From Helicobacter sp. (GTDB lineage Bacteria; Campylobacterota; Campylobacteria; Campylobacterales; Helicobacteraceae), in NCBI RefSeq assembly GCF_022770205.1, contig NZ_JALEIK010000002.1, positions 1 to 48,555 of the forward strand: a stretch of 48,555 bases of DNA, read 5' to 3'. Shown here one piece after another: positions 1-48,555 of this stretch. The position numbers were made by a program, and so were the translations under genes. The stretch's first letter is position 1, and each line of letters opens with the position of its first letter. Under the pieces are notes generated by a model, which was given only the letters and a program-made list of their open reading frames with translations, had not been told where the DNA came from and did no database searches.

Positions 1-1
1 T

Positions 2-883
2 TATAGCTTCTTTTACACTTTGTATCTTTTAATTACACTCAATCCTAAACTTATTGTGGTGCATTGGGCTAGTAGATTGTATCAAAACATACTGCTTGCA
101 TTATGGGGTAGGCGTGTGATTGTGCATACAATGGGGGGAGATATTGATAGCGCACAAGACTGCTGCGGAAAGAAGAGATTTTTTGTAATGTTGTTGCTAA
201 AGGCTTGCAAAGTTGTCAGTATAAAAACTCCTTATATGCAAGAAATGTTAGAAAAAAGTAGCATTTTAATTTCTCAAAAAATCGTGCAAATTAGCTTTGG
301 GGTGGAGGAGAGGTTTTTTAAGCAGATTTTTAAAGTGGAGAAAAGGGTTTTGCAAAAGGAATTGTTTGGTGCGGAATTTGAGTATTTATTTTTTAGCGTG
401 AGAGCTTTAAATGCGTTTTATCATTCAAAAGAGATTATAGAAGCATTTTTAAGTCTTTTTGAAAATTTCCATAAAGTTGGGCTTATTGTCTCTACAATGC
501 GCAAGGATAAGGCGCTTTGGGATTGCTTGCCAAAGGGATTTGGGAATGTGATTTTTACAGAGATTCCGCATAAGCAAATGGATAAATATTTGCTAGCAAG
601 CGATTGTGTGATTTCTTATAGTAAAAGTGATGGATTTTCGCAATCTATTATGGAATCTATGGCAAATGGCAAAATGATAATTATTAATAATTTGCCAAAT
701 TATAAAGGAATCTTAAATGCTAATAATGCGTTAATGTTTGAAAATACAGAGGGATTAAAGGGTTCGATGGATAAAGCATTTCAAGATAAAATGCAAGGAG
801 TTTGTGTCAATGCAAGTTGGTTGCATCAAGGGACGCAAAGGGAGTATTATTTGCAGGTTTTAAGGGAGAATTTTAATGTATAG
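2..883 (+). CDS. Glycosyltransferase, GT4-like, 5' end outside window
   Basis: The frame is open back to base 2 with no convincing start or ribosome site, so the N-terminus is missing. A TTG at 20 would give 287 residues but has no Shine-Dalgarno sequence. The C-terminal half carries a typical GT-B donor-binding signature, DGFSQSIMESMANGK, followed by NLPNYKGIL, as in family 4 glycosyltransferases that use a nucleotide sugar. The N-terminal part that would contact the acceptor is incomplete. The protein probably adds one sugar to a surface glycan in the cytoplasm. The stop overlaps the next gene by 8 bases, which fits an operon with the downstream methyltransferase. Donor and acceptor cannot be read from the sequence. 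Confidence 0.8.
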   Translation, partial: YSFFYTLYLLITLNPKLIVVHWASRLYQNILLALWGRRVIVHTMGGDIDSAQDCCGKKRFFVMLLLKACKVVSIKTPYMQEMLEKSSILISQKIVQISFGVEERFFKQIFKVEKRVLQKELFGAEFEYLFFSVRALNAFYHSKEIIEAFLSLFENFHKVGLIVSTMRKDKALWDCLPKGFGNVIFTEIPHKQMDKYLLASDCVISYSKSDGFSQSIMESMANGKMIIINNLPNYKGILNANNALMFENTEGLKGSMDKAFQDKMQGVCVNASWLHQGTQREYYLQVLRENFNV

Positions 884-1871
884 AGGGCATTTAAAACTTT
901 TAGCTTGTTCGCATTGTGGTGGTGAGTTATCTTTAGATACTTTAGAAAATGGGGAATTTGTTGGGAGTGGTAAATTGCGTTGTGCTTGTGCTAAAGAGTA
1001 TCCTATTATTAATGGAATCCCTAGATTTGTGTCGCAAAGTAATTATGCGGATAGTTTTGGGTTAGAGTGGAATTTGCATAAAAAGACGCAACACGATTCT
1101 ACAAGTGGTGTGTCTGCAAGCAAGAAAAGATTTTTTGAGGAAACGCGTTGGGAAGTGGCAAAAGAGGGGCAGAAGTGCGTTGTTTTAGAGGCGGGGTGTG
1201 GAAGTGGGCGTTTTACTCCTTATGCGCTTGAAATATGCGGGGGAGGGGGTATTGTGATAAGTTTTGATTATTCTAATGCCATTGATGCAAGTGCGATGAG
1301 TAATAAGGCAAGCAAGAATCTTTTAATGTTGCAGGCAGATATTTTTCACATTCCGCTTAAAAAAGGGATTGTGGATAAGTGCTTTTGCTTTGGGGTGTTG
1401 CAACACACTCCTAGTGCGAAAAATGCGCTTAAAGAGCTTGTGACAACGCTTAAAAAGGGAGGGGAGTTAGTGTGTGATCATTATCCTTTTAATAGAAATA
1501 CGCCTTTTAATACTAAATACTGGGTGCGCCCTATTACAAAAAGGATTCCGCATCAAATGCTTTATGATTTTGGAAAAAGATATGTGAATTTTATGTGGCC
1601 CGTGTTTAAGTTTAATCGCAAGGTGTTTTCGCCAAAAAGGGCGAATCGCTTGAACTGGCGGTTGCTAATCCCTGATTATAGCAGTGAGGGCTTAAGTGAG
1701 GAGAAGTTAAAAGAATGGGCGTATTTAGATTTTTTTGATATGCTCTCCCCTGCTTATGATAAGCCAATTAAAATGCAAACGCTACACCGCTATTTGCAAG
1801 AAGCTGGGTTAGTTGATGTGGAAACAAATCCGGGATACAACGGCTGGGAAGGAAGAGGAAGGAAGGGGTGA
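876..1871 (+). CDS. SAM-dependent methyltransferase with N-terminal zinc ribbon
   Basis: The 331-residue protein begins with a Trm112-like zinc ribbon: Cys11 and Cys14 in CSHC, then Cys36 and Cys38 in CAC, then EYPIINGIPRFV. A class I methyltransferase domain follows, with the SAM-binding loop VLEAGCGSGRFT near residues 103-114 and the motif FCFGVLQHTP further on. This architecture is common in polysaccharide loci, where such proteins methylate a sugar or lipid-linked intermediate. The substrate is unknown here. The gene overlaps the upstream glycosyltransferase by 8 bases. A 43-base gap with a good AAGGAG site separates it from the next gene. The glycine- and arginine-rich end, GWEGRGRKG, is intact and not caused by a homopolymer. 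Confidence 0.8.
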   Translation: MYRGHLKLLACSHCGGELSLDTLENGEFVGSGKLRCACAKEYPIINGIPRFVSQSNYADSFGLEWNLHKKTQHDSTSGVSASKKRFFEETRWEVAKEGQKCVVLEAGCGSGRFTPYALEICGGGGIVISFDYSNAIDASAMSNKASKNLLMLQADIFHIPLKKGIVDKCFCFGVLQHTPSAKNALKELVTTLKKGGELVCDHYPFNRNTPFNTKYWVRPITKRIPHQMLYDFGKRYVNFMWPVFKFNRKVFSPKRANRLNWRLLIPDYSSEGLSEEKLKEWAYLDFFDMLSPAYDKPIKMQTLHRYLQEAGLVDVETNPGYNGWEGRGRKG

Positions 1872-1914
1872 GGTTATGTTTTGTGAGTTTTTAATTATAT
1901 TTAAGGAGTAAATA

Positions 1915-2535
1915 ATGAAAGTTTTAATTTATGGTTTTGGTTGGAGTGGAAAAAGTGCTTTAGCTTTGTGTGAGAAAATAGGGTTTGAGGGCTTTGTTGT
2001 AGATGACGCAATTGATATGGATCTTACAAATGATAGAATTTTTATAACATTAAAAGAAGCTTTAGTTATAAAATTTGATATTGTTTTAATTTGCACTACT
2101 AATAAAGCTTATGCTGATGAAATGGCTTTGAAATTGAGAAGTTCAGAACTAGCAGATAAGGTTAGAAATTTTAATACATACATTTTTAGAGAGAAAATGA
2201 ACTTTTTAGTGCAAAATCATTTTGGCACTCCAGAGGAAGTTTTGAAGGAGTGGTTAGAGGATGATTTTGAAATGAATATACTGCAAAAGAAGCTAAGAGT
2301 ATTAGAGCAGGAGTATTATACACACAAAAGGCATAGTTCAGAAAGCAATTTAGAGTGGATTGGGAGAATTAATGCAAAAATGTCTATGTTGAATATTTTT
2401 CAAAAGATTCATCAAGGTGCATTTAGGATGAAAAATAAATTAGATGTTATTTACTATCCTGGATTTTTTTTGAGTGCTCCATCATTGGAGGGATTAGACA
2501 GGAATTTTTACTTTAGGAATGGGGGGGGGGGGTAA
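1915..2535 (+). CDS. N-terminal half of a phase-variable SGNH-hydrolase-type protein (OFF)
   Basis: This 206-residue frame starts at ATG 1915 behind AAGGAG. It opens with a small Rossmann-like segment, MKVLIYGFGWSGKSAL, then a region rich in charged helices. It runs into a 12-G tract and stops at once as Gly-Gly-Gly-Gly-stop. The neighbouring frame after the tract continues without a gap as an SGNH hydrolase domain (2547-3353). Adding one G or losing two would join the halves into a 479-residue protein, so I read this as one gene in the OFF state. The Rossmann-like start resembles the N-terminal domain of some sugar acyltransferases, but its role is unclear. The intact protein may edit acyl groups on a glycan; this is an inference. 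Confidence 0.7.
   Translation: MKVLIYGFGWSGKSALALCEKIGFEGFVVDDAIDMDLTNDRIFITLKEALVIKFDIVLICTTNKAYADEMALKLRSSELADKVRNFNTYIFREKMNFLVQNHFGTPEEVLKEWLEDDFEMNILQKKLRVLEQEYYTHKRHSSESNLEWIGRINAKMSMLNIFQKIHQGAFRMKNKLDVIYYPGFFLSAPSLEGLDRNFYFRNGGGG
2521..2532 (+). repeat. Poly-G tract of 12, phase-variation switch of the SGNH hydrolase gene
   Basis: Twelve consecutive G bases follow codon AAT at 2518. At this length the upstream frame ends at TAA 2533. With 13 or 10 G the frame runs through GTA AAT TTT GAT into the downstream SGNH domain and gives 479 residues. Tracts of this length slip readily during replication in Helicobacter and Campylobacter, so both states are expected within one culture. Confidence 0.85.
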
Positions 2536-2546
2536 ATTTTGATTTA

Positions 2547-3353
2547 TTGAGAAATAGAAGAGATAAGAAAATCATAGCATGTTTTGGTAATAGTGCATTA
2601 AGGGTGGAATATTTGGATGTTGAAGAAATGATTACAGAATATATGAAAAATTTTATTGATGATAAAGAATATTATATTGTTATTAATTTTGGTGTTTCCG
2701 GGTATACTCTTTATGATCAAATGTTGCTTTATAATGCACTAGTTTATCCACTTCAGCCAGAGATTGTGATTTCTTTTTTGGGAACAGATTGGTATAATGG
2801 CTTTTTTGGGTGTGAACATTTAATTAAAACGCATAAAATGGTTTATTCAACAGGTTTGTATGAAATTGCTTATAAAGAATTTTGTGATAGTGATGTTCCT
2901 CTTTATATAGAGCAATCTACAAATCCTCAATCTTATAATAAAAATATTAGTATAGATGATGTAAATACAGCGATTATTACTAGGATGCAACAATTTGATA
3001 AATCTGTATGTTCTAATAATGGAAAATTTTTTGCTTTTGTGCAGCCTATGCTTCCTTGTATGTTGCATTGGACTAAGGAGGAATGTGCAATGAGGGATAA
3101 GGAGCGAGAGAGATTTAATAAAACATCGGCTAGTATGAATATTTTTGTTGATAATTACATATTAAATTGTGTAAAAGATTTCAAAGAAAAAGCAAAAGTA
3201 TTAGAATATTGTTTTGATTTAAATGAAATTATTGAAAAAAGTAATAGAGAATCATTCTTTACAAACCATTGGATTCATTGTAATGCAAAAGGAAATAAGA
3301 TTATTGCAGAAAAAGTCATAGAGATTTTAAGACAAAAAGGTGCGATTGGGTAA
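2547..3353 (+). CDS. C-terminal SGNH/GDSL-hydrolase domain of the phase-variable gene
   Basis: The 268 residues can only start at a weak TTG (2547), and the frame is open back to the G tract, so this is best seen as the second half of the gene beginning at 1915. SGNH features are visible: block I as CFGNSALR with the presumed nucleophile Ser, block II around NFGVSGYTLYDQ, and block III as SFLGTDWYNG. The C-terminal block reads NHWIHCNAKGNKIIAEKV. The usual catalytic Asp of the DxxH motif appears as His while the final His is kept, so the catalytic dyad may be altered. SGNH proteins in glycan loci often act as acetyl esterases or acetyltransferases. The gene ends in a TAATG overlap with the amidotransferase gene. 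Confidence 0.65.
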   Translation: MRNRRDKKIIACFGNSALRVEYLDVEEMITEYMKNFIDDKEYYIVINFGVSGYTLYDQMLLYNALVYPLQPEIVISFLGTDWYNGFFGCEHLIKTHKMVYSTGLYEIAYKEFCDSDVPLYIEQSTNPQSYNKNISIDDVNTAIITRMQQFDKSVCSNNGKFFAFVQPMLPCMLHWTKEECAMRDKERERFNKTSASMNIFVDNYILNCVKDFKEKAKVLEYCFDLNEIIEKSNRESFFTNHWIHCNAKGNKIIAEKVIEILRQKGAIG

Positions 3354-5044
3354 TGTGTAGCATTTGTGGGGGGAATTATCCTTTGGAGGTGATTCAAAAG
3401 GCGTCTAGTGTGATGGTGCATAGGGGACCTGATTTTAGCGGGAGTTTTTATCTCAATGGAATCGCTCTAGCGCATAATCGTCTAAGTATTATTGATTTAA
3501 AAGATGCAGCAAATCAGCCCTTTACTTCGCCCTTTTGTCCGCATTTGGTGCTTGTGTTTAATGGGGAGATTTATAATTATTTAGAGTTAAAAGCAGAGCT
3601 AGAGAGCTTTGAGATTCCGTTTTTTACAAAAAGCGATACGGAAGTTTTGTTGCACGCCTTTGCGTTTTTTGGGGAAAAGTGCCTAGAAAAGTTTAATGGT
3701 GATTTTGCCTTTGTGATTTTAGATAAGCGGGATAATAGCTTATTTTTTGCCCGTGATAGATTAGGGAATAAGCCTTTGTTTTATAGTATAAATGGAGATA
3801 GAATCTGTTTTGCTTCGGAGATTAAGGGGCTTTTAGAGATTGTGCCTTGCGTGTTTGATGAAGAAGAAGTTGCAAAATGGCTTCTTTTTAGTAATGGAAG
3901 TAAGGATAGAACGATTTATAAAGGAATCCTGTCTTTTCCAGCGGCGCATTATGGGGTGTTTAAAGGCGGTAAGTTAGAATTGGTGCGTTATTGGAATCTT
4001 GTAATTGTGCCGCAGCATTATACTTTGGATTGTGCAGTAGAGGAGCTAGAATCTTTGCTTTTAGATGCAATGCGTTTGCGTTTGCGCTGTGATGTGCAAG
4101 TTGGGATTAGTGTTTCTGGGGGTGTAGATAGTTCAATTTTGGCGCATTTAGTAAAGCGTTTAAAGGGGGCGGATTTAAATGGAGAATGTAAGTTTTTTGG
4201 GCTTAGTTTTAGAGATTTTAAAAATATTGATGAGAGTGTGTATATTAGTCAGATTGGTGGAGATGTTGGGAAGGGGATTTGTAAGGTTGTGCCAAAATTA
4301 GAGGAAATAAAAGAATATTTTACAAGGCTTGTGTGGGGGCAAGATGAGATTTTTAGAAGTTTTTCAATTTATGTGCAATTTGTGCTGTTTAAAGAGATGG
4401 CAAAAACTTGTAAGGTGGTGCTTGGAGGGCAGGGGGCTGATGAGCTTTTTGGGGGGTATTACCATCACATTGGGCGTTATGTTTTTACGCATAAAGATGC
4501 TTTTAAAGAGAGGCTTAGGCTTTATGGAAAAGAGGCATTAAGTGAGTATATGTTTGGGTTAAAATGCGCTTTGGATAGGGAGTTGAAGCTACAACTTTTT
4601 GCAGAGGATAATGCAAAAGATTTAGAAAAGTTAGAAAAAATGGGTTTGCCTAAGCCAACTTTGGAGAATCTTTTAGAACGATTTATACTAGATTTTAACC
4701 AAGGGCTTTTGCTAGATACGCTAGAGTTTAATTTGCCTAACCTTTTGCGCTATGAGGATAGAAATGCGATGGTGCATTCACTAGAAAATCGCACGCCTTT
4801 TACGGATTTTAGGGTGGTGGAGTTTGCGTTTAGGTTGCCCGAGCATTTGAAAGTAGCACAAGGCTATGGCAAGTATGTTTTGAGGGTGTTGCTAGAGCGA
4901 CTTGGAAGTAGAAACCTTGCTTGGAGGAGAGATAAAAAGGGTTTTGCTGCACCAGAATTGGAATTGGGGCGTAGTTTAGGCTATAATGTCCAAAATCTTT
5001 TTGATGTGCGTGCTATGATTTTTGAGCAATTAAGGAATGGGTAG
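3353..5044 (+). CDS. Asparagine-synthase-like glutamine amidotransferase
   Basis: The protein has 563 residues. Cys2 in MCSICGG is the N-terminal nucleophile of a class II glutaminase domain, supported by HRGPDFSG and FNGEIYNY. The synthetase half has the ATP-pyrophosphatase loop SVSGGVDSS near residues 254-262 and GQGADELFGGY. The family moves ammonia from glutamine onto an ATP-activated carboxylate. In a polysaccharide locus with WlbA-like and DegT enzymes, the likely target is the carboxyl of a uronic acid, giving a uronamide, rather than free aspartate; this is an inference. The ATG overlaps the preceding stop (TAATG) and the stop overlaps the next GTG start, so translation is probably coupled. 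A genuine AsnB role cannot be excluded. Confidence 0.8.
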   Translation: MCSICGGNYPLEVIQKASSVMVHRGPDFSGSFYLNGIALAHNRLSIIDLKDAANQPFTSPFCPHLVLVFNGEIYNYLELKAELESFEIPFFTKSDTEVLLHAFAFFGEKCLEKFNGDFAFVILDKRDNSLFFARDRLGNKPLFYSINGDRICFASEIKGLLEIVPCVFDEEEVAKWLLFSNGSKDRTIYKGILSFPAAHYGVFKGGKLELVRYWNLVIVPQHYTLDCAVEELESLLLDAMRLRLRCDVQVGISVSGGVDSSILAHLVKRLKGADLNGECKFFGLSFRDFKNIDESVYISQIGGDVGKGICKVVPKLEEIKEYFTRLVWGQDEIFRSFSIYVQFVLFKEMAKTCKVVLGGQGADELFGGYYHHIGRYVFTHKDAFKERLRLYGKEALSEYMFGLKCALDRELKLQLFAEDNAKDLEKLEKMGLPKPTLENLLERFILDFNQGLLLDTLEFNLPNLLRYEDRNAMVHSLENRTPFTDFRVVEFAFRLPEHLKVAQGYGKYVLRVLLERLGSRNLAWRRDKKGFAAPELELGRSLGYNVQNLFDVRAMIFEQLRNG

Positions 5045-6135
5045 TGATTTGGATTGATGTGGCAACTCCTAAATATGCAATGTTTTTTACGAGTATGATT
5101 AAAGAGTTGCAAATAAGAAATCATAAGATTTTAGTAACAACCCGTTATGCTCCCAACTACACAGAGGCAAAGGAAATTTTAGATTTGCATAAGATTCCAC
5201 ACATTGTGCTAGGGGAATATGGTGGAGCTACGCTTTTAGAAAAATTTGAGGCACGCATTTTTCGTCAAAAAGAGATTTTAGATTTATTTCGCATTAAGGG
5301 TGTGCCTAGCGTCCTAATTTGTGGAGCAGTAGTGGATAGTGTGCAGGTAGCTTATGGTGTTGGGATTCCAGTGGTTAATCTCTATGACACACCAGCATTT
5401 GGTAAGCCCGGAGATGAGAAATGTCCAGATGAGCTTACGGCAGTAGCGCGTCTTACGCTACCTTTTTCAAAATTATTTTTTTACCCTTTTATTTTGCCAA
5501 AAGATTTAATGCTACGCTTTGCGTTAGATGAAAATCAAATTGAATCCTATCCTTTCATTGATGTTGCATTGTGGATTAATGGATTAAAAAAGAATGCTAA
5601 AAATGATTTTAGAGTGCGCTATGGAATGGATATTTCTAAGCCTACAATTTTAATTAGGGAGGAGGAATATAAGGCACATTATGTTACACAAAAGATACCA
5701 ACTATTTATGAGGTGATTCCGCTCTTAAAAGCAGAGTTTGATGTAAATCTTGTCATAATGCCGCGTTATGAAAAAGAGAGATTAAAAAAGGATTTTGGGA
5801 AAATTGCAGTGGTGCTTGAGGAGAAATTAAAGCCAGAAGAGTTTTATCCTTTTATTGATTTGTTTATTGGTGGTGGAGGAACGATGAATTTAGAAGCAGT
5901 GTGCTATGGGATTCCAACTATTTCTACGCGCTCCATTTGGCTAATCCACGATCAATATTTAATCAAAAATCAGCTAATGTTTTGGACGCAAGATTGTGCA
6001 GAGATTTTAAAGATTGCCAAAGAAATGCTTGGCAAAAAGGTGGAATCAAAAAGTTATTTTATGCGAGGAGAATGCAATTTTAATCGCATCATTGCAAGGA
6101 TTGAAAATGAGGTTTTAAAGGGGGAGAAATGTTAG
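5044..6135 (+). CDS. DUF354-family protein (GT-B-like, glycan locus)
   Basis: The 363-residue protein starts at GTG 5044, sharing bases with the preceding TAG. It has the hallmarks of DUF354: the N-terminal MIWIDVATPKYAMFF, IPHIVLGEYGG, the central LYDTPAFGKPGDEKCPDEL, and near the C-terminus DLFIGGGGTMNLEAVCYGIP. The last resembles the nucleotide-sugar pocket of UDP-GlcNAc 2-epimerase and MurG-like folds. The family is found in archaeal and bacterial polysaccharide clusters, but its reaction is not established. It could be a glycosyltransferase or an epimerase. The run of coding Gly here is not a homopolymer. It overlaps the following dehydrogenase gene by 7 bases. Confidence 0.7.
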   Translation: MIWIDVATPKYAMFFTSMIKELQIRNHKILVTTRYAPNYTEAKEILDLHKIPHIVLGEYGGATLLEKFEARIFRQKEILDLFRIKGVPSVLICGAVVDSVQVAYGVGIPVVNLYDTPAFGKPGDEKCPDELTAVARLTLPFSKLFFYPFILPKDLMLRFALDENQIESYPFIDVALWINGLKKNAKNDFRVRYGMDISKPTILIREEEYKAHYVTQKIPTIYEVIPLLKAEFDVNLVIMPRYEKERLKKDFGKIAVVLEEKLKPEEFYPFIDLFIGGGGTMNLEAVCYGIPTISTRSIWLIHDQYLIKNQLMFWTQDCAEILKIAKEMLGKKVESKSYFMRGECNFNRIIARIENEVLKGEKC

Positions 6136-7196
6136 GGGTTGCACTTCTTGGTTGCGGTAGAATTGCAAAAAGGCACGCAGATTTGCTAAGTAGTGGAGAG
6201 ATAAAAGGTGTGAAGCTTGTAGCGGTGTGCGATGTGCAAGAGGAGCGCGCAAAGGGTTTTGGAGAAAAATATCAGATTCCATATTTTACACATTTAGAAG
6301 AGATGATGCAAGAGTGTGGAGAGCAAATCCGTATTGTTGCAATTCTAACGCCTAGTGGAATGCACGCACAAAACACATTAGAAGTTGCATCGTATCAAAA
6401 ACATATCATAGTAGAAAAACCTATGGCACTAACCTTAGAAGATGCAGATAAGATGATACAAGTTTGCAAGGAAAATAGCGTAAGATTATTTGTGGTAAAG
6501 CAGAATCGCTACAATTTGCCTGTGCAAAAGTTAAGAGAAGCATTAGAGGCGGGGCGATTTGGCAAGCTTATAATGGGAAGCGTGCGTGTGCGATGGTGTA
6601 GAGATGATAACTATTATAAACAGGATTCTTGGCGGGGGACTTGGGAATATGATGGGGGAGTTTTTACAAACCAAGCAAGCCATCACATTGATTTGCTAGA
6701 GTGGATGTTGGGCGATGTGGAGAGTGTGTTTGCAAAAAGCACAACGGCTCTAAGTGCCATAGAAGTGGAGGATACGGGGATTGCTGTGTTAAAGTTTAAA
6801 AATGGGGCAATAGGTGTGGTGGAGGCTACAACTGCCACACGCCCTAGAGATTTAGAAGGAAGTATTTCTCTTTTAGGAGAGCTTGGAAGTGTGGAGATTG
6901 GGGGATTTGCAGTGAATCAAATGCGCCATTGGAATTTTGTAAAACCATTGCCAAGTGATGCAGAAGTGTTAGAAAAATACTCTGTTAATCCGCCTAATGT
7001 GTATGGGTTTGGGCATAGGGAGTATTATTTAAATGTAATAGAGAGTTTAAATAATGGCACAAAGGCATTAGTGGAGGGGGAAGAGGGCAAGAGAAGCTTA
7101 GAACTGATTATTGCAATCTATGAATCCCTTGAAAGTGGCAAGGAAGTGTTTTTACCAATCATTCCAAAGCGGTGTAAATTAGGGAAAAAAGCGTGA
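6129..7196 (+). CDS. WlbA/WbpB-like Gfo/Idh/MocA sugar dehydrogenase
   Basis: The 355-residue protein has the NAD-binding loop LLGCGRIAKRHADLL at residues 6-20 and the family EKPMA motif with Lys97. The motif TNQASHHIDLLEWMLGD contains the presumed catalytic His. A stretch around DDNYYKQDSWRGTWEYDGG matches the WlbA/WbpB subfamily. Those enzymes oxidise C3 of UDP-GlcNAc-uronic acid to the 3-keto sugar, which a DegT aminotransferase then converts to the 3-amino sugar. Such an aminotransferase lies at 10524 and an acetyltransferase at 7938, so the route is plausible here. The first enzyme (a WbpA-type UDP-GlcNAc 6-dehydrogenase) is not in the window. The exact substrate is inferred. Confidence 0.8.
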   Translation: MLGVALLGCGRIAKRHADLLSSGEIKGVKLVAVCDVQEERAKGFGEKYQIPYFTHLEEMMQECGEQIRIVAILTPSGMHAQNTLEVASYQKHIIVEKPMALTLEDADKMIQVCKENSVRLFVVKQNRYNLPVQKLREALEAGRFGKLIMGSVRVRWCRDDNYYKQDSWRGTWEYDGGVFTNQASHHIDLLEWMLGDVESVFAKSTTALSAIEVEDTGIAVLKFKNGAIGVVEATTATRPRDLEGSISLLGELGSVEIGGFAVNQMRHWNFVKPLPSDAEVLEKYSVNPPNVYGFGHREYYLNVIESLNNGTKALVEGEEGKRSLELIIAIYESLESGKEVFLPIIPKRCKLGKKA

Positions 7197-7933
7197 AAAA
7201 AGTTGTGTTTTTAGGTGCAAAAGAGATTGGCAGGCAATGCTTAGAAATCCTTTTTCAAAAACAAGAGGGTTTAGGGTTTGAAATCTTAGCTGTTGGAACT
7301 TCGCCTAGAGGAGTGGGTGTTAGAGAGTTTGCTAGAGCAAAAGGGATTCCAATTATTCAAGACTTAGATGCGCTTTTAAGCTTAGAATTTGACATACTCT
7401 TTAGCGTGCAGTATCACGCAATTTTAACGCAAGAACAAATTGAGTGTGCAAAAGAAATTGCTTTCAATTTACATTTAGCACCATTGCCAGAATACAGGGG
7501 GTGCAATCAATTTTCTTTTGCAATTTTAAATGGGGATAAAGAGTTTGGTGTAACCATTCATCGCTTAGAAGAAGGGATTGATAGCGGGGATATTATTTTT
7601 CAAAAGCGTTTTGTGATTCCAAAAGATTGTTTTGTGGATGAACTTGTGGAGTTGGCAAATACAGAGGGCTTTAAGCTATTTTGTGAAAATTTAGAAAAAA
7701 TGTTAAAAGGGGAGTATCAATTAATTCCACAAGATTCCATTAAAGCTTTGCGCAAAGAGTTTCATTTAAGAAATGAAATTGAAGCTTTAAAATGTGTGGA
7801 TTTGCAAGCTTGCGGGGAGGGGGCGTTTTTAATTGAAAAAATCATTCGCGCAACAGCAATGCCCGGATTTGAGCCACCCTACTGCTACATTGGAAAAAGA
7901 AAATTCTACTTTATCCAAGCAGAGCAAGATTAG
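7193..7933 (+). CDS. Sugar N-formyltransferase-like protein
   Basis: The 246-residue protein starts at GTG 7193, overlapping the preceding TGA. It belongs to the methionyl-tRNA formyltransferase fold. The catalytic Asn-His pair is seen as FNLHLAPLPEYRG (Asn92, His94), and the catalytic Asp as Asp130 in EEGIDSGDI. It lacks the C-terminal tRNA-binding domain of Fmt (about 310 residues). Together with its place among amino-sugar genes, this argues for a formyltransferase that uses N10-formyltetrahydrofolate to acylate a nucleotide amino sugar, as in the ArnA, WlaRD or VioF groups. It may compete with, or complement, the adjacent acetyltransferase. The sugar is not identifiable from sequence. Confidence 0.75.
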   Translation: MKKVVFLGAKEIGRQCLEILFQKQEGLGFEILAVGTSPRGVGVREFARAKGIPIIQDLDALLSLEFDILFSVQYHAILTQEQIECAKEIAFNLHLAPLPEYRGCNQFSFAILNGDKEFGVTIHRLEEGIDSGDIIFQKRFVIPKDCFVDELVELANTEGFKLFCENLEKMLKGEYQLIPQDSIKALRKEFHLRNEIEALKCVDLQACGEGAFLIEKIIRATAMPGFEPPYCYIGKRKFYFIQAEQD

Positions 7934-7937
7934 AGAT

Positions 7938-8363
7938 GTGAAGGTGGGGGTTAATGTCGTGGTGGTAGAGCCTTGTAATTTGTATGAATGTGAGCTTTGT
8001 GATAATGTGTTTGTGGATCCTTTTGTAGAGATTCAAAAAGGAGTTAGGATTGGCGCAAATACGCGCGTGCAAAGCCATAGCTTTATTTGTGAGCTAGTTA
8101 GCATTGGGGAGTCTTGCTTTATAGGACATGGAGTGATGTTTATTAATGATGTGTTTGCAAGTGGGCGTCCTGCTGGGGGAAATGTGGATTTATGGAAGGA
8201 AACTAAGATTGGAAATAATGTTAGCATTGGTTCTAATGCTACGATTTTGCCTGTTAGCATTTGCGATGGAGTTGTGATTGGTGCAGGAAGTGTGGTGACA
8301 AAAAATCTTACGAAAAAAGGCGTGTATGCGGGGAATCCTGCGAAATTGATAAGGGAGTTGTAA
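7938..8363 (+). CDS. Left-handed beta-helix acetyltransferase, WlbB/WbpD-like
   Basis: The encoded protein consists of hexapeptide repeats throughout, for example NVFVDPFVEIQKGVRIGANTR, interrupted by an extended catalytic loop, INDVFASGRPAGGNVDLW, and closed by GAGSVVTKNLTKKGVYAGNPA. This pattern matches WlbB/WbpD acetyltransferases, which acetylate the 3-amino group of a UDP-diamino-uronic acid with acetyl-CoA. I chose GTG 7938, five bases after the upstream stop, because homology starts there. A TTG at 7833 would give 176 residues, but the extra N-terminal part overlaps the formyltransferase and does not resemble the family. The protein would be a trimer with active sites between subunits. 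Confidence 0.75.
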   Translation: MKVGVNVVVVEPCNLYECELCDNVFVDPFVEIQKGVRIGANTRVQSHSFICELVSIGESCFIGHGVMFINDVFASGRPAGGNVDLWKETKIGNNVSIGSNATILPVSICDGVVIGAGSVVTKNLTKKGVYAGNPAKLIREL

Positions 8364-8394
8364 TGGTTAATTTTAATGATAAGGAAGGTCTGTT

Positions 8395-9384
8395 ATGGCA
8401 GTAGTTAGTCAATTTAGAAATACAAAGAGGATATTAGAATATAATAAGTGTTTGGAGATTTTAGGGGTTAGCGTAGAGGGTGAATATCTCTTAGAATCGC
8501 AATTAGATAGGGATAATGGTGATAAATGTGCTCTTAATTTTTATATTGATTTACTTTGTGAAAGATTAATAGAAGAGGTTCCAAAAGTTAAAAGGTTTGA
8601 TAATGCAATTGAGATTGAGGAATGCGTCAGCATTAAGGCATTAAATGAATTTTGGCGTGATTTTTTGATTTACCTTAGGCACGATTCTATTGTAAAGATT
8701 GAAAAAGCTGTTGGAATACATCTTAAAAATACTTATGATTCATTATCATTAGAAGTTTTGACTTTTTTGAAAAATTTTAATAATAAAATTGGTATGACTT
8801 TATTGGGAATTACCAATGAGCAAAAGCATATTCGTATGGTTTTGGAGGAATTAAAAAAGCGAAATTATGCTATTGTGTATGATTGCCCTGCAAAAGATTA
8901 TTATATTGGGAGTTTAGAAATGATTGGTTCAGATTACGCATTCATCGGTGATGGAATTTATTTTGCGTATTTGACAAAAGTTAAAGTTTGGCTAATGCTA
9001 ATGACTATGCCCATTATGGATATGGATATTCTTACAACAAAAATATTGGATTTACAGCATGTGTTTAATGTTTCAATTCCCGCAATTGATTGGAAAAGAA
9101 AGGAATGGCATGTATTCCATAATCTCTATTATACTAGGATAAGATATGCGCATTTTGTTTTGGCGCATACTCAAAGAGAGTTTAAGCTTTTAGAAAGGAC
9201 TTGTCAATATTATCAAACGCAATCTGATTCTTATCAGCATATTGCTAAGATTGTGAAAGCGGGTAATCCAAGTTTAGATTATGGATTATTAAAGTTTGAA
9301 GCTATGGTGGGGGGGGGGCAAAACAAGCATTTTGTTAGCTCCACAGCGTCTATCAAATCTAGTTTGCATAGAAGGGTTTGTTGA
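8395..9384 (+). CDS. N-terminal part of phase-variable CDP-glycerol glycerophosphotransferase-like protein (OFF)
   Basis: ATG 8395 has AAGGAAGG six bases upstream. The frame encodes the first Rossmann-like half of a GT-B type transferase and reaches GNPSLDYGLLKFEAMV, then enters a 10-G tract. After the tract it reads 25 out-of-frame residues and stops at 9384. The correct continuation lies in the frame ending at 9853. Nine or twelve G would restore one 485-residue protein. The NPSLD element matches YPSLD in the paralogues at 11633 and 15963. The family normally transfers a phospho-alcohol from a CDP donor; the donor here is unknown and could be a CDP-activated phosphoramidate (see findings). 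Confidence 0.7.
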   Translation: MAVVSQFRNTKRILEYNKCLEILGVSVEGEYLLESQLDRDNGDKCALNFYIDLLCERLIEEVPKVKRFDNAIEIEECVSIKALNEFWRDFLIYLRHDSIVKIEKAVGIHLKNTYDSLSLEVLTFLKNFNNKIGMTLLGITNEQKHIRMVLEELKKRNYAIVYDCPAKDYYIGSLEMIGSDYAFIGDGIYFAYLTKVKVWLMLMTMPIMDMDILTTKILDLQHVFNVSIPAIDWKRKEWHVFHNLYYTRIRYAHFVLAHTQREFKLLERTCQYYQTQSDSYQHIAKIVKAGNPSLDYGLLKFEAMVGGGQNKHFVSSTASIKSSLHRRVC

Positions 9385-9853
9385 GATGATAGAAAGTTTA
9401 TTAAAAAAGGGTTATGGTGTGATTCTTAGGGAGCATCCTTTTTTTGTGCAAAAACAGAGTTGTATTGAGCAGTGGAGCAAATATGAAAATTTTAAAATGG
9501 GCGATACAAAGCAATGGCTTGATGATTCTTTTTTAAATGTTGGAGTGATTGTTACGGATTATTCTTCTATGGGTTCTAGTTTTCCTTATGTTGGATTGGT
9601 GCGTTCAGTTTTTTTGAATCAAAATCCGGGGAATCTCATTAAAATTGATGGTGTTGAAGTGTATGATTCTTGTGTGAGTTCGGTTTTTTCTAATATGCAA
9701 GAAGCACAAAAGGAAATTGAATCTATTTTAAATCCTTTGACACAGAAAGAAACAAGAGAATTTTTAGAAGATTACAGAGAGAAGCAAGTGTATAATTTAA
9801 GAAAATCAGGAAGTTTTATTGCGGATTTTATTGTGAAACTTATGGATGAATAG
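9296..9853 (+). CDS. C-terminal domain of the phase-variable glycerophosphotransferase-like protein
   Basis: This frame has only a nominal TTG start inside the upstream gene, with no ribosome site, so it is read as the second half of the gene beginning at 8395. It shows the CDP-glycerol glycerophosphotransferase signatures: ILLAPQRLSN at the domain start, a helix followed by GVILREHPFF, and VIVTDYSSMGSSFPYVG, where the acidic/serine loop binds the CDP pyrophosphate in relatives. The end, YREKQVYNLRKSGSFIADFI, is a C-terminal signature shared with four other proteins in this locus. In the present OFF state this domain is not made as part of the enzyme. Confidence 0.65.
   Translation: MKLWWGGGKTSILLAPQRLSNLVCIEGFVEMIESLLKKGYGVILREHPFFVQKQSCIEQWSKYENFKMGDTKQWLDDSFLNVGVIVTDYSSMGSSFPYVGLVRSVFLNQNPGNLIKIDGVEVYDSCVSSVFSNMQEAQKEIESILNPLTQKETREFLEDYREKQVYNLRKSGSFIADFIVKLMDE
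9309..9318 (+). repeat. Poly-G tract of 10, phase-variation switch
   Basis: Ten G bases lie at the junction between the two domains of a glycerophosphotransferase-like gene. At 10 the product is cut off after 329 residues. At 9 or 12 the reading GGT/GGG...AAA ACA AGC joins the C-terminal domain, whose first residues, KTSILLAPQRL, correspond to the start of the second Rossmann fold. Confidence 0.85.
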
Positions 9854-9861
9854 GGGTTTTG

Positions 9862-10533
9862 ATGGAGTTTGAAAAGATTGTAGGAGTGATAGAATCTAGG
9901 CGGGAGGTGCTTAAAAGGAGTGAGATAAGCATTGAAGTGGTGGATTTTGGTGCGGGAAGTCCGCAAGATAAACGCACAAAAGAAGAGATGGAAAAGGGTG
10001 TTTTGTGTGCGATTGCGCTTTGTGATTTAGCAAAAATTGGAGTTAAGAGAGAAAAGGCGCAGGAGATTTTTAAGATTTTTAAAGCCTTAAATCCTAAGGT
10101 GATTTTAGAGCTTGGCACTTGCTGTGGGTTTTCTAGCAGTTATATGAGTTATTTCGCGCCAGAGTCTAGGATTTATAGCATTGAAGGGAGTGAGAATGTC
10201 GCAAACATCGCAAGGGAGAATCATCAAGGCTTTGGGCTTAAGAATGTTGAAGTTTTAGTGGGGCGATTTAATCTTGTGCTGCCTAGCCTTTTAGAGCGTG
10301 TTGCGCCGCTAGATTTTGCCTTCATTGATGGGCATCACGATAGGTTTGCGACGCTGGAGTATTTTCACACAATCCGCCCTTTTATGTCTAAAGGTGGGGT
10401 GATGCTTTTTGATGATATTGCTTGGAGTGGTGGAATGCAGGGGGCGTGGGAGGAAATATTGGAATCTAAAATGTATAAAGAAGCCTATGTTGTGGGTGAA
10501 AATGCTTGGAAAATGGGGGCTGTATGGCTGTGA
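9862..10533 (+). CDS. Class I SAM-dependent O-methyltransferase
   Basis: Starting at ATG 9862 behind AGGGG, the protein has 223 residues. It carries the SAM-binding motif VILELGTCCGFSSSYMSYF, an acidic residue after strand 2 (IYSIEGSE), and LDFAFIDGHHDR followed by GGVMLFDDI. The last two are typical of the Methyltransf_24 / CmcI-like O-methyltransferases, where these acidic residues can bind a metal. It lies between the glycerophosphotransferase-like gene and the aminotransferase gene, and overlaps the latter by 10 bases. A sugar hydroxyl is the likely acceptor. It is unrelated in sequence to the pair of methyltransferases at 14333 and 15230. Confidence 0.75.
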   Translation: MEFEKIVGVIESRREVLKRSEISIEVVDFGAGSPQDKRTKEEMEKGVLCAIALCDLAKIGVKREKAQEIFKIFKALNPKVILELGTCCGFSSSYMSYFAPESRIYSIEGSENVANIARENHQGFGLKNVEVLVGRFNLVLPSLLERVAPLDFAFIDGHHDRFATLEYFHTIRPFMSKGGVMLFDDIAWSGGMQGAWEEILESKMYKEAYVVGENAWKMGAVWL

Positions 10534-11633
10534 AGTTTTTAGATTTGCATAAGCAGTATTTAAGCATTAAAAATGAGATTGATAGGGCGATATTTTCTGT
10601 GATTAAAACTTGTGCGTTTGTGGGCGGGGTGGAAGTTGAAGCCTTTGAAAAAGAGTTTGCTAGTTTTATTAGTGAGGGAATTTTGGGCGGAGGAGTGCAG
10701 GCGTTAGGCGTGGCAAATGGGACGGATGCGCTAGAGATTGCCATTAGGGCATTGGAGTTGCCTAGGGATTCTGTGGTGCTAGTGCCTGCAAATAGCTTTG
10801 TAGCAAGTGCTGAAGCGGTGGTTAGCAATGGGTTAAGGGTAAAATTTGTGGATTGCGGGGAGGATTATTCGCTTGATATTGCGGATTTGAAGGCTAAGAT
10901 TGACTCTGAAGTGAGTGCGATTGTGGTGGTGCATTTGTATGGAATCCCTGCAAATATGGAAGAGATTTTAAGGTTAGCAAAAGAATGGAATCTAAAAATC
11001 ATTGAGGATTGCGCACAGGCACACGGAGCTAGATTTAATGGGCAGAGAGTTGGGAGCTTTGGTGATGTGGGGGCGTTTAGCTTTTATCCGGGCAAGAATT
11101 TGGGGGCTTATGGTGATGGGGGAATGATTGTAAGTAAGGATTCTGCGCTGTTAAGAAAGTGCAAGGAAATCGCTCATCACGGGGGGCTTAGGAAGTATCA
11201 GCATAAGATTGTTGGGAGAAATTCTAGGCTAGATGCGTTGCAAGCGGCGATTTTGCGCGTGAAGTTGCGTTATTTAGAAGCTTGGAATGCTAGGCGCAAG
11301 GAAGTGGCGCAAATGTATTTTAAAGGGCTTAGTGGTTTTACTCTGCCAAAGGTGGCTAGTGATAGGGAGTGTGTGTGGCATTTGTTTGTGTTGCGCTGTG
11401 AAAATTGCTCTGCTATAATGGAATCACTGCATAAAGTTGGAATTCAAACAGGGCTGCATTATCCTACTGCGCTGCCTAATACCCCTGCATTTTTTAAAAA
11501 GCCCTATGTTGTAGCGTCAGAGTGCAAAAATGCGAATGCGTGGCAGGATAAGATTCTCTCACTGCCTATGGGGGAGCATTTAGAGAACGATGAGGTAGAA
11601 AAAGTGATTAAAATTTTAAAGGAGAATTGCTAA
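10524..11633 (+). CDS. DegT/DnrJ/EryC1-family PLP aminotransferase
   Basis: The 369-residue protein starts at ATG 10524 (MAVKFLDLHKQY), behind a G-rich site inside the preceding gene. The PLP-binding Lys191 lies in SFYPGKNLGAYGDGG. Other family motifs are ANGTDALEIAIRAL, VPANSFVAS, EDCAQAHGA and the acceptor-side NSRLDALQAA. DegT enzymes transfer the amino group of glutamate to a keto-sugar nucleotide. With the WlbA-like dehydrogenase at 6129 it would form the 3-amino sugar that is then acylated by the acetyl- or formyltransferase upstream, in the manner of WbpE; this assignment is an inference. The stop shares a base with the next start (TAATG). Confidence 0.85.
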   Translation: MAVKFLDLHKQYLSIKNEIDRAIFSVIKTCAFVGGVEVEAFEKEFASFISEGILGGGVQALGVANGTDALEIAIRALELPRDSVVLVPANSFVASAEAVVSNGLRVKFVDCGEDYSLDIADLKAKIDSEVSAIVVVHLYGIPANMEEILRLAKEWNLKIIEDCAQAHGARFNGQRVGSFGDVGAFSFYPGKNLGAYGDGGMIVSKDSALLRKCKEIAHHGGLRKYQHKIVGRNSRLDALQAAILRVKLRYLEAWNARRKEVAQMYFKGLSGFTLPKVASDRECVWHLFVLRCENCSAIMESLHKVGIQTGLHYPTALPNTPAFFKKPYVVASECKNANAWQDKILSLPMGEHLENDEVEKVIKILKENC

Positions 11634-12979
11634 TGCATTATTATATTTATCCTGCGGGGGGGGGGGGGAATTGTGTAGCTTGGTTAATAGAGTTTTTCAA
11701 TCATAAAGAGGGGAGAAGTGATACTTACTCCTTTATTGATGATTCTAATCCAAAAACCAGTTTAGAATCTTGTTATAAGGAGATAAAGGATTGTGAAGTT
11801 TTAATTGCTTCAGATAGGTTTTATGAAAAGCTTGTGGATAATTTACTAGCTTTTGGAATTAGGAATTTTTCTAATGGAATTAAGAAGTTTGCTAAGGAAT
11901 TGAATGCAAATTTTAGCAATAGTGGGAAAAATGTGGGATTAATTTGTGATGATTATGCGAGTCAAAAACATTTTGGAAATATTGCAGAAGAGTTAGAGAA
12001 TGCGGGGTTTAGAGTGTTTTATCTGAAATTGTTTGGTTCTCACGAATATAATGTGGATTTGACAGATACAAATGCATTGTTAATTGTGAGTGATTTTTTG
12101 TCGTATTTACATTTTTGTCCTTTAATGATTGGAACAACCTTTCACTATGTTGTGCATAGAGAAGTAAAATATATTAGTCTTTTTAGTGCGTATTATATTC
12201 CAAATTTTCATTTATATTATCATACAAGAGAGGCAAGAGGAAGGGCTTTTTCGCATTGTGAAATCGCATCTTTTGTAAATTATTATATTGTATGCTCCAA
12301 TAAGAAAAGTTATGAGAGTTTAGTAGAGTTTTTTGAAAAAAACAATGGCTATAAGGAAAGATTGCTCAAGCTTGGGTATCCTAGTTTAGATAGGGAAGTG
12401 AAATCTTATAGGCAACAAGAAGAGTGTGTAAAAGATACAATTATTGTTCTAGCGGTGGTGCGGAGAGAATTTTTAAAAAAATTAGCCGAGCGTTTAATTA
12501 ATGCTTTGTTGGAGAAGACAGATTATAGGATTGTGTATAAAACACACAATGGACACCCCGAGCTTTTTGAGCAAGAAAAGCAGTTTGTTTCCCAATGGAT
12601 AGATGATGATAATTTTGTTTTTTACACAGAGGCAAATTTGACACCACAGGAGCTAAAGCGAAGTATCACGCTCATAGAAAGCAGAAGTTCTTTGCTTTAT
12701 ACTTATCCGCTTATTACAGGTAAGCCATCAATTATTCTTCAGCCTGATTCTAAGTTTTTAGAGTCTAGCGAAGATAATTTTTATGAAGAGAGATTGCATA
12801 TTAAAGCATTTTGTGTAGAGGATGTGTTAGAGATTCTTATACTTTTAGAAAATGCGCAATTTTGTGCTAAAAGAGAGGAAATGGTAGAAGATTATCGCAA
12901 AAATGATGCGTATTGTTTTGGAGAAGCATCAAAAAGCATTGTGCAGTTTATTTGTGAGTGTTTTCAAAAGTATATTTAA
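11633..12979 (+). CDS. CDP-glycerol glycerophosphotransferase-like protein, phase-variable (ON)
   Basis: The 448-residue protein starts at ATG 11633. A 13-G tract directly after eight codons encodes the glycines of MHYYIYPAGGGG. It is in frame here, so this gene is ON. The body shows the two-domain layout of the paralogues: VGLICDDYASQKHFGNIAEE, then KLGYPSLDREV at the domain boundary, then IVYKTHNGHPE and SITLIESRSSLLYTYPLITGKPS near the C-terminus, and the closing signature YRKNDAYCFGEASKSIVQFI. The first residues, YYIYPAG, are shared with the gene at 13035 (YYVYPSG). Any length change not in threes would end translation almost at once. The likely role is transfer of a CDP-activated phospho-group to a glycan. 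Confidence 0.7.
   Translation: MHYYIYPAGGGGNCVAWLIEFFNHKEGRSDTYSFIDDSNPKTSLESCYKEIKDCEVLIASDRFYEKLVDNLLAFGIRNFSNGIKKFAKELNANFSNSGKNVGLICDDYASQKHFGNIAEELENAGFRVFYLKLFGSHEYNVDLTDTNALLIVSDFLSYLHFCPLMIGTTFHYVVHREVKYISLFSAYYIPNFHLYYHTREARGRAFSHCEIASFVNYYIVCSNKKSYESLVEFFEKNNGYKERLLKLGYPSLDREVKSYRQQEECVKDTIIVLAVVRREFLKKLAERLINALLEKTDYRIVYKTHNGHPELFEQEKQFVSQWIDDDNFVFYTEANLTPQELKRSITLIESRSSLLYTYPLITGKPSIILQPDSKFLESSEDNFYEERLHIKAFCVEDVLEILILLENAQFCAKREEMVEDYRKNDAYCFGEASKSIVQFICECFQKYI
11656..11668 (+). repeat. Poly-G tract of 13 near the start codon, gene ON
   Basis: Thirteen G bases begin 23 bases after the ATG, read as GCG GGG GGG GGG GGG AAT. At this length the frame is open for 448 residues. Slippage by one or two bases would give a very short peptide, making this the tightest on/off switch of the set. 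Confidence 0.85.
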
Positions 12980-13034
12980 TAATGCGCATTGATGTTATAG
13001 TAGGCTATTAATATTTGGTAAAAGGTTAAATGCA

Positions 13035-13838
13035 ATGTATTATGTATATCCTTCAGGATGGACAGGAAAACTTTTGGCTGCTATGGTTGAGTATGTGGAT
13101 GGGGTTTGTCCAAAGCTAGTAGATGATGCTGTGTTTGGAAGCGGATTGTTAGACTATAAAGAGGAGATTTTAAAGACGCATTCTATTGTATTGCTTGCTT
13201 GGGATAAAAAATCAGGTTGGAATGATTCTACAATGCAGCAATTGGTTATGAAGTTACAAAAATTTGGGATTCCTTATGAGGAAAATGCGATGGAGCAGTA
13301 TGCTCTCAAGGTTGTTGAAAAGTTAAAAGCAAATGTCCTAAGTAAAGGGATTAGGAGATGTGTAGGTATTGAGCTTGGAGGAATGGCAGAAGACAAGCAC
13401 ATTGGATTATTGGATGATTTATTGGTTGAAATCTTTGGAAAGAATGTTTTGATTCTTTATTTTTGTGGTTTTATAGAATCTTACAAAAGGATTTTGCGAA
13501 AAATTAAAAATAATAATATTCCTGCCCTTGCTGTGTGCTTATCCCCTTATGATTTGGCAATGGTGGATTTTGTTGATGTTTTGTGCAAAGTTTCTTGGAC
13601 ATTAAAAAATCCTTCTGTCAAAACGATTGAAATAGGACATTCAATGAGTGATTTTTCTAAAATGGATTTAGATCAATATGAAGAATATTTTGATGATTTA
13701 TGTATTGCAAGCAGTGATTTTTACCCTAAAACTAAACCGCAGATGATCACTTGTTTAAAAAGTGGTTATTTAGCCTTTGATAGGACTTGTGCAGAATTAG
13801 TTGGTTTAGGTAGCGGGGGGGGGGGGGGTATTGTTTGA
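13035..13838 (+). CDS. N-terminal part of phase-variable glycerophosphotransferase-like protein (OFF)
   Basis: ATG 13035 follows a weak AAAGG. The protein starts MYYVYPSGWTGKLLAAMVEY, like its neighbours at 11633 and 15963, and includes CVGIELGGMAEDKHIG and KSGYLAFDRTCAEL before a 14-G tract. At 14 it ends after SGGGGGIV at 13838. The second domain follows in another frame (13831-14346). With 13 or 16 G the two would join as a 436-residue protein. A 55-base gap separates it from the upstream gene. The family assignment rests on shared N- and C-terminal motifs with the other paralogues rather than on a diagnostic catalytic motif in this half. Confidence 0.65.
   Translation: MYYVYPSGWTGKLLAAMVEYVDGVCPKLVDDAVFGSGLLDYKEEILKTHSIVLLAWDKKSGWNDSTMQQLVMKLQKFGIPYEENAMEQYALKVVEKLKANVLSKGIRRCVGIELGGMAEDKHIGLLDDLLVEIFGKNVLILYFCGFIESYKRILRKIKNNNIPALAVCLSPYDLAMVDFVDVLCKVSWTLKNPSVKTIEIGHSMSDFSKMDLDQYEEYFDDLCIASSDFYPKTKPQMITCLKSGYLAFDRTCAELVGLGSGGGGGIV
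13815..13828 (+). repeat. Poly-G tract of 14, longest in the window
   Basis: Fourteen G bases follow AGC at the boundary between the two domains of a glycerophosphotransferase-like gene. At 14 the product stops 11 bases beyond the tract, at TGA 13836. At 13 the codons GTA TTG TTT GAT bring in the C-terminal domain. The tract lies at the same inter-domain position as those at 9309 and 16974. Confidence 0.85.
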
Positions 13839-14346
13839 TGCTTATGATGAAAAAGAATTTTATGGAATGTTGCCTTTGATAAAAGAAGTTTTAAAGGAGT
13901 ATAAGGTAAGATTCCGCGCTAGATTTTTTACACAGGGAAGCGATTGGAAGCAGAGTAAAAGAGTGATAGAGATGTTGTTGCAGAATCCTAATTTTAGTGT
14001 GGATGCAAATTGGAAGATGTCTTTAGAGAGTTATAGAGATTCTTTCGTATTGGTTTGTGGAGCAACAACAATGCAATACACCTTTCCCTTATTGACTTTA
14101 TGTCCATCTCTAGTTTTGTCAGATTCTTTAGGATCTTTAAGTGAGAATCTTGGAGTTGTGTGTGCAAAGGATATCTCGCCTAGTGCGTTTCTAAAAATCG
14201 TGCAGGAGATAGAAGCTAATGGGTTAATATGGAGAGAGAAAATTTTACATTATCGCAAAACTAAGTGTTATAACTTTGGAAATGCAAGTGCGTATTTAGC
14301 AGAATTTATTTTTAATTTTTTAAGGAGAAAGTATGGAACAAAGTGA
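13831..14346 (+). CDS. C-terminal domain of the phase-variable glycerophosphotransferase-like protein
   Basis: The 171-residue frame starts at a nominal TTG right after the G tract and is best read as the second half of the gene beginning at 13035. It opens FDAYDEKEFYGMLPLIKEVL, contains VLVCGATTMQYTFPLLTLCPS, which corresponds to the donor-binding loop of the paralogues, and ends YRKTKCYNFGNASAYLAEFI, the shared C-terminal signature. The usual Asp-Tyr-Ser-Ser of the loop is replaced here by Gly-Ala-Thr-Thr, so donor binding may differ from that of the other family members. It overlaps the start of the methyltransferase gene at 14333 by 14 bases. Confidence 0.6.
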   Translation: MFDAYDEKEFYGMLPLIKEVLKEYKVRFRARFFTQGSDWKQSKRVIEMLLQNPNFSVDANWKMSLESYRDSFVLVCGATTMQYTFPLLTLCPSLVLSDSLGSLSENLGVVCAKDISPSAFLKIVQEIEANGLIWREKILHYRKTKCYNFGNASAYLAEFIFNFLRRKYGTK

Positions 14347-14773
14347 TTTTACAGAGTTGGCAAAGCATTATCACAATCGTCCAGCATATAGTGAAATGTT
14401 ATTGCAAAAGCTTATTGCTTGTGTGAATGCGGAGAACAAGCCATTGCAGGATTTGCAAGTTGTTGAGGTTGGTGCTGGCACTGGGAAGCTTACAAAAATG
14501 TTGAGTGATTTGGGTTTGCCTGTGTGTGCTGTTGAGCCAAATGATAATATGCGCACTGAAGGCATTGGATACACCAAAGATTCTAAAGTGCAGTGGATAA
14601 AGGGAAGTGGAGAGGATACAGGAGTGGAATCTAATTTTGCAAATTGGGTGATTATGGCAAGCTCTTTTCATTGGACTGATCCTAGTAAATCTCTGCCGGA
14701 GTTTGCAAGAATCCTAGACTCTAGCGGGGGGGGGGGTATTTTACAGCTATTTGGAATCCGCGCAATCTCCTAG
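14333..14773 (+). CDS. N-terminal part of phase-variable class I methyltransferase (OFF)
   Basis: ATG 14333 lies behind AAGGAGAAAGT. The sequence is a Methyltransf_11-type SAM domain: HYHNRPAYSEMLLQKL, the SAM loop VVEVGAGTGKLTKML near residues 43-57, CAVEPNDNMR, and ASSFHWTDPSKSL. An 11-G tract after LDSS shifts the frame, and the product ends as GGGGILQLFGIRAIS. The proper continuation, YFTAIWNPRNLLEGSV, lies in another frame (through 15156). With 12 or 9 G the gene would encode 274 residues, ending like its intact paralogue at 15230. By position beside the phosphoramidate genes it resembles the Cj1419/Cj1420 methyltransferases of C. jejuni; this link is an inference. Confidence 0.7.
   Translation: MEQSDFTELAKHYHNRPAYSEMLLQKLIACVNAENKPLQDLQVVEVGAGTGKLTKMLSDLGLPVCAVEPNDNMRTEGIGYTKDSKVQWIKGSGEDTGVESNFANWVIMASSFHWTDPSKSLPEFARILDSSGGGGILQLFGIRAIS
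14726..14736 (+). repeat. Poly-G tract of 11, switch in methyltransferase gene
   Basis: Eleven G bases follow TCT AGC in the middle of a SAM-methyltransferase gene. At 11 the product is cut to 146 residues. At 12 or 9 the downstream codons TAT TTT ACA GCT ATT TGG are read and the domain is completed. The same position in the paralogue at 15230 encodes KKGSYFSCMWN without a homopolymer. Confidence 0.85.
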
Positions 14774-14781
14774 AAGGCTCG

Positions 14782-15156
14782 GTGTTTGATAGGATTGAAA
14801 AGAAAATTAAGAATATTGTTCCAGAGCTTGCTCGTGTGAGTAGTGGCGCGCAAAATGTGAAAAAATGGGAAGAAATCCTTGTATCCACAGGGGATTTTAA
14901 AGATTGTTTTTTTATGGAATGCGATTACATTGAGATAATGGATAAAGAGCGTTATCTTGGGGCGTGGCATTCTGTAAATGATATACAAGCCCAAGCAGGA
15001 AAGAAGCGATGGGGAGAGATTTTAGCGATGATTGAAAAAGAAATTGCTCCCTTTGAAACTCTAGAGATTCCTTATAAAATTCGCGCTTGGACAGCTAAGG
15101 TGGTAAAAAAGACTACTAAGGCTAGGGAAGCTGGGGGGGGGGCAATTTCTAGCTAG
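14782..15156 (+). CDS. C-terminal part of the phase-variable methyltransferase
   Basis: A GTG at 14782 gives 124 residues, but the frame is open back to the G tract at 14736 and matches the paralogue from there. It therefore belongs to the gene starting at 14333. It contains the equivalent of the YINAWRSVKNP region of the paralogue as YLGAWHSVNDIQAQ, and an end, YKIRAWTAKVV, aligned with KYATRCWSARKL. A second tract of 10 G near the end sets the last residues. At 10 the tail is AGGGAISS. A single-base loss would extend it by about 30 residues, up to a TAG just before the ATG at 15230. Confidence 0.6.
   Translation: MFDRIEKKIKNIVPELARVSSGAQNVKKWEEILVSTGDFKDCFFMECDYIEIMDKERYLGAWHSVNDIQAQAGKKRWGEILAMIEKEIAPFETLEIPYKIRAWTAKVVKKTTKAREAGGGAISS
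15133..15142 (+). repeat. Second poly-G tract (10) in the same methyltransferase gene
   Basis: Ten G bases lie 12 bases before the stop at 15154. Length 10 gives the tail GGGAISS. Length 11 gives GGGGNF and a stop. Length 9 reads on through QFLASCFLQ to a TAG just upstream of the next gene. This tract changes only the C-terminal tail, unlike the upstream tract, which abolishes the domain. Confidence 0.8.
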
Positions 15157-15229
15157 TTGCTTTTTGCAATCTATTCCTTTTAGATGCGTTCCTTGCTTTC
15201 TTGCTTGTGGCGTTTTGAAAGGATAGAAA

Positions 15230-15997
15230 ATGCAAAAAATTGTAGAACAGGTATGGGATTACACAAAACACGCGAAATTTTATGAATATCGTCCCAATTA
15301 TGCGCCCGCAACCCTTGATATGTTGGTGGCTTTAGTTGGGCGCAATCATACAGAAATCAAGGTTGCAGATATTGGTGCAGGGACAGGGAATTTAAGCATT
15401 ATGTTGTTAGAGAGAGGTTGTAAGGTAGTAGCAGTTGAGCCAAATGATGCGATGCGCGAGATCGGAGAGAAACGCACAAAAGGACAAGATATAGAATGGG
15501 TGCGTGCCATTGGAGTGGATTCTACGCTAGAATCTAATGCTTTTGATTGGGTAACTTTTGGAAGCAGTTTTAATGTGATGGATAGAAGAAAGGCGTTAGA
15601 GGAATCGCATAGGTTATTAAAGAAAGGGAGCTATTTTTCTTGTATGTGGAATCATAGGGATTTAAACGATGCCATTCAAAAGATTGCTGAAGATGTGATT
15701 ATGCAGTTTGTGCCAAACTATACGCGTGGCGTTAGAAGGGAGGATCAAAAACCTTTTTTGCTAGAGCAAAAGGATTTATTTGATGGTATCATTTACACAG
15801 AGGAGGATTTCTATTTTCATCAAAGTTTAGAAAATTATATCAATGCTTGGAGAAGTGTGAAAAATCCTTATTGGGATTTAGAGACAAAGGAGGGTGAAGA
15901 GTTGTTTGAAAAAATCACGCAAGAATTAGCAAAAAAACTTTCTAACGCATTTGACATTAAATATGCAACAAGGTGCTGGAGTGCAAGGAAACTTTAG
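15230..15997 (+). CDS. Class I SAM-dependent methyltransferase
   Basis: This intact 255-residue protein starts at ATG 15230 behind AAAGGAT. The SAM loop is VADIGAGTGNLSIMLL near residues 45-60, followed by VVAVEPNDAMRE and a C-terminal lobe containing ENYINAWRSVKNPYWDL. It is a clear paralogue of the split methyltransferase at 14333-15156, with the same N-terminal layout and the same EPND motif, but it has no G tract, so it would stay on when its sister is off. The pair next to phosphoramidate genes mirrors the two methyltransferases of the C. jejuni MeOPN locus. The acceptor could be the phosphoramidate oxygen, but this is inferred. It overlaps the following gene by about 35 bases. Confidence 0.75.
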   Translation: MQKIVEQVWDYTKHAKFYEYRPNYAPATLDMLVALVGRNHTEIKVADIGAGTGNLSIMLLERGCKVVAVEPNDAMREIGEKRTKGQDIEWVRAIGVDSTLESNAFDWVTFGSSFNVMDRRKALEESHRLLKKGSYFSCMWNHRDLNDAIQKIAEDVIMQFVPNYTRGVRREDQKPFLLEQKDLFDGIIYTEEDFYFHQSLENYINAWRSVKNPYWDLETKEGEELFEKITQELAKKLSNAFDIKYATRCWSARKL

Positions 15998-17531
15998 AAG
16001 TATTTATCTTTATCCTAATGGCGAGGACACGCAGGCAATTAAAGTGATTTTAGAAAATCTCAAAGATTTTTTTTCTTATGAGAATCTTTTTATTTTAGAT
16101 GATGCAAAAGAGGAGAGTTCTCTTTTTGCATACAAAGATGAGATTGCAAAAAATGGTGAGCTTTGGATAGCGCATCAAGATAAAAAGATTTATTGCACGC
16201 TTATGCAAAAAGCAAGGATTTTGTCTAAGGATTTAGTGTGTAATGGGATTGAAAAAATGCAATTGTTATTGCATAAGCATTTAAAAGAAATGCGGTTTGA
16301 AGCTATTATTGCAAGCCAAAAGAATATTATGTTTTTAAACCTTACAAGTTATTTTGTTTCTCAATTTTTTATAACTTTAACTAAAGACAATGATTTGATT
16401 AAAATTTTGAAAATATTAAGTCAAGAAATAAGTATTTATTTTAAAAACTTATTAAATATTCCTGAAAATTCTATTGGAATTGCTGTAACTACTTTTTCTT
16501 CTAATAGACATTTAGGCAACATTGGACAGCTTTTAGAGGATATGGGTGTTTATGTGGTTTATGTTTATTATAATACAGAGAGTTTTAATGAGATTCCTCC
16601 AAGCAAGGGTTCTAAAGCAGTTATTATTCCTTTACAAATGAGCTATATGGGAAAATTTCTTAATATTTTTAAAATGTTTATAACTTGTCTAATGCCTTTA
16701 GCGGCTCCGAATTTAGGTTGTAAAATGGTTTATGTTTCTCACGCTTATATTGATCCTATTGCTGCATTAGTTCAGAGGAAGCGCCCTTTGGATAATTTTT
16801 GGTTTCAAAGAAAAGTGGGTATTGGCGGATATAGAATTATTCCATCGCTTTCAAATTATAAAATCTATGAAGATGCAGTGAAGGCATTGGGATATGAAGA
16901 TGAGCTAGTTTGTGGTGGATATCCTAGTTTAGATTTTGCCATTAAAGAATATGAGGAATTGCCATTGAATAGCGGGGGGGGGGGCAATATTTTGATAGCT
17001 ATTAATGCTTTAGATAATATAGGAATCATAGAAGAATTTTTGATGCAAATTCAAAATCAATCTGCGCAAAACTTTAAGGTAATTTTCCGTCCCCATCCGG
17101 GCTATAAAACACAGAGTGCGATCATTGGCATTAAAGAAAAATTTATGCAGCAAGATTGGTTTATTTATGATGATAGCAGTCGGTTAAGTGCTGAAAGTAT
17201 GCGAGATTCTTGTGTGCTTATTGGGGATTATTCAAGTTTGGTTTGGACATTTCCTTTGATAACTTTAAAGCCTGCTATATTGGTTTTTAAAGATAAAGCG
17301 ATAATAAAAAATGTCTATAATGGAGTTAGTTTTTTTAATCCCTTGTTGCATTTTTTAGCTAGTGATGCAGATGAAATATTTTCTTGTATTGTGGAATCCA
17401 AAAAACACACAGAGCAAAGAGCACAAAAAATTTTAGAATACAGAAAAAAGGAAGTCTTTAATCTAGGACATTCTAGTGAGTTTATTGCTAATTTCATTGT
17501 AAAGAAATTAAAAGAAGAAGGTCGTGGGTAA
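15963..17531 (+). CDS. CDP-glycerol glycerophosphotransferase-like protein, phase-variable (ON)
   Basis: I place the start at ATG 15963 (522 residues). GTG 15978 is an alternative that leaves a start closer to the paralogues (RSIYLYPNGE). Family features are IAVTTFSSNRHLGNIGQLLE, VYVSHAYIDP, the boundary GGYPSLDFAIKEYEEL, and then an 11-G tract in frame as SGGGGNILIAINAL. After it come VIFRPHPGYKT, with the conserved His-Pro, and VLIGDYSSLVWTFPLITLKPA, with the Asp-Tyr-Ser-Ser loop. It ends with the shared signature YRKKEVFNLGHSSEFIANFI. All family motifs are present and the gene is ON. It directly precedes the glutamine kinase gene with no spacer, so it is a strong candidate transferase for that pathway's product. 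Confidence 0.75.
   Translation: MQQGAGVQGNFRSIYLYPNGEDTQAIKVILENLKDFFSYENLFILDDAKEESSLFAYKDEIAKNGELWIAHQDKKIYCTLMQKARILSKDLVCNGIEKMQLLLHKHLKEMRFEAIIASQKNIMFLNLTSYFVSQFFITLTKDNDLIKILKILSQEISIYFKNLLNIPENSIGIAVTTFSSNRHLGNIGQLLEDMGVYVVYVYYNTESFNEIPPSKGSKAVIIPLQMSYMGKFLNIFKMFITCLMPLAAPNLGCKMVYVSHAYIDPIAALVQRKRPLDNFWFQRKVGIGGYRIIPSLSNYKIYEDAVKALGYEDELVCGGYPSLDFAIKEYEELPLNSGGGGNILIAINALDNIGIIEEFLMQIQNQSAQNFKVIFRPHPGYKTQSAIIGIKEKFMQQDWFIYDDSSRLSAESMRDSCVLIGDYSSLVWTFPLITLKPAILVFKDKAIIKNVYNGVSFFNPLLHFLASDADEIFSCIVESKKHTEQRAQKILEYRKKEVFNLGHSSEFIANFIVKKLKEEGRG
16974..16984 (+). repeat. Poly-G tract of 11 at domain boundary, gene ON
   Basis: Eleven G bases read as AGC GGG GGG GGG GGC AAT keep the transferase gene open. 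A one- or two-base change would remove the C-terminal CDP-binding domain. The tract follows the YPSLD motif at the same place as the tract in the 8395 gene; the 13035 gene has its tract after the matching GYLAFD element. Confidence 0.85.
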
Positions 17532-19850
17532 ATGTATCGTGTGAATTTTATTTCAAAAGCGCGGAATCTTGAAAATTTACAGGGGAAATTGCAAAGTGCA
17601 AAAATTTTGCCACTAGTGATTACAAATAAAATTAGTTTTCAAAATAATATACAAAAAGTTTTGAAAGAAGTTAAAAATCTTCAAGCAAAAAGTGTTGTTG
17701 TAAGAAGTTCATCAAAAGTTGAAGATAGCAAAGAGTCATCTTGTGCTGGAAAATTTAAAAGTCTTTTAAATGTTGAGATAGCGGAGCAGGCTATAACACA
17801 GGCAATTTTAGAGGTTGGGGATTCTATGCCAAATTTAGATGATGAAATTCTAATCCAACCAATGTTGGAATCCGTATTATTTTGTGGTGTTGCTTTTAGT
17901 GTGGATAAGGATAGTTTTGCTCCCTATTTTTGCATTGAATTTGATGAAAGTGGCTCTACGCATTCTATCACTGATGGGAGTTCTAAGAATAAAAGCAGTT
18001 TTTTTGCGCACCGCGATGCTGAAAAGGTAGATGATAAAAATTTGGAAAAAGTTATTAAACTTATTAAGGAATTAGAGAGTATTTTTGATTATACTTTTTT
18101 GGATATTGAATTTGCAATTACAGAAAATGGGGATTTATATTGCTTGCAAGTTCGACCGCTTGTGAAAAATGCCATTAATCTTTTTTATTCTCTTCCAAAA
18201 GATGCACTAGAACGATTACAAAAACGCTTTTTAAGGTTTCAGCAGCCTAGGGTTGGAGTGTATGGAAAAAAAGCGGTTTTTGGAGTGATGCCAGATTGGA
18301 ATCCTGCAGAAATGATTGGATTAAAGCCCAAGCGTTTAGCACTTTCTTTGTATAAGGAAATTATTACAGATGAAACTTGGGCGTATCAAAGGGATAATTA
18401 TGGATATTTAAAATTGCGTTCGCATCCCTTGATGTATTCTTTTTTGGGAATGCCTTTTGTTGATGTGCGTCTTTCTTTTAATTCTTTTATCCCTAAGAGT
18501 TTAGATGAAAATATTTCTTCAAAGTTAGTTGATTTTTATTTGAATAAATTAATAGAAAATCCGCATTTACACGATAAGATTGAGTTTGGGATTGTATATT
18601 CTTGTTATGATTTAAACACTTCAAATAAACTGAAAAATCTTTTAGAAAGTGGATTTAATGAAAATGAAATTAAGCGTTTGGAGTTTGCACTCTTAGAGCT
18701 TACAAATGCGATTATTTCTCCAAAAGAGGGACTTTATTTAAAAGATTTAAATAAAGTCAATAAACTATCAAATATTTATCAAGAAATTATTACTTCAAAT
18801 TTGTCTTTAATTGATAAGATTTATTGGCTAATAGAGGAATGCAAGCGTTATGGAACATTGCCTTTTGCAGGGGTTGCAAGGGCTGGATTTATTGCTATGC
18901 AAATGCTTAACTCTCTAGTTGAAATTGGTTTTTTTGCTCCTGAAGAAAAAATGCAGTTTTTAAATTCTTTGCAAACTATAAGCAAGAAGCTAAGTCTAAA
19001 AGTGCAGAATCTAAAACCAGAAAATAAACAAGAGTTTTTAAGGGAATTTGGGCATTTGCGTGCAGGAACTTATAATATCCTATCGCCGCGCTATGATGAA
19101 GAGTTTGATAAATATTTTAATTTTTTAGAAATAAAAAGTGAAGTTATACAGGAATCTTTTACGCTTTCTTTGCAGAAAGAAAAACATTTAGATAGAATTT
19201 TAAAAGAGCACGGACTTAAAATATCTGCTAAGGATTTTTTTGACTTTTTAAAAACTGCTATTGAAGGAAGGGAATTTGCAAAGTTTGAATTTAGCAAACT
19301 TTTATCCAAGGCGATCTCTTTAATTGGGGAATTGGGCGAACATTATGGAATCTTAAAAGAGGATATTGCGCATTTGGATATTAAAAGCATTTTAACGCTG
19401 TATTCTTCATTGTATTCTGAGAGTCCCAAGCAAAGATTGCTTAATGAAATCGCACAAAACAAAAAGGAATATCAGCTAACACTTGCCCTTAAGCTTCCAG
19501 CACTTTTAAAAGATGCAAGCGAAATTTTTAGCTTTTATAGTTTGCAAAATCAACCAAATTTCATCACGCAAAAAAGCATTATCGCAGGGATTGCTAAAGA
19601 AAATGATACGGAGTTAGAAGGCAAAATTGTTTTAATCAGGGCAGCAGATCCGGGTTATGATTATCTCTTTTCTAAAAATATTGCAGGGCTAATTACTTGT
19701 TATGGCGGTGCTAATTCTCATATGGCGATTCGTGCTTCTGAGCTTGGATTACCAGCAGCAATTGGTGTAGGAGAAGAGTTATTTGTTGTGCTGCTAAATA
19801 GCGAGCGGATTGAGTTAGATTGCGGAAGTGAGCGCATTGTATGTCTGTAA
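17532..19850 (+). CDS. Glutamine kinase of phosphoramidate biosynthesis (Cj1418-like)
   Basis: The 772-residue protein has an N-terminal ATP-grasp domain of the PEP synthase type ([13 protein letters not shown] with Arg58, and YCLQVRPLV near residue 210). A long middle region follows, and then a C-terminal swivelling phospho-histidine domain ([20 protein letters not shown], His730). Length and layout match C. jejuni Cj1418, an L-glutamine kinase that phosphorylates the amide nitrogen of glutamine as the first step of MeOPN synthesis. Annotation as PEP synthase or pyruvate phosphate dikinase is less likely, because it lacks their full C-terminal PEP/pyruvate barrel after the His domain. The next gene, overlapping by 10 bases, looks like the Cj1417 hydrolase, which strengthens the call. 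GC and codon use match its neighbours. Confidence 0.8.
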
Positions 19851-20461
19851 AGCTCATTGGAATCTCACAAAGGCTTTTAGAAAACACGAGCTATTTTGAG
19901 ATAAGGGAGGCACTAAGTGCGGATTGGGGAGAGTTTTTTAAAAAGCATTTAGAAGATTTTTTGCCTATTCCTTTAAGTTATGCGATTCCTTTTTCTTATT
20001 ATGTGAAGTTTAGCGTATTAAGTGGTGTGATTTTAAGTGGTGGGAATGATTTAAACACGCTCAATCCAAATCCGCTTTCACAAATGCGCGATTTGTATGA
20101 AGATGCGATTATTGCGGAGTGTTTGCAAAAAAGGATTCCGCTTTTAGGCATTTGTAGGGGGGCGCAAAAAATTGCAGAATATTTTGGTTCTAGGCTTGAA
20201 CAATGCGTGGGGCACACGCAAAAGCATATTGTATCTAGTAAGGAAGGGGAGTTTTGGGTAAATTCTTACCATAATTATTGCATTACGCATTTAGGAAGTG
20301 ATTTGGAGAGAATTGATAGTGCAGGTGATGGCAGTGTGGAATCCTTTTTGCATAAGAATGCGCAGGTTTATGGTGTAATGTGGCATATTGAGCGCGAAGG
20401 TGGAATGGAGAATACTTTGTTGTTTGAAGCGTGGAGAGAGTTAGTAAGGAGTTGGGAATGA
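19841..20461 (+). CDS. Class I glutamine amidotransferase-like hydrolase (gamma-glutamyl-CDP-amidate hydrolase, Cj1417-like)
   Basis: The 206-residue protein has the class I glutamine amidotransferase triad: Cys105 in LLGICRGAQ, and His183 with Glu185 in VMWHIERE. An oxyanion-region SGGND lies near residue 67. It resembles the puuD-type gamma-glutamyl hydrolases. In C. jejuni the equivalent Cj1417 cleaves CDP-L-glutamine to release glutamate and cytidine diphosphoramidate. The position directly after the glutamine kinase gene supports the same role here. There is no synthetase partner domain, which fits a stand-alone hydrolase. Its stop overlaps the start of the small gene at 20458 (ATGA). 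Confidence 0.78.
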
Positions 20462-20931
20462 AAATTTTGTATGCACCTAGCCAAAGAGCATTTAGTGATG
20501 ATTTGCGTGTGAATGTTGCGTGTGGGTTTGATGTGATGGTTTTAGATTCCATATTGGAGTCTAAAAGTGGAGAGGTTTTGTATCTGCCACACGAAGAAAC
20601 TAGCCCTAAGATTGTGGAAGCGATTTTAGGGATTTTTGGGGATTCTCTTGAGCAAGCAGATGGGATGGCAAAAGTAGATGTGCTTGTAAGTGATGTTTCT
20701 ATTTTGGCATTGAAATATGCACTTTGGACAAGTCATCCTAGCATTTTGTGTCTTTTTGGGTTTAATGGTATCCAGTTGCCACAAAATGATAGATATTATA
20801 ATTTGGTTAGCCATTTGAGCCATTGCGTGTATTCTCCTAATGCGCTAAAAGAAACACTAAGGGATTATCAAAATATTAAGGAGCAAAAACAAGAAGAGAT
20901 TAAAAAGTTTTTGCAAGGAGTGGTGCTGTGA
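20458..20931 (+). CDS. Short glycerophosphotransferase-like protein (single C-terminal domain)
   Basis: Starting at ATG 20458 in an ATGA overlap, the protein has 157 residues. The start [10 protein letters not shown] resembles the domain start ILLAPQRLSN of the larger paralogues. VDVLVSDVSILALKYALWTSHPSILCLFGF corresponds to the conserved Asp-x-Ser donor loop plus the following strand. It thus looks like only the C-terminal Rossmann half of the CDP-glycerol glycerophosphotransferase fold, without a first domain and without the usual closing signature. It may pair with the next gene product, with which it is translationally coupled, or be a remnant. No frameshift or homopolymer is seen. Confidence 0.55.
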   Translation: MKILYAPSQRAFSDDLRVNVACGFDVMVLDSILESKSGEVLYLPHEETSPKIVEAILGIFGDSLEQADGMAKVDVLVSDVSILALKYALWTSHPSILCLFGFNGIQLPQNDRYYNLVSHLSHCVYSPNALKETLRDYQNIKEQKQEEIKKFLQGVVL

Positions 20932-21875
20932 TGCAAAGGCAAATCAATGAATTTATAGAGATGAGCAAGCGCACAATGGAATCTTTTTTGAGTAAAGAAC
21001 GCAAAAATATTGTTGTTGTAGCGTATTATCCAACTTATCGCAAGCATTATGGGGAGTTGTTGGTGCGATTAAAGGAAAAGTATAATGTTATCATTGTAGT
21101 TGAGCGTGTGCTAGGCGATGCGTTTGAGAGCAGTGGGCATCACAATTTGTATTTCCCTTGGAGAGTTATGGAAGACGGGCAGACATATTATCTTAATATG
21201 GATGTTGATGGGATTGATTTGATTTTAACAGCCGATGAGGTGGGTTATGAAGATGGAAGGATTGATAGGACATTTTTGAGCACAAAGGCAAAGCGTGTGT
21301 ATTTTCCGCATAGTTTGATTGAGCAAACAGGTGCTAGTGATGTGGTGGATTATATTTTAGTGCCTTCAAAAATCGCTATGGAATCTTTTAAGAATGCACT
21401 AAAAAATAGCAGGGTAAAGTTGCTAGAAAGCGGATATCCAAAGTTAGATGCAGCTATTAATTCTTATGCGTATCAAGATTCTAATACTATTACTTATGCT
21501 CCTAGTTTGCGTTATTTTAGTGGTGATAATGCAAGTTTGAATTTGTTTTCTGGTTTTGAAAATGCGATGGTGGAATCTTTATTGGAATTGACAGATTATA
21601 AGATTTCTTATCGTGCGCATCCGATGAATTTTCAAAACCATCACACATTTTATAATCTCATTAAAGCGCGTTGGCAAAATGAATCGCGCGTGAGTTTTGA
21701 TGAGCAGTTGGGAAATGCTTTTTGTAATTTTAGTGATTTTTTGGTAACAGATTTTTCTACCACGGCTTTTACTTATTCTTTCACGACATTGCGCCCTAGC
21801 TTATTTTTCACACCTTTAAAGTTGGAATCGCATTTGGCGAAATATATCTCTAGTGGGGGGGGGCAAAATTTGTAG
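20931..21875 (+). CDS. CDP-glycerol glycerophosphotransferase-like protein, phase-variable, truncated form (OFF)
   Basis: ATG 20931 (or GTG 20928) overlaps the preceding TGA. The protein shows both domains: VVVAYYPTYRKHYGELLVRL, VYFPHSLIEQTG, the boundary ESGYPKLDAAINSY, then TITYAPSLRYFSG, ISYRAHPMNF and DFLVTDFSTTAFTYSFTTLRPS. Near the end a 9-G tract gives ISSGGGQNL and a stop. With 10 or 7 G the frame continues to TAG 22028, adding FVAKRIIKRSIEVLD and the family end signature FRDENVYNIGASVNVIMEQI, for 366 residues. The truncated product keeps the donor loop but loses about the last 55 residues, so it may be unstable or partly active. The extended form ends right before the cytidylyltransferase start. 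Confidence 0.7.
   Translation: MQRQINEFIEMSKRTMESFLSKERKNIVVVAYYPTYRKHYGELLVRLKEKYNVIIVVERVLGDAFESSGHHNLYFPWRVMEDGQTYYLNMDVDGIDLILTADEVGYEDGRIDRTFLSTKAKRVYFPHSLIEQTGASDVVDYILVPSKIAMESFKNALKNSRVKLLESGYPKLDAAINSYAYQDSNTITYAPSLRYFSGDNASLNLFSGFENAMVESLLELTDYKISYRAHPMNFQNHHTFYNLIKARWQNESRVSFDEQLGNAFCNFSDFLVTDFSTTAFTYSFTTLRPSLFFTPLKLESHLAKYISSGGGQNL
21855..21863 (+). repeat. Poly-G tract of 9 near the 3' end of a transferase gene
   Basis: Nine G bases after TCT AGT lead to CAA AAT TTG TAG. One additional G gives GCA AAA TTT GTA and keeps the frame open for a further 55 codons, to base 22030. The switch therefore decides whether the conserved C-terminal segment is present. Confidence 0.8.
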
Positions 21876-22030
21876 CAAAAAGGATTATAAAGAGGAGTAT
21901 TGAAGTATTAGACTTTAATAGGGATTATTCTAGGATTAAGAAATTTAGAGATGAGAATGTCTATAATATTGGGGCGTCTGTGAATGTGATTATGGAGCAG
22001 ATTGATGCAATTTTGAAAGAGAGTTTGTAG

Positions 22031-22804
22031 GTGAGAGCGTTAATTTTAGCGGCGGGTTTTGGCTCACGGCTTATGCCTTTAACAAAAAATCATCCAAAAT
22101 GTATGGTGGAGTATCAAGGTAAAAAGATTATTGATTATGAGATTTGCGCATTAAAAGAAGCTGGGATTGACGATATTGCAGTGGTTGGTGGATATTTGTT
22201 TGCAGTGCTAGAGGCGTATTTGAGAGATGCGCATAGGATTAAGAATGTTTTTAAAAATCCAAAATTTGATTCCACAAATATGGTTACCACATTGTTTTGC
22301 GCTAGGGAGTGGTTAGAATCTTGTGTGGAATCTAAGCAGGATTTGATTATTTCTTATGCAGATATTGTGTATTTTAAGGAGAGTGTTTTGGCTCTTAAAA
22401 ATTCTAATGCGCCTTTAAGCATTGTCGTGGATAAGGGGTGGCGCAAGCTTTGGGATAGGCGATTTAGCAATCCTTTAGAAGATGCAGAAACGCTAAAAAT
22501 GTGCAATGGAAACATTATTGAGCTTGGCAAGAAACCAAAGAATTATGATGAGATTGAAGCGCAATATATAGGTTTATTTAAGGTTTCTTGGGAATTTTTG
22601 CCGCAAATGCTTGCCTTTTATGATGGCTTAGATCGCACATTAAATTATGATGGCAAGGACTTTGATAATATGTATATGACGAGTTTTTTGCAAGGACTCA
22701 TTGATGCGTTTAATAATGCTAAGGCGGTGGTGATTAATGGAGGCTGGCTAGAAGTGGATTTTAAGAGTGATTTAGGCGTGAAAATTGCAAAAATTACTTT
22801 GTAG
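22031..22804 (+). CDS. Nucleotidyltransferase, phosphoglutamine cytidylyltransferase-like (Cj1416-like)
   Basis: The 257-residue protein starts at GTG 22031. It has the NTP-transferase signature LILAAGFGSRLMPLT with the catalytic Lys in KNHPKCMVEYQGK, and a metal-binding Asp in ISYADIVYF. The end INGGWLEVDFKSDLG is usual for choline-phosphate or sugar-phosphate cytidylyltransferases. In C. jejuni the equivalent Cj1416 condenses CTP with glutamine phosphate to CDP-L-glutamine. Context supports this role: the glutamine kinase and hydrolase genes are upstream and the CDP-amidate-kinase-like gene is next. A sugar-1-phosphate substrate is the alternative reading from sequence alone. Confidence 0.75.
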   Translation: MRALILAAGFGSRLMPLTKNHPKCMVEYQGKKIIDYEICALKEAGIDDIAVVGGYLFAVLEAYLRDAHRIKNVFKNPKFDSTNMVTTLFCAREWLESCVESKQDLIISYADIVYFKESVLALKNSNAPLSIVVDKGWRKLWDRRFSNPLEDAETLKMCNGNIIELGKKPKNYDEIEAQYIGLFKVSWEFLPQMLAFYDGLDRTLNYDGKDFDNMYMTSFLQGLIDAFNNAKAVVINGGWLEVDFKSDLGVKIAKITL

Positions 22805-22860
22805 AAATGCCTGTGCTATTTCAAATAATTTATAAAGAGATTTAAATTAAAGGAAGAATT

Positions 22861-23376
22861 TTGCGAGGAGTTTTAGTTTATATTACAGGACTAAGTGGTG
22901 CTGGCAAAACGACTTTAGCTAAAGAAGTGATTAAAAGCATAAAGGATAAGTTAAATATAAAGCCTATCTTTTTGGATGGGGATATTTTGCGTGAGTGCGT
23001 GATGAATAAGGATTATTCCACACAAGGGCGTTTTAATATGGCTTTATATTATGTGAAAGTGGCTAAACTTTTGGTAGATCAAGGGTTTGTTGTGGTATTA
23101 TCAACAATTTCTATGTTTGATAAAGTGCGTGCGTTTAATATGGAGAATTTTCAAAATTACTTAGAAGTGTATTTGGAGGTTTCAGAGGAAATCCGCAAAC
23201 AAAGAGATCCAAAAGATTTTTATAAACAGAATATAGTGGATATGGCTGGGCTTGATCAAAGTGTGGAGTTACCTAAAAATAGTCATTTGGTTTTTAAAGA
23301 TAATTTTGATATTGATTTTGCTTGTGAAAAAATTTTAGAAAAAATTAAGGAGTTTAATGCAGGAATTGCTTTATAA
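22861..23376 (+). CDS. APS-kinase-like P-loop kinase, CDP-amidate kinase-like (Cj1415-like)
   Basis: The 171-residue protein starts at TTG 22861 with AGGAAG upstream. It has the Walker A sequence ITGLSGAGKTTLAKEV, then FLDGDILRECV, and an end with DFACEKILEKI. It belongs to the adenylylsulfate kinase fold. No sulfate-activation genes are near. In C. jejuni Cj1415 puts a 3'-phosphate on cytidine diphosphoramidate, and the neighbours here are the other pathway genes, so I favour that reaction. The gene overlaps cysQ by 20 bases, a link that makes sense because the 3'-phosphorylated nucleotide left after transfer would need a 3'-phosphatase. Confidence 0.78.
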   Translation: MRGVLVYITGLSGAGKTTLAKEVIKSIKDKLNIKPIFLDGDILRECVMNKDYSTQGRFNMALYYVKVAKLLVDQGFVVVLSTISMFDKVRAFNMENFQNYLEVYLEVSEEIRKQRDPKDFYKQNIVDMAGLDQSVELPKNSHLVFKDNFDIDFACEKILEKIKEFNAGIAL

Positions 23377-24205
23377 AACCGCTTTGATTGCGTTAGAAGC
23401 GGGTGAAATTGTTTTAAAATATTATGGTTTAGAGGATTTTGATTTGAAGCAAGATTCTTCACCTTTAACAAAGGCAGATTTGGAATCTAATGCTTTAATT
23501 GTGCAAAAATTGCAAGAAATTTCTCCCTATCAAGTGTGTTCTGAAGAGGCAGTGCTAGAGTATGCAAAACGCAAGGATTTAGAGTATTTTTGGCTCATTG
23601 ACCCCCTTGATGGCACGAAGGATTTTTTAGCGCAAAATGGAGGATTTACCATCAATATTGCATTAATCCATAAAAATCGTCCTATTTTGGGGGTAGTGTT
23701 TGCTCCTGCATTTTCTAAGCTCTATATCGCATTAAAGGGCTTTGGGAGTTTTAATTATGGTATAGAATCACTAAGGAATGCAAGAGAAAATGGCGCATTA
23801 AATGTAGCTTGGCTAGAGCAAAACAAAAATCGCTTAAATGGAGAGAGAATCGCACAAGATACGGAAATTATTGCGTGCGATTCTATGTTCCATAGCACAC
23901 AGGCTACAGAGGATTTTGTTAAAAAATACCATTTAAAAGTGCAAAAATATGGTTCATCGCTTAAAATTTGTGCCTTAGCAGAGGGGAGGGCAGATATTTA
24001 TCCGCGTTTTAATGGCACAAGTGAGTGGGATATTGCAGCTTGTGAGATTGTGTTAGAAGAGAGTGGTGGAATTGTATTAGATTGTGTTACTAAAAAGCCT
24101 TTGGTTTATAATAAGGAAAATTTTAGAAATAACCATTTTGTTGCATTTGCAAAGGCGCAAATTGGGGGAGAAATTTATCAGGATATTTTGGGTGGGAATT
24201 TTTAG
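23357..24205 (+). CDS. cysQ: CysQ-type 3'(2'),5'-bisphosphate nucleotidase
   Basis: The 282-residue protein is a member of the inositol-monophosphatase superfamily. Metal-binding motifs are present: KADLES, then SEE, then LIDPLDGTKDF near residues 81-91, and SEWDIAACEIVLEESGG near the C-terminus. CysQ removes the 3'-phosphate from PAP. In this operon, directly after and overlapping a CDP-amidate-kinase-like gene, it may instead act on 3',5'-bisphosphocytidine released when the phosphoramidate is transferred; this is my inference. It is the last gene of the glycan locus: a 73-base gap with a promoter separates it from topA. Confidence 0.85.
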   Translation: MQELLYKTALIALEAGEIVLKYYGLEDFDLKQDSSPLTKADLESNALIVQKLQEISPYQVCSEEAVLEYAKRKDLEYFWLIDPLDGTKDFLAQNGGFTINIALIHKNRPILGVVFAPAFSKLYIALKGFGSFNYGIESLRNARENGALNVAWLEQNKNRLNGERIAQDTEIIACDSMFHSTQATEDFVKKYHLKVQKYGSSLKICALAEGRADIYPRFNGTSEWDIAACEIVLEESGGIVLDCVTKKPLVYNKENFRNNHFVAFAKAQIGGEIYQDILGGNF

Positions 24206-24221
24206 CAGTTTATGTCTTGTC

Positions 24222-24251
24222 TTGAAATTTTTGCATAAATTTTTGTATGAT
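24222..24251 (+). promoter_or_regulatory. Probable sigma70 promoter of topA
   Basis: A TTGAAA box (24222-24227) and a TATGAT box (24246-24251) are separated by 18 bases in the only gap between cysQ and topA. The -10 is preceded by a T-rich stretch, as is usual in Helicobacter promoters. A transcript would start about 20 bases before the TTG start codon. Confidence 0.45.
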
Positions 24252-24278
24252 TAGAAAAATACAATTAAGGCAAAGTGT

Positions 24279-26495
24279 TTGAAAAATCTAATCATTGTGG
24301 AATCGCCAGCAAAAGCACGCACGATAAAGAATTTTTTAGGTGGCGCATATGATGTTATTGCTTCAAAGGGGCATATTCGCGATTTACCAAAGAATGCTTT
24401 TGGAATCAAAATTGAAAATGAAACTTTCATTCCAGAGTATAAAATTGACACTTCACACAAAGAAGTTGTAAGCGAGCTAAAAAAACTTGCAAAAGATGCA
24501 AAAGAAGTCTATATTGCAACCGATGAGGACAGAGAGGGGGAAGCGATAGGTTATCATATCGCAACTGCTATTGGTAAAGATCCTAGCAAGCTTCCTAGGA
24601 TTGTGTTCCACGAGATTACACAAAAGGCGATTGAAGATGCGTTAAAAAATCCACGCTACATTGATATGGATAGAGTGAATGCGCAACAAGCAAGGCGTTT
24701 GCTAGATAGAATCGTGGGCTACCGCTTGAGTCCTTTGATTGCTTCTAAGATTCAAAGTGGCTTAAGTGCAGGACGCGTGCAAAGCAGTGCGTTAAAAATT
24801 GTAGTGGATAGAGAAAAGGAGATTTTGGATTTTAAGCCCATTACTTACTACATTATTGAGAGTTTGTTTAAGAAAGATAAGGTTAGCCTTGAAGCGGAAT
24901 TAGTGGAGTTTAAGGGCAAAAAGATTGAGAAGCTAACCTTGCAAGATTCCATAGAAGCAAAAGAGATAGTAGAAGTGCTAAGGGGTGAGAGTTTTAGCGT
25001 AAGAGAGATTGAGACAAAACGCAGAAAAACAGCTACTCCTCCGCCTTTTATGACTTCTACCTTGCAACAAAGCGCAAGCTCTAAACTTGGATTTTCTCCT
25101 TCGCGCACAATGCAAGCGGCACAAAGGCTTTATGAAGGCGTAATGACGCATAAAGGTTCAATGGGTGTGATAACCTATATGCGGACAGATAGTTTAAACA
25201 TTGCAAAAGTGGCACAAGATGAGGTGCGTAAGCTTATTGTAAAAAATTATGGAAAGGAGTATTTGCCAGCAAAGCCAAAAATCTATACCACAAAGGCAAA
25301 GGGTGCGCAAGAAGCACACGAGGCGATTCGTCCTACATTAATGGATTTTACTCCAGAGATTGCAGCGCAATATTTAAAGGGCGATGAGCTAAAGCTCTAT
25401 ACGCTAATCTATAAGCAATTTTTAGCTTCACAAATGCAAGATGCTGAGTTTGAATTGCAGACTATTTCAATTGCAAGTGATTGCGCAAAACTTAAAGTAA
25501 TTGGGCGTCAATTGGTTTTTGATGGATTTTATCGTGTGCTTGGTAATGAGGATAAGGATAAGTTGCTTCCAGAATTTTCTCCTAATGAAAAAATTAAGCT
25601 TGAAGAATGCTCTGATAGTGAGCATCAAACCTGTCCTCCACCAAGATATTCTGAAGCAAGCTTGATTAAAACATTAGAATCCTTAGGAATTGGTCGTCCA
25701 AGCACTTATGCACCAACAATTGCGCTTTTAACTTCAAGAGAATACATTAGCGTTGAAAAAAAGCAAATTAAGCCCCAAGAGGTTGCTTTTAAAGTGGTTG
25801 ATTTGCTTGAAGTGTATTTTAATGAGATTGTAGATTCTAAATTTACTGCAAATTTAGAGGAGAGATTAGATGCAATTGCGGAATCTAAACAGGATTGGCA
25901 AAAACTTTTGTGGGAGTTTTATGAGCCTTTTATACGAAAAGTTAGTGAAGGTAGGGCAAACATACAAAGCCAAAAAATTGCGATTCCAATAGGGGAGTTC
26001 TGTCCGCTTTGTGGCAAAGAGCTTGTGCAAAGAAATAGCCGATTTGGTGAGTTTATAGGTTGTAGTGGCTATCCTAAATGTAAATATATCCAAAAGGAGC
26101 AAATCCAAGATATTGCAGTTGAGGATTTTGGCGTTTGTGAGAAATGCGGCAAACCAATGGTAAAAAAGCGTGGCAGAAACGGAGAGTTTTTGGCTTGTAG
26201 TGGGTATCCAGAATGCAAAAATACAAAGGCGTTAAATGGAGCTAAAGCACAAATGCAAGTTTTAGAGGATGTAAAATGTCCAAAATGCGGAGGGGATATT
26301 GTAGAAAGAATGGGGAGGCGTGGGAAGTTTTATGGTTGTGGAAATTATCCAAAATGTGATTTTATCGCCAATTTTCCGCCCACAAAACACACTTGCCCAA
26401 AATGCAATGGAGTAATGCTAAGGCGGACATATCGTAAAAAACCGGTTTTAGAATGTTTTGCGTGTAAAGAGCGCATTGATGATAAGGAAGAATAA
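24279..26495 (+). CDS. topA: DNA topoisomerase I
   Basis: The 738-residue type IA topoisomerase starts at TTG 24279, immediately giving the Toprim motif LIIVESPAKARTIKNFLGG. The Toprim acidic DxDxE group is present as DEDREGE. The active-site Tyr300 lies in GVITYMRTDS. The C-terminus holds four zinc-ribbon units of the Cys4 type, beginning CPLCGKEL, CEKCGKPM, CPKCGGDI and CPKCNGVM, which help to bind DNA. It relaxes negatively supercoiled DNA. Its placement close to bioB is known from C. jejuni. The gene is complete. Confidence 0.97.
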   Translation: MKNLIIVESPAKARTIKNFLGGAYDVIASKGHIRDLPKNAFGIKIENETFIPEYKIDTSHKEVVSELKKLAKDAKEVYIATDEDREGEAIGYHIATAIGKDPSKLPRIVFHEITQKAIEDALKNPRYIDMDRVNAQQARRLLDRIVGYRLSPLIASKIQSGLSAGRVQSSALKIVVDREKEILDFKPITYYIIESLFKKDKVSLEAELVEFKGKKIEKLTLQDSIEAKEIVEVLRGESFSVREIETKRRKTATPPPFMTSTLQQSASSKLGFSPSRTMQAAQRLYEGVMTHKGSMGVITYMRTDSLNIAKVAQDEVRKLIVKNYGKEYLPAKPKIYTTKAKGAQEAHEAIRPTLMDFTPEIAAQYLKGDELKLYTLIYKQFLASQMQDAEFELQTISIASDCAKLKVIGRQLVFDGFYRVLGNEDKDKLLPEFSPNEKIKLEECSDSEHQTCPPPRYSEASLIKTLESLGIGRPSTYAPTIALLTSREYISVEKKQIKPQEVAFKVVDLLEVYFNEIVDSKFTANLEERLDAIAESKQDWQKLLWEFYEPFIRKVSEGRANIQSQKIAIPIGEFCPLCGKELVQRNSRFGEFIGCSGYPKCKYIQKEQIQDIAVEDFGVCEKCGKPMVKKRGRNGEFLACSGYPECKNTKALNGAKAQMQVLEDVKCPKCGGDIVERMGRRGKFYGCGNYPKCDFIANFPPTKHTCPKCNGVMLRRTYRKKPVLECFACKERIDDKEE

Positions 26496-26504
26496 AGGAT
26501 AAAA

Positions 26505-26906
26505 ATGACACAAGAGATTTTAGATTTTTTGGATAAGAATGTAGGGTTTTTGGCAACTAAAGGGACTTGTGGTAATCCGCGCGTGCGCCCTATGCAATCC
26601 CCTTTGTATTGTAAGGGAAAATTATATGCTTGCACTTCTAAAAAGAAGGGGTTATATAAGCATATGCAAAACTTTTCTGGGATTGAATTAAGCGCATTTG
26701 ATGGGAAAGAAACTTGGATTAGAATCCGTGCAAAGGCTGTGTTTGATGAAGATAGAGAAGTCAAAGAAAAAATGTTTGAAAAATATCCTGTGGTGCAAGA
26801 GATTTACAAAAACGCTGATAATCCTGATTTTGCAGTGTTTTATTTTGATGAGCCTAGCATTAAGATTCAGAGTTTTAGCGGACGCGATGAAATTATAAAG
26901 AATTAA
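26505..26906 (+). CDS. Pyridoxamine 5'-phosphate oxidase-like flavin-binding protein
   Basis: The 133-residue protein is a single split-barrel domain of the FMN-binding type: FLATKGTCGNPRVRPMQSP at the start, LYACTSKKKGLYKHMQNF for phosphate contacts, then the end VFYFDEPSIKIQSFSG. Small members of this group bind flavin or other cofactors; several reduce nitro compounds (NimA-like) or act in redox chemistry. No specific substrate is suggested here. It sits ten bases after topA and ten before bioB, so all three are probably co-transcribed. Confidence 0.75.
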   Translation: MTQEILDFLDKNVGFLATKGTCGNPRVRPMQSPLYCKGKLYACTSKKKGLYKHMQNFSGIELSAFDGKETWIRIRAKAVFDEDREVKEKMFEKYPVVQEIYKNADNPDFAVFYFDEPSIKIQSFSGRDEIIKN

Positions 26907-26915
26907 GGAGAGAAA

Positions 26916-27755
26916 ATGCAAGAGATTTTTTTATGCACAATTTGTAATGTTTCAAGTGGGAGTTGCGCAGAAGATTGCGCTTATTGCACACAGAGTGCAA
27001 AGTTTAATGCAGACATTGAGCGTTATAAGTATAAGGCGATTCCAAAGATTTTAGAATAAGCAAAAAGAGCTAGCGAGAATGGTGCGTTGGGATTTTGCCT
27101 TGTAACAAGTGGTAGGGAGCTAGATAGCAAGCGCACAGAATACATTACCCAAGCTGCAAGAGCCATTGTAGATAGCGGGTTGCATTTGCATTTGATTGGC
27201 TGTAGCGGAATTGCAAGCACAGAAGCATTAGTGGAGCTTAAAAATGCAGGCATTGCGAGCTATAATCATAATTTAGAAGCAAGCCGTAATTTTTTTCCAA
27301 AAATCTGCACAACGCATAGTTTTGAAGAGCGTTATGCAACCTGTGAGAATGCTCTAAAAGCTGGGCTTGGGCTATGTAGTGGTGGAATCTTTGGAATGGG
27401 AGAGAGTTGGCAAGATAGAATGGATTTGCTTTATGCGCTTCAAACGCTAAATCCCCATAGCGCGCCCATTAATTTTTTTATCCCAAACCCTGCATTGCCG
27501 CTTACACAAGATACTTTAAGCCAAGAAGAAGCTTTAGAATGTGTGAAGTTAGCAAGAGAGTATTTGCCAAATGCAAGGTTAATGATTGCTGGAGGGAGAG
27601 AAAGGGTTTTTGGAGAGGACCAAAAGGATCTCTTTGAATCTGGAATTAATGCGGTAGTCTTAGGCGATTACCTAACAACCAAAGGGAATACACCAAAAGA
27701 TGAGGTAGAGCGCATTAAAAGCTATGGATATGGAATCGCAACAAGTTGTGAATAA
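26916..27755 (+). pseudogene. bioB: Biotin synthase gene with in-frame TAA at codon 48
   Basis: From ATG 26916 behind AAGGAG the frame gives MQEIFLCTICNV, then the radical-SAM cluster CAEDCAYC (Cys17, Cys21, Cys24), and stops at TAA 27057-27059. The same frame then continues without any shift, AKRASENGALGFCLVTSG, to the natural end ATSCE at 27755, for 279 codons in total. All BioB regions after the stop are present, such as YNHNLEASRNFFPKI and GICNG-like LGLCSGGIFGMGE. The codon before AKRAS is expected to be Gln or similar, so CAA to TAA is the simplest change. Restart at TTG 27087 would lack the iron-sulfur cysteines, so activity should be lost unless the stop is read through or is a sequencing error. 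Confidence 0.85.
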
Positions 27756-27762
27756 TTGAGCG

Positions 27763-28650
27763 ATGCTAGAAACGCCTAAAAACTCCCTGATTTTGCGATT
27801 TCAAAATTTCTGGACGCTAAAGTTGCTTCAGGAGCTTGTGCTTAAATTTTGGGTGCTTGTGCGTTATTTGTATGCGTTTTTAAAAGGAGATTTACTTTAT
27901 TTTGCTGCAAGTCTTAGTTTTTATACTATTTTTGCACTTCTGCCAATGTTGCTTGTGGTGTTTTCGCTTGTGGCAACATTGCCTGATTTTAAGGAATATT
28001 TTGAGAGTTTTAAGAATTTAATCATTGCAAATTTTATCCCTACGCACTCTGATGTGTTTTTGCAGTATTTAGATGGATTTTTAGAAAACTCTACAAAGCT
28101 TGGTGGTATGGGGCTTTTGTATGCTTTCATCACTTCTATTTTATTTTTTAGAAACTACCAAAATATCACAACAAAAATTTTTCACTCTAAAGGGCGTGGA
28201 TTTTGGGATTCCTTATCTGTGTATTGGACTTGTATGACGCTTTTTCCCTTAGGTGTTTTATTTTCTATTTTTTTAAGCACGAAGGCATATATTTATTTAG
28301 ATGAAATGGGATATAGCATTTATATTGCTTGGCTTTTTGGAATGATTCCCTATCTTTTAATCTGGATTGTCTTTTTTGTGTTGTTTAAAATTTCTGCTAA
28401 TACAAAAATTAGCACTAAAAACACTTTAATAAGCTCTTTGATTACTGCGCTTTTGTGGTCGTTTTGTAAATGGGGATTTGTGTATTATGTGTTTTACAAT
28501 AAAGCGTATTTAACACTTTATGGTTCTTTTAGTATTGTATTGTTTTTATTTGTATGGGTGTATCTTTCTTGGGCGATTCTGCTTTTTGGGATGAGTTTAA
28601 GCCGTGGAATTGATGCAATGTTTGTTAAAGAATTGGAATCCCAAAGTTGA
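27763..28650 (+). CDS. YihY/BrkB-family inner-membrane protein
   Basis: The 295-residue protein starts at ATG 27763, eight bases after bioB ends. It has about six hydrophobic segments, including FAASLSFYTIFALLPMLLVV near residues 46-65, a family hallmark, and ITALLWSFCKWGFVYYVFY, followed by YGSFSIVLFLFVWVYLSW near the C-terminus. The family was once named ribonuclease BN by mistake. Its true role is unclear, with membrane transport or envelope functions proposed. There is no sign of regulation of its own; it probably belongs to the topA-bioB transcript. Confidence 0.85.
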   Translation: MLETPKNSLILRFQNFWTLKLLQELVLKFWVLVRYLYAFLKGDLLYFAASLSFYTIFALLPMLLVVFSLVATLPDFKEYFESFKNLIIANFIPTHSDVFLQYLDGFLENSTKLGGMGLLYAFITSILFFRNYQNITTKIFHSKGRGFWDSLSVYWTCMTLFPLGVLFSIFLSTKAYIYLDEMGYSIYIAWLFGMIPYLLIWIVFFVLFKISANTKISTKNTLISSLITALLWSFCKWGFVYYVFYNKAYLTLYGSFSIVLFLFVWVYLSWAILLFGMSLSRGIDAMFVKELESQS

Positions 28651-28692
28651 AGAAATTTAACCGGCGTATAAAATTAACAAAACATTAAAAAT

Positions 28693-28723
28693 TTGAGCTT
28701 TGCTATTAATTTTATGCTAGAAT
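28693..28723 (+). promoter_or_regulatory. Probable promoter before the CNNM/CBS protein gene
   Basis: In the 108-base gap after the YihY gene, an extended -10 element TGCTAGAAT (hexamer TAGAAT, 28718-28723) lies 19 bases after TTGAGC (28693-28698). Spacing is slightly long, but the extended TG and the AT-rich flanks fit Helicobacter promoters. Confidence 0.35.
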
Positions 28724-28758
28724 AATAAAATTTTTTCTCTAGGCTTAAAGGAGTTTTT

Positions 28759-30081
28759 TTGGAAATTGAGTCGTTTATCTTGTCAATTTTCGCATTGTTT
28801 CTTGTTTTATTAAATGGATTTTTTGTGCTTTCGGAATTTGCTATTGTTAAGATTCGGCGTTCGCGTTTGGAGGAATTATCAAAGCGTGAAGTTTCAGGAG
28901 CAAAGTTAGCTTTAAAAATCACAGGAAAATTAGATTCTTATCTTTCAGCCACTCAACTTGGAATCACATTATCTTCACTTGGGCTTGGTTGGATTGGCGA
29001 GCCTGCTATTGCTAGATTGTTAGAAACTCCTTTTAAATATTTTATTGGGGATAATCCTGTTGTGTTGCATTCTGTAAGTTTTGTCGTAGCCTTTAGTTTT
29101 ATCACGCTTTTGCATGTTGTTATTGGGGAGATTGTGCCAAAATCTATTGCGATTGCTAAAGCTGAAAAATCCGTGTTGCTCATTGCACTTCCTTTGCATA
29201 TTTTTTGGATTGTTTTTTATCCTTTGATTAAAATTTTTGATTGCATTGCAGCAATGGTTTTACATTCTATCCATATTAAGCCAGCAAGTGAGGGTGAAGA
29301 GAGTGCGCATTCTGAAGAGGAATTAAAAATCATTGTAGGAGAGAGCTTAAAGGGTGGGTATTTAGATAAAATTGAGAATGAAATTATCCAAAATGCTGTG
29401 AGCTTTTCTGATACTATGGCAAGGGAGATTATGACTCCTAGGAAGGATATGATTTGCTTGTATGATGATAACACTTATGAGGAGAATATGCAAATTGTAA
29501 CAACTACAAAGCACACGCGTTATCCTTATTGCAAAGAAGGGAAGGATAATATTATAGGAATGGTGCATTTAAGAGATTTGCTTGAAGCAATGCTAAGCAA
29601 AAATCCTTCAAAGGAGCTTGAAAGCTTAGTGCGTGAAATGATTATTGTTCCTGAGAGTGCATCTATTTCTAACATACTTAATCAAATGAATCGCCGTCAA
29701 ATCCATACCGCACTTGTTGTAGATGAATATGGTGGAACAGCGGGGCTTCTTACGATGGAGGATATTTTAGAAGAGGTGATGGGTGATATTAGTGATGAAC
29801 ACGATAAAAAGAGCGATGATTATCATAAAATCAGTGAGGATTCCTATTCTTTTGATGGTATGATTGATTTAGAGCGTGTAGCAGATGTGATTGGAATCAC
29901 TTTTGAAGAAGACACAGAGCAGGTTACTATTGGCGGATATGTTTTTAACCTTTTAGAGAGAATGCCAGTAGTTGGCGATGTGATTAGTGATGAGTATTGT
30001 GAATATGAAGTTTTAGCAACGGAAGGGGCTAGGATTGTGCGATTGAAAGCTACAAAAAAGCCTTTTGTGGATGAAGAATAG
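28759..30081 (+). CDS. CNNM/CBS-domain membrane protein (CorC/HlyC type)
   Basis: The 440-residue protein starts at TTG 28759 behind AAAGGAG. Layout: a DUF21/CNNM membrane domain (residues 1-190, with [20 protein letters not shown] and GIGWIGEP-like [11 protein letters not shown]), then two CBS domains ([13 protein letters not shown] to GIVHL-like [11 protein letters not shown], and [20 protein letters not shown]), then a CorC_HlyC domain ending [19 protein letters not shown]. Such proteins are linked to magnesium or cobalt efflux. The hemolysin name is historical. It stands alone between a promoter and purE. Confidence 0.88.
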
Positions 30082-30135
30082 GTGATTTGTAGCTAGATTT
30101 AAGAGTTCTATGCCGCAGTATTTTAAAGGAGAAAA

Positions 30136-30630
30136 ATGGAGTTTGTCGCAATTTTAATGGGAAGCAAGAGTGATTATTCTGTAATGGAAGAGTGTATTGA
30201 GGTGTTAAAAAAATTTGATGTGTCTTATGAAGTGATCATTTCTTCAGCGCACAGAAGTCCAAACCGCACAAAAGAATATGTTAAAAATGCTGAGCAAAAA
30301 GGCGCAAAAGTTTTTATTGCAGCTGCTGGAATGGCGGCACATTTAGCGGGTGCAGTGGCTTCAATGACAACAAAACCTGTCATTGGTGTGCCCTTAAAAG
30401 GGGGTGCATTAGATGGTTTAGATGCTTTACTATCAACTGCGCAAATGCCTTCTGGAATGCCTGTGGCAACACTTGCGCTTGGAAAAACAGGTGCTATTAA
30501 TAGTGCGTATCTAGCAATGCAGATTTTAGCATTAAACGATACTGAGCTAGGAGAGAAACTCAAAGAAGATCGTGTGATGAAGGCAAAAAATGTTGAGTTA
30601 GATTCTAGCGAAATTGAAGTTATTTTATAA
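30136..30630 (+). CDS. purE: N5-carboxyaminoimidazole ribonucleotide mutase
   Basis: The 164-residue protein starts at ATG 30136 behind AAAGGAG. It has class I PurE motifs: MGSKSDYSVMEE at residues 9-20, the conserved SSAHRSPNR with the active-site His, and AAAGMAAHLAGAVAS, then GVPLKGGALDGLDALLS. It shifts the carboxylate of N5-CAIR to C4 in purine synthesis; a PurK partner is not in the window. The gene is complete and of normal length. The next gene starts nine bases after its stop, so the two are co-transcribed. Confidence 0.95.
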   Translation: MEFVAILMGSKSDYSVMEECIEVLKKFDVSYEVIISSAHRSPNRTKEYVKNAEQKGAKVFIAAAGMAAHLAGAVASMTTKPVIGVPLKGGALDGLDALLSTAQMPSGMPVATLALGKTGAINSAYLAMQILALNDTELGEKLKEDRVMKAKNVELDSSEIEVIL

Positions 30631-30638
30631 GGAATATT

Positions 30639-31121
30639 ATGGAATCTTGGGTTGGGCTGGAGGAGTTTGCAAAGTTAGCGCATTTGGACAAAGAAAAAAT
30701 CTTAGAAATGGTAGCAAGCGGGATGTTAAAGAGTAAGCAAGAGAAGGGAGAATTTCTAATCGATGCAAGTAGTGGCACGCAAGCACTTGTGCAAAGCAGT
30801 ATATCTGGCAATGCTGTAATGTTAGCGGGCTCTACAAATGTGGCTGTGGATGGTGATTTTATAGAAAAAACTATTGGCACAATTTTAAGTTTGCACGAAA
30901 AAGTTGTTAATTCTAAGGAAGAGACAATTTCAAGCGTTAAAAATGAAAATCAGTTTTTAAAAGATGCACTTTTTAACACACAAGAAGTGTATGAAGATGA
31001 TAAAAAAACCATTGCTATTTTGCGTGAGCAGTTGCGTGCAGCACAAGAGGAGATTGAGTTTTTAAAGCGGAAATATCGTCTAATGTGGGGCAAGGCGATT
31101 GATGCAAAAGTAAAGGAATGA
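30639..31121 (+). CDS. Conserved coiled-coil protein, DUF3972-like
   Basis: The 160-residue protein has an N-terminal helix-turn-helix-like segment (VGLEEFAKLAHLDKEKIL with GMLKSKQEKGEFLIDA), as in MerR- or DNA-binding-type folds. A C-terminal heptad-rich coiled coil follows, from FIEKTIGTILSLHEKV through LREQLRAAQEEIEFLKRKYR. I believe this is the epsilonproteobacterial DUF3972 group found near purE, but that label is from memory. No function is assigned. It sits nine bases behind purE. Confidence 0.6.
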   Translation: MESWVGLEEFAKLAHLDKEKILEMVASGMLKSKQEKGEFLIDASSGTQALVQSSISGNAVMLAGSTNVAVDGDFIEKTIGTILSLHEKVVNSKEETISSVKNENQFLKDALFNTQEVYEDDKKTIAILREQLRAAQEEIEFLKRKYRLMWGKAIDAKVKE

Positions 31122-31252
31122 GCAAAGTCATTAATCTGCAATATATTTGCCTTGAATCCTTTCAAATGATGATTTTAGATTCCACCTATATTGAAAAAAT
31201 GTATGAAGTTTGTGTCTTTTTAATGTTGCGATTTGAAAGTTTTGGTATTTGA
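31118..31252 (+). CDS. Possible 44-residue small protein
   Basis: An ATG overlapping the stop of the previous gene (ATGA), with AAAGGA five bases upstream, opens a frame starting MSKVINLQYICLESFQ and ending with TGA at 31250-31252. The coupling and ribosome site are good. The composition is unremarkable, and no known family is recognised. It may be real or a chance frame. Confidence 0.25.
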   Translation: MSKVINLQYICLESFQMMILDSTYIEKMYEVCVFLMLRFESFGI

Positions 31253-31354
31253 CTGGCTAAATGCGATATTTTTAAGCTAGTGATTATATGAAATTTTATA
31301 CAATCCACAGTTTTCTAGTCAAATAAGGAAATTTTATAAGAGTAAGGAGTGTAT

Positions 31355-32821
31355 ATGCAATCAAATCTTACATTGAGATATGATTACTCTATTGCAAAAT
31401 TATTTCTTTTTGCAACCATAACATTTGGCATTATTGGTTTATTGATAGGGGTTGTTATATCTTTTCAAATGGCATTTCCAGATCTTAATTATCTTGCTGG
31501 TGAGTTTGGAACATTTGGAAGGCTTAGACCATTACATACAAACGGAGTGATTTACGGATTTACATTAAGTGGTATTTGGACAGCCTGGTATTATTTAGGG
31601 CAAAGAGTTTTAAAAATGTCCTATGCAGAATATCCATTTCTTAAAATTGCAGGTTATTTACATTTTTGGCTTTATATTGTATTGATGGTTTTGGCAATTG
31701 TTAGTTTATTTGCAGGACTTACGCAATCAAAAGAATATTCTGAATTAATTTGGCCACTTGATTTATTGGTGGTGCTTGTTTGGTTGTTATGGGGGTTTAA
31801 TTTATTTGGCTCTATGGCTGTTAGACGCGAACAAACAATTTATATTAGTTTGTGGTATTTTATTGCTACCTTTGTTGCAATTTCAGCGCTTTATATTTTT
31901 AATAATCTTTCTGTGCCTACTTATTTAGTCTCTGGTGTGGGTTCAGTGTGGAATTCTATTTCCCTCTATGCGGGAACAAATGATGCGATGGTGCAATGGT
32001 GGTTTGGACATAATGCAGTTGCATTTGTTTTTACTGCAGGGATTATTGGAGTGATTTATTACTTTCTACCAAAAGAATCTGGGCAGCCAATTTTTTCTTA
32101 TAAATTAACATTGTTTTCATTTTGGGGCTTAATGTTTGTTTATATTTGGGCTGGTAGCCACCATTTACTTTATTCTACCGTGCCTGATTGGATGCAAACA
32201 ATGGGTTCAATTTTTTCTGTTGTTTTAATCCTGCCTTCTTGGGGAACAGCAATTAATATGCTTCTTACAATGAAGGGGCAATGGCATCAGTTAAAAGAAT
32301 CTCCATTGATTAAATTTTTAATCCTTGCTTCTACATTTTATATGCTTTCAACATTAGAAGGTCCTATTCAGGCTATTAAATCAGTTAATGCTTTGGCACA
32401 CTTTACAGATTGGGTGATTGGACATGTGCATGATGGAGTTCTAGGTTGGGTTGGATTTACAATTATTGCTGCGTGTTATCATATGACGCCGCGTTTATTT
32501 AGGCGTGAGATTTATTCTAAAAAATTAATGGATATTCAATTTTGGATTCAAACAACGGCAATTATTCTTTATTTTTCAAGTATGTGGATTGCAGGAATCA
32601 CACAAGGTATGATGTGGAGAGCAACTGATGAATTTGGAAGTTTGGCGTATTCATTTATTGATACAGTGACCGTATTAATGCCTTATTATACAATCCGTGC
32701 GATTGGTGGGGCTATGTATTTAATCGGATTTATTATCTTTACTTATAATATTGTTATGACAATTGTGGCTAGCAAAACTCTTGAAAAAGAGCCAAGATTT
32801 GCAACGCCTATGGCAGCGTAA
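31355..32821 (+). CDS. ccoN: cbb3-type cytochrome c oxidase subunit I
   Basis: The 488-residue catalytic subunit starts at ATG 31355, five bases behind AAGGAG. It is a multi-span membrane protein with the haem and copper ligands expected: His61 in RLRPLHTNGVIYG for low-spin haem, WWFGHNAVAF for CuB, AGSHHLLYS for the His-His pair, and DWVIGHVHDGVLGW for haem b3 and b. It reduces oxygen at high affinity in microaerobic bacteria and pumps protons. The 103 bases between the small frame ending at 31252 and this start contain several AT-rich -10-like boxes, such as TATACAAT, but no clear promoter pair. The cluster order N-O-Q-P is standard. Confidence 0.97.
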   Translation: MQSNLTLRYDYSIAKLFLFATITFGIIGLLIGVVISFQMAFPDLNYLAGEFGTFGRLRPLHTNGVIYGFTLSGIWTAWYYLGQRVLKMSYAEYPFLKIAGYLHFWLYIVLMVLAIVSLFAGLTQSKEYSELIWPLDLLVVLVWLLWGFNLFGSMAVRREQTIYISLWYFIATFVAISALYIFNNLSVPTYLVSGVGSVWNSISLYAGTNDAMVQWWFGHNAVAFVFTAGIIGVIYYFLPKESGQPIFSYKLTLFSFWGLMFVYIWAGSHHLLYSTVPDWMQTMGSIFSVVLILPSWGTAINMLLTMKGQWHQLKESPLIKFLILASTFYMLSTLEGPIQAIKSVNALAHFTDWVIGHVHDGVLGWVGFTIIAACYHMTPRLFRREIYSKKLMDIQFWIQTTAIILYFSSMWIAGITQGMMWRATDEFGSLAYSFIDTVTVLMPYYTIRAIGGAMYLIGFIIFTYNIVMTIVASKTLEKEPRFATPMAA

Positions 32822-32833
32822 GGGAGGCTTGTG

Positions 32834-33517
32834 ATGTTCCATTGGTTAGAAAAGAATCCATTTTTCTTTACAACAGCGTTTTTATTGGTATTTTCAATTG
32901 CGGGGCTAGTTGAGATTCTACCGGATTTTGCAAAAGCTTCTCGTCCAACAGAGAATCTTAAGCCCTACACGCTTTTAGAAACTGCAGGGCGTCAAATTTA
33001 CATTGCAGAGAGTTGTAATGCCTGCCATTCCCAGCTTGTGCGTCCGTTTAAGGCAGAAACAGATCGTTATGGTGCATACAGCTTAAGTGGTGAGTATGCT
33101 TATGATAGACCTTTTCTTTGGGGTTCAAAAAGGACGGGTCCTGATTTACACCGCGTTGGAGATTATAGAACAACAGATTGGCATGAAGAACATATGTTAA
33201 ATCCAGAAGCAGTTGTTCCGGGATCTATTATGCCAGCCTATCCACATTTGTATGAGAAAAGTGTAGATGTGGATACTGCATACGCAGAGGCTTATACGCA
33301 AAAAGTTGTTTTTGGAGTGCCTTATGACACGGAAAATAATCCAAAATTAGGTGATTTAGAAGCAGCTAGGGCAGAGATTTTAGCAGAAGCTAAGATTTTA
33401 GCAGAAGATATGAAGGATCCAGAAATTAAGGCTGCATTAGAAAGGGGCGAGATTAAACAGATTGTTGCATTGATTGCTTATCTTAATAGTTTAGGACAAA
33501 AAAGAAGGGCAAATTAA
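32834..33517 (+). CDS. ccoO: cbb3-type cytochrome c oxidase subunit II, monohaem
   Basis: The 227-residue protein begins MFHWLEKNPFFFTTAFLLVF, an N-terminal membrane anchor. A single c-type haem site, CNACH, occupies residues 61-65 within ESCNACHSQLVRP. A distal Met ligand is likely in GSIMPAYPHL. It passes electrons to the CcoN catalytic subunit from the periplasmic side. ATG 32834 is preferred over GTG 32831, with GGGAGG just upstream. The gene is complete. Confidence 0.96.
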   Translation: MFHWLEKNPFFFTTAFLLVFSIAGLVEILPDFAKASRPTENLKPYTLLETAGRQIYIAESCNACHSQLVRPFKAETDRYGAYSLSGEYAYDRPFLWGSKRTGPDLHRVGDYRTTDWHEEHMLNPEAVVPGSIMPAYPHLYEKSVDVDTAYAEAYTQKVVFGVPYDTENNPKLGDLEAARAEILAEAKILAEDMKDPEIKAALERGEIKQIVALIAYLNSLGQKRRAN

Positions 33518-33519
33518 TC

Positions 33520-33753
33520 GTGGAATATGAAACAATACAAATTATTCAGGCATATGCCTACTGGTTTATCTCGCTACTATTAGTGGTGTTATTGTATGCT
33601 TATATTTATCATTTGTATAAAAGTCAAAGGCAAGGCAAAATTGATTATGAAAAATATGCAAGACTTGCATTAGACGATGGACTAGATGATCGTTTGATAG
33701 AAAAGCGTAATGGTCAAGACAAAAAAGAAGGAGAGGTAAATGGAATGGTTTAA
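33520..33753 (+). CDS. ccoQ: cbb3-type cytochrome c oxidase subunit CcoQ
   Basis: The 77-residue protein starts at GTG 33520, three bases after the ccoO stop. It has one membrane span (AYWFISLLLVVLLYAYIYHL) and a charged cytoplasmic tail, as in FixQ/CcoQ. It stabilises the oxidase complex. Its end overlaps ccoP by 14 bases. Confidence 0.9.
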   Translation: MEYETIQIIQAYAYWFISLLLVVLLYAYIYHLYKSQRQGKIDYEKYARLALDDGLDDRLIEKRNGQDKKEGEVNGMV

Positions 33754-34621
33754 TTTAGGTGATAGCATAAATTTATTTGGATTAGCTGGAGCCGTGATAA
33801 TTTTAGCTTTGACGATTTTCATTGCGGGTAGTTATATTAGAAAAATGAAGGATAGCAAAGCAGAAGGTGATTTAGGAGAAGAAGAATGGGATGGCATTAA
33901 AAAATTTAAAAATGACATTCCTATTGGTTGGGGGGTAGCCTATTTAGTGCTTATTATTTGGGCTTTATGGTATTGGTTTGTGGGGTATCCTTTGAACTCT
34001 TATTCACAAATTGGGGAATATAATGAGGAGGTGAAAGCTTATAATGCAAAATTTGAAGAAAAATGGCAAGATATTGATGAGGAGACATTAACAAAAATGG
34101 GGCAAAATCTCTATTTGGTGCAATGTTCACAATGCCACGGGATTACAACAGAAGGGATTAATGGAATTGCTGCAAACTTGCTTGAATGGGGCAGAGAAGA
34201 GGGGATTGTTCGGACTATCAAAGAGGGAAGTAAAGGTTTAGGCTATCCCTTAGGAGATATGTTTCCAATTGATCAGCTTGCACCTGGTGTGTTAAATGGC
34301 GAAGAAGATTATCGGGCGATAGCTGCTTATGTTATGGCAGAAATCTCAGAAGTGAAAAAAACAAAATACCCCGAGTTGGTTGCTAAAGGCAAGGAGCTTT
34401 TTGGTGCTGCAACTTGTGCAGCCTGCCACGGAGAAGATGGCAGGGGTATGGGCGGCTTATCTCCTGATTTAACCAAGTATGGGACACCAGCATTTGTAGC
34501 TGAAGTTCTTGAAAAAGGTAAAAAAGGATATATTGGCATTATGCCCTCCTTTAAATCCCAAATCCTAACAGATAAGCAAAAAGAAGCTTTGGCGCATTTC
34601 ATTTATTCGGAGAAAGATTAA
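33740..34621 (+). CDS. ccoP: cbb3-type cytochrome c oxidase subunit III, dihaem
   Basis: The 293-residue protein has N-terminal membrane spans (residues 12-30 and 63-82) and two c-type haem sites, CSQCH (129-133) and CAACH (226-230). Met ligands are probable in MFPID and GIMPSF. It receives electrons from cytochrome c or bc1 and hands them to CcoO. The start ATG 33740 lies inside ccoQ, with AGGAGAGG upstream. Confidence 0.96.
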   Translation: MEWFNLGDSINLFGLAGAVIILALTIFIAGSYIRKMKDSKAEGDLGEEEWDGIKKFKNDIPIGWGVAYLVLIIWALWYWFVGYPLNSYSQIGEYNEEVKAYNAKFEEKWQDIDEETLTKMGQNLYLVQCSQCHGITTEGINGIAANLLEWGREEGIVRTIKEGSKGLGYPLGDMFPIDQLAPGVLNGEEDYRAIAAYVMAEISEVKKTKYPELVAKGKELFGAATCAACHGEDGRGMGGLSPDLTKYGTPAFVAEVLEKGKKGYIGIMPSFKSQILTDKQKEALAHFIYSEKD

Positions 34622-34631
34622 GGAGAGTTTT

Positions 34632-34844
34632 ATGAATGGTTTATTTGGGATTAATGGGCTTTCTGGATATTTTTTGTCAGTTGTTATATTGCTTGCTATT
34701 GTTTTTGGGTTAGGCTATGCTGCTGTTATTACACAAAAAGAACAGGCTAATAACCCTTATGTGATTGAGGATATTAATACACTGCAAGGAGTGAGCAAAG
34801 ACAATGTATTGCATTATAAAGATGCTAAGGAAGGGAAACAATGA
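34632..34844 (+). CDS. DUF4006-family small membrane protein
   Basis: The 70-residue protein has a single membrane span (YFLSVVILLAIVFGLGYAAV) after a short GLFGINGLSG leader, then a polar tail. Small proteins of this kind follow ccoP in epsilonproteobacteria and are grouped as DUF4006. The function is unknown; support of cbb3 oxidase assembly is plausible. AAGGAG precedes the start. Confidence 0.75.
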   Translation: MNGLFGINGLSGYFLSVVILLAIVFGLGYAAVITQKEQANNPYVIEDINTLQGVSKDNVLHYKDAKEGKQ

Positions 34845-34951
34845 TGAAATATACGGGATTAGAAAAGATTCTTTTTGTTGCAAATATCGTTGCAGTTATT
34901 GTGTCTATTGCTGTTGCTTTTATTCCTGATATGCTTCTTTTTGTTGGCTAA
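34841..34951 (+). CDS. 36-residue membrane peptide in the oxidase cluster
   Basis: ATG 34841 overlaps the stop of the DUF4006 gene and has AAGGGAAA upstream. The next gene follows at once after its TAA. The peptide reads MMKYTGLEKILFVANIV and then VIVSIAVAFIPDMLLFVG, a single hydrophobic span. The fit between neighbours, with overlap at one end and immediate junction at the other, supports translation. Such micro-proteins are often missed by gene callers. Confidence 0.6.
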   Translation: MMKYTGLEKILFVANIVAVIVSIAVAFIPDMLLFVG

Positions 34952-34954
34952 TTG

Positions 34955-35536
34955 ATGTTAAAAATTTTGGAAATAGGGATTTTTTCTCTATTTTTTTGTG
35001 TGTTTGCATTTGCTAGAACTTATGTTTTAGAAAATCAAAATCAGTTGGTTGATAAAACAGAGGGTTTTATTGAGATTTTATCAGATGAAGTGTATGAGAA
35101 AACAGGCGTTTCTTTGTATGTTGTTGCTCTTGAGAATTTGGGGGGTAAGAGTATCCAAGAGCAGGAACATTTTTTTACACAAAACTTAAAATTTCCCTAT
35201 GCGCTTCTCTTTTTTACACAACTTGAAAAGAAAATCAATATCATCACAAGCCCAGAAGTTGAGAGAATGTTTGACAAAAAAGAAGTGTATTGGGATTATA
35301 TTGTGCCTTTAATCCCTCAAAGTGATAAAGAACTAACCCAACAAAATATTTCCGCATTTTTATTGAATGGTTTTGTGGATATTGCAGATAGAATCGCTAC
35401 TTACCATAATGTGGAGTTAGAGCATAGCTTCCCAAAACAAAATAAAGGTGTGGAAATTGCCGTGCGAACCTTGTTGTATGCAATGTTGTTTATAATGCTA
35501 TTGTTGTTTTTGTTTGTGCATTTAAGGAAAAAGTGA
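34955..35536 (+). CDS. TPM-domain-like exported membrane-anchored protein
   Basis: The 193-residue protein starts at ATG 34955. It has an N-terminal signal-type segment (MLKILEIGIFSLFFCVFAFA), a periplasmic alpha-beta domain with VYEKTGVSLYVVALENLGG, as in TPM (YgcG) domains, and a C-terminal membrane span (TLLYAMLFIMLLLFLFVHL). Similar genes follow the cco cluster in Campylobacter. It is probably linked to oxidase biogenesis or respiratory-chain repair, without direct evidence. Confidence 0.6.
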   Translation: MLKILEIGIFSLFFCVFAFARTYVLENQNQLVDKTEGFIEILSDEVYEKTGVSLYVVALENLGGKSIQEQEHFFTQNLKFPYALLFFTQLEKKINIITSPEVERMFDKKEVYWDYIVPLIPQSDKELTQQNISAFLLNGFVDIADRIATYHNVELEHSFPKQNKGVEIAVRTLLYAMLFIMLLLFLFVHLRKK

Positions 35537-36021
35537 TGAGAAATTATTGGCCACTTGGAATTTTTTTACTTGCAATGGTGGTTGTGGGACTTATAGTGCT
35601 GACATTAAAGGTTGCCATATCAAATCCTGTGGAGCTACAAGGGATTTGTCAGCAAAGCTCCCAATACATTGATGAAAATGCTAATGCAATTGCACAAATG
35701 CGTGCAAGATTATTGAAGCAGTATGACATTACTTTTGAAGGTATGCAAGGACAGAATCTAAAAAGTTATCGCCAGATTTTCTTACGCATTAGCGATAAAA
35801 CTGATGGAAGAATTGTAACAGATGCAGAGGTTAATTTTTTTTTAATGCGTCCTCACACAACGCAGGATGATAAAGCATTGGGAAGTGGAGAGCTTGTTGA
35901 GGGATTGTGGCAGAGTCAGTATTTTGAAGTGCAAAAACAAGGGCGTTATCAAAGTGAAGCTTTGGTGAAAATTGATGGGGATTCTATTTGTGTAACGCAG
36001 GAATATTTTATTAGAGAATAA
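35536..36021 (+). CDS. FixH-family protein
   Basis: The 161-residue protein has an N-terminal membrane anchor (YWPLGIFLLAMVVVGLIVLT) and an extracytoplasmic beta domain with FLRISDKTDGRIVTDAEVNF and MRPHTTQDD, as in FixH-like proteins. FixH/CcoH binds cbb3 oxidase subunits during assembly. The gene starts in an overlap with the previous stop. Its location four genes behind ccoP fits a maturation role. Confidence 0.7.
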   Translation: MRNYWPLGIFLLAMVVVGLIVLTLKVAISNPVELQGICQQSSQYIDENANAIAQMRARLLKQYDITFEGMQGQNLKSYRQIFLRISDKTDGRIVTDAEVNFFLMRPHTTQDDKALGSGELVEGLWQSQYFEVQKQGRYQSEALVKIDGDSICVTQEYFIRE

Positions 36022-36029
36022 GTTTGTAG

Positions 36030-36515
36030 ATGTGCAATAAGAGAGGCTTTGAGCCAATTTTTGATTGTGAAAGTGAAGTGTTAATACTTGGGAGTTTTCC
36101 AAGCAGAATGTCTTTTGCAGAAGGCTTTTATTACGCAAATCCTAGAAACAGATTTTGGAAAATGTTACAAGACTTCTTTAAAGTGAAATTAGTAAGTATA
36201 GAAGCAAAAAAGAATTTTTTGTTAAAACAGCATATTGCTTTATGGGATATTGTGTGTCTTGGTAGTAACACACAAGGAGGAAGGGAGGGCAGTATGGATA
36301 AAAATTTATTAGCGGTTGAAATTTCTGATATTGTTGCATTGCTTAATGTAACAAAGATTAAAAAAATCCTATGCAATGGAAAGAAAGCTTACGCACTTTT
36401 TTGTAAATCTTATCCGCATTTACAGGATAGAGCAAAATGTCTTTCTTCTACAAGTCCAGCAAATGTTAGATTTGATAGTGTGCAGTGGAAAAGGGAGTTG
36501 TTGCAGATACAATAA
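36030..36515 (+). CDS. DNA-deoxyinosine/uracil glycosylase-family protein
   Basis: The 161-residue protein belongs to the uracil-DNA-glycosylase superfamily. LILGSFPSRMSF is motif 1 with the conserved GSFPS, and YYANPRNRFWKML follows as in DNA-deoxyinosine glycosylases (TIGR04274 type). The C-terminal SSTSPANVRF provides the second conserved loop. It would remove deaminated bases from DNA. It starts eight bases after the FixH gene but is functionally separate. Confidence 0.8.
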   Translation: MCNKRGFEPIFDCESEVLILGSFPSRMSFAEGFYYANPRNRFWKMLQDFFKVKLVSIEAKKNFLLKQHIALWDIVCLGSNTQGGREGSMDKNLLAVEISDIVALLNVTKIKKILCNGKKAYALFCKSYPHLQDRAKCLSSTSPANVRFDSVQWKRELLQIQ

Positions 36516-36581
36516 TTTTAGAATATATTTTTAAAGCAAAATTTTGTAAAATTGGAGTATTTTTATTTTTAAGGGATGGAT

Positions 36582-38762
36582 ATGGTAACCATTTTACAAA
36601 TTGGAGCAGGTGGAGTTGGTGGCGTAGTAGCACATAAAATGGCGATGAATAGGGAGAGCTTTTCGCGCATTATCTTAGCTTCTCGCACGCTAGATAAATG
36701 CAAGGCGATAGCAGATTCTATTAGAGAGAAGGGCTTAGGCGGGATTGAGATAGATTCTGTAAATGCTGATAGTGTGGAATCTGTGGTGGCTTTGATTGAA
36801 AAGTATCGCCCAAAGCTTGTGGTAAATGTTGCATTGCCTTACCAAGATTTAAGCATTATGGAAGCGTGTTTGCGCACAAAAACGCATTATTTAGACACGG
36901 CAAATTACGAGCATCCAGATTCTGCGCATTTTGAGTATAAAGAGCAGTGGGCGTATGATACACGCTATAAACAAGCTGGAATCTTTGCGTTGCTTGGCAG
37001 TGGATTTGATCCGGGTGTTACCAATGTATTTTGTGCTTACGCGCAAAAGCATTATTTTGATGAGATTCATAGCATTGATATTTTGGATTGTAATGCAGGG
37101 GATCACGGCTATGCGTTTGCTACAAACTTTAACCCTGAAATTAATTTAAGAGAGGTGAGTTCAAAGGCTCGATATTGGGTTAAGGGCGATTCTCTAGGGC
37201 ATTCAGTATTGAGCGATAAATTGGCGATTCTGCGTTCGCCAACTGCGGCACTTACCTCTAGTAATCTTCTTGTTGGCTCACTTGAAAACGCCGATTTCTC
37301 ATCTCAATCCTTAGAATGCCAAGAGTCTCAAAAAGATTCCCAAAAAGCGGATTCTAGTCATTGCGAGACTTCTGCAAGAAGTCGTGGCAATCCACAAAAC
37401 ATAGAATCCAAATCTCTAGTTTCTAGCACAGATTTAGCCTTAAATCCAGACTTACAACAAGACACCATTTACCGCAAATTTGAGCGAGAGGAGCAACACT
37501 GGCGAGCAGAAGTGGAGGCAAAAGCGGAAGCAGTTACAGCAAATCAGCACAATAGAAATTCTAAGATTTTTGATGAGAAAGGTGCGTTTTGGAGTGAACA
37601 AGCAAGGAGTTACCTAAGCGGTAATGACGCCGCTTGTGAGCGAACAATCGCACCTTTATCGCAAAACGAAGTTTCTTTAGAAAAAGCTGAATTTCCATAC
37701 GCAGGGGGGCAGTGGAGGGATATTGCGCCTTTGGCTTTAATGAAAGAGTGGGATTACCCAGAAGTTGGCGTGAAAAATAGCTATTTGCTTTACCACGAAG
37801 AGCTAGAATCGCTTATCCGCAATATCAAAGGCTTACGAAAAATCCGCTTTTTTATGACTTTTGGCGAGAGCTATCTCACGCATATGAAATGCTTAGAGAA
37901 CATTGGCTTTTTACGCATTGATGAAGTGCGTCATAAAGGCAGTAAAATCGTGCCTATTGAAGTGCTAAAGACACTTTTGCCAGATCCAGCAAGTTTAGCA
38001 AGCCGCACAAAGGGGCAAACGCATATTGGCTGTTATATGAAGGGTGTGAAAGATGGCAAAGAACGCACGATTTATATTTATAATATTTGCGACCACGAAG
38101 CTTGTTATAGGGAAGTTAATGCACAAGGTGTAAGTTATACGACAGGTGTGCCAGCAATGATTGGAGCAAAGCTCATCTGTGAAAATAAATGGGGGCTAAA
38201 TGCGCCTAAGAATGTAGCTTTCACTCAATCTTTGCAGGAGCTTGAAAATTCTTTGTGCGACAGCCAAGACAGACTAGTCTCCGCAGAATTTTCTGCGCAA
38301 CCCACAAATCTTAAGCAAAATCTACATTCTTTAGATTCTAACAATACAGAATCTAAAAAAGTGGATTCTACCCCTTGCCATAGCAGTGAAGCTTCTAGCC
38401 TAGAATTCTACAACGCAGAGCGGCTAAAACTCAACGCCGATATGCCAAAAGGTGGGGAGTATCAAGGGATTGATAATGCCATAAATCTTGCAGAAGCAGT
38501 TGTGGGCAGTCAGCAAAGCAGAAATTCTAAGATTTTGAATGAGAAATGTGATTTTTCGCAGCTCCCGCATTTATCGTCAAAAGCTGAATTTCAAGGGGCT
38601 GGGGTGTGGAATATGGAGCAAAATGACCCCGATCCATTTATGTGCGAGTTAAATAAACAAGGACTCCCCTATGTTGTCTGTGAAATAGAATCTAATGGCA
38701 ACTTAAAAGTGCTAGAAGATGGGAGAGAAAGTTTAAAGAACAAGCTAAAATCTCCCTTATAA
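36582..38762 (+). CDS. Carboxynorspermidine synthase enlarged by two in-frame insertions
   Basis: The start is taken as ATG 36582 after AAGGGA, giving 726 residues, whereas this saccharopine-dehydrogenase-like family normally has about 400. Known blocks are intact: ILQIGAGGVGGVVAHKMAM, PYQDLSIMEACL, FDPGVTNVFCAYA, then YLLYHEELESL, MTFGESYLTHMKCLENI, LLPDPASL, YIYNICDHEACY, SYTTGVPAMIGA and DPDPFMCELNKQGLPY. An insertion of about 170 codons lies after ARYW (near 37180-37700) and another of about 130 codons after CENKWG (near 38199-38594). Both read through in frame and carry palindromes and shared repeats. The enzyme reductively joins diaminopropane and aspartate semialdehyde in norspermidine/spermidine synthesis. 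Insertions sit at positions that would form loops, so activity may be retained. Confidence 0.85.
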   Translation: MVTILQIGAGGVGGVVAHKMAMNRESFSRIILASRTLDKCKAIADSIREKGLGGIEIDSVNADSVESVVALIEKYRPKLVVNVALPYQDLSIMEACLRTKTHYLDTANYEHPDSAHFEYKEQWAYDTRYKQAGIFALLGSGFDPGVTNVFCAYAQKHYFDEIHSIDILDCNAGDHGYAFATNFNPEINLREVSSKARYWVKGDSLGHSVLSDKLAILRSPTAALTSSNLLVGSLENADFSSQSLECQESQKDSQKADSSHCETSARSRGNPQNIESKSLVSSTDLALNPDLQQDTIYRKFEREEQHWRAEVEAKAEAVTANQHNRNSKIFDEKGAFWSEQARSYLSGNDAACERTIAPLSQNEVSLEKAEFPYAGGQWRDIAPLALMKEWDYPEVGVKNSYLLYHEELESLIRNIKGLRKIRFFMTFGESYLTHMKCLENIGFLRIDEVRHKGSKIVPIEVLKTLLPDPASLASRTKGQTHIGCYMKGVKDGKERTIYIYNICDHEACYREVNAQGVSYTTGVPAMIGAKLICENKWGLNAPKNVAFTQSLQELENSLCDSQDRLVSAEFSAQPTNLKQNLHSLDSNNTESKKVDSTPCHSSEASSLEFYNAERLKLNADMPKGGEYQGIDNAINLAEAVVGSQQSRNSKILNEKCDFSQLPHLSSKAEFQGAGVWNMEQNDPDPFMCELNKQGLPYVVCEIESNGNLKVLEDGRESLKNKLKSPL
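37360..37391. repeat. REP-like palindrome inside coding sequence, insertion 1
   Basis: An imperfect palindrome: outer arms ATTGC (37360-37364) and GCAAT (37387-37391), inner arms GACTTCT (37367-37373) and AGAAGTC (37377-37383), with a three-base loop. It is translated as part of CETSARSRGN. Its start and end resemble the ATTGCGAG...GCAAT palindromes dispersed in many bacterial genomes. Confidence 0.6.
37554..37580 (+). repeat. Direct repeat copy A (insertion 1)
   Basis: A 27-base stretch encoding RNSKIFDEK, matched at 25 of 27 bases by copy B at 38520-38546. A second shared 14-base block, AAAAGCTGAATTTC, lies at 37682-37695 here and 38579-38592 in the other insertion, in the same order. Confidence 0.65.
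38282..38297. repeat. Short palindrome inside coding sequence, insertion 2
   Basis: Perfect 7-base arms CGCAGAA (38282-38288) and TTCTGCG (38291-38297) around TT, translated within SAEFSAQP. It lies in the second in-frame insertion of the carboxynorspermidine synthase gene. Confidence 0.5.
38520..38546 (+). repeat. Direct repeat copy B (insertion 2)
   Basis: The counterpart of 37554-37580, encoding RNSKILNEK. Order and phase of the shared blocks are the same in both insertions, indicating that they derive from the same type of element. Confidence 0.65.
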
Positions 38763-38938
38763 AAGAAAGATATAAGTAATTTTAATTTGTCATTGGGTGA
38801 GCTTTTTGATACCCTACAAGATTTAAAAGAGCAAAAGAAATATCACTAAAATCAATAAAAATGTTTTTATTAAAATTTACACTTCATTGACAAATGGTTG
38901 TTAAAATTCCATCTCTAATTTATCTTAAAAGGAAGAAA

Positions 38939-39691
38939 ATGAAAAAAATTGTGAGTTTATTTGGCGCGCTTTCTTTAGCTTTGAGTGTAGCAAACGCAGA
39001 TGTTAATCTTTATGGTCCTGGCGGTCCGCACACAGCCTTAAAAGACATAGCAAGTCAATACACTGAAAAAACAGGCGTGAAGGTTCATATTAATTTCGGT
39101 CCTCAGGCGACTTGGTTTGACAAGGCAAAGGAGAATGCAGACATTTTATTTGGCACTTCTGAGCAGTCGGCCTTAGCGATTGCAACTGATTTTGGCGAGG
39201 ATTTTAACACGAGCAAGATTCAGCCTTTGTATTTTAGGGAGGCGATTATCCTAACTAAGCCTGGCAATCCGCTTAAAATCAAGGGTTTAAAGGATTTAGC
39301 AAATAAAAATGTAAGGATAGTTGTGCCTGAGGGTGCGGGGAAAAGCAACACTTCTGGGACTGGCGTTTGGGAGGATATGATAGGCAGAACGAAGGATATT
39401 AAAACCATACAAAATTTTAGAAATAATATCGTAGCCTTTGTTCCAAATAGCGGAAGTGCAAGAAGGCTTTTTGAGGAAGATAAGGCGGATGCGTGGATTA
39501 CTTGGATAGACTGGTCAAAGAGCAATCCTAACATAGGGAGTGCGGTAAAGATAGAGGATGATTTAGTTGTTTATAGGAATTTTAATGTTGTAGCTAAAGA
39601 AGGTGCTAGCAAGGAGGTGCAAGATTTTATTGATTATTTAAGCTCTAAGGAAGCTAAAAAAATTTTTAATCAATACGGCTGGAAAAATTAA
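38939..39691 (+). CDS. AcfC-type periplasmic substrate-binding protein
   Basis: The start is ATG 38939 behind AAAGGAAG. A further upstream in-frame GTG-type start would place a non-signal segment before it. The 250-residue protein has a signal peptide (MKKIVSLFGALSLALSVANA) and a mature start, DVNLYGPGGPHTALKDIA. It also has NFGPQATWFDKAKENADILF, VVPEGAGKSNTSGTGVWEDM and PNSGSARRLFEEDKADAW, as in AcfC-like members of the ModA-type binding-protein group. No permease or ATPase genes are next to it. A terminator follows directly, so the gene is likely a single unit and could have been acquired separately. The ligand is unknown; an oxyanion or organic acid is plausible. Confidence 0.8.
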   Translation: MKKIVSLFGALSLALSVANADVNLYGPGGPHTALKDIASQYTEKTGVKVHINFGPQATWFDKAKENADILFGTSEQSALAIATDFGEDFNTSKIQPLYFREAIILTKPGNPLKIKGLKDLANKNVRIVVPEGAGKSNTSGTGVWEDMIGRTKDIKTIQNFRNNIVAFVPNSGSARRLFEEDKADAWITWIDWSKSNPNIGSAVKIEDDLVVYRNFNVVAKEGASKEVQDFIDYLSSKEAKKIFNQYGWKN

Positions 39692-39703
39692 ACTTCTAAC
39701 ATA

Positions 39704-39740
39704 ATCCCTCTTTTTGTTTGCAAAAAAGAGGGATTTTATT
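39704..39740 (+). terminator. Rho-independent terminator after the AcfC-type gene
   Basis: Arms ATCCCTCTTTTT (39704-39715) and AAAAAAGAGGGAT (about 39721-39733) form a strong stem, followed by TTTTATTTTT. It lies 12 bases after the stop codon. Confidence 0.85.
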
Positions 39741-40194
39741 TTTAGAGTGGTATTGTAACTTGTATTGCCTAATGGAATCTTAATAAATTCTAAGGGAAAT
39801 CATAGCTTTAGATTGCAAAGCTTTAAAAACATTCCTATCATTTACAATGAAACAATCATACAATTGAAAAAGCCAATCAATTAGCGTTAAAAAGAACGAC
39901 AAGCTAAAGAATTTTTAGAATCTACACACAAAAATTAGTGCCCTAAGTGGCTATGACGCAAGCTATCATCAAAAAATTTTCAAATGCTTTGCATTGCTCG
40001 CTTTATCCCCTAATCAACCTAGCCTCTTTAATCAAAAAAATGAATATTCTCAAAATAAAGAGATGCCTTAACAGAGATGCATTAAATTTGCATAGAGTAG
40101 TTTATGGAAGTTATTCTAAGTTTAAGAAGAGTTTTATAAAACAAACGCTATTCCCTAGAAAAAGAAATCAGCAATCCGTTTTTTAGGAGATAAA
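39741..40194. other. Gene-free stretch with degenerate coding remnants
   Basis: This region between a terminator and the pentapeptide-repeat gene holds no convincing gene. A 79-codon frame (39947-40186, GTG start) has no ribosome site. Short pieces in different frames, such as EKANQLALK, KERQAKEFLEST and ALSGYDASYHQKIFKCFALL, read like parts of one protein broken by several frameshifts. I could not name the ancestor. No tRNA, repeat or promoter pair was clear. AGGAGA at 40186 belongs to the next gene. Confidence 0.4.
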
Positions 40195-41922
40195 ATGAGT
40201 GAAGAGGATTTAAAGTAAAAGATTATAAAACTGCTTGGTGTAAGATATAAGAATATAGAGATAGATATAGAGAGGAAAAAGTGCATCATACAAGGGAAAG
40301 AAGAGCATTATATTTGTATTTCTGATAGATTATCTTTTGGTGATTTATTGAAGGATGAGTCCTTTGCAATTGATTTTTATTTTAAAAATTGTAGATTTAA
40401 AAATGAAATAATATTTACAAATTGTTTTAAAAATGATATTTCCTTTGAGGATTGTGAATTTACAGGGAAAATTAGATTTTATTTAGAAAAAAATACTTCA
40501 AATAAAGAAATCCATTTACAAAATGTAAAATTTATGAGAAGCAAGTTTAAAAAAGAAGTAATATTCAGCAAAGGAAAAGTTAATAGAATAAAATTTGGAA
40601 CTTGCACTTTTGAAAAAGAGGTTTATTTTGATGAATGTGAATTTATAGAATCTTCATCTTTTTATGCGTGTAGGTTTGAAAAAATTGCTAATTTTCATAG
40701 GGCTAACTTTAAAGAAGCTCCTAACTTTTCTCAATCTATATTCAAAGAAAATATAAATTTACTCAATGTAAAATTTGATTTTAGTTTTGATAATTTAGAA
40801 ACAACGATAAAAAATGAAAAAGAACGCGAAGATAGAGAAAAATCGAAGGAAGAAAACCAAGAGAACGAGAAAAGTCTAAGCGATTTTGCGGCTGATTTTA
40901 AAGATTCTTTTAGGGTTTTAAAAAATGCTTTGATTAAAGAGAATAATCTTTTAGAAGCATCAAAATTTCATAAATATGAACTTTATTGTCAAGAGATAGA
41001 GTTGCGAAAATTTAAGAATAGACAAGAGAAAAAGAAAGAAGAGAATAAAAAGAAAAATGAAAAAGAAAGTGAAAATAAAGATACAATGGCAAGGAAGGAT
41101 ACGCGCAAAGAGATTGGGGGATTGAAAAAAGACATTGATGCTTGGCTATTAAGTTTTTATAGAAATTTATGTGAGCACCATACAGATTTTTTAAAAATTT
41201 TTAATAATTTTTTAGTATTGATTGCATTTTATGCTTCGCTTAATTTTTTATTTATTGATGTAGAATATAATGAAGTTTTCAATACTGATAATTCTAAGCT
41301 CTATCGTATTATTTTATCATTTTTGCAAAATATCACAGAATCTATTTCAAGTTTTATAGAAGAATATAGATGGATACTCTTAGTGTTGGTTGGTTTAGGT
41401 TTATCATTGCTTGCTTTATGTGTTTATACCACTAAGAAAGGATTAAAATATTTGCTAAAAGTATTAAAATATAAAATAAAATTATTTCTTTCTTTATGTG
41501 TTTATACTATCAAGCAAGGATTAAAATATTTTATTTTAAAAGATAAAATAGAGTTATTGCTTATCTTTTTTGTATTAATATTTTTAGTGGTGTTTATTTT
41601 GCTAATTATCAACATCTTATCTGTCGCAATACTTTTTTGTGCATTTATTCTTTTTTATTTTTGTTTAATCTCTTTAAGAACGCTTTGTTTAAGAAATTTG
41701 ATTGTCCTAGCGAGCTATCTCATTGTTTTTTGGGTTATAGCCATCGGTAAAATATCTCTTTTAAATCCATTATTAGGAAAGCTTGTAAATGAGGAAAAAA
41801 TGCAGGATACTTGGTTTGTAGTCCTAACATTTGCTTACACTTATTCTTATGTTTTTAGTGCTTTTCTCTCTTCAAAAAACTGCAAGAAAGAACTCCATAG
41901 TGCCACATTAATCAAACCTTAG
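40195..41922 (+). pseudogene. Pentapeptide-repeat membrane protein gene with in-frame TAA at codon 8
   Basis: ATG 40195 with AGGAGA upstream starts MSEEDLK and then hits TAA 40216-40218. The frame continues unbroken as KIIKLLGVRYKNIEIDIERK to TAG-type end LIKP at 41922, 576 codons in all. A restart is possible at TTG 40348 (524 residues), but no ribosome site is obvious there. The first half has A(D/N)LXX-like pentapeptide units with regular Phe, such as FKNEIIFTNCF, FEDCEFTGKIRF and FHRANFKEAPNF. A highly charged coiled coil follows (about codons 205-300). The C-terminal half contains several membrane spans, including LLLIFFVLIFLVVFILLIIN. The function is unknown. A CAA to TAA change is the simplest explanation of the stop. 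Confidence 0.7.
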
Positions 41923-41928
41923 GTGTCT

Positions 41929-43938
41929 TTAAGAATCCAATAATGCTTCTAGCTCTTGCGCATTAATGATTCTAACGCCTAGTTCTTTGGCTTTTGTGAG
42001 TTTTGAGCCGGCGTCTTCTCCACAGAGTAGAAAATCCGTTTTTTTAGACACGCTTGCGCTAACCTTTGCGCCTAAGGATTCTAATAACTCTTGGTATTCT
42101 TCGCGCTTTTTGGGAAGTGTGCCGGTGATTACGAAAGTTTTGCTACTGATTTTGGATTCCAATATTTGTGTGTTACAAGTTGGCGCAATGTATTCTAGCA
42201 AGCGCAAAAGCCTTGTTTGATTTACAGCGCAAAATTCCACTAAAGATTCCGCCATTTCGCTTCCAAAGCCATCAAGGGCAATGAAGTCTGCATAGCTTTT
42301 TTTGTAAAACTCTAATCCATAAGCCTTTGCTAACTTTTTGCTAGCTCCTTCGCCAATATGTTCAATCCCAAGCGCATTGATAAATCTCCAAAGCTCCACA
42401 CCTTTGACATTAGAAATGGCTTCTATAAGATTCTTTATTTTCTTGTCTTTAAAGCCTTCTAAACCTTTTAAATCACTAGCTTGTAGCGTGAAAATGTCTT
42501 CAATGCTTTGAATTTTTTTGTGTTCCAACAAAAGTTCTACGATTTTTTCACCTAAGCCATCAATGTTTAAAGCTTTTTTGCTAGCAAAATGCGTAAGAGA
42601 GTTTTTCACTCTTGCAGGACAATTTAGATTTTGGCACTTGATGAGCTTTTCTTCTATTAGGAGTGTGCTGTTGCAAATGGGGCATTGTGTTGGAATAACA
42701 TAAGGATACTGCGTGCCATCACGCAATGCGGGCAGAGATTTAATGATTTTTGGAATCACATCACCGCTACGGATTAAAATCACAGAATCATTAATTTGAA
42801 TGTCTTTTTTTTGGATTTCATCAAAGTTATGTAGGGTTGCACGGCTAATTTTTGCCCCTTCTAATAATACGGGTTTAAGCTCTGCTACGGGGGTGATAAC
42901 GCCTGTCCTTCCTACTTGGAGTGTGATGTTTAAGAGTGTAGTGCGTTTTTCAATGGCTGGAAACTTATAGGCGCACGCAAAGCGTGGTGCTTTAATGGTA
43001 AAGCCAAGTTTCTCTTGTAAGCTAAAGGCATCCGTATTAATCACCATTCCATCAAGCATAATGGGATAGGAATCGCGCATTTGGACTAAATGTGTGTAGG
43101 CGGTTTGGATTGCTTGTGTGCTGGTGCATAGCTCTATAAAAGGGGGTTTTTGGAATCCTAAAGCATAAATCCCTTCCATTAGGGTAAAAAAGCTATCCCT
43201 ATGAATGTTTGTAAGCTTTAAAGATTCCTTAGTGAAGTCTATAAAATCGTTAATCTCGCACGCTCCAATCCCCCAAGGGATAAATTGTAATTTTCTGCTT
43301 GCTGTGATTTTAGAATCAAGTTGGCGTAAGCTCCCTGCTGCGCAATTTCTAGGGTTGGCAAATAAGCTCTCGCCTTTGTTTTGTCGCTCTAAGTTTAGGG
43401 CTTCAAAGTCATCTTTGCTAATAACGCACTCTCCGCGTATTTCAATGCGTCCCTTATAGGCGATGCTTAGTGGGATGCTAGCAATAGTGCGTGCGTTTTG
43501 TGTTACATCTTCACCCACAAAGGCATCTCCTCTTGTGGCAGCGCATTTTAGGATTCCATCTTCATAGAGTAGATTAAGGCTTGCACCATCAAACTTTGGG
43601 CTAATGCTAAAAGTTAAAGCTGCATTAGAATCAAGCTCTAAACCACGCTTTATGCGTAAAATCCACTCTTGCAATTCTGTTACATTAAAGACATCTTCTA
43701 AGCTCCACATTCGTTTAAGATGTGTGTGCTTATTAAAGCCTTCTAAAACCTTGTCTGCAACCCTTTGTGTTGGTGAGTCTTTAGCGATAGACTCTGGATT
43801 TTGTGCTTCGTAGGTTAGCACTTTATGGTATAAAATGTCGTATTCTTTATCGCTTGCAATGGGGCTATCTAACACATAATAGTGTCTAGCCCAAAGGTTT
43901 AAGCGTGCAACTGCTTTTAAATAGGAATCCTGTGTCAT
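41929..43938 (-). CDS. ligA: NAD-dependent DNA ligase
   Basis: The 669-residue protein has the adenylation Lys115 in the KxDG motif, [12 protein letters not shown]. The Cys4 zinc finger [17 protein letters not shown] with NLNCPARV is present, then helix-hairpin-helix repeats ([34 protein letters not shown]) and a C-terminal BRCT domain ([16 protein letters not shown] to ALLDS). It seals nicks in replication and repair. It starts in an overlap with the stop of luxS, so both are read from the luxS promoter side. It is convergent with the pentapeptide-repeat gene with six bases between. Confidence 0.97.
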
Positions 43939-44420
43939 TCTAAATCAAGTTTCAAGGCTTCATTATCCATAATTCCGATTCCTTTATTGAGCATATCTTG
44001 CGCAATTTCTTTGGCTTCATCAAGAGAGTGCATTGCATAAGTGCCACATTGTAGAGGATTTGCTTCTGGGATTTGCGTAGTTTTTAGAATATCTTGCATA
44101 CTTTCCTTCCAAGCACTCTTTACAGATTCCGCACTTGGAGCGCCAATTAAACTCATATAAAATCCTGTGCGACAACCCATAGGAGAGATGTCAATAATTT
44201 CTACTGCATTATTGTTTAAATGTTCACGCATAAAGCCGGCAAAAAGATGTTCTAGCGTGTGGATTCCCTTCTCGCTTAGAATTTCAACATTAGGTTTGCA
44301 AAAGCGCAAATCAAACACACTGATGGTATCACCCTTTGGTGTGTGCATTGTTTTTGCAAGGCGCACTGCTGGGGCTGGCATTAATTTATGATCAACTTTA
44401 AAGCTATCTAGTAGTGGCAT
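43935..44420 (-). CDS. luxS: S-ribosylhomocysteine lyase
   Basis: The 161-residue protein has the metal-binding HTLEH (His54, His58) and Cys125 in LQCGTYAMH, plus the catalytic Cys83 in [12 protein letters not shown]. It splits S-ribosylhomocysteine to homocysteine and the AI-2 precursor DPD, serving the methyl cycle, which matters here because several SAM methyltransferases are encoded nearby. An AAAGGAAT ribosome site lies upstream on the minus strand. It overlaps ligA by 4 bases. Confidence 0.97.
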
Positions 44421-44578
44421 AGGATTCCTTTGGTATAAAAATAAAATGTAATGCTAACACAATTTTTAGAATTTGATGTTAAATATTGCTTTATGGTGTG
44501 GTTTATCATCAAATGCTACAAAATTCTACACAATAGAGCATTAATGCTTAAAATTTTTAAATTTTATTTAAATACATA

Positions 44579-44606
44579 TTGTATTTTTTAAAAAATAGTA
44601 TATAAT
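44579..44606 (+). promoter_or_regulatory. Sigma70-type promoter of the ABC-transporter operon
   Basis: TTGTAT (44579-44584) and a perfect TATAAT (44601-44606) are 16 bases apart. The next possible ATG at 44605 falls inside the -10 box, which is why the operon's first start must be the ATG at 44638. Confidence 0.7.
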
Positions 44607-44637
44607 GCCACCAAATTTATCACCTAAAAGGATTAAT

Positions 44638-45594
44638 ATGACAAGAAGAGGTTTTTTGCAAGCATCTAGTTTGACACTTTCAGCATTAGCATTTAATGCT
44701 TGCTCTAATACAGCTAACACAGATTTTAAAACTTTAAAAATCGGTTATTTGCCAATTACAGATCATCTCTTAGTGATTGCAAAGGATTTAAAGCAAAGTG
44801 CTTTTACTCCTGTGAAATTTTCATCGTGGGCAGATTTAAGCGAAGCTTTAAGGAGCAAAAGTATTGATGGAGCATTCATTTTAACCCCCCTTGCTTTAAA
44901 ATTAAAATCGCAAGGGTTAGATATTAAGGCAATTTTAGCAGCGCATCGCAATGGTTCTGCATTGGTGATTAAAAAAGGAGTGCTACAAAATAAAGAAGTT
45001 GCAGAATTAAAGGGCTTAAAAATTGCGATTCCAAGTCGTTTTTCAACGCATTATTTATTGTTAGCAAATTTACTCCAACAAGGAGGTTTAAGCCCTAAAG
45101 ATGTGCAGTTAATTGATATGGCACCAACAGAGATGATTTTTGCCTTGCAATCTCATAGCATTGATGGATTTATTGTTGCAGAGCCTTTTTGTGTGCAGGC
45201 AGAAACATTAGGGATTGCTGATGTTTTTGCGCTCTCTTATGAGATTATTAATAATCACATTTGCTGCGTTTTAACCTTTCAAAATGCTGTTTTAACACAA
45301 AGGGGTGGGGAGGTTTCTAAACTTTTAGGGGATTTTCTAACCACAGCAGATTTTATTAATAAGAATCCTAAGGAGGCTTCAGAGTTGTCTTTGAAGTTTT
45401 TGGGACAAAGGGCTGAAATTTTAGAGAATCTCTTAGCGCAAGAGGAGCGCGTTGTGTATAGGAATCTAAAATTACAAGAGAGTGATTTAGAGAAAACTTT
45501 GCAAGACATTAAAAAATATGAAGTGGATACACTAGAGATTGCCTTTGATGATTTTGTAGATTCTAGTTTTGTAGATGCGTATTTAGGGGCGTAA
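44638..45594 (+). CDS. Tat-signal substrate-binding protein, NMT1/SsuA-like
   Basis: The 318-residue protein starts at ATG 44638, six bases behind AAAAGGA. The N-terminus MTRRGFLQASSLTLSALAF is a twin-arginine signal, and the following NACSN offers a possible lipid-attached Cys. The body has the NMT1/SsuA layout: LKIGYLPITDHLLVIAKDL, SKSIDGAFILTPLALKL-like EALRSKSIDGAFILTPLA, AILAAHRNGSALVI and VAEPFCVQAETLG. It delivers an anion such as a sulfonate, nitrate or thiamine precursor to the permease encoded next. The Tat route suggests folding or cofactor loading before export. Confidence 0.8.
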   Translation: MTRRGFLQASSLTLSALAFNACSNTANTDFKTLKIGYLPITDHLLVIAKDLKQSAFTPVKFSSWADLSEALRSKSIDGAFILTPLALKLKSQGLDIKAILAAHRNGSALVIKKGVLQNKEVAELKGLKIAIPSRFSTHYLLLANLLQQGGLSPKDVQLIDMAPTEMIFALQSHSIDGFIVAEPFCVQAETLGIADVFALSYEIINNHICCVLTFQNAVLTQRGGEVSKLLGDFLTTADFINKNPKEASELSLKFLGQRAEILENLLAQEERVVYRNLKLQESDLEKTLQDIKKYEVDTLEIAFDDFVDSSFVDAYLGA

Positions 45595-45596
45595 GG

Positions 45597-46340
45597 GTGA
45601 GATTTAAGTTGTATTTGCTTTCTTTTGCTTTGTGTGTTGGCGTATTGGTGTTGTGGGAATTTTGCGCTAAAGGTTCTAGTGTGCCTCAAGTGAGTGCAGT
45701 TTGGAGTTGCTTTATAGAACTTTTAGAAAATGGTAGATTGCAAACAAGCATTATAGATTCCCTAGTGCGCTTTTGTGTTGGATTAGTAATTGGCGGAGTC
45801 TTAGCAATTTTGCTTGGGTTATTTTTAGGGAGATTTAAAAGCGTGCAAATTGTCTTAGAACCTTTTATTCAGCTGTTGCGTCCTATTTCTCCTATTGCTT
45901 GGTTACCACTTATTGTGCTTTGGTTTGGGATTGGTGAAGTGGGCGCAATTTTTGTGATTGTTTATGCGGTGTTTTTCCCTATTTTACTTTTAACAATAGC
46001 CGGTGTTAGACAGATTAATCCTAATTTAATTGCGATGGCAAAAAATTTCCACGCAAGCGAGGGCTTAATTTTTAGAAAAATCATCATACCCGGAGCGTTT
46101 TTACATATTTCTAGCGGTCTTAAGCTTGCAGCTTCTATTGCTTGGATTCATTTGGTTGCAGGAGAGATGCTTGGAATCCAAAGTGGGCTTGGGTATTTAA
46201 TCATTGATGGGCGCAATTTAGTAAGGATTGATATGGTCATTGTTGCAATGGCTTTAATCGGAATCTTAGGATTTTTTATTACACTACTCTTTAATGCTTT
46301 AGAAAAGATAATCCAAAAAAGATTAGGAGGCTTGCGATGA
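45597..46340 (+). CDS. ABC transporter permease, SsuC/TauC-like
   Basis: The 247-residue protein starts at GTG 45597, two bases after the binding-protein gene. It has about six membrane spans. The cytoplasmic coupling loop GVRQINPNLIAMAKNFHASEG with the EAA-type motif lies mid-protein, and RPISPIAWLPLIVLWFGIG precedes it. This is typical for the sulfonate/nitrate/taurine group. It forms the membrane channel with the ATPase encoded next. Confidence 0.88.
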   Translation: MRFKLYLLSFALCVGVLVLWEFCAKGSSVPQVSAVWSCFIELLENGRLQTSIIDSLVRFCVGLVIGGVLAILLGLFLGRFKSVQIVLEPFIQLLRPISPIAWLPLIVLWFGIGEVGAIFVIVYAVFFPILLLTIAGVRQINPNLIAMAKNFHASEGLIFRKIIIPGAFLHISSGLKLAASIAWIHLVAGEMLGIQSGLGYLIIDGRNLVRIDMVIVAMALIGILGFFITLLFNALEKIIQKRLGGLR

Positions 46341-47086
46341 TTAGCTTAAGGAATATTTCTAAAAATTATGGGGATTATTTAGCATTGCGCAATGTGAATC
46401 TTGATTTTTATAAGGGAGAGTTTATCACGCTTTTGGGAGCTAGTGGTTGTGGTAAAACAACGCTTTTAAATATCATTGGAGGTTTTGAAGCCTTTGATAG
46501 CGGAGAGATTAGAATAGAAAAAGAAACTTTTCTTAAGCAGACAAAGCCCAATGCGTGTGTGAAGATTTTTCAAGATTATGCTTTGCTGCCTTGGTTAAAT
46601 GTTTTAGAGAATGTGCAATTTGCCTTGCAAGCACAAGGAGCTAAAGAATCTGAAAGGATAGCTAAAGAATATTTAAAGAGTGTGCATTTGGAATCTTTTG
46701 AAATGCGTTTTCCAGCACAACTTAGTGGAGGGCAAAAACAAAGAGTGGCATTGGCTAGAGCGTTATGCGTGCAACCAAAAATTTTGCTTTTAGATGAACC
46801 CTTTTCTGCCTTGGATAATTTCACGCGCAATGCTTTGCAAAATGAGCTTTTAGAGATTAAACAAAACCTTAAAACAACGATGATTTTTGTAACACATGAT
46901 ATTGATGAAGCCTTGTATTTAGGGGATAGGGTGATTATTCTAAAACCAAATCCCGGAGAAGTTGTTGCAGACATTAAGGTTAAATTAAATAAAAATGATA
47001 GAAATTCTTTAGAATTTTTGCGTTTAAAAAGAGAGATTGCAGAATATTTAGAAACCTATCGTTTTATGCAAGATTATGCGATTTAA
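46337..47086 (+). CDS. ABC transporter ATP-binding protein, SsuB/TauB-like
   Basis: The 249-residue protein has Walker A GASGCGKTTLL near residues 34-44, the Q-loop IFQDYALLPWL, the signature LSGGQKQRVALARAL, Walker B ILLLDEPFSALD, and the H-loop FVTHDIDEALYL. These place it in the nitrate/sulfonate/taurine ATPase group. Its ATG overlaps the stop of the permease gene. A large hairpin lies directly after its stop. Confidence 0.93.
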   Translation: MISLRNISKNYGDYLALRNVNLDFYKGEFITLLGASGCGKTTLLNIIGGFEAFDSGEIRIEKETFLKQTKPNACVKIFQDYALLPWLNVLENVQFALQAQGAKESERIAKEYLKSVHLESFEMRFPAQLSGGQKQRVALARALCVQPKILLLDEPFSALDNFTRNALQNELLEIKQNLKTTMIFVTHDIDEALYLGDRVIILKPNPGEVVADIKVKLNKNDRNSLEFLRLKREIAEYLETYRFMQDYAI

Positions 47087-47132
47087 ACCCTAAATTCTTT
47101 AGAATCTTAGCATTCTAAAGACTCTAGGGTTT
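47085..47132 (+). terminator. Two-stem hairpin after the transporter genes (attenuator or terminator)
   Basis: Outer arms AAACCCTA (47085-47092) and TAGGGTTT (47125-47132) enclose an inner stem of CTTTAGAAT (47097-47105) and ATTCTAAAG (47112-47120). The T-run that follows is short (only the TTT of the arm, then AACC), so it may attenuate or protect mRNA rather than terminate fully before the OsmC gene. Confidence 0.5.
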
Positions 47133-47161
47133 AACCTAGAATTTATTATTAAGGAATACAA

Positions 47162-47692
47162 ATGGAAGTTGTTCAAACAAGTTGCACGCGATTAGATCCT
47201 ATTGATAAGAAGGGATTAGAAGAGCTGATTAAAGCAGGAAAGGCAAATCCTGATGTGATTAAAACTCTAAAATGTAAAACGGTTGCTGAAGGGAAATTCC
47301 GCCACGCAAATTATATTAGAAATTTGCCTGCTTATATTGTAGATGAGCCACCTACACTTTTAGGGGATGATACTGCTCCTAATCCTAGTGAAGCAGTCTT
47401 AGCAGCACTTGGAAGTTGTTTAGCAGTGGGAATTCACGCAAATGCAATTGCACAAAATATTATCATTCATAAGTTGGAGTTAGAGTTAGAAGGGGATTTA
47501 AACATTACAGCAGTTTGGGGAACAGGGGATTTAAACAAAGATAAGCCGCTAGGTTTTACAGATGTGCGTGTGAAGGTGGTTTTAGAATCTGATGCTAGCA
47601 AGGAAACACAAGATGCGTTAATTGCACACGCAACAAAGTATTCTCCAGTGGCAAATACGATTCTAAGGGCTGTGAATTTAGAGGTTAAATAA
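47162..47692 (+). CDS. OsmC/Ohr-family protein
   Basis: The 176-residue protein starts at ATG 47162, seven bases after AAGG. It shows an OsmC fold: APNPSEAVLAALGSCLAVGI with the usual Cys, the helix IHANAIAQNI, and the C-terminal HATKYSPVANTILRAVNLEV, where the second Cys of peroxidase-active members is replaced by Ser/Val-like residues (KYSPV). OsmC-like proteins without both cysteines may not reduce peroxides. In sulfur-utilisation operons similar proteins accompany flavin monooxygenases. Its stop overlaps the next start (TAATG). Confidence 0.8.
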   Translation: MEVVQTSCTRLDPIDKKGLEELIKAGKANPDVIKTLKCKTVAEGKFRHANYIRNLPAYIVDEPPTLLGDDTAPNPSEAVLAALGSCLAVGIHANAIAQNIIIHKLELELEGDLNITAVWGTGDLNKDKPLGFTDVRVKVVLESDASKETQDALIAHATKYSPVANTILRAVNLEVK

Positions 47693-48555
47693 TGCAGAAT
47701 TCACTTTTAGAGCAAACTCTAAGGAGTTTGCAGGCTAGATTAACACATATCCATCAAGGATTTTATCCTAAGGAAATTTTAGAAAATTTAGGAAAAGCTG
47801 GTACTTATGCTAGCTTTTTAGAGCAAAAAGAGTTTGGTTTAGAGAATGCTTTGCAGTCTATTTGTGCAGTTTCTAAAGTGTGTGGAAACACGGGGTTTTG
47901 CGTGTGGTGTCAAAATGCTCTTGCTTGGTATTTATTCCATAGCGAGAATAAAGAATTGTTTATAAAGGCAAGTTTGGGAGAAATTCTAGGTGGAACGGGA
48001 TTGTCTAATCCTATCAAATCTTTTGCACAGATAGAATCCATTAAGATAAAAGCAGTGAAGGTTGCTGGAGGATATGTGTTAAATGGGACATTGCCTTGGG
48101 TGTCAAATTTAGATTACGGACATTATTTTGGTGTGATTGCTAAAGAAGAAGAGAATTACATTTTTGGAATCGCACATTGTGCTATTGATAAGCTAGAATT
48201 ACAAGAAAATGTGCATTTTATAGGCTTAGAGGGTTCAGGGACATTTGCCGTTGTGTTTAAGGATTATTTTTTAGAAGAGGCATTAGTGATTAGCCATTCT
48301 TTTAGCGCAATATCGCAAAAAATAATGCCCGGCTTCGTGCTAATGCAAGCTGGAATCGCTCTTGGACTTTTAGAAAATGCCATTGAAATTTTAGAGAAAT
48401 TAAAAGATTCCAAAAATGGAATTAATGCATATCTTTCTTATGGAAATTTACAGAATGTCTTAAAGGTAAAAGAGCAGCACAAAACAATACAGCAAGAAGC
48501 ATTGCGTTTAGCTAAAACGCCTTATGATGCAAGGGAGGATTTCTTTTATGCGATT
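47692..48555 (+). CDS. Acyl-CoA-dehydrogenase-like flavoprotein, 3' end outside window
   Basis: ATG 47692 begins a frame open to the window end (288 codons seen). The N-terminal helical domain is followed by the middle beta domain: ILGGTGLSNPIKSF, then VAGGYVLNGTLPWVSNLDY, FGIAHCAIDK and EGSGTFAVVFKDYFLEEALV. The C-terminal helical domain then begins (FVLMQAGIALGLLENAIEIL). This layout fits acyl-CoA dehydrogenase-fold proteins, including the DszC/SfnB-type flavin monooxygenases that oxidise organosulfur compounds. With the sulfonate-type transporter and OsmC gene upstream, a role in desulfurisation is plausible, but inferred. Confidence 0.75.
   Translation, partial: MQNSLLEQTLRSLQARLTHIHQGFYPKEILENLGKAGTYASFLEQKEFGLENALQSICAVSKVCGNTGFCVWCQNALAWYLFHSENKELFIKASLGEILGGTGLSNPIKSFAQIESIKIKAVKVAGGYVLNGTLPWVSNLDYGHYFGVIAKEEENYIFGIAHCAIDKLELQENVHFIGLEGSGTFAVVFKDYFLEEALVISHSFSAISQKIMPGFVLMQAGIALGLLENAIEILEKLKDSKNGINAYLSYGNLQNVLKVKEQHKTIQQEALRLAKTPYDAREDFFYAI

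Follow-up and report, generated by a model that had tools for sequence, protein, structure and literature searches.

A probable phosphoramidate donor operon in Helicobacter with a proposed PAPS-like cycle and a last-step module probably shared with phosphonate loci

The closest described system is the O-methyl phosphoramidate (MeOPN) pathway of Campylobacter jejuni (Cj1415-Cj1420, with transferases Cj1421/Cj1422), whose published product is CDP-phosphoramidate 3´-phosphate (PMC11800397). In Campylobacter, MeOPN is important for phage recognition and host interaction. The modification is said to be known only from this genus (PMC6429109), and the glutamine kinase has been termed C. jejuni-specific in a review (PMC9561416); unmethylated phosphoramidate has been reported in the LPS of Xanthomonas and Shewanella (PMC3907429). 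Phosphonate surface decoration, made with PEP mutase and CTP activation, has also been described, in a text that mentions no kinase and no CysQ (PMC6697681). A literature search conducted without most subscription literature, including the original Cj1415-Cj1418 enzymology, found no report on Helicobacter MeOPN genes or on a CysQ or sulfotransferase in the MeOPN pathway.

Within a window of 48,555 nucleotides from a Helicobacter sp. genome (the source genome), four ORFs for predicted donor-building enzymes lie intact on the forward strand between positions 17532 and 23376. From sequence comparison, we suggest that this region is quite probably an operon for the whole donor pathway by which a surface glycan would be decorated with (O-methyl) phosphoramidate, with a PAPS-like cycle and a shared last-step module. 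An earlier note on this DNA had proposed a complete pathway of the Cj1415-1418 kind, and relatives of all four enzymes are indeed encoded. The operon is larger than these genes, with two methyltransferase genes upstream and a CysQ-like gene downstream (Table 1), and the order MTa-MTb-kinase-hydrolase-cytidylyltransferase is common to this operon and C. jejuni. Two ORFs, GPe and GPf, separate the hydrolase and cytidylyltransferase genes. Both had been described as glycerophosphotransferase-like; GPf has a confident Glyphos_transf match, and GPe has no Pfam or NCBIfam match and is 36-53% identical to homologous ORFs in two loci of its own genus (L052 and L054).

Table 1. Positions and predicted assignments of genes discussed in the text (window coordinates unless a contig is named).
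Feature	Position	Strand	Evidence
GPb + GPc, phase-variable ORFs, left edge of swapped region	11627..14346	+	GPb 11627-12979; GPc 13035-13838 + 13831-14346
MTa, SAM methyltransferase, Cj1420 homologue	14333..15156	+	frames 14333-14773 + 14782-15156; Methyltransf_11
MTb, SAM methyltransferase, Cj1419 homologue	15230..15997	+	Methyltransf_11; 74% identity to C. jejuni Cj1419-position protein
GPd, Glyphos_transf-like, candidate transferase	15951..17531	+	PF04464 25.5 bits (cut-off 22.1), partial
Glutamine kinase, Cj1418 homologue, 772 aa	17532..19850	+	PRK05849; 63% identity to C. jejuni
Gamma-glutamyl-CDP-amidate hydrolase, Cj1417 homologue, 206 aa	19841..20461	+	NF045546; 49-52% identity to C. 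jejuni
GPe, short ORF	20431..20931	+	homologous ORFs at same position in two own-genus loci
GPf, Glyphos_transf-like	20928..21875	+	PF04464 E=8e-14; ends early at 9-G tract
Phosphoglutamine cytidylyltransferase, Cj1416 homologue, 257 aa	22031..22804	+	NTP_transferase; 64-65% identity to C. jejuni
CDP-amidate 3´-kinase candidate, APS-kinase family	22861..23376	+	PF01583 E=4e-25; PRK05541
CysQ-like 3´(2´),5´-bisphosphate nucleotidase	23357..24205	+	TIGR01331 below cut-off; overlaps kinase gene
DUF2972 gene	L194 9535-10782		reaches contig end; without internal stops
DUF2972 gene	L195 8484-9887		without internal stops

The glutamine kinase, which scored 1057 bits against PRK05849 (cut-off 501), carries PPDK_N and PEP-utilizers domains and aligns with the C. 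jejuni enzyme over its full length. His730, named in the earlier note and read as the catalytic histidine of the PEP-utilizers domain, is invariant in the 13 glutamine kinases aligned. The hydrolase reached 294.7 bits against NF045546, the gamma-glutamyl-CDP-amidate hydrolase model (curated cut-off 250). Of the residues named for it at the outset, Cys105 was correct and His183 and Glu185 are to be renumbered 182 and 184; all three are invariant among aligned relatives. In the cytidylyltransferase, the LAAGxGxRL...PK motif is invariant and the operon position is kept. With 49-65% identity to their C. jejuni counterparts, and best matches that are not of the PEP synthase or sugar nucleotidyltransferase type, these three proteins bear out the comparison originally made with C. 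jejuni. They are encoded together in 71 of the best 80 loci, across phyla, and all four donor enzymes are found in 55 of these 80. The hydrolase is present in 53 of 121 Helicobacteraceae genomes, and a relative of the glutamine kinase is encoded on 435 genome contigs from many phyla, such that the description of the pathway as rare and known mainly from Campylobacter capsule is true of the literature and not of the genes. This spread, over close to half of the searched Helicobacteraceae genomes and many other phyla, is a reason to seek phosphoramidate decoration widely.

The fourth enzyme had been called a CDP-amidate kinase. Its membership of the APS-kinase family and its P-loop, GLSGAGKTT, were confirmed, with 139 bits to PRK05541 (cut-off 127), the subfamily model shared with the Cj1415 kinase, and 94.4 bits to the APS kinase equivalog TIGR00455, below the cut-off of 138.7. 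Orthology to the Cj1415-position kinase was not: identity is only 35-38%, and in a tree the protein falls in a separate Helicobacter clade, nested with kinases from phosphonate operons (one in G082 encodes a kinase 82% identical to it). Phosphoramidate operons in the H. bilis group also encode kinases of the same clade, and the sulfate-type APS kinases of G046 and G052 form a distant branch.

The product of the CysQ-like gene scored 202.1 bits against TIGR01331, below the cut-off of 228.8, whereas sulfate-type CysQ proteins of the same family scored 267-283, over the cut-off; the DPLDGT and WD motifs are invariant in the CysQ-like proteins aligned. Among the 121 Helicobacteraceae genomes, CysQ was found in 52 of the 53 with the hydrolase and in 7 of the 68 without it (Fisher 5e-25; the co-occurrence counts ignore kinship, and many hydrolase-negative genomes come from one genus, g2). 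Kinase and CysQ are both present in 57 and both absent in 58 of these genomes. Three genomes (G049, G051 and G053) encode them as a single-frame CysQ-kinase fusion. CysQ also lies within such operons in Sulfuricurvum, Spirochaetaceae, Chitinibacter and Holosporaceae; for loci outside Campylobacterota, it was nearby in 4 of 33 and none was seen near most. At the level of the order, the co-occurrence does not extend to Campylobacteraceae, a family in which CysQ is widespread in any case. Since CysQ in Campylobacter is also present in hydrolase-negative species and is located away from the cluster, the CysQ-hydrolase link is a close one only within Helicobacteraceae and certain further lineages.

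Comparison within the genus revealed a swap of headgroup genes. Fourteen of the 19 genomes have a phosphoramidate module and five a phosphonate module, with none having both or neither. One close relative has the phosphonate module in the same slot, between the methyltransferases and kinase-CysQ, and DNA identity picks up again at 22834, immediately ahead of the kinase gene. The sister-species slot before kinase and CysQ contains a fusion of PEP mutase with a cytidylyltransferase domain, together with a phosphonopyruvate decarboxylase. This fusion has no match in the source genome, and among the genomes with PEP mutase outside the genus, several are without the kinase and CysQ.

No Cj1421-like (DUF2972) gene was found in the window, and two genes of this MeOPN transferase family, without internal stops, are present elsewhere in the source genome. 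DUF2972 was detected in 40 of the 53 hydrolase-positive and 1 of the 68 hydrolase-negative genomes. Each of the best 50 structural matches to a DUF2972 model (mean pLDDT 61) was a sulfotransferase (Z 9.1-10.9, over about 215 residues at 4 to 6 A). With Foldseek alone, no match fell under E=0.001 and the weak matches were led by a sulfotransferase; the sequence had no credible match among solved structures. A sulfotransferase fold is predicted for the MeOPN transferases on the basis of this model, which is of modest quality. With regard to the acceptor, a C. jejuni-type capsule, one of the targets suggested by the earlier note, is unlikely because the source genome has no match to the KpsC/KpsS family (PF05159), for which an E. 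coli control was positive.

Several genes near the donor genes carry poly-G tracts. An 11-G tract at 14726-14736 splits MTa into two parts, 61% and 79% identical to the protein at the Cj1420 position in C. jejuni, at a GGG-YFTAIW motif conserved across Campylobacter and Helicobacter; we take MTa to be phase-variable, with the gene off in the present assembly. GPf is cut off at a 9-G tract (21855-21863), beyond which the other frame stays open for about 55 codons, up to the next gene. For GPb and GPc, neither of which has a Pfam domain, a 13-G tract is in frame in the former and a 14-G tract divides the latter, the second part of which is weakly similar to GPd. GPd has an in-frame 11-G tract (16974-16984), and its position between MTb and the glutamine kinase is conserved in H. 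valdiviensis and others; its structure model (15984-17528) had a mean pLDDT of 56, too weak for use.

In the model we propose, by homology with C. jejuni, the glutamine kinase would phosphorylate the amide nitrogen of glutamine, the cytidylyltransferase would couple phosphoglutamine to CMP, the hydrolase would release CDP-amidate, and the APS-kinase-family enzyme would phosphorylate the ribose 3´-OH. The 3´-phosphate could then be the handle for sulfotransferase-fold DUF2972 transferases, at least two of which are encoded elsewhere in the genome. Transfer would free cytidine 3´,5´-bisphosphate, from which the CysQ-like enzyme may restore CMP; this PAPS-like cycle, and the CysQ-like gene overlapping the kinase gene, would be new relative to the C. 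jejuni scheme. Methyltransferases, 3´-kinase and CysQ would form a shared module, which in sister species would serve a PEP mutase-derived phosphonate headgroup. Decoration would be switched by poly-G tracts, carried by methyltransferase and transferase-like genes and not by the donor genes. The PAPS-like reading accounts for the donor 3´-phosphate, assigns a function open to assay to a CysQ gene not linked to the pathway before, and points to a fold for the MeOPN transferases; it predicts that kinase and CysQ can each work with more than one headgroup. We are evenly divided on the broader proposal of a general bacterial 3´-phospho-CDP decoration system mirroring PAPS sulfation, made up of an APS-kinase-like kinase, a transferase of sulfotransferase fold and a recycling phosphatase of CysQ type, with interchangeable phosphoramidate and phosphonate headgroups that Helicobacter species swap as cassettes at one chromosomal slot.

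Given that kinase and CysQ both come from sulfate-metabolism families, they could instead carry out ordinary sulfate activation (APS to PAPS, with PAP recycling) and be adjacent by chance to a C. jejuni-like donor pathway. We had expected to argue from an absence of ATP sulfurylase in the source genome, an expectation that proved false, as the gene is present. Ten other genomes carry the argument: they have hydrolase, kinase and CysQ, and PAPS is not the reason for the pair in them because neither ATP sulfurylase nor CysD was detected. In addition, 13 genomes with ATP sulfurylase have no hydrolase, kinase or CysQ, and the sulfate-type forms of both proteins are separate in score or in the tree. 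Overall, we consider ordinary sulfate activation unlikely; in the five genomes with a phosphonate module, a PAPS role for kinase and CysQ is possible because ATP sulfurylase is present in all of them.

It is also conceivable, if quite unlikely, that the product is an N-P or P-containing nucleotide related to 3´-phospho-CDP-amidate but distinct from it, as might be expected of a fourth enzyme that shares its clade with phosphonate operons and has low identity to the C. jejuni kinase. However, the first three enzymes, with the hydrolase over its curated cut-off, set CDP-amidate as the intermediate, and kinases of this clade occur in the H. bilis group phosphoramidate operons. That the operon is a decaying relic, with frames of MTa and several adjacent transferase-like genes broken at 9309, 13815, 14726 and 21855, appears very improbable, since all breaks are at poly-G tracts (9-14 bases), relatives have the MTa tract at identical codons, and none of the five genes for donor synthesis and recycling is broken or has lost its catalytic residues.

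The preferred reading, a phosphoramidate donor operon with a PAPS-like cycle, touches three known systems. The Helicobacter operon and C. jejuni MeOPN have in common the glutamine kinase, hydrolase, cytidylyltransferase, two methyltransferases, gene order and phase-variable G tracts. Unlike C. jejuni, the source genome has a kinase of another clade, a CysQ-like gene in the operon, interleaved Glyphos_transf-like genes and unlinked DUF2972 genes, and it has no KpsC/KpsS. PAPS sulfation (CysC, sulfotransferase, CysQ) is alike in its kinase and phosphatase families and in the predicted fold of the MeOPN transferase, and unlike in that the Helicobacter nucleotide is presumably CDP-linked and its kinase and CysQ fall under equivalog cut-offs. 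Phosphonate decoration (PMC6697681) differs from the source genome, which has no PEP mutase fusion match, but resembles the sister species, where that fusion and phosphonopyruvate decarboxylase stand in the same slot before the kinase-CysQ pair.

The 48.6-kb window is an entire contig of a 1.6 Mb genome. Donor genes had been noticed at 17532-23376, and this observation was borne out by four intact genes with family matches (see table). The reading of these genes as a MeOPN-like donor pathway was right at its core, since the first three enzymes are 49-65% identical to their C. jejuni counterparts (glutamine kinase, 63%; hydrolase, 49-52%; cytidylyltransferase, 64-65%), and the hydrolase exceeds the curated NCBI cut-off for its function. 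The match proposed for all four enzymes holds for these three; the fourth, an APS-kinase-like enzyme, is 35-38% identical to the C. jejuni kinase and is no plain Cj1415 orthologue. Of the upstream methyltransferases, the one at the Cj1419 position shares 74% identity with its C. jejuni counterpart, and the one at the Cj1420 position, which is in two parts, shares 61-79%; no function has been assigned to these C. jejuni proteins (PMC11800397). Beyond homology, all of the chemistry is our inference.

Donor genes of the window
Enzyme	Position	Status
Glutamine kinase	17532-19850	Intact, family match
Gamma-glutamyl-CDP-amidate hydrolase	19841-20461	Intact, family match
Cytidylyltransferase	22031-22804	Intact, family match
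APS-kinase-like enzyme	22861-23376	Intact, family match

The earlier note regarded phosphoramidate decoration as rare, a claim that was not supported. Counting one genome per species, the hydrolase was found in 53 of 121 Helicobacteraceae genomes but was absent from all 14 controls, and a profile scan of 84,980 species genomes confirmed 435 glutamine kinase relatives. Across the order, Helicobacteraceae and a single Campylobacter group account for most occurrences of the hydrolase, and the others are scattered. The glutamine kinase relatives include those of Pseudomonas, Lachnospiraceae, Bacteroidota, Spirochaetaceae, one Pelagibacteraceae genome, and others. Of the best 80 loci, 71 have hydrolase and cytidylyltransferase alongside the glutamine kinase, and 55 have the complete set of four donor enzymes (25 of 33 outside Campylobacterota). 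Thus, the pathway is old and widespread, and the window adds a new member to it.

In C. jejuni, the MeOPN acceptor is the Kps capsule. A capsule target had also been suggested here, and the genome argues against it, as no match to the KpsC/KpsS family was found. Adjacent sugar genes (aminotransferase, formyltransferase, acetyltransferase, oxidoreductase, and amidotransferase) point to an N-acylated sugar glycan as acceptor, with LOS, O-chain, and flagellar glycan all being candidates. A complete PseC is encoded elsewhere in the genome.

Between 2521 and 21863, the glycan genes contain eight G tracts of 9-14 bases, compared with 1.6 runs of at least 7 expected under a first-order model. They are located in the Cj1420-like methyltransferase gene MTa, Glyphos_transf-like genes, and others, with none in the five donor/recycling genes, and frames are broken at 2521, 9309, 13815, 14726, and 21855 in the present assembly. 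The MTa tract falls at identical GGG-YFTAIW codons in Campylobacter, Helicobacter, and one phosphonate-type cluster, and phase variation of methylation is therefore likely in each of these groups. In one Campylobacter locus (L083, 1143-4908), a MeOPN transferase gene has a tandem duplicate encoding the identical protein, and one of the two copies is frameshifted. Elsewhere in the window, which is 36% GC, a 524-aa pentapeptide-repeat protein (40348-41922) occupies a 26-27% GC patch, and a 728-aa ORF (36576-38762) shows two stretches of similarity to carboxynorspermidine synthase (405 positions) and so may be a fusion or duplication.

Within the genus, 14 of 19 genomes carry the hydrolase and five a PEP mutase-cytidylyltransferase fusion, with none carrying both or neither. 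The window and a compared genome, G080, share the order DegT - MTa - MTb - X - kinase - CysQ - TopA, where X in G080 comprises radical SAM, PEP mutase fusion, and phosphonopyruvate decarboxylase genes replacing 15951-22804 of the window; three additional genes separate kinase from CysQ in G080. DNA identity to a further genome, G082, is 85-90% up to 11658 (with one gap, 8364-9862), breaks there inside a poly-G tract, and returns at 22834, 27 bases ahead of the kinase gene. The window and G082 kinases are sisters (82% identity) nested in a supported clade of phosphonate-operon kinases, next to phosphoramidate-operon kinases of the H. bilis group. One kinase lineage thus appears to have served both phosphoramidate and phosphonate headgroups, unless what the kinase does has nothing to do with the headgroup. 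In other genera, PEP mutase loci are often without kinase and CysQ, so phosphonates as such need neither. In the five phosphonate genomes of the genus, all of which carry ATP sulfurylase, kinase and CysQ may have a PAPS role. The genes between kinase and CysQ in G082 (L071, 3784-6581) and G080 (L096) include one in which a GNAT acetyltransferase is joined to a second APS-kinase domain and one for a cytidylyltransferase-aminotransferase fusion. Three other genomes (G054, G056, and G060; L102 6545-13620, L103 4029-11242, and L104 5329-12292) combine phosphoramidate-like genes with phosphonate genes in a single cluster, in which a glutamine-kinase-like protein with a fused APS-kinase domain (958-998 aa) precedes a diverged hydrolase, a cytidylyltransferase, a PEP mutase fusion, and a phosphonopyruvate decarboxylase.

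The CysQ-like phosphatase gene of the window overlaps the preceding kinase gene and has intact metal-binding motifs. In Helicobacteraceae, by counts that ignore kinship, CysQ is present in 52/53 hydrolase genomes and 7/68 others, and is concordant with the kinase in 115/121. CysQ without kinase occurs in two genomes, both incomplete assemblies; in G049, G051, and G053, the two share a single open frame. CysQ also lies within such operons of Sulfuricurvum, Spirochaetaceae, Chitinibacter, and one Holosporaceae genome. In ten genomes that have hydrolase, kinase, and CysQ together, neither ATP sulfurylase nor CysD was detected, and sulfate activation therefore does not account for kinase and CysQ there.

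Known C. jejuni MeOPN transferases contain the DUF2972 domain (PMC5808241). DUF2972 is present in 40/53 hydrolase genomes and 1/68 others in Helicobacteraceae. No such gene lies within the window; two are found elsewhere in the genome among housekeeping genes, without internal stops, one running up to a contig end. The best 50 structural matches of a Campylobacter volucris DUF2972 AlphaFold model are all sulfotransferases (Z 9.1 to 10.9), the model being of modest quality and Foldseek alone weak. An RDPI motif is conserved after a strand in the DUF2972 alignment, and we take it to resemble the 3'-phosphate loop of sulfotransferases. The published C. jejuni donor bears a 3'-phosphate (PMC11800397). 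Together, the fold match, the motif, and this 3'-phosphate make a PAPS-like cycle with CysQ around the donor genes probable. The general CysQ of Campylobacteraceae, unlinked to the cluster, neither helps nor excludes this idea. The interest of the donor genes' surroundings lies in this cycle and in the headgroup swap at one slot; with kinase, sulfotransferase-fold transferase, and phosphatase, the cycle would mirror PAPS sulfation.
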